Origin: Candidatus Raymondbacteria bacterium RIFOXYA2_FULL_49_16 | GTDB lineage: Bacteria; Fibrobacterota; OXYB2-FULL-49-7; XYB2-FULL-49-35 | DNA length: 25,886 nt | Direction of reading: 5' to 3' | NCBI GenBank assembly: GCA_001789205.1 | Contig: MFYT01000099.1 | Span: forward strand, 1-25,886 | Shown here: in pieces, positions 1 to 25,886 of the stretch | Layout: each line of letters begins with the position of its first letter | Numbering within the stretch: the first letter of the stretch is position 1 | Program-made: the position numbers and the translations under genes | Notes under the pieces: generated by a model | What the model was told of the DNA's origin: nothing | Database searches by the model: none | What the model saw: the letters and a program-made list of their open reading frames with translations, nothing else

Positions 1-112
1 TATTCATCCTCCCAAGCGCTACCGAGTGATTCGGCTAAATCTTGCTCGGGGAAACCTCCTTGTCTCCTTGATGATGACTCATTGCCAGGTTAACCATTAG
101 CCATCCTCTGCT

Positions 113-280
113 TCAAACAATAACGTTTTTCCGGCCAGAGCACAGCCGTTTTCTCCTTCTGAATGAGGCCGTGTCCTTCAGTATATAATTCAACAGTTTT
201 TTCCCCGAAAGATGTTTGGTTTCCTCCCAGGACTTCTCCTTCATCTTCCAAGTCTCAATAAGTGCTTTGTCATCTTTCAT
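113..280 (-). CDS. small antitoxin-like protein (55 aa)
   Basis: This short ORF starts with an ATG that overlaps the last 11 bases of the PIN-domain gene, so the two are translationally coupled. The N-terminal ~32 residues (MKDDKALIETWKMKEKSW, then EETKHLSGKKLLNYI) are rich in charge and have the Trp-x3-Lys-x2-Trp-Glu-Glu pattern and a Leu-Ser-Gly turn. From memory, this resembles the small proteins that accompany this PIN subfamily. The likely role is a cognate antitoxin, which is inference from position and pattern. The C-terminal ~22 residues are oddly Arg-rich. Another frame through the same DNA looks more protein-like and ends at a TAA near 90, so a frameshift truncating the original C-terminus is possible. 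No separate strong ribosome binding site is visible, as expected for a coupled gene. Confidence 0.5.
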   Translation of the reverse strand: MKDDKALIETWKMKEKSWEETKHLSGKKLLNYILKDTASFRRRKRLCSGRKNVIV

Positions 281-755
281 GATACACCTCATAGGGAGTA
301 AGCAGATATAATGTCTTTGGATGACCCTTGTCAGCGTTGAAAAGGTTAATTTGTATCTGCTTGTTGATATTGGCCATATGCTTATAGTTCCACGACATTA
401 AAACATCAAATCCAAAGATGGTGCAGATTGCAATGTGCAACGCGTCATTCCTTTTGGATTTCGGGATAAGACCGGCTTTAAGGTATCCATTTGCCAATTC
501 TTCAATTTCTTCAAAGCGGCTTCTCATATCCAGATATTTAAAGGGAAATTGTTTCAAAGTTCCAAGCAAAAAATCTTTTCGCAGGGGATCGGGCGTTCTA
601 TTGACCTCGAAAACCAATATATCAGAATAGTAAACATCATATTTGTTAATGTGGTTCTTTAAGAAATCGAGTGTCGCATCCTGCTTTTCCGGAGCATCAT
701 CTGCAGAGATGAAATTTACGACACTCGTATCGAGATATATCTTCAGCTTTCTCAT
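270..755 (-). CDS. PIN-domain (VapC-like) ribonuclease toxin
   Basis: The 161-residue protein matches the PIN-domain fold throughout. Acidic active-site positions are visible at Asp9 (IYLDTSVVNF), Glu50 (ILVFEVNR) and Asp104 (KRNDALHIA), followed by MSWNYKH around 120-126, where Asn takes the place of the fourth acid. The family consists of Mg2+-dependent RNases acting in the cytoplasm, mostly as toxins of type II toxin-antitoxin modules. Its stop codon overlaps the start of a 55-aa ORF, the candidate antitoxin, so the order here is toxin first. That is the reverse of classical vapBC. The ATG has no clear Shine-Dalgarno sequence, and the upstream 100 bp are AT-rich. The exact RNA target cannot be told from sequence. 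Confidence 0.85.
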   Translation of the reverse strand: MRKLKIYLDTSVVNFISADDAPEKQDATLDFLKNHINKYDVYYSDILVFEVNRTPDPLRKDFLLGTLKQFPFKYLDMRSRFEEIEELANGYLKAGLIPKSKRNDALHIAICTIFGFDVLMSWNYKHMANINKQIQINLFNADKGHPKTLYLLTPYEVYHER

Positions 756-1020
756 GTTATACTTGCGACTATCATTCTAAATATAATTAAAATAGCCGCG
801 TTATCTAGGATAAATAAAATTCCCCACGAACCAGATGCCGGATTACTGGAATAGCCCTACCAAAGAGGTGCCAAGGGCACTTATTCGCGCCAGAAAAACA
901 TGTCAGTTTCTTCTTTTTAAGTCGCGGGTGTCTTGCTCAACAAGAATTATTTTCTTGCTTTATGCGAATTGGCATTGTTATTTATTCTGCTGGTCCAAAT
1001 GATATTGAGAGGAGATAAAA

Positions 1021-1386
1021 ATGAAGTTTTGCTGGACAACCATTCAAGTAAAGAACATGGAACAATCCCTTGGGTTTTACAAGGACCTTCTCGGCCTTCA
1101 GGAAAACAGACGCATGAAACCCAACCCTGACATGGAACTCGTCTTTCTCGGTGCCGGAGACACACAGGTAGAGCTGATTTATAACGCGAAAAACCAGGAC
1201 ATCTCATTCGGCAAGGACATTTCTCTGGGCTTTGAGGTGCAATCCCTCGAACAGGTCACCGAAGTCCTGAAAAAGGAAAACATCCCCATCCACTCCGGCC
1301 CGTTTCAGCCCAATCCTACAGTACGGTTTTTGTACGTTCTCGATCCGAACGGAGTAAAAATCCAGTTTATCGAAAACTTGAAATAA
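1021..1386 (+). CDS. VOC-superfamily (glyoxalase-fold) protein
   Basis: The 121-residue protein has the paired beta-alpha-beta-beta-beta layout of the vicinal-oxygen-chelate superfamily. It includes the helix signature QSLGFYKDLLGL and the C-terminal strand DPNGVKIQFIENL. Aligned by eye with E. coli GloA, only the second metal ligand survives (Glu in VELIYN). The positions of His5, His74 and Glu122 are Trp, Ser and Gln here. It is therefore unlikely to be a lactoylglutathione lyase. It may bind a small ligand, confer resistance by sequestration, or use another chemistry. The start is supported by a GAGAGGAG ribosome binding site six bases upstream. It stands alone, with no operon partner in view. 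Confidence 0.8.
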   Translation: MKFCWTTIQVKNMEQSLGFYKDLLGLQENRRMKPNPDMELVFLGAGDTQVELIYNAKNQDISFGKDISLGFEVQSLEQVTEVLKKENIPIHSGPFQPNPTVRFLYVLDPNGVKIQFIENLK

Positions 1387-1389
1387 TAT

Positions 1390-1417
1390 GTGGGAGCCGC
1401 CCTTGCTGGTCTCCTAC
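1390..1417 (+). other. stem-loop after the VOC gene
   Basis: GTGGGAGCC and GGTCTCCTAC can pair as a nine-base-pair stem with one G-U pair and one bulged base around a nine-base loop, starting three bases after the VOC stop codon. No run of T follows directly (a short A-run comes later), so this is only a weak candidate for a transcription terminator or an mRNA 3' end. Confidence 0.3.
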
Positions 1418-1573
1418 CCTGATAAAAAAGTCAGAGTGATTGTGCAATATCAATGGTATTATGACAAAAATGTCGTATAAAACAATAGATTCGCTATATT
1501 AATCAAAGGTTTACGGCATGGCGAGCTTCTTGCATATTATTTGAAATAGTAGCCACCGGAAAAATGACACAAA

Positions 1574-2557
1574 ATGAATAAATTAATGTTTAAAAAAGCA
1601 TCTTTCTTAATTCTTGTTTTCGCCTCTTTTATATTTTCTTATCCTTATCAGCTTATTTGCACAATTAACGATTCCTCGAGCGGACAACCTCTGGATTCGG
1701 TGCAAGCCTGCATAAGGTATTTTTTCATGCCAACAGACATGGCGAGCTTTGACACATTATTGGCACTAGCACGAACCAATAATCTTGGAAAATGCACGGT
1801 GACAGTACAAAGATGTTTTCCCGACAACATGTATGGCGAGTATGGAAATCCAAGAGTTGAATTCTACAAACCTGGGTTTATTTCAAAGATTTATTCTCCT
1901 GGCTATAATTATCCTGACAGCGTAACAATCGATTCAATTAATTTTAACATGCAACGCCTTGACACTAACAACTTGTGCACTTTATCTGGGAATATCCAAA
2001 ACCGGGACGCGACAAATCTCACCAATGGGGTTGTCTTTGCGATTGCCTCCCTTCAAATTCCGACCAACATGGTTGTTTTAGCCAATTTTTACAATGGCAC
2101 AGTGGACAGCGCCGGGGCCATTAATCTAACTGCGCCGTGCGGTATTTTTTACACCTTTGAATTTTCATTCTCTCACTCTGATCCAAATAGCTACGGGTAT
2201 GTTTACAATAGTCAATTCGTATTGGCCCGCGACACGGTTGTCAGCTTCTTTCAAGAATCACCTTGGACAATAGAAGCAACACGCAGTCCAGTCCGTGATA
2301 CCCTATTATTCACCTGTTCGCCGAATCCATTTAACCCGGCAACAAAACTGTCCTTTTTCTCTCCAATACTCCAGCGATATACGATTGACTTTTTTAACTG
2401 CAACGGCAAACGCATTCAATCATTGTCACAGCGAACATGCTTTGCCGGTCTAAACAACTTAGAATGGCCGACGGATAATATTCCAAGCGGAATGTATTAT
2501 ATACGGCTATCCTTTCAATCAAATTATAAGACAATTCGGGGCACTGTGCTTAAATAG
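1574..2557 (+). CDS. secreted protein with Por-type C-terminal sorting domain
   Basis: A typical signal peptide opens the protein: Lys residues, then the hydrophobic stretch ASFLILVFASFIFS (residues ~9-22). The last ~79 residues form a C-terminal domain of the type read by the type IX (Por) secretion system. They contain SPNPFNPATKLSF, a central NGKRIQSL strand, and IPSGMYYIRL near the end. The middle ~220 residues look like one or two beta-rich, Ig-like domains (first part starting CTINDSSSGQPLDSVQACIRY). I recognise no enzyme motif. The protein is likely exported to the cell surface. It precedes a second protein of the same plan by 26 bp, so the two probably form an operon. Codon use is AT-richer than in the 8-16 kb region. 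The ATG at 1574 is preceded by a poor Shine-Dalgarno sequence. Confidence 0.75.
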   Translation: MNKLMFKKASFLILVFASFIFSYPYQLICTINDSSSGQPLDSVQACIRYFFMPTDMASFDTLLALARTNNLGKCTVTVQRCFPDNMYGEYGNPRVEFYKPGFISKIYSPGYNYPDSVTIDSINFNMQRLDTNNLCTLSGNIQNRDATNLTNGVVFAIASLQIPTNMVVLANFYNGTVDSAGAINLTAPCGIFYTFEFSFSHSDPNSYGYVYNSQFVLARDTVVSFFQESPWTIEATRSPVRDTLLFTCSPNPFNPATKLSFFSPILQRYTIDFFNCNGKRIQSLSQRTCFAGLNNLEWPTDNIPSGMYYIRLSFQSNYKTIRGTVLK

Positions 2558-2583
2558 GGCAATCAATTGTGTGAGGTAATCAT

Positions 2584-3558
2584 ATGATCAAGCTACCGTT
2601 TCTAATTGTATGTATGCTTTTCGTAGGCACCTCCTACCCTTCCAATTATTTCCCCCTGAACCTTGGCAGCCAATGGGACTATTCGTATGAACACTACTGG
2701 TTTTCATGCAATTGTCCGGAACTTGATTGCCACAAGACTGATTTTGGTGCCTATACGCGAAAAGTTATCGTCCACACGTCCGATTCAATAACCATTGAAA
2801 ACATCACACTACTGGACAGCGCGTACCGTTTTATATACACTTCGAACGGAGATCCAGTCTCGTACACGTGGACGCGCATAGATGATACGGTGAGGTATAC
2901 ACCGGCGCTGGTTGAAACAACGTACAGTGTCTATAAGGATTCTGCCAATATGTATTATTGCAAAGTATTTGGATTGGGTGATATTAATGAAATACCGCAT
3001 ACACTCTCGATTGGAGATTCCTTTAGCAATCGGGACTGGACCACCTATCATGTATTCGGGTCCGAAGATTATACAGTTTCAAACAGGACCGTTCCAACAG
3101 TCCGTATTTTCTGGTATTATTACACTACCCTGGACAGCGCGGAAACATATCAATTAGGCGACAATATCGGCCTTACTCTTTTTTCATTAAACGGCAGATA
3201 TCCATTGGAAAACGGGATTCCGGAGGATGGGAATCACTATGATCTGAGACTGATTAATTACAGCACGCCAGACAGTAACGCTATTCAAAGCAGCCACGTG
3301 AACATAGGCACAGAATGTTCCATTCAGGCAGCGCCGAATCCGTTCAACCCAAGCACTACCATTTCTTATTCAACCGGCAATCAGGCAAAGGGTACTATTG
3401 CGATATTTTCTTCGAATGGCCGGCTTGTGGATTCAAAGCAGATTACTGGAAAAGGGACATTTGTCTGGAGTGCCGGGGACAATCCCAGCGGCGTTTATAT
3501 CTGCAACCTGAAAGCTAATAAAAAGATGCTTTCGACCAAGCTGATTTTCCTGAGATAA
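2584..3558 (+). CDS. secreted protein with Por-type C-terminal sorting domain
   Basis: The N-terminus MIKLPFLIVCMLFVGTSYP is a signal peptide. Immediately after it comes YFPLNLGSQWDYSYEHYW, an aromatic-rich start that I have seen at the mature N-terminus of secreted FCB-group proteins of unknown function. The final ~76 residues repeat the Por-type tail of the gene upstream, with PNPFNPSTTISYS, SSNGRLVDS and DNPSGVYICNLKA. The body (residues ~20-245) is beta-rich with many Tyr, Trp and Thr and no catalytic motif that I recognise. GAGG in the sequence GTGAGGTAATC sits 8 bases before the ATG and supports this start. The gene is probably co-transcribed with the preceding one. Both are candidates for surface-displayed, fast-evolving proteins. 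Confidence 0.75.
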   Translation: MIKLPFLIVCMLFVGTSYPSNYFPLNLGSQWDYSYEHYWFSCNCPELDCHKTDFGAYTRKVIVHTSDSITIENITLLDSAYRFIYTSNGDPVSYTWTRIDDTVRYTPALVETTYSVYKDSANMYYCKVFGLGDINEIPHTLSIGDSFSNRDWTTYHVFGSEDYTVSNRTVPTVRIFWYYYTTLDSAETYQLGDNIGLTLFSLNGRYPLENGIPEDGNHYDLRLINYSTPDSNAIQSSHVNIGTECSIQAAPNPFNPSTTISYSTGNQAKGTIAIFSSNGRLVDSKQITGKGTFVWSAGDNPSGVYICNLKANKKMLSTKLIFLR

Positions 3559-3626
3559 ATTATCAGCAACTCTGGGGCAAACACACAAGAACTTCTCCCT
3601 GACCAATTCTGATCAACTTTTCGCTT

Positions 3627-3651
3627 GCAATAACGTACGCAATAACGTACA
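3627..3651 (+). promoter_or_regulatory. YefM/YoeB-type operator, tandem repeat
   Basis: The 12-mer GCAATAACGTAC is repeated perfectly and directly at 3627-3638 and 3639-3650. This places two GTAC-centred short palindromes (CGTACG at 3634 and CGTACA at 3646) six bases apart, 12 bp centre to centre, so on one face of the DNA. The E. coli yefM-yoeB operator has the same layout, TGTACA-N6-TGTACA, and is bound by the YefM dimer and the YefM-YoeB complex. The site ends 21 bases before the antitoxin start codon, so autorepression of the operon is expected. Confidence 0.7.
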
Positions 3652-3672
3652 TTTATTGTTGGAGGCATTTTT

Positions 3673-3915
3673 ATGACAACAATAAGTGCGACCGCGGCAC
3701 GAAAAGAATTATACCATCTTCTCGACGAAGCTAACGAATCTCACACGCCTATTTTAATCGAAGGCAAACGAGGCGGCGCAGTGCTCATTGCCGAAGAGGA
3801 CTGGGCTGCCATTGAGGAAACCCTGCATCTTTCTTCCATTCCCGGCATGAAGGAGTCAATCAAGAAGGGCATGGCAGAACCATTATCAAAGTGCAGTAAG
3901 ACACTCAAATGGTAG
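3673..3915 (+). CDS. antitoxin, Phd/YefM family
   Basis: This 80-residue protein begins with the YefM/Phd DNA-binding fold: MTTISATAARKELYHLLDEA (strand, helix, with Ala-Arg-Lys), then PILIEGKRGGAVLIAEEDW, and ISEL-like helices ending in HLSSIPGMKESIKKGM. The C-terminal tail, Glu/Lys-rich and probably disordered, is where YefM proteins wrap around and neutralise the toxin. It is a cytoplasmic antitoxin and operator-binding autorepressor. GGAGGC lies six bases before the ATG. The stop codon overlaps the toxin start by seven bases (ATGGTAG), which couples translation and keeps antitoxin in excess. The double-GTAC operator lies directly upstream. Confidence 0.88.
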   Translation: MTTISATAARKELYHLLDEANESHTPILIEGKRGGAVLIAEEDWAAIEETLHLSSIPGMKESIKKGMAEPLSKCSKTLKW

Positions 3916-4175
3916 TGTGGTCCCTCTTTTTTACCAAGCAGGCCCAAAAAGACGCAAAAAAACTTTCCTCCACAGGGCTTCGTCCCAAAGCTGAAATCCT
4001 TTTAGCGATCTTAAAGCGTAATCCTTTTCTAAACCCGCCGCCCTATGAAAAACTTGTCGGTGATCTCACAGGCGCATATTCACGAAGGATCAACATTCAG
4101 CACCGTATTGTGTATCAGGTGTTTGAAAAGGAAAAGGCCGTTAAAATTATCAGGATGTTCACTCACTACGATTAA
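3909..4175 (+). CDS. toxin, YoeB/Txe family mRNA interferase
   Basis: The 88-residue protein has the small RelE-like fold of YoeB: WSLFFTKQAQKDAKKL (first strand and helix), then a basic middle with NPPPYEKLVGDLTGAYSRRI and the core strand QHRIVYQV. It ends in IIRMFTHYD. YoeB proteins enter the ribosomal A site and cut mRNA. The usual catalytic residues (a Glu, an Arg and a C-terminal His-Tyr) have candidates here: Glu in YEKL, Arg in HRIVY, and the terminal His-Tyr. The length equals the family norm. Translation is coupled to the antitoxin by the ATGGTAG overlap. The gene looks intact, so the module is probably active. Confidence 0.88.
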   Translation: MVVWSLFFTKQAQKDAKKLSSTGLRPKAEILLAILKRNPFLNPPPYEKLVGDLTGAYSRRINIQHRIVYQVFEKEKAVKIIRMFTHYD

Positions 4176-4191
4176 AAGCGTCTGGATAAAT

Positions 4192-4322
4192 TAATTAGTA
4201 TCTGTTCAAAATTCGTTGAATCCGGGCACTGAGCGAAGTCGAAGTGCCCGCATGCCCAGATAAACGCTCGTTTCGACTCCGCTCAACGAGCGTTTATGCC
4301 GATTTTGAACAGAAACTAATTA
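4192..4322. repeat. nested inverted repeat, REPIN-like element
   Basis: Three inverted repeats are nested in 131 bp. The outer 21-bp arms (4192-4212 and 4302-4322) pair with one mismatch. Inside are two hairpins. The first has CGGGCACT/AGTGCCCG arms (4223-4230, 4243-4250). The second has perfect 13-bp arms (4260-4272, 4285-4297). Their 12-base loops, GAGCGAAGTCGA and TCGACTCCGCTC, are reverse complements of each other but for one base. This makes two REP-like units in opposite orientation, as in REPINs mobilised in trans by RAYT transposases. The element sits between the convergent toxin and the 4349-4855 gene. It could act as a two-way transcription terminator or mRNA stabiliser. Confidence 0.8.
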
Positions 4323-4348
4323 GTCAGGCATTGTCTCGCGGTATTCTC

Positions 4349-4855
4349 TTACGCAGTTACATCAATAGGCGAGTACGATTCGTAGCTGGAATGGGTGGAA
4401 TAAAAAGCCGCTATCTCGTCATAATACTTCTTCACCGCCTCATAATCATATCCCTTTCCATCCGCCATCTGGGTCTGATACGCAGGCAATGCTGGTTCTG
4501 TTGCTGTCTCATCCGCGGCTGATTCATCAGTTGCTGCAGAAGCGTCAGTGGTGTCCTCAGAGGTTGCCGCAGCCTCCTTCTCAAGCGCCGCTTTCTCCGC
4601 CTTCAGGTCCTCGAGCTGCTTGGCCAGACTGGTCGCATCCTCTTCCTCTGCCACTGCCATTTTATCATAATATGCTTTAGCCACTGATCCTGAAATGGCC
4701 TTGAAGTCGTAGATCTTATACATTAAATCAGCGCTAATGCCATACGATGAAGTAACACTGCCAATAGACCCTATAAGTCCTTGCATTCTATTGCGATAGT
4801 TAGACGATAGCGCAAGAGCGTATTCAGTCTTTGAATCAAGTTGTGATACTTCCAT
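4349..4855 (-). CDS. uncharacterised Ala/Glu-rich protein
   Basis: I do not recognise this 168-residue protein. Residues 1-65 look helical and structured, with Tyr, Ser and Met, e.g. YALALSSNYRNRMQGLIGSI. Residues ~66-95 (EEEDATSLAKQLEDLKAEKA) form a probable coiled coil. Residues ~96-125 are a low-complexity Ala/Thr/Glu/Ser/Asp linker. The end, DYEAVKKYYDEIAAFYSTHS, is helical and aromatic. There is no signal peptide or membrane segment. AGGA lies about nine bases before the ATG. It follows the CheY-like gene by 79 bp, but a hairpin with a T-rich run lies between, so it may be read from its own promoter. Its place suggests a link to the receiver/CheX pair, without proof. Confidence 0.65.
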   Translation of the reverse strand: MEVSQLDSKTEYALALSSNYRNRMQGLIGSIGSVTSSYGISADLMYKIYDFKAISGSVAKAYYDKMAVAEEEDATSLAKQLEDLKAEKAALEKEAAATSEDTTDASAATDESAADETATEPALPAYQTQMADGKGYDYEAVKKYYDEIAAFYSTHSSYESYSPIDVTA

Positions 4856-4914
4856 GGCAATATCCTTTGCTATTAAAGAATATCGGAATCCTAAAGGAAA
4901 ATCTTAAGGGAAAT

Positions 4915-4944
4915 TTAAAGAAAAACCAGGGGACCTAAAGGCCC
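4915..4944 (-). terminator. possible Rho-independent terminator after the CheY-like gene
   Basis: On the minus strand GGGCC and GGTCCC pair around a TTTA loop with one bulged base. They start inside the last codons of the receiver gene and run past its TAG stop, and a T-rich tract (TTTTTCTTT) follows. The stem is short, so termination may be partial, leaving some read-through into the next gene. Confidence 0.4.
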
Positions 4945-5291
4945 AGTTTTTCCTTGAGCGCCTGGGGTGTGAAAGGCTTTACCATGTAATCGTTTGCGCC
5001 AGATTTGATGGCTTCAATGACCTTTGTCTTTTCAGATTCTGAGGTGCACATGATGATTTTGACGTTTTTGTATTTATCCTCAGCGCGCACCTTTTTCAGG
5101 AAGGAAATGCCATCCATGACCGGCATGTTCCAATCGAGGAAAACAAGGTCCATGGGCATATTGGATTCAAGTATTTTATAGGCATCGGCCCCGTTCTCAG
5201 CTTCAAGAACATCGTTCAGGTTCATTTTCTGAAGCTGGGTCTTTTGAATACGCCGCATGGTCAGTGAGTCATCGACAAGCAGTATTTTCAT
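4935..5291 (-). CDS. single-domain response regulator (CheY-like)
   Basis: The 118 residues form a complete receiver domain with no output domain. Conserved parts are the Asp7-Asp8 metal pair (ILLVDDS), phosphoacceptor Asp53 (FLDWNMPVMDG), Thr83 (IIMCTSES) and Lys105 (YMVKPF). Such proteins are phosphorylated by a CheA-type or other histidine kinase and act by binding a partner such as a motor switch. The start is ATG 5291, preceded by GGAGG about eight bases upstream. A TTG 15 bases further up overlaps that ribosome binding site and is not the start. The CheX-type phosphatase gene lies 17 bp upstream, so the pair probably forms a phosphorylation/dephosphorylation unit. No kinase is in the window. 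Confidence 0.9.
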   Translation of the reverse strand: MKILLVDDSLTMRRIQKTQLQKMNLNDVLEAENGADAYKILESNMPMDLVFLDWNMPVMDGISFLKKVRAEDKYKNVKIIMCTSESEKTKVIEAIKSGANDYMVKPFTPQALKEKLGL

Positions 5292-5308
5292 GGCCTTTTC
5301 CTCCAAAA

Positions 5309-5767
5309 CTATTTTGTCTTGAGCGAAATCTCAAGGGCGAAATCGCCGAATTTACTCTGGAACGGGATAAGAATGCTGGGCGCGCCGCTCGGAGCACTGA
5401 GCATATGGCCTTTGCCGATGATCACATTGGGTAAAGAGATGGACAGTTTGTATTCGGCAAGGTCCTTTTTCGCATTGCCCGCGACAATGTTCGCGAGTTC
5501 GCCAATGCCATCCGTGAGTTCAGGGCCAATCACGATAATCTTTGTGCCCACCATCTCGGAAACAACCTTGAGCGCCACCAGCTTGGGAAAACTGATGGCA
5601 ACAGAGCCCTGCGCATCGCCCGACAAACCAATAATCGCGGATATATCGTACGTTGGGAAGGGTTGTTTTTTAAGACAGGGCGTAGATGCCTTTACCACGG
5701 TATTCATCATGGTCTTGAACAAGTTCATCGTTGAACTGATGAAGGGATTCACATACGAGACATTCAC
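5309..5767 (-). CDS. CheX-like CheY-P phosphatase
   Basis: The 152-residue protein has the CheC/CheX/FliY-family phosphatase signature DxxxExxN: DGIGELAN, giving Asp86, Glu90 and Asn93, with a Pro about 20 residues later (ISLPNVIIG). A single such motif and the length fit CheX rather than CheC, which has two. CheX dimers remove phosphate from CheY-P, using the Glu for a salt bridge and the Asn to orient water. The start is GTG at 5767, with AAAGGA about seven bases before it; no in-frame ATG lies nearby. The gene sits between the suhB-like gene (63 bp upstream) and the CheY-like gene (17 bp downstream). The receiver is its obvious substrate. Many CheX-like proteins are not tied to flagella, and no flagellar gene is visible here. 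Confidence 0.87.
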   Translation of the reverse strand: MNVSYVNPFISSTMNLFKTMMNTVVKASTPCLKKQPFPTYDISAIIGLSGDAQGSVAISFPKLVALKVVSEMVGTKIIVIGPELTDGIGELANIVAGNAKKDLAEYKLSISLPNVIIGKGHMLSAPSGAPSILIPFQSKFGDFALEISLKTK

Positions 5768-5830
5768 GCGCGGTCCTTTCTGTTAGAGTATCCCATCCAG
5801 CAACAATATAAAACCTTTAAAAGATCACAA

Positions 5831-6610
5831 TCAATGACGAAACGTCCCGCACAGCCCAAGAAAACACTCCTTAAGATCTTGATTGGTCGCGAGGACCGTG
5901 TCTCGATAAAGGTCCGCGTTTTCCCCGTAGAAATCACCGATCCATCCGCCAGCCTCTTGTACCAGCACGCTTCCGGCGGCAATGTCCCATGGCTTGAGTC
6001 CCAGCTCATAAAAGGCCTCTGCCCTGCCTGCGGCAACATAGGCAAGATCGAGCGCGGCCGCCCCTTCCCTCCGCTGATCGCCCGCTGTTTTTTGGATGGA
6101 ACCGAAAAGCTCGGTAAAGGGCCCAATATCGTCTGTTTTCCTGAAAGGCGAGCCAAAAAGAACCAAAGCGTCGCGTGCGTCAGCGACCGTGGAGGTGAAC
6201 ATCCGGCGGCCGTTTACATAAGCGCCGCCCCCGGCCTGCGCGGTAAATAATTCAATCTGCATGACATCGTGAACAATACCAAACAAAGGCTTTGCGCCCT
6301 GGTACACGCCAATGGAAACCGCGAACCGCGGATGCCCCCTGAGAAAATTAGTGGTCCCGTCAAGAGGGTCGATGATCCATCTGACATCCCCTGTGCCCTG
6401 GATTCCCTCGGTCTCTTCCGTCTGCAGCGCATGGCCGGGAAAAGCCTCCCTGATTACCGAAACAATGGCCGCCTCGGCCTCGCGATCGACAAAAGATACA
6501 AAATCATTTATTCCCTTGGTCTCGATGTCGCTTTCATCGACCTTTCCAAAATGGCCGCGGATAATGGCCGCGGCCTTTGCCGCCGCGGCAATGGCTGTCC
6601 GGGCAATCAT
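5831..6610 (-). CDS. suhB: inositol monophosphatase family protein (SuhB-like)
   Basis: This is a full-length (259 aa) member of the Li+-sensitive, Mg2+-dependent phosphatase superfamily. Metal-site motifs are complete: TEETEG (Glu66), WIIDPLDGTTNF (Asp81, Asp84, Gly-Thr-Thr) and KPWDIAAGSVLVQEAGG (Asp209). REGAAALDLAYVA (residues ~181-194) is the substrate-side helix found in inositol phosphatases. Likely substrates are myo-inositol 1-phosphate or similar sugar or polyol monophosphates in the cytoplasm. SuhB of E. coli also acts in rRNA transcription antitermination, which cannot be judged here. ATG at 6610 overlaps the upstream gene's TGA by four bases (ATGA), so translation is coupled to the STAS-zinc protein. 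The symbol reflects family, not proven function. Confidence 0.88.
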   Translation of the reverse strand: MIARTAIAAAAKAAAIIRGHFGKVDESDIETKGINDFVSFVDREAEAAIVSVIREAFPGHALQTEETEGIQGTGDVRWIIDPLDGTTNFLRGHPRFAVSIGVYQGAKPLFGIVHDVMQIELFTAQAGGGAYVNGRRMFTSTVADARDALVLFGSPFRKTDDIGPFTELFGSIQKTAGDQRREGAAALDLAYVAAGRAEAFYELGLKPWDIAAGSVLVQEAGGWIGDFYGENADLYRDTVLATNQDLKECFLGLCGTFRH

Positions 6611-7725
6611 GCGAGTTTTGCCGCGACAATACGGATTTCGCGCTGGTGGACCAGGTTTGTGCGCTCAATCCAGAAATCAATGATACGCGCCGTGCCGGGG
6701 TTTTCCAGGTTGCTGTTCCGGAGTTCCGCGAATCGCTCAAGTATGGGAATGGACTCCCGTTGCCGGTTGAGCATGAACGAGAGCACTTCGAGAAAGTAAT
6801 AGGATTGGCAGACTCTACCAAGGTCTGGGTGGGGATTTTTGATCGCCTCGCTGAACCCGTCATACGCGGCCGCAAGGAGCTCATGGTCTTTTTCAGCCTG
6901 GGGCATAAAATGGTAGGCCAGAAAATGGCTGAGTCCATTTTCAAAGAACCTGTTGATGGACCGGTCGAACGAAACAGATCCCAGGCAATCCATGCTCAGC
7001 CGGTACAGGTATTCGAGGGTGTGGTCAGTACGCGTGTCCTGGTCGTTGTTAATGGCTGTTGGGTCTATTTCCGCCTTTTGAAGCAAGGTCCTTCGCCGGT
7101 TGGTTGTGCGCATGATAAGGTTCTTGATGTCGCCGTTGAACAGAGATGGCAGGCGATGTTCACCGGCAATCACGGTGAAATCACTGTAATAAAACGAGTT
7201 CATCAGGCAGTCATTGCATATAATAGGGCCTATCCGGTAGAGTTCGATCTCAGCGCCCGTTGCCTGGTCTTTGCACCGAGGCAGTACCTCGTCGCCTGTC
7301 CAAAAATACTCCACGCGATCGCGGTTAACCACTTGGCCGGGAAAGTCCCCGTTTGCGCATACAGGGCATTCCAGGGAAACCGTAAGAAAACCGCTGGTGT
7401 TCGAATTCTGGAACGCGCGGGAAAGCGCCTCCTCAAAACTCTCGAAAACCGGGATTTCAGCAAGCTGGGCCTGCAGGTCCGCGCACCGCTGCCGGTCCGG
7501 TGCATACACAATGCAACGGCCGCCCTTCTTTTCCAAAGAGACGGTAAAATTGTGGATGCTCTTGATACCAGCATGGTTGAGTGACGGCACAGATGAGAGA
7601 TCGAGAAACACATCGCCCTTGGCAACCAGGGGAGTAAAAAACATCCTCAGTTTCACCAGGTCCTTCTGATCAAGGGGAAAATCAGGCTTCACGATGCTAT
7701 AGCTGCCTATTTTGTCCTGCTGCAT
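6607..7725 (-). CDS. STAS-like domain fused to Cys4 zinc (DUF2225-like) domain
   Basis: Residues 1-~105 resemble a STAS domain: the strand GDVFLDLSSVPSLNHAGIKSIHNF (about 37-60, given here as key elements Asp42, Ser44, Ser48, Gly53), then a strand GGRCIVYAP and the helix with FESFEEALSRAF. Residues ~113-190 carry two pairs of cysteines, CPVCANGDF (120/123) and CNDC (170/173), in a layout like the DUF2225 family, probably a structural zinc site. Residues ~190-372 are helical, with NRRRTLLQKAE and repeated helix pairs that look TPR-like, as in DUF2225 proteins. No transmembrane segment is present. It is first in an apparent operon with suhB, CheX and CheY genes. A role as a signalling scaffold is inference. 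ATG 7725 has no strong ribosome binding site. Confidence 0.7.
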   Translation of the reverse strand: MQQDKIGSYSIVKPDFPLDQKDLVKLRMFFTPLVAKGDVFLDLSSVPSLNHAGIKSIHNFTVSLEKKGGRCIVYAPDRQRCADLQAQLAEIPVFESFEEALSRAFQNSNTSGFLTVSLECPVCANGDFPGQVVNRDRVEYFWTGDEVLPRCKDQATGAEIELYRIGPIICNDCLMNSFYYSDFTVIAGEHRLPSLFNGDIKNLIMRTTNRRRTLLQKAEIDPTAINNDQDTRTDHTLEYLYRLSMDCLGSVSFDRSINRFFENGLSHFLAYHFMPQAEKDHELLAAAYDGFSEAIKNPHPDLGRVCQSYYFLEVLSFMLNRQRESIPILERFAELRNSNLENPGTARIIDFWIERTNLVHQREIRIVAAKLA

Positions 7726-7829
7726 TGATTTACACCCGGTAGATTGTTATTTTAAAACCAAAATATATAGTTCCCAGCGCAAATTACTACGCCACCAGAA
7801 CTTATAAAAATATATATTATTTGGTCTCT
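7726..7829. promoter_or_regulatory. divergent intergenic region, probable promoters
   Basis: These 104 bp separate the minus-strand STAS-zinc operon from the plus-strand L,D-transpeptidase operon and must drive at least one of them. The sequence is very AT-rich. An imperfect inverted pair, CCAAAATATATA (7758-7769) and TATATATTATTTGG (7811-7824), flanks the centre and could be a shared regulatory site or simply two AT-rich -10 regions. I cannot assign -35 and -10 boxes with confidence. Confidence 0.4.
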
Positions 7830-9020
7830 ATGCACACCAGAATTGCCGAAAACATCATCCTTTTCTTCAAAGCGACCTCAGTGCGCTATCAAGCCTTCTG
7901 CCGCGATTCAGAGATCAAGAAAGCCTATGGTATTTCATTTTCCGAGCATCCCCTCCTCATTATTCCCAGTATCGTGTTGAACAACCCGGTCCGCGCCATT
8001 CTGATTCCCGGCGCTATCGTGATCTCTTTTGCCGTTTTCACGCTGCTGAGGGTCTGGGACCCCCCGGTGCACATACGCGCCCACGCCAAGCCCATGGCAA
8101 TGGCCGCGGCCAAACGTCCCGGAGACAGGATCGCAACAGCGCCGAAAAAACCCGAGTCCCTTCCGCCATCAAAGACCTTCATTTATTCCCTGCTTGCCGA
8201 CAAAAGCAAGAAAAAACTGACCTTGTTCAAGTTCTACACTGACGGCAGCGTGCGGTATGTCAAAAAATACAACATCGCCATAGGTGAAAATTGGGGGCGC
8301 AAGGAAAAACGGGGCGATCTCAAGACGCCCGAAGGCTTCTATTGGCTCATTGACGTTATGGAAGACGAGGTGCTGCCCCCCATCTACGGCATCCGCGCCT
8401 TTGTGACAAATTACCCCAACGAACAGGACCGGACCGAACACCGGAACGGCGTGGGCATCTGGATCCACGGGTGTGAAAAAGGCAAGAGCCCGGACAAAAC
8501 AAAGGGGTGCCTCGAACTGGGCAACGACGATTTGGCCGAGGTCTCCAAGTTCATCACCATCGGGACACCTATTTTCATCGCCGAATCAATCGCCTCCCCC
8601 GACGATTCTATAAAAAAATATTTCAACTGGAACGACATCTTTAAGCAGCGCGCCTATATCTACGAACTGAACGAACGCAGCGCGGATTTCGCGCAGAGCT
8701 TTGTCGAAGACTGGAGCCAGGCGTGGCAGTCAAAGGACATTGAGAAATACTCATCCATGTATAGCGATGACTTCTCGCAGGACGGCATGGACTTCAAGGA
8801 ATGGAAGGAATACAAGCGTTCCATCTTCGCAAAGGCGGGCGCCATTGCCGTTCGCGTGTCAAACATCAAACTGCAAAAAATGTTTGACGATTCCGCGTAC
8901 GTGCGCTTTATCCAGGACTACGAATCGGAAACATACCGGTCGAGTAACGCAAAGACCATCAAACTGGTCAGGAGCAACGACGACTGGAAAATCCAGAGAG
9001 AAACGATCGAAACCCAGTAA
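7830..9020 (+). CDS. L,D-transpeptidase-fold protein with C-terminal NTF2-like domain (Csd6/Pgp2-like)
   Basis: The 396-residue protein starts with a cytoplasmic stretch, then a single membrane helix (residues ~56-73, AILIPGAIVISFAVFTLL), then a Lys/Pro/Ala linker. The YkuD (L,D-transpeptidase) domain spans ~115-255. It has GDLKTPEGFYWL and the active-site pair His213 (IWIHGCEKG) and Cys227 (KTKGCLEL), typical of the YafK/DpaA-like branch. Residues ~285-396 (FVEDWSQAWQSKDIEKY, then SDDFSQDGMDFKEW) form an NTF2-like domain. This combination is that of Helicobacter Csd6 and Campylobacter Pgp2, periplasmic L,D-carboxypeptidases that trim peptidoglycan tetrapeptides and set helical shape. Enzyme specificity here is unproven. 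I chose ATG 7830 over TTG 7821; neither has a good ribosome binding site. The gene heads a six-gene plus-strand run. Confidence 0.82.
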   Translation: MHTRIAENIILFFKATSVRYQAFCRDSEIKKAYGISFSEHPLLIIPSIVLNNPVRAILIPGAIVISFAVFTLLRVWDPPVHIRAHAKPMAMAAAKRPGDRIATAPKKPESLPPSKTFIYSLLADKSKKKLTLFKFYTDGSVRYVKKYNIAIGENWGRKEKRGDLKTPEGFYWLIDVMEDEVLPPIYGIRAFVTNYPNEQDRTEHRNGVGIWIHGCEKGKSPDKTKGCLELGNDDLAEVSKFITIGTPIFIAESIASPDDSIKKYFNWNDIFKQRAYIYELNERSADFAQSFVEDWSQAWQSKDIEKYSSMYSDDFSQDGMDFKEWKEYKRSIFAKAGAIAVRVSNIKLQKMFDDSAYVRFIQDYESETYRSSNAKTIKLVRSNDDWKIQRETIETQ

Positions 9021-9034
9021 CGCAGGGAGAATCC

Positions 9035-11620
9035 ATGGCCGAGCAGAACGACGCCGCGGGCAGAATTGACGAGCCCATGCGGACAGACCAGCCGGAACTA
9101 AACGACCTTTTCGACCGCCTGGCCCAGAGGCGTAACGACATAGAATCGTCCATCAAACTTGCCGACCAGCGCCTCTCCGAAATCCACGCGGCGAACAAGC
9201 GTACTGAGGCCCTGCGCGATGAAATCCAGTCGCTCAGAAACCAGACCGTTTCATTTCTCGCCCAGTCGGAAGAAGTGATGAAAAATTCCGGCGACATCGG
9301 GCAATACCAGGAAAAAGCCACCAGTCTCGAAACATTACTCGGCACGCTGGAAGGACGCATAGAAAAGGCCTATGCCAAAAGCGTGGAGATCGAAGGCCTT
9401 GAGAAACGGCTGACCGAACTTGCGGGAAACATTGACCCCAATGCCGAACGCTTCAAGGGCGACATGAAAACCATAATCGACCTCGACCAAAAAATCACCG
9501 CGGTTGGAAACGTCCTGGAAAAGTTCACCAGCGCACAGACCCGCCTCCAGACGCAGATTACCGAAGCCGGGGCCAAACTGCAGGAGGTGCAGGCCCTTTC
9601 CGGCACGCTGAACGAGACCGTTGAACGTTTCAGGTCCGAGCGCGAAGGATACCAACTCACCAAGCAGAAGGTGGACAGTCTCAACCTCCTCGCCGAGCAT
9701 GTGACCACCAAGGTAAAAAACCTGGAACGTCAGCGTAACATTGTCGAGCGGGTGAACCAGCAGGGAGCGCGCCTCAACATCATGATGCTCGACATGGAAT
9801 CCAACATCAAGGACCTCTCTGAACAGATGAAGACCATTAAACGGACCGAGGACAAAATCGGCCAGCTCGAGGGCATGCTCGACCGCACCAGCACGAATAT
9901 CGAGGAAATCCGCAACTTCGAGCGGCTCATCAAGACCACGTCCGAAAAAATAAACACCATGGAGACGCTTGCCCGGGAAATGGACAAAAAGCTCAGCGCG
10001 TTCAACAAGAACCGGGAGATCATCGATACGGCGTCGGAAAAAGCGCACGAGGTCTACACCATGACCAAGAACGCGGACGCTCTTATGAATACCGTGTCCA
10101 AGCAGATCAAATGGATGCAGGACTCGGTGGAACGCGTCGCGGGGTACGAAAAGGCCGTGGAAATAGTGCGCGTGAAAATCGACGAGGTGCAGAACGAATG
10201 GAGCGTGGTGGACACGCTTGAGGAACGCATCGGCAGGCTCAACACCAAGATCGGCGACATGGAGAGCGTCATCAAGACACTGTCGCACGAGCAGGACGAA
10301 ATCCGGACCTTCACCTCGAAAATCGAGGAGTTCAAGATCATCATCAACGATATCGCGGCGAAAATCGAAGGCCTCTACCAGCACCGCAATACCATCATTG
10401 AAATCGAAAAACAACTCGCCACTTTCAACACAGTCATTACCGCGGTCAACAGCCACATCGACGAAATATCGATCAAAGAGAACAGCATCAAGGATGTTTC
10501 CAACCGCCTGAACAAACTCGACGCGGTTTCCGTTGCGGCAGCGGAACGGGCCGATGCGGTGGCCAAAAAGGTCACCTTTGTCGACGAGGTCGAACACAAG
10601 ATCAAGAACATGGGCGGCCTGGTCACGGAAATCGACGAACGGATATCGCTGCAGCTGCAGCGCAAGGCAATGATAGACAAAACCGAGAAGCGCCTGGACC
10701 AGCTGAATTTCCTTTTCGAGGACATTTCGCTCAAGATCCAGAACCTGAACACCGAGGACGAGCACATTCTGCGCATTTCCTCGAAACTCGACCATCTCAA
10801 CGGCACCAGCGCTGAACTCGATGGAAAGATCAACGCTGTTTCCTCGGAAATGCAGCGGCTCATGGACGAAGAAAACCGTATTACCAAGATTGGCAACGAG
10901 ATCCGCCAGCTTTTTGATAACGCTGAGAGCATCATCGGCAATTTCCGCTCAGACACCAACACTATTGTAAGCCAGATCGAAGTTACCAAAAAGGAGTTCC
11001 ACGCCCTTACCAGCGACATCAACATCAAGATGGAGGGCATCGGCAAAAACAAGGAGATCATCGCCGAGGCGGAGAAGGAGATGCGGAAATCGTTCGGATT
11101 GGTGGAAAAACTCGAGCAGAGCATCGAATCGCTCAAGCGGAAAAAAACCGTCATTGAGAGCGTGGAAGCCAAGGTCGACAAACTCAAGGCCACACTCACC
11201 GACTTCGAGAGCAGACTCGATAAAATCGCCAACAGCCGGAGCGAAATGGAAGCGATCCAGAAGGAAATCAGCGGCCTCTACAAAATCATGGAAAAGGCCA
11301 AGACCGAGATCGAGACCATTTCGCGCAAGGAACGCGACATCAAAAAGGTCGAGGAGAAAGTCAACGCCCTGGTCGACCTTATGCAGACGGTGAACGAGCG
11401 CATGATCGAAATCTCCCAAAAGGAAAATACCATAAAAAAAGCCGAGACCCAGATCGAGAACCTCAACCTGCTGGTTGAAGACATCAAGGTCGAGATCAAA
11501 AACCTTTCGTTCGAGGAAGAGCTCATTCGCCGCGCCAACGAAAACGCCGCCCAGCTTACCTTCCTGCTGAACGAGGCTGAAGCGAAGATCATTGAACTTA
11601 AAAAGGCCGGAAACCGGTAA
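9035..11620 (+). CDS. 861-residue coiled-coil protein of 31-residue repeats
   Basis: Almost the whole protein is predicted coiled coil by eye. It has no signal peptide, membrane helix or Walker motif, so it is not SMC or another ATPase. From about residue 202 to 604 the sequence runs in exact phase as 13 units of 31 residues. After an irregular ~67-residue spacer, six more units run from ~672 to 857. Each unit has a hydrophobic residue at positions 5, 12, 15 and 26 and often begins KEN-I or similar (KENSIKDVSNRLNKLDAV, KENTIKKAETQIENLNLL). The first ~40 residues are acidic and less regular. A cytoskeletal or scaffold role is inference. From memory, similar annotated proteins exist in spirochaetes and related phyla ('SpiroCoCo'). 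GGGAG precedes the ATG, 14 bp after the L,D-transpeptidase-fold gene. Confidence 0.85.
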   Translation: MAEQNDAAGRIDEPMRTDQPELNDLFDRLAQRRNDIESSIKLADQRLSEIHAANKRTEALRDEIQSLRNQTVSFLAQSEEVMKNSGDIGQYQEKATSLETLLGTLEGRIEKAYAKSVEIEGLEKRLTELAGNIDPNAERFKGDMKTIIDLDQKITAVGNVLEKFTSAQTRLQTQITEAGAKLQEVQALSGTLNETVERFRSEREGYQLTKQKVDSLNLLAEHVTTKVKNLERQRNIVERVNQQGARLNIMMLDMESNIKDLSEQMKTIKRTEDKIGQLEGMLDRTSTNIEEIRNFERLIKTTSEKINTMETLAREMDKKLSAFNKNREIIDTASEKAHEVYTMTKNADALMNTVSKQIKWMQDSVERVAGYEKAVEIVRVKIDEVQNEWSVVDTLEERIGRLNTKIGDMESVIKTLSHEQDEIRTFTSKIEEFKIIINDIAAKIEGLYQHRNTIIEIEKQLATFNTVITAVNSHIDEISIKENSIKDVSNRLNKLDAVSVAAAERADAVAKKVTFVDEVEHKIKNMGGLVTEIDERISLQLQRKAMIDKTEKRLDQLNFLFEDISLKIQNLNTEDEHILRISSKLDHLNGTSAELDGKINAVSSEMQRLMDEENRITKIGNEIRQLFDNAESIIGNFRSDTNTIVSQIEVTKKEFHALTSDINIKMEGIGKNKEIIAEAEKEMRKSFGLVEKLEQSIESLKRKKTVIESVEAKVDKLKATLTDFESRLDKIANSRSEMEAIQKEISGLYKIMEKAKTEIETISRKERDIKKVEEKVNALVDLMQTVNERMIEISQKENTIKKAETQIENLNLLVEDIKVEIKNLSFEEELIRRANENAAQLTFLLNEAEAKIIELKKAGNR

Positions 11621-11635
11621 GCGGCCGGCGCCATC

Positions 11636-13819
11636 ATGTCGGGTATCGGTGAAATCGGATTTCTGCACTCGAGCGAACTTTTTTTAAAAAATCTCGAGAA
11701 GAAAAACCCCGAGGCTGACCTCGCTCTGGTCAAAAAAGCACTCACCTACAGCTACAACGCCCACCGCAACCAGTTCCGAAAGTCGGGCGGCCCTTTCCAG
11801 ACCCACGCCATCGAGGTGGCGCGCATCCTCACCGACCAAAAAATGGACGCGAACACCGTGTGCGCGGGCCTTCTCCACGATGTCATCGAAAACACGGAAA
11901 TCACCTACGAGGATATCAAAAAGGAATTCAACGAAACCGTGGCCAATCTTGTGGATGGCGTCACAAACATCAGCAATATCCCCTTTAAGAGCACTGAAGA
12001 GCTGCAGATCGAGACCTACCGGAAAATGCTCATCTCCACGGCAAAGGACATCAGGGTCATCATCATCAAGTTCGCCGACCGCCTCCACAATCTGCGCACG
12101 TTGAAATACCTGGACAAGGCAAAAATCCGGCAGATAGCGCAGGAAAGCATGAACGTCTATGTGCCGCTCGCGCACCGGATGGGCATGGCGCGCATCAGGT
12201 GGGAAATGGAGGACCTTTCCTTTAAATACCTCTACCCCGCCGACTATGATTTTCTGCTCACAAAATTCGCCGACACCAGGGCCCAACGCGACCAATCCAT
12301 TCTCGAGATACGTACTATTATCTCCGGCCTGCTCCAGAAGCATGGAATCGAAGGCACAATTCTGGGCAGGTCGAAACATCTTTTTTCCATATTCAAGAAA
12401 ATCCAGTCGGGCAAAATATTCGAGGAAATCTACGACCTTTTTGCCATCCGCATCGTTGTGCGCGACGTCATCGACTGCTACAAGGTGCTGGGTATCATCC
12501 ATTCCATCTGGATACCGGTCCAAAACCGGTTCAAGGACTACATCGCAACGCCCAAAAGCAACAAGTACCAGTCCCTGCACACGGCGGTCATTGGCCCCAA
12601 AGGGCGAATGCTCGAAATCCAGATCCGCACCGAGGAAATGAATCAGATCGCCGAAGCGGGTATTGCCGCGCATTGGATCTACAAGGAAAACAAGGAGGCG
12701 CAGCACAGCTCAAACGCCAAAAGCTGGATCAAGGAACTGGCCGACCTTCCCAAGGACCTGGCAAACCACGACGAATTCATGGATTTTTTCAAGGTTGATC
12801 TCTTCCAATCGGAAATATTCGTCTTTACCCCAAAAGGGGACCTTGTCCAGCTGCCCAAGGGGTCCACAATCCTCGATTTCGCCTTTTCCGTGCATTCAGA
12901 CATGGGACTCCAGTGTATCGCGGGGAAGATAAACGGCAAGGCCTATCCTATAAACACAGTGCTGCGCAGCGGATCAACGGTCGAGATCATCAAGGCGTCA
13001 TTCCAGACACCTACCGCCGAGTGGCTGAACTGGGTCACCACCATCAAGGCAAAACGCGACATTCGGCATTGGCTCAAACAGAAAAGCCATGCGCACAAAG
13101 CCACGCTGGGAAAAGAGCTGTTCGAACGCGAACTCCTTAAGATCGGCGCCACCGGCGACCATACCGAAAAACTCTACGCGCTCTTTCCTCATTTCAAGAT
13201 CGAGGACATCAACGAACTCTACTTTGCCATTGGCAACGGCGACATCCCCGCACTGCTCATCATCGACCGCATATACCCGCAGAAACAGGTCTTGAAAAAT
13301 TCCGGAAAATCATTCTTCAGGAAGCTTATCGCGTCGCCTAAAAAATCTCCGGCGCAGGCCGGTCTTGCCATCAAGGCGCCCGACAGCACAACCATCCATT
13401 TTGGAAAATGCTGCCAGCCCCTGCCGGGCGATAAAATATCCGGCTATCTGGTCAAGGACCGCGGGGTCGAGATCCACCGCACCACCTGTACCCATGGCAT
13501 GATGCTTATGGGAAAAGAAGAGAACAAAATAGAGGTCAGTTGGGACCCGCAAAACGAATTCCTCTACCGTCTCCGCCTCCAGGTGATCGCGCGCAACAGC
13601 ATGACCAGCGTCTCTGACATCACGCGCGGGCTGGCTACCGCTGAAGCGAACATTATACACGCCCATATAAAGCGCAAGGGCGCCCTCACCTTTCAGACGT
13701 ATCAGATTGAGCTGAGCAATCGCCACCATTTGAATAAAATTTTCCGTGAGCTGCGGGCCATTAAGGGGGTAAAAAAGATGTCACGTGAAAATATTTTTGA
13801 AGAGGAATTCGATGCTTAA
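11636..13819 (+). CDS. rel: bifunctional (p)ppGpp synthetase/hydrolase, Rel/SpoT family
   Basis: The 727 residues carry the full RelA/SpoT order. The HD hydrolase domain is at ~35-185 with metal ligands His57, His81-Asp82 and Asp148 (ADRLHN). The synthetase domain is at ~215-370 with GRSKHLFSIFKK, RFKDYIATPK, YQSLHTAV and EIQIRTEEM. TGS is at ~405-465 (FVFTPKGDLVQLPKG), the zinc-finger/CC region at ~590-620 (CCQPLPGDKISGY) and a C-terminal ACT domain follows. It makes and removes ppGpp at the ribosome in response to amino-acid starvation. The hydrolase Glu-Asp diad reads Glu85-Asn86 (HDVIENT), a substitution that may weaken hydrolysis. The gap to the coiled-coil gene is 15 bp and no strong ribosome binding site is visible. 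The 3' end overlaps the next gene by eight bases. Confidence 0.95.
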   Translation: MSGIGEIGFLHSSELFLKNLEKKNPEADLALVKKALTYSYNAHRNQFRKSGGPFQTHAIEVARILTDQKMDANTVCAGLLHDVIENTEITYEDIKKEFNETVANLVDGVTNISNIPFKSTEELQIETYRKMLISTAKDIRVIIIKFADRLHNLRTLKYLDKAKIRQIAQESMNVYVPLAHRMGMARIRWEMEDLSFKYLYPADYDFLLTKFADTRAQRDQSILEIRTIISGLLQKHGIEGTILGRSKHLFSIFKKIQSGKIFEEIYDLFAIRIVVRDVIDCYKVLGIIHSIWIPVQNRFKDYIATPKSNKYQSLHTAVIGPKGRMLEIQIRTEEMNQIAEAGIAAHWIYKENKEAQHSSNAKSWIKELADLPKDLANHDEFMDFFKVDLFQSEIFVFTPKGDLVQLPKGSTILDFAFSVHSDMGLQCIAGKINGKAYPINTVLRSGSTVEIIKASFQTPTAEWLNWVTTIKAKRDIRHWLKQKSHAHKATLGKELFERELLKIGATGDHTEKLYALFPHFKIEDINELYFAIGNGDIPALLIIDRIYPQKQVLKNSGKSFFRKLIASPKKSPAQAGLAIKAPDSTTIHFGKCCQPLPGDKISGYLVKDRGVEIHRTTCTHGMMLMGKEENKIEVSWDPQNEFLYRLRLQVIARNSMTSVSDITRGLATAEANIIHAHIKRKGALTFQTYQIELSNRHHLNKIFRELRAIKGVKKMSRENIFEEEFDA

Positions 13820-14378
13820 TCCGCGGCAATCAGAGCAGGACGACCTTCCCACGGCCAACCGCGCCTATAATCTGCGAATGCGCGACATCTATTTCGGCAA
13901 GGCGTGCCGTATTCTTTCCCGGCTAGGAAAAGGATTGCACAAGGCGCTCCTCAAGCCCGACCTTTCCACCCTCGGGAATGTCTGCAACGCGCTTGATATC
14001 GCCCTTGATTTCGCCCGTCAGGCTGTCGCCGGACAGGTACAGGCAAAAAAGAAGGACGAAACCCTCTCCCGGCAGCCTCCCCTGCTGCTCAGAGAGGAAG
14101 TGCTCTATCTCCATCTGCTGGAAGAGCTGGCCAGCTCCGGGCGTTTCCTTAAAACCCGCTTCAACACCATCGTTGAACTGGGCAAGTACCGCGATGGCAT
14201 CTCCGCCCTTCCCCTGGACCAGGAGGTCGTCAAAGGATATATAACCCAGATCATGTATTTCCTGGACGAAAACAGAAAGGCCGAGGAGGAGGAAATCCGC
14301 GCGATCATCACATTAATATTGAAACGCATGCACCTCATCAACCATATTCAATCTATTACCAGGAAGGCCAATGGCTGA
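13812..14378 (+). CDS. uncharacterised all-helical protein between rel and pyrF
   Basis: I do not recognise this 188-residue cytoplasmic protein. It appears to be all helix, with long Leu/Ala/Lys-rich stretches (GKACRILSRLGKGLHKALL, NALDIALDFARQAVAGQ, LREEVLYLHLLEELASS) and an acidic run DENRKAEEEEIRAI before a final basic helix. No metal, nucleotide or DNA-binding motif is visible. The start is ATG 13812, inside the end of rel (eight-base overlap) with AGAGGA six bases upstream. A further upstream in-frame start would lie deep in rel and has no ribosome binding site. Its own stop overlaps the pyrF start by eight bases. Being clamped on both sides by overlaps means its output is tied to Rel and PyrF. 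A regulatory partner of Rel is one guess. Confidence 0.7.
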   Translation: MLNPRQSEQDDLPTANRAYNLRMRDIYFGKACRILSRLGKGLHKALLKPDLSTLGNVCNALDIALDFARQAVAGQVQAKKKDETLSRQPPLLLREEVLYLHLLEELASSGRFLKTRFNTIVELGKYRDGISALPLDQEVVKGYITQIMYFLDENRKAEEEEIRAIITLILKRMHLINHIQSITRKANG

Positions 14379-15180
14379 AGCACTGTTCCTCGATGCTTTG
14401 CGTTCCGCTGCGGACACCGCACGCTCGCTGCTTTGTGTGGGTCTTGATTTTGACCCGGAAAAGACCCCGGAAGCCTATCGCAACGACCCCTTCGCCTACA
14501 ATAAGCTGATCATTGACGCAACCAGCCACTGTGTCTGCGCCTACAAACCCAACAGCGCTTTTTACGAGGCCCTGGGCATACAGGGCATGGAGGCGCTCAA
14601 GGCCACTATTGACTACATTCCAGACCATATTCCGGTGATTCTCGACGCCAAACGGGGCGATATCGGCAACACGAGCAAAAAATACGCCCGCATGGCCTTC
14701 ACCTATCTGGGCGCTGACGCCATTACCGTGTCGCCTTATATGGGGTCCGATTCAGTGACGCCCTTTCTCGAATTCCCTGGCAAAGGCGTGTTTGTGCTCT
14801 GCCTTACCTCAAACCCGGGCGCAAGCGACTTCCAGAGGACGATTGTCAATGGCATACCTCTGTATCTGCATGTGGCGGACAAATGCGGGCAATGGGCGCA
14901 ATCAAAAAACAACACCGTGGGCCTGGTGGTGGGCGCCACGAACAATGAGATAGAGGAAATCCGGGCACGCTCCTCCCTGCCCTTCCTGGTCCCAGGCGTT
15001 GGCGCCCAGGGCGGTGACCTTGAAAAAGCCGTACGTCAGGGGAACATGGGCGGCATAGCCATCATCAATTCTTCGCGCGGCATCATCTACCCAAAGGGGA
15101 AGGACACCACTGCCGCGGACATAACGGCTGAAGCAGAAAAAATACGGGCGGCAATACAAACGGTAACCAGTGCATTATAG
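14371..15180 (+). CDS. pyrF: orotidine 5'-phosphate decarboxylase (type 2)
   Basis: The 269-residue TIM-barrel enzyme catalyses the last step of UMP synthesis, OMP to UMP plus CO2. Visible signatures are LLCVGLDFDPEKTP (substrate phosphate and ribose side), CAYKPNSAFYEALG (Lys59) and DAKRGDI (92-98, with catalytic Lys94 and Asp97). VPGVGAQGGD and INSSRGIIYP follow late in the barrel and bind phosphate. Length and the GLDFDP motif fit the longer 'type 2' (TIGR02127) branch rather than E. coli PyrF. ATG 14371 overlaps the upstream gene's stop by eight bases. It is followed by prs, whose product PRPP is the donor for OMP synthesis, so the pair supplies and uses the same pathway. Confidence 0.95.
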   Translation: MAEALFLDALRSAADTARSLLCVGLDFDPEKTPEAYRNDPFAYNKLIIDATSHCVCAYKPNSAFYEALGIQGMEALKATIDYIPDHIPVILDAKRGDIGNTSKKYARMAFTYLGADAITVSPYMGSDSVTPFLEFPGKGVFVLCLTSNPGASDFQRTIVNGIPLYLHVADKCGQWAQSKNNTVGLVVGATNNEIEEIRARSSLPFLVPGVGAQGGDLEKAVRQGNMGGIAIINSSRGIIYPKGKDTTAADITAEAEKIRAAIQTVTSAL

Positions 15181-15214
15181 AAATCCGGAATATACTATTT
15201 CTCAGGAGGAAAGC

Positions 15215-16171
15215 ATGAACGGCAGCGCATTGAAGATATTTTCAGGAAACGCCAATATTCCGCTGGCCAGGGAGATATGCGACAAAGCGGGCATCACCCT
15301 TGGCCACATGGACACCATCAAGTTCTCGAACGAGAACATCAAGGTCACAGTCAGGGAAAGCGTTCGCGGGGCTGATATCTTCGTGGTGCAGCCCTCGTGT
15401 TCGCCGGTCAATGAAGGCGTTATGGAGCTGTTGATCATCATCGACGCGTTAAAACACGCATCAGCCGGGAGGATCACCGCGGTCTGCCCCTATTTTCCCT
15501 ATGTCCGGTCCGATAAAAAAGACGAGCCCCGCATTTCCATAACAGCGCGGCTCATGGCCGATCTGCTCGAGACCGCGGGCGCGGACCGTGTTTTGACCAT
15601 GAATCTCCATTCGTCCCAGGTACAGGGTTTTTTCCGCATCAACTGCGACCACCTTTCCGCGGGCAACATCCTCATCGATTATATCAAGGAAACAGTGAAA
15701 CTGGAAAACACCGTGGTTGTGGCCGCTGACGCGGGTTCAGCCAAACGCGCGGTCAGGTACGCGGAGCGTATGCAGCTTCCCCTGGCCATTCTTGAAAAGC
15801 GGCGCGTAGACGACAGCGAGACCGCGAAAGTGTTTAACGTGATCGGCGAGGTAAAGGGCATGAACGTGCTCATCTTTGACGACGAAATTTCAACCGCAGG
15901 GACCATGTGCGAGGTGATTGCCGCGCTCACTAAAATCGGCGTGGGCGACATCAGGATCGCCGCTGTCCACGGCGTTCTCTGCGGACCAGCCGCTGAACGG
16001 CTGAAAAACGCCCCGGTCAAAGAGATCATCGTGACAAACACGGTCTTCATTCCCCCGGAGAAGATGCTGCCAAACATGACGGTCCTCTCGGTGGCCGAAC
16101 CATTGGCCGAAGCCATCCGTCGCATCCACAACCATGAATCTGTAGGCGAAATCTTCAAGCTGCGCCATTAG
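15215..16171 (+). CDS. prs: ribose-phosphate pyrophosphokinase (PRPP synthetase)
   Basis: The 318-residue protein has the two-domain Prs plan and usual length. It shows SDKKDEPRISITARLMADLL (ATP-side region, classical form DRKDEP), VLTMNLHSSQVQGFF (active-site His), the flexible-loop start EKRRVDDSET and the PRPP-loop FDDEISTAGTM. The enzyme makes PRPP from ribose 5-phosphate and ATP for purine, pyrimidine, His, Trp and NAD synthesis. Several motif positions differ from the classical set: DKK for DRK, NLHS for DLHA, and Ser in place of the third Asp-type residue of DDMIDTAGT. It may be a divergent subclass with altered allostery. The start is ATG 15215, with AGGAGG five bases upstream. It ends the plus-strand run, 34 bp after pyrF. 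Confidence 0.9.
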   Translation: MNGSALKIFSGNANIPLAREICDKAGITLGHMDTIKFSNENIKVTVRESVRGADIFVVQPSCSPVNEGVMELLIIIDALKHASAGRITAVCPYFPYVRSDKKDEPRISITARLMADLLETAGADRVLTMNLHSSQVQGFFRINCDHLSAGNILIDYIKETVKLENTVVVAADAGSAKRAVRYAERMQLPLAILEKRRVDDSETAKVFNVIGEVKGMNVLIFDDEISTAGTMCEVIAALTKIGVGDIRIAAVHGVLCGPAAERLKNAPVKEIIVTNTVFIPPEKMLPNMTVLSVAEPLAEAIRRIHNHESVGEIFKLRH

Positions 16172-16189
16172 AATTGGCCCGCCATTCCG

Positions 16190-18268
16190 CTATAGTTTCT
16201 CCACATATATCACATACATCTTTCCGGTAGCGGCCCCGGGCAACACTACCCGGTCAGAATAAAAATACCGGGTCCGCGCGTTGTATGTCTCCATCGCTCC
16301 CTGATAGCCGCAATACTCCAACGTTGCGGCGTTCTTCTGCCATTGCGCAAAAGCCGGGGCAAAATTATCAGAGAAAAGCGTAACCTTTACCGGACAACCG
16401 GTATGAAACTCAAGGACCGCATCGCCGGACTTTATTTTATCATTAAAAGGCGTCATAATGAAAAAACCATTACTAAAACCCTCCGGCAGGGTCTTGACCG
16501 TATACGTACGATCTGAAAAGATCGTATCCGTGGCATGTAACGTCGTAAGCACCATGTACCCTTGCCGGTTAAAACCAGATATTTCAAATTTTCCTGGCAT
16601 GGCGAGTACAGTCGAACGTGAACCATCCTCTAACGTGTTCTTAAGAAATGTACCGTCTGTAATCGGGGCATTGATGGTCAGCGTGACCTCTTTCAGAGGG
16701 ACCTTTTTATGGTACAGCATGGCCGTTTTCCCGTCATCGAGAAGCTCAACTTTTACCGCGGGTTTCTTATCAATCAGATAATCCTCTCTCTTGCCAAGCG
16801 AGGCCTTGTCAACGGGTTTGCTGAAAACAAACGAACTGCGGGTTTCGTCAATGCGGAACGCATGGGTAATCACCGGCCTGATACTGTCATAACGGGTAGT
16901 GATGATCAGAGAATCCTTTAAAATATATACCCTGCCATGTGACGCTGCTTTTACCGAATAGGCATAGCGGGTATGTTCGGTAAGTCCGTCAAGAAGCGGC
17001 TTCATACCGGTCAAAAACCTGTTCTCTCCCTTGGGAGAACACAGATACAGCAGCGTTGCGGCGGAAATATCGCCGTGTATCGTTAGTGTGACGCGATCAA
17101 AAGAAAGGTCCGCCTGTTCAATCGTGATACATCCCGGCTGGGAGGGTGCGATCTGGTCCGTAATGGATAAGGAATCAAGCACATTCCCCTGGTCCGGTTC
17201 AACAAAAGCGGCGCTTAAGCTGTTCTCCCCGGCATGAATACGCATATACCCTATCGTATCAATATTGATCGCCACACCATCGCCGGATTTGGACGCATAG
17301 GTCCCAGCACCACCTGTACCCACAGTGACATAGACCGTACCGGTATCATTGACAACGCCATTATAGGATGGATACATTCTTTGGTAAAAATGGCTGTGGC
17401 CCTGAAGGAACAGATCAACACGGAACGCATCAACAATGTCCTTGTACGACGCAAACCAGTCCTGTGCATCGCCGTGGCCGCCGAGAAGATTGAGACCCCG
17501 GTGAGATTGCGCAATAATCCATTTGAATTCATTGCCGGTCCGGGCATTCCATAGCGTATTAAAAAGCCACTCTTTCTGCGCAAGGGAATCATTCCTGTTT
17601 TCAGAATCGATGGTAATAATCAAACAATTGCCGGCACGTACAGCATAGTACCGTTTTCCCTTCACAGTCCCAAATACTTTATCAAAGATCGCGCCGGCAG
17701 TATCGAGATCAAGCTCATGATTTCCCACTGCCGGATACACACAGTGTTCCGGTCCCATTATGGTAAGCAATATGGCGAAAAGGTCCTCTTCCCAACTGGC
17801 CATATCAATAGCGCTCCGTGCAAAATCTCCATTATGGAGAATAAACAGGGGCTTTTCCAACTTCCTCATGGCATCGATAACCCGAAGGTGCCTGCCCTTT
17901 GTTTTAACCCTGCCGTCAGGGTTCCCGTCGCTGCGGGAATCACCATAGGCAATGAATTGTATCGGTCCCTTTATAGGCAGGGTTCTGAAAATATGCTTTC
18001 TCCCTTTATAGACATAGGAATAGGCAATATCTGGTTTAAGGTCTTCCACCCTGACTGACGTAAAGGTGTCTGCGCTGAAAAAAAGCTTTTTCGTTTTACC
18101 TTTGCCCAAATCCACTATCACGGTATCCGGAGAATTGGCATACCGTATCAGCGCTATTTCAACTGATTCTGACGTTAATGCACGCAGATACGGGCCAAAG
18201 ACTTTGCTTGCAACGGCGGCCGGTATAAGAGAAGTAAACATTAGAATAGCGGTAAACAACTGTAGCAT
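16190..18268 (-). CDS. secreted metallophosphoesterase, purple-acid-phosphatase-like
   Basis: The 692-residue protein starts at ATG 18268 (GGAGA upstream) with signal peptide MLQLFTAILMFTSLIPAAVA. An N-terminal Ig/fibronectin-like domain (~22-97) precedes the calcineurin-like phosphoesterase domain (~102-335). All five metal motifs are present: GDSR (Asp110), HNGD (Asp148), GNHE (His184), AQSHRG (His256) and GHSHFYQR (His291/His293). That order matches bacterial purple acid phosphatase-like enzymes with a dinuclear metal centre. The remaining ~350 residues are beta-rich (Ig-like; e.g. ITHAFRIDETRSSFVFSKPV) and have no Por-type tail. It probably hydrolyses extracellular phosphate esters in the periplasm or outside. 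It is convergent with prs, 18 bp apart, and divergent from the heparinase-like gene. A longer reading frame upstream of 18268 is low-complexity Arg/Lys and is not the start. Confidence 0.87.
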   Translation of the reverse strand: MLQLFTAILMFTSLIPAAVASKVFGPYLRALTSESVEIALIRYANSPDTVIVDLGKGKTKKLFFSADTFTSVRVEDLKPDIAYSYVYKGRKHIFRTLPIKGPIQFIAYGDSRSDGNPDGRVKTKGRHLRVIDAMRKLEKPLFILHNGDFARSAIDMASWEEDLFAILLTIMGPEHCVYPAVGNHELDLDTAGAIFDKVFGTVKGKRYYAVRAGNCLIITIDSENRNDSLAQKEWLFNTLWNARTGNEFKWIIAQSHRGLNLLGGHGDAQDWFASYKDIVDAFRVDLFLQGHSHFYQRMYPSYNGVVNDTGTVYVTVGTGGAGTYASKSGDGVAINIDTIGYMRIHAGENSLSAAFVEPDQGNVLDSLSITDQIAPSQPGCITIEQADLSFDRVTLTIHGDISAATLLYLCSPKGENRFLTGMKPLLDGLTEHTRYAYSVKAASHGRVYILKDSLIITTRYDSIRPVITHAFRIDETRSSFVFSKPVDKASLGKREDYLIDKKPAVKVELLDDGKTAMLYHKKVPLKEVTLTINAPITDGTFLKNTLEDGSRSTVLAMPGKFEISGFNRQGYMVLTTLHATDTIFSDRTYTVKTLPEGFSNGFFIMTPFNDKIKSGDAVLEFHTGCPVKVTLFSDNFAPAFAQWQKNAATLEYCGYQGAMETYNARTRYFYSDRVVLPGAATGKMYVIYVEKL

Positions 18269-18339
18269 AGGATTTCTCCGGCACCTAATATAGCTAATAT
18301 AAAAACCTGCGTGCCAGCGCCGTCGCTTTTTCCTTTTGC

Positions 18340-18383
18340 CTTGTTTTCCGGGCCCGCGATGGTTATTTTCTTGACGGGGAGGG
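18340..18383 (+). repeat. 44-nt intergenic motif, copy 1
   Basis: The block starts CTTGTTTT, then 15 variable bases, then a 21-base conserved core (18363-18383) that begins TTATTTTCTTGACG and ends GGAGGG. A second copy with the same internal spacing lies at 22271-22314. This copy lies in the 173-bp divergent region between the metallophosphoesterase and heparinase-like genes, with its core ending 58 bp before the latter's ATG. It could be a regulatory site, an RNA element or a small dispersed repeat. The TTGACG has no matching -10 box at normal spacing. Confidence 0.45.
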
Positions 18384-18441
18384 TTCAGATGCAATCCGCG
18401 CCGGATGACGTAATTTTACACGAACCAAAAAGAGGATTATC

Positions 18442-20403
18442 ATGATTCTAGCAAAAATTTTTGCGCTTTTCGCGCTGGCTGTCATGGTCACGGTGCTCTA
18501 TGCCGCTGACCCTGGGCCGCGCAATCTTCTGTCCGGCACATTCAGCGAAGCCGCCATTGTCCAGTCCCTTCTTCCCGCGGAGAAATGGCGCCCATACCCT
18601 GTTGCGTCCGACCACCCGGCCTGGCAGGCCCTGCCCCAGAAGCTGCGGGAGGCGCAGATACAACTCGCTGAAAAAAGCCTGGACGCTGAATGGCCGACCC
18701 CAAAGGCCTCGGTCTTGCTCGATTTCGCCCGCAATGGCAACCGCACCAGGTACGAGGGAATCCATTTCAGCCGCCGTGGCAGACTTGCCGCCCAGGTCAT
18801 TGCCGAATGCATGGAAGGCAAGGGCCGCTTTCTGGACGATATTGCGGATGGCATCTGGACCATATGCGAAGAAACGTACTGGGGCCTGCCTGCTCATCTT
18901 AACATGCAAAAAAAAGGGAGCGGCCTGCCCGATGCGACCGAGCCCACGGTCGACCTGTTTGCGGCCGAGACAGGCATGCTGCTCGCGTGGACCGATTACC
19001 TTCTGGGCCCGCAACTCGACTCGGTATCCTTGCTTCTGCGCGAACGCATCAGGTTCGAAACCAGCCGCCGCGTCCTTTCGCCCTGCTTTGAGCGTGATGA
19101 TTTCTGGTGGATGGGGTTCGCGGACATTGGCAGGCCCGTGAACAACTGGAACCCATGGATATGTTCCAACTGGCTCACCGCTGCCCTCCTTCTCGAAAAG
19201 GACCCTGACCGTCGGACCAAAACGGTCCATAAAATACTGCTATGTCTGGACAATTTTCTCAACCCCTATCCCAGTGACGGCGGGTGCGACGAAGGACCAT
19301 CGTACTGGAATGTTGCTGGCGGCGCGCTATACGACTGCCTGGACATACTGAACAGCGTCTCAGCGGGAAAAATGACCGTGTTCAACGACCCGCTCATCAA
19401 GGAGATCGGCCGGTATATCTGCAGGGTCCATGTGAGCGGCCCCTATTATATCAATTTCGCGGACGCATCAGTTCGGGCTTCGCCCGATCCGTCGACGGTA
19501 TTCAGGTTCGGTACAAGCATACAGGATCCCGTAATGACCTCATTTGGCGTTCTTCTGGCAAAAAAGCACGACATGGGGAATCAGGCGGTCACAGACGGAC
19601 GGGGCGTTCTGCGCCGCGTATTGCCAACGCTTTTCAGCCCCAATGCAATGACTACCGCGCCTGGCGCAGAACCTCTGCTTGCGGATGTGTGGATGCCCGG
19701 CATACAAGTCATGGCAGCGCGTTCGAAACAAGGTTCGTCCAACGGCCTCTACATTGCGGCGCAGGGCGGGCATAATGAAGAGAGCCACAACCATAACGAC
19801 GTGGGTAATTTCATCGTCTATGCTGACGGCCAGCCGGTTATCATAGACATTGGCGTGGAAACATATACAAAAAAAACCTTCAGCAGCGACCGTTACTCCA
19901 TCTGGACCATGCAGTCAGCATACCACAACTGCCCCACAATAAACGGCGTTATGCAGAAAAATGGCAGAGAATTTTGCGCAACTGATGTTGCGTATACAGC
20001 GACCAAAAAGAAGGCTGTGTTCAGACTTGACCTGGCAAAGGCCTATCTGCCCGAAGCGGGCGTAAAAACATGGAAACGCGAAATAACGTTTAATCGGAAT
20101 AAAAATATCCTGATCGCCGACTCGTACGAACTCTCCCAGGTGCGTGACAGCACCCGGTTGACGTTAATGACCTGCCTGAAGCCGGATATCACGAAGCAAG
20201 GAGTGGTAACGCTTCTCCCTGCCGTAAAGAGCAGACCGGTCAGCATCGGATTTGACGCTAATAAACTGTCACCGCGTGTTGAAACCATTGAACTGAAGGA
20301 TGCAAAGCTTGTACGCGAATGGGGAAATACGATATTTCGTATTTCTTTTACGGCAAAGCAGCTCAAAACGGCGGACAGCTATGTCATGACAATAAAACAA
20401 TGA
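18442..20403 (+). CDS. heparinase II/III-family polysaccharide lyase-like protein
   Basis: The signal peptide (MILAKIFALFALAVMVTVLYA) is followed by an alpha/alpha-toroid domain (residues ~30-400) with WWMGFADIGRPVNNWNPW and GGCDEGPSYWNVAGGALYD (~279-297). The Tyr and neighbouring residues of the latter correspond to the catalytic loop of this fold. The C-terminal beta-sandwich of the heparinase II/III type begins near 420, with GGHNEESHNHNDVGNFIVY (~442-460, metal-binding His cluster) and SAYHNCPTING. Such enzymes cleave uronic-acid-containing polysaccharides by beta-elimination outside the cytoplasm. The substrate cannot be read from sequence. At 653 residues it is full length. AGGATT lies six bases before the ATG. 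There is no Por-type tail, so it is probably periplasmic. Confidence 0.87.
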   Translation: MILAKIFALFALAVMVTVLYAADPGPRNLLSGTFSEAAIVQSLLPAEKWRPYPVASDHPAWQALPQKLREAQIQLAEKSLDAEWPTPKASVLLDFARNGNRTRYEGIHFSRRGRLAAQVIAECMEGKGRFLDDIADGIWTICEETYWGLPAHLNMQKKGSGLPDATEPTVDLFAAETGMLLAWTDYLLGPQLDSVSLLLRERIRFETSRRVLSPCFERDDFWWMGFADIGRPVNNWNPWICSNWLTAALLLEKDPDRRTKTVHKILLCLDNFLNPYPSDGGCDEGPSYWNVAGGALYDCLDILNSVSAGKMTVFNDPLIKEIGRYICRVHVSGPYYINFADASVRASPDPSTVFRFGTSIQDPVMTSFGVLLAKKHDMGNQAVTDGRGVLRRVLPTLFSPNAMTTAPGAEPLLADVWMPGIQVMAARSKQGSSNGLYIAAQGGHNEESHNHNDVGNFIVYADGQPVIIDIGVETYTKKTFSSDRYSIWTMQSAYHNCPTINGVMQKNGREFCATDVAYTATKKKAVFRLDLAKAYLPEAGVKTWKREITFNRNKNILIADSYELSQVRDSTRLTLMTCLKPDITKQGVVTLLPAVKSRPVSIGFDANKLSPRVETIELKDAKLVREWGNTIFRISFTAKQLKTADSYVMTIKQ

Positions 20404-20581
20404 TTAGGTGTGTTATCGGGCTGGAAAACGTGATGCCCTGCCCTACCCCATTCATGATAATGACCTGTTCAAAGCCGGTATCCCAAGAAACTTCCAGATA
20501 TTTGACCCCCTCGATTTTATAGCAGAGGTTACGTAGCACATCCCGAACAAGTATGTGGTGAAGACGTCTCTTTAAACACAC
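20384..20581 (-). CDS. doubtful small ORF, possible gene remnant
   Basis: This 65-codon frame overlaps the end of the lyase gene by 20 bases. Its middle (EGVKYLEVSWDTGFEQVI, then IMNGVGQGITFSSP) looks like real protein, but the GTG start has no ribosome binding site and I do not recognise the sequence. It may be a decayed fragment of a larger gene or chance. Confidence 0.25.
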   Translation of the reverse strand: MCLKRRLHHILVRDVLRNLCYKIEGVKYLEVSWDTGFEQVIIMNGVGQGITFSSPITHLIIVLLS

Positions 20582-20818
20582 AACGTCGTTGCCAAGAGGC
20601 GATGTGCTATAATTCGACGGAGTGGTACAATCTTTGCTTTCTTCTTGGCAGGCTATGGTCGATGCAAAGGTTATGTGTCTCTATTTTCATAAGGTTATAG
20701 CTTATTCGGTGACATTCTCATGTCAGCAAAACACTTATAATGATTACCTTATTCTCAAAAATGTTCATTTGTCTGCCGAACAAGATGACTATGGGAAAGT
20801 GGTGAGGAGGAGATTTTT
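20404..20818. other. 415-bp stretch without a convincing gene
   Basis: Apart from the doubtful minus-strand ORF at its left, I see no supported gene here. The right half is AT-rich and probably holds the promoter of the glycosidase-like gene: a perfect TATAAT lies at 20736-20741, but the best -35 match (GTGACA, 20709-20714) is 21 bases away, which is too far. A plus-strand frame at 20622-20822 has no ribosome binding site and is ignored. Confidence 0.4.
20736..20741 (+). promoter_or_regulatory. candidate -10 box (TATAAT)
   Basis: A perfect TATAAT hexamer lies 77 bp before the ATG of the downstream secreted protein, in an AT-rich stretch. The spacing to any good -35 is poor, so another sigma factor or an activator may be involved. 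Confidence 0.3.
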
Positions 20819-22192
20819 ATGAGAATAATTCTAATTTCGACCCTGCTCATAAGCCTCCGGCTCTGCGGCCAGAGTTTTTCCAATGGTCTGTCCGCGGATC
20901 CGTCCTATTTTCCCATCGCGGTCTGGTTACAGGATGCGGAAAACATCGCCAATTATCAGGCCATCGGAATAAACATGTACGTTGGTTTGTGGAACGGGCC
21001 GACTCAAACGCAGCTCCAGGCTTTAAAAACAGCGGATATGTCGGTAATCTGCGACCAGAATTCCTACGCCCTGGCCAATCTTTCCACCTATGGCCGCGTC
21101 ATCAAAGGCTGGATGCAAGGAGACGAACCCGACAACGCCCAATGGAATGAGGCCACACAAACCTATGACCCGTGCATCGATACCTCGGTTGTGCAAGCGG
21201 ACTATGCGGCGTGGCGGACGCAGGATACCACGCGGCCCGTTTTCCTTAACCTGGGCCAGGGGGTCGCCTATATTTCATATATCGGTCGCGGTGCCTGTTC
21301 GGGAAACACAAGGCTGTATCCAGGCTACCTGCGGGGCTGCGACATCGTCTCTTACGACATCTATCCAGTCAACAGCGAATACGCCCAGGTGCGGGACAGC
21401 CTCTGGTATGTTCCCAAAGGCGTGGACAGCCTTCGGCGTTGGGGAAACGACACAAAGCCGGTCTGGTGCTGGATCGAATGCACGGCCATCAACGCCAATC
21501 AAAAACCGACGCCCGCCCAGGTCAAGGCGGAGGTTTGGATGGCACTTATCCATGGCGCCAGGGGATTCGGATATTTCTGCCATTCCTGGTATCCTTTTTT
21601 TGCGGAGGCCGCGTTGCTCGCGGATCCGGAAATGAAGGACAGTGTTGCGACAATCAACGTCCAGGTTCGCTCGCTCGCACCCGCACTGAATTCACCAGAT
21701 GCGGTTAACGCGGTTTTCGTCGCATCATCCAATACGGCTGTGCCGGTGGATGTCCTTACCAAGATCCACGGAGATTCGCTGTATGTTTTTGCCGCAGCCA
21801 TGCGCGGTGAAGCCACGAACGCTACTTTCACCCTGAATAATGGCAGTCGCGGCTCCGAGGTGGATGTCATCGGCGAATCCAGGACGCTCATCTTGTCCGG
21901 GAATTCCTTTACGGATGCCTTTGGCGGTTATGGGGTGCACCTATATCGCATCTGGAACACCTCTACGTCTGGTGAAACCATGTTAATACCAGTCCGCGAG
22001 AAGAGGACTGTCCGGTTCGAGATTTATGATGTCAGAGGGAGGCTGGTCGGCAGTATCAAAGGCCGATATGACGGCTCGGACGGATTTCCCCAATTCGCGG
22101 CAATGGAACAGAACCTGCCCAACGGGATATACCTGTGCCGAATCTCTGGAAACGGAGTGAAAGTTGCTACAATACGGGTCGTCATACGATAA
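20819..22192 (+). CDS. secreted TIM-barrel glycosidase-like protein with Por-type tail
   Basis: The 457-residue protein has a short signal peptide (MRIILISTLLISLRLCGQS). Residues ~25-285 look like a glycoside-hydrolase-type TIM barrel. They contain FPIAVWLQD, GWMQGDEPDN (Asp102/Glu103, a common acid motif of such barrels), CDIVSYDIYPVNS, PVWCWIECTA (Glu near 220) and MALIHGARGFGYFCHSW. The first and second Glu are the candidate catalytic pair by analogy. Residues ~290-370 fit a beta-sandwich. The last ~75 residues form the Por-type domain: RFEIYDVRGRLVGS, then LPNGIYLCRISGNG. A surface enzyme acting on a polysaccharide is likely, substrate unknown. GAGGAGGAG lies six bases before the ATG. It follows the heparinase-like gene in the same direction but at a distance of 415 bp. 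Confidence 0.75.
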   Translation: MRIILISTLLISLRLCGQSFSNGLSADPSYFPIAVWLQDAENIANYQAIGINMYVGLWNGPTQTQLQALKTADMSVICDQNSYALANLSTYGRVIKGWMQGDEPDNAQWNEATQTYDPCIDTSVVQADYAAWRTQDTTRPVFLNLGQGVAYISYIGRGACSGNTRLYPGYLRGCDIVSYDIYPVNSEYAQVRDSLWYVPKGVDSLRRWGNDTKPVWCWIECTAINANQKPTPAQVKAEVWMALIHGARGFGYFCHSWYPFFAEAALLADPEMKDSVATINVQVRSLAPALNSPDAVNAVFVASSNTAVPVDVLTKIHGDSLYVFAAAMRGEATNATFTLNNGSRGSEVDVIGESRTLILSGNSFTDAFGGYGVHLYRIWNTSTSGETMLIPVREKRTVRFEIYDVRGRLVGSIKGRYDGSDGFPQFAAMEQNLPNGIYLCRISGNGVKVATIRVVIR

Positions 22193-22270
22193 ACGCTCGT
22201 AACTGCGGTTATTCCAATGCCACCGCTCTGCTAATACGGAAGAAAGTCAAATATTAATCCTGTTTTTTAT

Positions 22271-22314
22271 CTTGTTTTAACGGCCTTGAAGGATTATTTT
22301 CTTGACGAGGAGGG
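22271..22314 (+). repeat. 44-nt intergenic motif, copy 2
   Basis: This is the second copy of the CTTGTTTT-N15-TTATTTTCTTGACG block. Its 21-base core (22294-22314) differs from copy 1 (18363-18383) at one position, and the whole 44-mer matches at 34. It ends nine bases before the start codon of the membrane protein gene, so its GAGGAGG serves there as the ribosome binding site. Confidence 0.45.
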
Positions 22315-22323
22315 CGAATTCCG

Positions 22324-22704
22324 GTGTTGAAAAAGGAAATCCCTATCAATTTAATCTGGCTGCCACGTCTACTGATCATTGCGTACACGCTATTCATCTC
22401 ACTCTTTGCGCTCGATACTATGGCCGGATCAGCACCGATGCACCAAAAGGCTGGCGGCCTTGCCATGCACCTGATCCCCTCCCTCATTCTTCTGATCACT
22501 CTGCTGGTATACTGGAAAAACCCGCTCCACAGCGGCATGGTCTTTATTGCGCTTGGCGTTGTATTTACGGTATGGTTCAACACAAACAGGGACATAGGCA
22601 TCTTCTGTATGATATCGCTACCCCTGATATTAGCAGGAACGCTTTTTATCGCCTGTTTTCTCGCTTCGAGGAAAAAAGCCTCTGGCAATCGTTTATCGGG
22701 GTGA
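22324..22704 (+). CDS. small four-helix membrane protein (DUF7670-like)
   Basis: The 126-residue protein has four hydrophobic segments: ~11-29 (LPRLLIIAYTLFISLFALD), ~47-63 (LIPSLILLITLLVYWK), ~71-84 (MVFIALGVVFTVWF) and ~92-113 (IFCMISLPLILAGTLFIACFL). It ends in a basic tail. This layout, with Arg in helix 1 and HLIPS at the start of helix 2, resembles the widespread FCB-group DUF7670 family of unknown function, judged from memory. The start is GTG at 22324 or TTG three bases on, with GAGGAGG ten bases before. Its last 12 bases overlap the end of the convergent secretin gene. No partner gene suggests a role. Confidence 0.65.
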   Translation: MLKKEIPINLIWLPRLLIIAYTLFISLFALDTMAGSAPMHQKAGGLAMHLIPSLILLITLLVYWKNPLHSGMVFIALGVVFTVWFNTNRDIGIFCMISLPLILAGTLFIACFLASRKKASGNRLSG

Positions 22705-23925
22705 TTCGATGCTGATATTGTCCCCTGTACCGGCCTTCACAATCCTCGGGGTAAGCAGGATCACCGTCTCAACGTCCTTGACTTCGTCCCGGGTCGATGA
22801 AAAAATCCGTCCCAGAAATGGAATCGCACCAAAAAACGGCAGCCGTTTTTGAACGCGTGATTTTTTCTTGGAAATGAGCCCTGCAAGCGCCAGCATCTCA
22901 TCAGCGTTCATCTTGACCTGGGTATGGACCTCCTTGCGGCTGAGCGCGGGATATTTGTCGACCGCGTTTGCCCAGTCAAGATCGCTGATTTCACACGCAA
23001 TCCGCACTTCTATCTCCTTGCCGTCGGTACGCAGAAGCACGGGTGAGACGTCGAGTTTGATGCCAAACTGCTTCCAGTTTACCTCGATCTGCTCATTTGT
23101 GGCGTACGGGATGGGCACTTCCCCGCCAACAAGAAAATCTGCCTTCATGCCCGAGCGGCACACCAGTTTGGGTCTGGCCAGGACGGAACCTTTGCCTTTA
23201 GTAATAAGAAAATGCAGCTTTGCCGTAAGAGGATTGAGACGGGCAAACGTGCCAACAGCGTAGGACGGCTTGGGGAAAAGGACAGTGGGAATGCTCTTCT
23301 CCCCCACCACCACGGACGCTCCTTCATTTACCACGTTCCCGTAATTAACACCGCCGGAAAAAGAGGCTGCCGTTGTAGTCTGGCCGAACCAGTCAATGCC
23401 AAGGTCTGAGGCATCAGCCAGTGAAATTTCGATTATTTCCGCGTCTATCTGGATAAGCACATCGGACCGTGTGTCGCGCGTGAAATTCATGACCTCGGGA
23501 AAACGTTCGGCAACCATGGCCGCCCTGCGTGCTTCCTCTTCACTCGTTACCGTGCCGCCCAATTCAACTCCATTGCCTACTCGTTTGACCGAAAGCGTCT
23601 GCAAATCGGCGCAGATCCGTTTAACCTCAGCGAACAGTTCCTCGGCCTCCCGACCAATGACCGTAAGGGTCATTGCCTCTTTTCTGCCGTCACGGAAACT
23701 GATGGTGCACGAGACCACGCCCGGAGTAACACCCGTGACAATGACCTCATTGCCGCTGTTGACCAATGTCGCGCGGGCAACGCGGCCGCCGCCGGCAATG
23801 GACACCTGCAGCGCGTCCTTCACGCTCAGGCTCTTCTGCTGGCCCACGTACAATTCGATAACATCGTCCTGCTGCGCCCACAGCGCAGCGCAAAGGCATA
23901 TGAGCAGAAACAGGAAATTTCTCAT
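22693..23925 (-). CDS. cpaC: Tad/Flp pilus secretin, CpaC/RcpA-like
   Basis: The 410-residue protein starts at ATG 23925 with signal peptide MRNFLFLLICLCAALWAQ. An N-terminal pilus-secretin domain follows (~22-92; VGQQKSLSVKDA, VTGVTPGVVSCTISF), then a BON-like domain (~95-150; VKRVGNGVELGGTVTS). The secretin beta-barrel domain (~160-400) has LIQIDAEIIEISLADASDLGIDW, VLARPKLVCRSG, VGGEVPIPYA, ALAGLISKKKSRVQKRLPFFG and ETVILLTPRIV. It forms the outer-membrane ring through which the Flp pilus is extruded. GTGAGG, its ribosome binding site, lies over the stop codon of the upstream lipoprotein gene, so the two are coupled. It is the last gene of the minus run; ATPase and inner-membrane pilus genes do not follow it here. 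Confidence 0.9.
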   Translation of the reverse strand: MRNFLFLLICLCAALWAQQDDVIELYVGQQKSLSVKDALQVSIAGGGRVARATLVNSGNEVIVTGVTPGVVSCTISFRDGRKEAMTLTVIGREAEELFAEVKRICADLQTLSVKRVGNGVELGGTVTSEEEARRAAMVAERFPEVMNFTRDTRSDVLIQIDAEIIEISLADASDLGIDWFGQTTTAASFSGGVNYGNVVNEGASVVVGEKSIPTVLFPKPSYAVGTFARLNPLTAKLHFLITKGKGSVLARPKLVCRSGMKADFLVGGEVPIPYATNEQIEVNWKQFGIKLDVSPVLLRTDGKEIEVRIACEISDLDWANAVDKYPALSRKEVHTQVKMNADEMLALAGLISKKKSRVQKRLPFFGAIPFLGRIFSSTRDEVKDVETVILLTPRIVKAGTGDNISIESPR

Positions 23926-23933
23926 GCCATACC

Positions 23934-25043
23934 TCACTGTATTTTCGCCCACAAGCCCGTTGTACGGCTGCCATTGGGGCTGGTGACCGCGACATTAAAA
24001 TAAGCATACTGCATGCCCGCGTCCCTAATGCGCACCTCGAAGTCGGTATATCCGGAAACAACATCGGGCAGGGTAATATCTGTCTCACCGAGCAATTCAG
24101 CGGACCCGGAGACGCTCATGACGATATGAGTCCCGCAGGAAAGCGGATATCCGTTGGCGTCGGCCACGTGCACCCGTACGGCCGCGCTTCCGCCCGCGGA
24201 CACTGGTATGGTATCTGAGGGCGACCCGGGGTGCGACAGGGTAAGTACCGGCAAGCCTGAAATGACAAGCTCCGAAGAGGCTGAGATCTCTTGTCGCGAA
24301 GCATCGCGGGTAACAGCGGTAATCGTTATCTTACTATCAACCGGCACGTTCTCGGATATGAGGAAAAGCGCGTCCACCTGGCCCACACTGTCGCTTAATC
24401 CGCCTTCGGTGATACCGCCTCCGGTCGCGGAAAAATAGACCATGACCGGACAGGCGGGATTTCCATATGCGTCAAAGAGCAAGGCGCGCACCTGAATGCC
24501 GGTCCCGATCACCAAGGGAATGTTCACTTTTTCGGGAATAAGCGTGAAATTGCTTCCCACGGGCGGGCCGCCTGAAACAAGCAGGGGTACAATGGCGGAT
24601 GAGGCGCGTATTGCCAGGTTAGCGTCGCGGTATTCGGCGTTGATCGCGCACACGCCCGCGGCAGTGCCGCTCTTGTAGACGCAGGTGACATGGCCGTTAT
24701 TCGTGGTGTCGCTCAGCGTAACAAGCACGCCTCCGGAATCAGGGCCGTTTTTCTGGAATTGGATACAATAAGCGCCGTTAACCCTGGTTCCAGCGCTGTC
24801 CATCACCAGGAAGGTGATGACCGAGGTTTCGACCCCGCCTACGCCCGTGACGCTGACCCTGGAAAAAGAAATCGACTCAAGCGCGATAAGCGCGGGTTCC
24901 TTGGAGGAAAGCAACGGCACGGTATCACGCAGATCAGCCGTGTCCGGAACAACCGGCGCCGATTGGGGACCGGGCGAAAAAACGCCGTCGCACCCCAGCA
25001 GGAAAAGTCCCGCGCCGCAGGCGAATACAATGGTTTTAATCAT
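23934..25043 (-). CDS. lipoprotein with Ig-like (Big-1/invasin-like) domains in pilus locus
   Basis: The start is ATG 25043, whose first bases overlap the CpaB-like gene's TAA by eight bases. The lipobox LFLLGC makes Cys18 the probable lipid-modified residue. After a Ser/Pro linker (to ~55), three or more tandem Ig-like domains follow. Each begins with a strand such as ISFSRVSVTGVGGV and contains VLFDAYGNPACPV, VHVADANGYPLSCG or VMDSAGTRVNGAY. These are the DxxGxP-type motifs of Big-1 (invasin/intimin) domains. It ends in ...GLWAKIQ. Its place between CpaB and CpaC points to an outer-membrane-anchored partner of the secretin, taking the position of RcpB/TadD-type accessory proteins or of a pilotin. 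Role is inference. No enzyme motif is visible. Confidence 0.75.
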   Translation of the reverse strand: MIKTIVFACGAGLFLLGCDGVFSPGPQSAPVVPDTADLRDTVPLLSSKEPALIALESISFSRVSVTGVGGVETSVITFLVMDSAGTRVNGAYCIQFQKNGPDSGGVLVTLSDTTNNGHVTCVYKSGTAAGVCAINAEYRDANLAIRASSAIVPLLVSGGPPVGSNFTLIPEKVNIPLVIGTGIQVRALLFDAYGNPACPVMVYFSATGGGITEGGLSDSVGQVDALFLISENVPVDSKITITAVTRDASRQEISASSELVISGLPVLTLSHPGSPSDTIPVSAGGSAAVRVHVADANGYPLSCGTHIVMSVSGSAELLGETDITLPDVVSGYTDFEVRIRDAGMQYAYFNVAVTSPNGSRTTGLWAKIQ

Positions 25044-25782
25044 AGACAATCCGCGGTTTGACCGGTTCCTTTTTCCGTTCTTTGACCTGGTCTTCTATTT
25101 GTTTGAGATTATTGAAATCAACCGTGGGCAGGTCCTTGACAATATCGACATCGTCGACACCGCGCAATACCAGCCGGATTTCGGCCATGCGTTCGGCAAA
25201 GGCCAGGAGTTCGGCTTCGGAAGGATTGACACGCAGCGTGACCGAGGAGTAGGCGCCGCTGTCTTTGCCATTACCCACGGCCAGAAGCGTGATATTCTGG
25301 AGCAGCGTCCTGGTGACCCGTTTCCCGTTTTCAGGAAAATTAAAAGTGGCCAGCACATCGACCCTGCTTCCGGCCGTGAGCATGGATTCCATGCCGCTGA
25401 TATTGTCCACGCTGAGTGTGATGGCGCGTTCGCCGGGTTTGAGGCGCGCGGCAATACCGAAATCCCTGGCTGAAACATCAAGCATGTTCCAAAGCAGGCA
25501 TTGCCCCTGCTGAAGGTTTACCAGTATCGCGCGGTTGGCAATGCTTGCCTTCTGTTTTTCGAGAACAGCTCCCTTTGGGGCAAAGGCAGCGGGCATGTCC
25601 ACCGCGGCCAGGACCTGGGGTTTTAACCGTGCGCCAATATCCAGGTCGGACTTCACGGTAATGACCCGTACCTTTTCAGACAGCAATTGTTCGCGCTGCC
25701 TGTTGCTCAGGTAGATGAGCCCAACGCCCAAAAGACCCACGGCAATCGCAATGAGCGCATAGTTTCTCTTTGATGCATCCAT
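25036..25782 (-). CDS. cpaB: Flp pilus assembly protein CpaB/RcpC (SAF domain)
   Basis: The 248-residue protein has an N-terminal membrane anchor (residues ~8-25, ALIAIAVGLLGVGLIYLS) and a SAF domain (~40-105; VITVKSDLDIGARLKPQVL, then LVNLQQGQCLLWNML). RcpC/CpaB signature strands follow: ARLKPGERAITLSVDNISGM and GSRVDVLATFNFPENGKR, then LLQNITLLAVG and SVTLRVNPSEAELLAFAE. These match the periplasmic CpaB family that helps the Tad secretin assemble, and may bind peptidoglycan. The Lys/Glu-rich C-terminus (QVKERKKEPVKPR) is extended. AAGGGA precedes the ATG. The first visible gene of the minus-strand Tad run, it may have tadV or flp pilin genes upstream, beyond the window. Confidence 0.9.
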   Translation of the reverse strand: MDASKRNYALIAIAVGLLGVGLIYLSNRQREQLLSEKVRVITVKSDLDIGARLKPQVLAAVDMPAAFAPKGAVLEKQKASIANRAILVNLQQGQCLLWNMLDVSARDFGIAARLKPGERAITLSVDNISGMESMLTAGSRVDVLATFNFPENGKRVTRTLLQNITLLAVGNGKDSGAYSSVTLRVNPSEAELLAFAERMAEIRLVLRGVDDVDIVKDLPTVDFNNLKQIEDQVKERKKEPVKPRIVYD

Positions 25783-25886
25783 GTCATTCCCTTCTAAGCC
25801 GGCATAGCCGGAACCAAGATTAATGAATTTATGAAAGAATAGCGTTCACTTTCCGATAAAGGGGTTATCACAGACCCAAAACGGAG
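25783..25886 (-). promoter_or_regulatory. upstream region of the Tad genes, at window edge
   Basis: Reading on the minus strand, this 104-bp AT-rich stretch carries the leader of the CpaB gene. A short CCGGC-TAT-GCCGG hairpin lies about 17 bases before the start codon, just before the AAGGGA ribosome binding site. I see no clear -35/-10 pair, and the stretch may be only a gap between operon genes. Confidence 0.35.

Follow-up and report, generated by a model that had tools for sequence, protein, structure and literature searches.

We describe an adjacent pair of genes, encoding a peptidoglycan enzyme and a long coiled-coil protein, that probably forms a cell-curvature module in which the coil is a scaffold recruiting an LD-carboxypeptidase through the enzyme's cytoplasmic tail. 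The genes lie in a 25,886-nucleotide stretch of DNA, analysed as a whole and referred to here as the window. We read the two products as enzyme and scaffold because their pairing is conserved, their loss is joint and a cytoplasmic tail is common to the paired enzymes. An enzyme-scaffold pair had been proposed in a first-pass annotation of the window, and the same three observations support that proposal. The features are collected in Table 1.

Table 1. Features of the enzyme and coiled-coil genes, and of the neighbouring rel gene, in window coordinates.
Feature	Coordinates	Strand	Basis
Csd6/Pgp2/Bd1075-type membrane-anchored LD-carboxypeptidase-like enzyme	7830..9020	+	396 aa; Pfam, PDB, AlphaFold and structure matches
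Conserved N-terminal helix forming the cytoplasmic tail (residues 1-36); putative site of coil contact	7830..7937	+	Alignment; predicted helix 2-33
Single transmembrane helix, about residues 53-72	7986..8045	+	Helix 53-72 in predicted structure; hydrophobic peak of relatives at the equivalent place
YkuD catalytic domain	8190..8579	+	Pfam; His213 codon 8466-8468, Cys227 codon 8508-8510
NTF2-like C-terminal domain (Cds6_C)	8697..9002	+	Sole Cds6_C match of the genome
Proposed scaffold: cytoplasmic coiled coil of 861 aa, 31-residue repeat	9035..11620	+	Repeat, helix prediction, SpiroCoCo_C match
Most regular 31-residue repeat stretch, about residues 187-620	9593..10894	+	Repeat analysis
rel/spoT	11636..13819	+	TIGR00691, 1.6e-213; co-directional neighbour, outside the conserved unit

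The open reading frame of the enzyme begins at an ATG codon, and a TTG codon at position 7821 is an alternative start. The product matches the Pfam families YkuD (PF03734, E = 1.5e-14) and Cds6_C (PF24125, E = 1.5e-20), the latter being the NTF2-like C-terminus of Csd6-type proteins. The best sequence matches in the PDB were 7o21 (4.8e-40), 4xzz (2.8e-24) and 6xj6 (7.7e-18). An AlphaFold model (pLDDT 84.5) had Csd6 (Z 19.6), Pgp2 (Z 18.7) and Bd1075 (Z 17.6) as its top structure matches, and the match to Csd6-type proteins covers both the YkuD and the NTF2-like domains. The first-pass annotation had assigned the protein a Csd6/Pgp2 architecture, with an L,D-transpeptidase fold, an NTF2-like C-terminus and catalytic residues His213 and Cys227. 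The Pfam, PDB and predicted-structure matches agree with this assignment, and both residues are at the positions given. The structure comparison with Csd6 that it had suggested returned Csd6 as the top match; the NTF2-like domain, on which it had made its case depend, is present.

An alignment of 17 sequences showed that His213, Gly214 and Cys227 are invariant. Residues Tyr186 and Trp211, equivalent to Tyr133 and Trp158 of Csd6, are also conserved. From its family, we infer that the enzyme is an LD-carboxypeptidase. It shares with Csd6 (Helicobacter pylori), Pgp2 (Campylobacter jejuni) and Bd1075 (Bdellovibrio bacteriovorus), its best matches in both sequence and structure, a YkuD catalytic domain followed by an NTF2-like C-terminus. 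Conversely, it differs from them in having a conserved cytoplasmic N-terminal helix, a membrane anchor and a coiled-coil gene partner. The Csd6-like relatives that we examined from other phyla are without such a tail or partner, except for records L094 and L102.

The enzyme and coil genes are separated by 14 nt containing a GGGAG ribosome-binding site. The spacing reported earlier was therefore correct. Relatives were not found by a scan with the single window protein, and an alignment was needed to find them. The coil is encoded by 36 of 167 Fibrobacterota genomes, and every one of the 36 also encodes the enzyme; no genome among the 167 has the coil without it. In the 35 cases checked directly the genes are adjacent and co-directional, and in the remaining case a contig end splits the pair. 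The two reading frames overlap by 4 nt in many genomes. Since the pair occurs as a unit in 36 genomes, the arrangement in the window is not a product of chance. The first-pass annotation had made its case depend on conservation beyond the source genome and had suggested a search across the FCB phyla. Conservation was borne out within Fibrobacterota; a spread through the FCB phyla was not, L094 and L102 being the two records of the pair seen elsewhere.

On the rel tree, joint loss of the pair accounts for eight changes, six of them forced by well-supported branches, which puts the number of shared losses at six or more. Lineages without the pair through loss include those of G018, G022, G044 and G050. 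Genome G018 is without precisely these two genes, between flanks that are present in its congener G006. Joint loss had gone unremarked in the first-pass annotation. Relatives have, upstream of the pair, a gene of ~370 aa that shows no homology to the STAS-like gene of the window and, after rel, a DUF4388 gene that shows none to window ORF 13785-14378. Hence, neither gene is counted in the unit. Promoter and terminator scans returned results at chance level only. A Csd4-type M99 peptidase (Csd4/Pgp1), a possible second trimming partner, was found in none of the 167 genomes of the phylum in a search run without a positive control.

The enzyme has a cytoplasmic N-terminal tail with the consensus K..EFR..TWKR.REI.RAY. 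This tail is restricted to coil-paired enzymes and is absent from unpaired relatives; in Csd6-like proteins of other phyla, the N-terminus is a signal peptide and the tail is missing. A tail profile, trained on paired enzymes and applied to many genomes outside the training set, scored 47 bits for the window enzyme, 8-62 bits for most coil-paired enzymes and at most 0.6 bits for unpaired enzymes. The tail was found in paired enzymes of most pair-bearing families, and was weak or unrecognised despite pairing in genus g29 of family f7 and in L102. Genome G014, whose assembly is fragmented, offers the one natural experiment. Here, the enzyme core is normal (425 bits) and both coil and tail are missing, whereas congener G067 has both. 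The tail was missed when the window was first read.

The coil has no Walker A motif, which fits the earlier description of a protein without ATPase motifs. It also has no membrane segment, no cysteine and only three prolines, and ~97% of the chain is predicted to be helix. The AlphaFold model is of low confidence (pLDDT 62) and supports only the all-helical prediction. The sequence has a strict repeat of 31 residues (four heptads plus three). Hydrophobic autocorrelation was 0.486 at a lag of 31, whereas none of 1000 sequences shuffled in 7-residue blocks exceeded 0.11. The shuffle test is the independent evidence for the repeat; the unit boundaries were seeded at 31 and hence are not. This repeat had not been noticed before, the first reading included. 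Matches of the coil to SMC, Rad50 and ASRP scored far below cut-offs and, with no ATPase motif present, were rejected as generic coiled-coil similarity.

We propose the following mechanism. The enzyme is predicted to be anchored in the inner membrane by its one helix, with the YkuD domain in the periplasm. There, like the LD-carboxypeptidases Csd6, Pgp2 and Bd1075, this domain would remove the terminal D-Ala of peptidoglycan tetrapeptides, while the NTF2-like domain would bind the wall. On the other side of the membrane, the short tail would bind the 31-residue-repeat coil, which may form a long rod or filament beneath the membrane. The coil would thereby confine the enzyme to one side, or one line, of the cell. 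Uneven trimming would then give curved or helical growth.

A comparable arrangement is the bactofilin BacA and the M23 peptidase LmdC of Hyphomonas and Rhodospirillum. BacA recruits the hydrolase via the LmdC cytoplasmic tail, thereby modulating curvature (PMC10945521). As in the window, the genes are adjacent, and the curvature role is the one that we propose here. Both systems combine a cytoplasmic polymer with a bitopic periplasmic peptidoglycan enzyme that has a short N-terminal cytoplasmic tail, although for the window the interaction and the polymer are predicted. The parts differ. The window scaffold is an all-helical repeat coil in which the Pfam scan found no bactofilin domain, the enzyme is YkuD plus NTF2 rather than M23, and the tail is a predicted helix rather than a beta-hairpin. 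Crescentin and Ccrp are described (PMC10873595, PMC2776988) as long coiled-coil proteins without nucleotide-binding motifs and with a role in cell curvature. Compared by description only, the window coil is likewise long and free of Walker A motifs, is predicted to be all-helical, and is set apart by its 31-residue period and its linkage to a wall enzyme gene.

The pair is present in genomes matching Chitinispirillum (a spirillum) and Chitinivibrio (a vibrio) and absent from Fibrobacter, which are non-motile rods; shape is known in these three cultured lineages only, so that the correlation is phylogenetically thin. FlhA is encoded by 34 of the 36 pair-bearing genomes, the two exceptions being incomplete, and Csd6 of H. 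pylori has been linked to flagellin deglycosylation (PMC4599014). Hence, the pair might serve wall trimming and anchoring for a flagellum or other envelope machine, with the coil placing the enzyme where a flagellum or pilus crosses the wall and shape affected indirectly. We consider this unlikely. The phylum contains 26 flagellated genomes without the pair, which is therefore not merely a motility marker. No common flagellar neighbour was recognised beside the pair in the loci read, where most neighbours are unannotated, and curvature is what Csd6, Pgp2 and Bd1075 act on. A role for (p)ppGpp signalling in controlling shape, through a starvation-linked operon of rel, enzyme and coil, is less plausible still. 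The rel gene begins 15 nt after the coil gene, is likely to be co-transcribed with the pair in the window and adjoins it in ~23 genomes, and a tie of morphology to starvation had been suggested on first reading. That suggestion is not supported. Several genera separate rel yet keep the pair (G048, G052, G024 and G064), so the conserved unit does not include rel; moreover, rel occurs in nearly all genomes of the phylum and persists in those without the pair.

Two further alternatives concern the proteins themselves, and we regard each as improbable. The YkuD fold is common to Ldt and DpaA (8ikr matches the enzyme model with Z 14.2), and Glu110 and His155, essential in Csd6, are replaced by Arg161 and Val208. 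The enzyme could thus be an LD-transpeptidase or DpaA-type amidase, in which case the coil would direct local formation of 3-3 cross-links or the release of outer-membrane lipoproteins. However, the two-domain architecture and the best matches are those of LD-carboxypeptidases, and Bd1075, an active curvature LD-carboxypeptidase, has Arg and Ser at the changed positions. Equally, enzyme and coil might share no more than an operon, their adjacency being historical and the coil having another cytoplasmic role, such as nucleoid or division organisation. Long coiled coils have many roles, the tail-coil contact is a proposal, and relatives of the coil with the same 31-residue type occur without an adjacent enzyme in another phylum. 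Such independence sits poorly with unbroken pairing, repeated joint loss, retention of the pair when rel moves away, and confinement of the tail to paired enzymes, with G014 lacking it.

How bacteria keep a wall enzyme of the periplasm on one side only is an open question; the Bd1075 study notes that asymmetric targeting to the side wall has no known mechanism (PMC8938487). Our comparative genomics suggests one answer, a coil and a 36-residue enzyme tail, in a little-studied phylum that contains spirilla, vibrios and rods. If the tether exists, wall enzymes tethered to a scaffold would have originated two or more times, from components that are unrelated (bactofilin/M23 and coil/YkuD-NTF2). 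More tentatively, and with the balance somewhat against it, the pair may represent a new type of morphogenetic cytoskeleton, in which a filament of the 31-residue-repeat coil acts through the membrane, by way of a dedicated cytoplasmic tail, to place a carboxypeptidase of the Csd6 family. This would explain how curvature enzymes come to be placed on one side of the cell, and the same coil type might connect to helical shape in spirochaetes.

The closest curated family to the coil is SpiroCoCo (NF047515/NF047514), spirochaetal coiled-coil proteins with the same type of repeat. No paper using that name was found in our literature search, and SpiroCoCo had no match among the plasmids searched. 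The coil scored 165 bits against the NCBIfam model SpiroCoCo_C (cut-off 125) and 75.4 bits against SpiroCoCo_N (cut-off 75), in overlapping repeat registers; single six-frame stretches fell below the cut-off. The best alignments do not extend into the final portion of the model, and several overlapping registers match. At the level of sequence, the likeness points to a repeat type in common and does not imply orthology. Relatives of the coil gave SpiroCoCo scores of 95 to 155 bits.

The enzyme and coiled-coil genes picked out by the first-pass annotation (7830-11620) are confirmed on contig C99, part of a 5.4 Mb genome that its relatives place in the phylum Fibrobacterota. Gaps of 14 nt and 15 nt separate the enzyme gene from the coil gene and the coil gene from rel, respectively.

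Features of contig C99
Feature	Position	Strand	Description
Sorting-domain protein	1574-3558		Por secretion (type IX) C-terminal sorting domain
Toxin-antitoxin pair	3673-4175		Phd/YefM antitoxin, YoeB-type toxin
Neighbour gene	6607-7725		divergent from enzyme gene; weak STAS match
Enzyme gene	7830-9020	+	396 residues, ATG at 7830
Coiled-coil gene	9035-11620	+	861 residues
rel	11636-13819	+	same direction as enzyme and coil genes
ORF between rel and pyrF	13785-14378	+	197 aa; no family match found; not homologous to DUF4388 protein at equivalent place in relatives
Sorting-domain protein	20819-22192		as 1574-3558; weak match
Flp-pilus type system	22693-25782	-	secretin, Big_1/invasin-like protein, CpaB/RcpC

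Its domain architecture places the enzyme in the Csd6/Pgp2/Bd1075 family. Pfam detects YkuD (E 1.5e-14) and Cds6_C (E 1.5e-20), the NTF2-like C-terminus belonging to the enzyme's own family. Among sequences of known structure, the best match was Bd1075 of Bdellovibrio (7o21, 4.8e-40); Csd6 of Helicobacter (4xzz, 2.8e-24) and Pgp2 of Campylobacter (6xj6, 7.7e-18) also matched in sequence. The same three proteins were the top structural matches of the AlphaFold model (pLDDT 84.5), with large rmsd values that probably stem from a differing angle between domains. In order, the model places helix 2-33 and helix 53-72 ahead of a disordered linker, which leads into the catalytic and then the NTF2 domain. 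We take helix 53-72 of the model as the membrane anchor; helix 2-33, because it is placed before the membrane segment, is cytoplasmic. Catalytic residues His213, Gly214 and Cys227, with Tyr186 and Trp211, are invariant in an alignment of 17 sequences. Residues Glu110 and His155, essential in Csd6, are replaced by Arg and Val. At these positions Bd1075, an active LD-carboxypeptidase (PMC8938487), has Arg and Ser. Since the catalytic residues are invariant, and the two changed positions compare with active Bd1075, LD-carboxypeptidase activity is likely. The enzyme is a variant within its family through its N-terminal tail and its coiled-coil partner.

Strong enzyme matches (>140 bits) were found in 40 of 167 Fibrobacterota genomes and the coil in 36. 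All 36 coil genomes encode the enzyme; none of the 167 has a coil without it. The genes are adjacent and co-directional in 35 of the 36, commonly with a 4-nt overlap or a gap of up to 18 nt. In the other genome (G070) two contigs end exactly between them. On the Rel protein tree, which may not follow species history exactly, the pair undergoes eight state changes, six forced by well-supported branches. In genome G018, exactly these two genes are missing between flanks shared with its congener G006. Outside Fibrobacterota the pair was found in only two records, L094 (titled Acidobacteria) and L102 (an unplaced bacterium), the latter accompanied by rel; a few further genomes in the phylum of L094 have coil relatives without an adjacent enzyme. 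In genome G158 (L216:1-519) the enzyme, whose start is lost at the end of the contig, retains just the catalytic domain; it has no NTF2 domain, the coil is missing, and rel comes directly after it.

The first-pass annotation proposed an enzyme-scaffold pair for cell curvature, likely co-transcribed with rel, which would tie it to starvation. This reading is partly right: the enzyme-scaffold pairing is strengthened. However, rel is a less constant neighbour, adjoining the pair in about 23 genomes; four (G048, G052, G024 and G064) keep the pair with rel elsewhere, and the rel link is unsupported.

Paired enzymes start with ~36 cytoplasmic residues (consensus K..EFR..TWKR.REI.RAY) followed by the membrane helix. 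A profile of this tail gave 8-62 bits in paired enzymes from most families and no more than 0.6 bits in unpaired Csd6-like proteins of Proteobacteria, Acidobacteriota, Neomarinimicrobia and Bdellovibrionota. Three genomes appear as unpaired in the profile table though the coil is present (G054 and G070, contig edges; G057, an ORF-picking artefact). Most unpaired Csd6-like proteins of other phyla begin with a signal-peptide-like segment. The exceptions among paired enzymes are L102 and genus g29 of family f7, where scores fall from 34 bits to none and inspection by eye still shows a diverged tail. The revealing case is genome G014, which has a normal enzyme core (425 bits). Its coil gene is absent between enzyme and rel and across the whole assembly, and its tail is absent from all frames upstream of the enzyme; its congener G067 has both. 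A tail found only where the coil is found is the trace expected if the two make direct contact.

The coil has no Walker A motif, membrane segment or cysteine, contains three prolines, and is almost entirely helical in a low-confidence predicted model. Its hydrophobic pattern has a 31-residue period, equal to four heptads and three further residues and so a regular stammer, with autocorrelations of 0.486, 0.393 and 0.333 at lags 31, 62 and 93. Shuffling 7-residue blocks 1000 times gave at most 0.11 at lag 31, and residue shuffles reached at most 0.14 across all lags 20-120. Lags 31 and 62 ranked at or near the top in 23/23 coil homologues tested. Judged from helix rise, the rod would be about 130 nm long. 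The nearest curated family is spirochaetal SpiroCoCo, whose C model scores 165 bits (cut-off 125); coil relatives score 95-155 bits. Because the matching registers overlap, a shared repeat type is a safer reading than orthology. Seven genomes of the phylum of L094 (G286, G399, G198, G369, G277, G353 and G313; L228-L235) encode long 31-residue-period coils, mostly of 900-980 aa, with no enzyme neighbour; some exceed the SpiroCoCo_C cut-off.

A table in PMC4814513 describes Chitinispirillum alkaliphilum as a spirillum, Chitinivibrio alkaliphilus as a vibrio and Fibrobacter as a non-motile rod. The pair is present in the genomes matched to the first two (G026, of which G046 is a congener, and G004); neither enzyme nor coil occurs in any genome of family f2, taken to hold Fibrobacter. 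A flagellar role of the pair is a less probable alternative; FlhA is encoded by 34 of the 36 genomes with the pair. However, 26 of the 60 FlhA genomes lack it, so the presence of flagella does not explain its distribution. The pair is nested inside flagellated lineages, a pattern to be expected were curvature to aid swimming.

Bd1075 localises to the outer convex cell face, for which its NTF2 domain is required; according to the authors, no mechanism is known for such asymmetric placement (PMC8938487). In Rhodospirillum, BacA brings the M23 peptidase LmdC to one cell side via the short cytoplasmic tail of LmdC, and the bacA and lmdC genes are adjacent (PMC10945521). The Fibrobacterota pair would follow the same logic with unrelated parts; it would function in the manner of a BacA-LmdC module without belonging to that group. 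Because of this shared logic, we propose that the coil would assemble as a scaffold beneath the membrane and collect the enzyme by binding its tail. The gathered enzyme would trim the wall locally and so curve the cell.

Csd6-like genes have other neighbours elsewhere. In Neomarinimicrobia (L124:7725-10584, L139:7899-10555) a Peptidase_M99 gene (Csd4/Pgp1 family; PF17033, 5e-42 and 2e-37 where scanned) follows directly, an arrangement shared by L143, L146 and L160. This csd6-csd4 operon hints that Neomarinimicrobia trim their walls for helical shape. At L120:7266-9571 and L123:7356-9490, as at many other loci of proteobacterial or acidobacterial origin, the Csd6-like gene forms an uncharacterised tandem pair with a gene for a TPR protein that itself bears a Cds6_C NTF2 domain. 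Genome G166 has an enzyme locus resembling this type.
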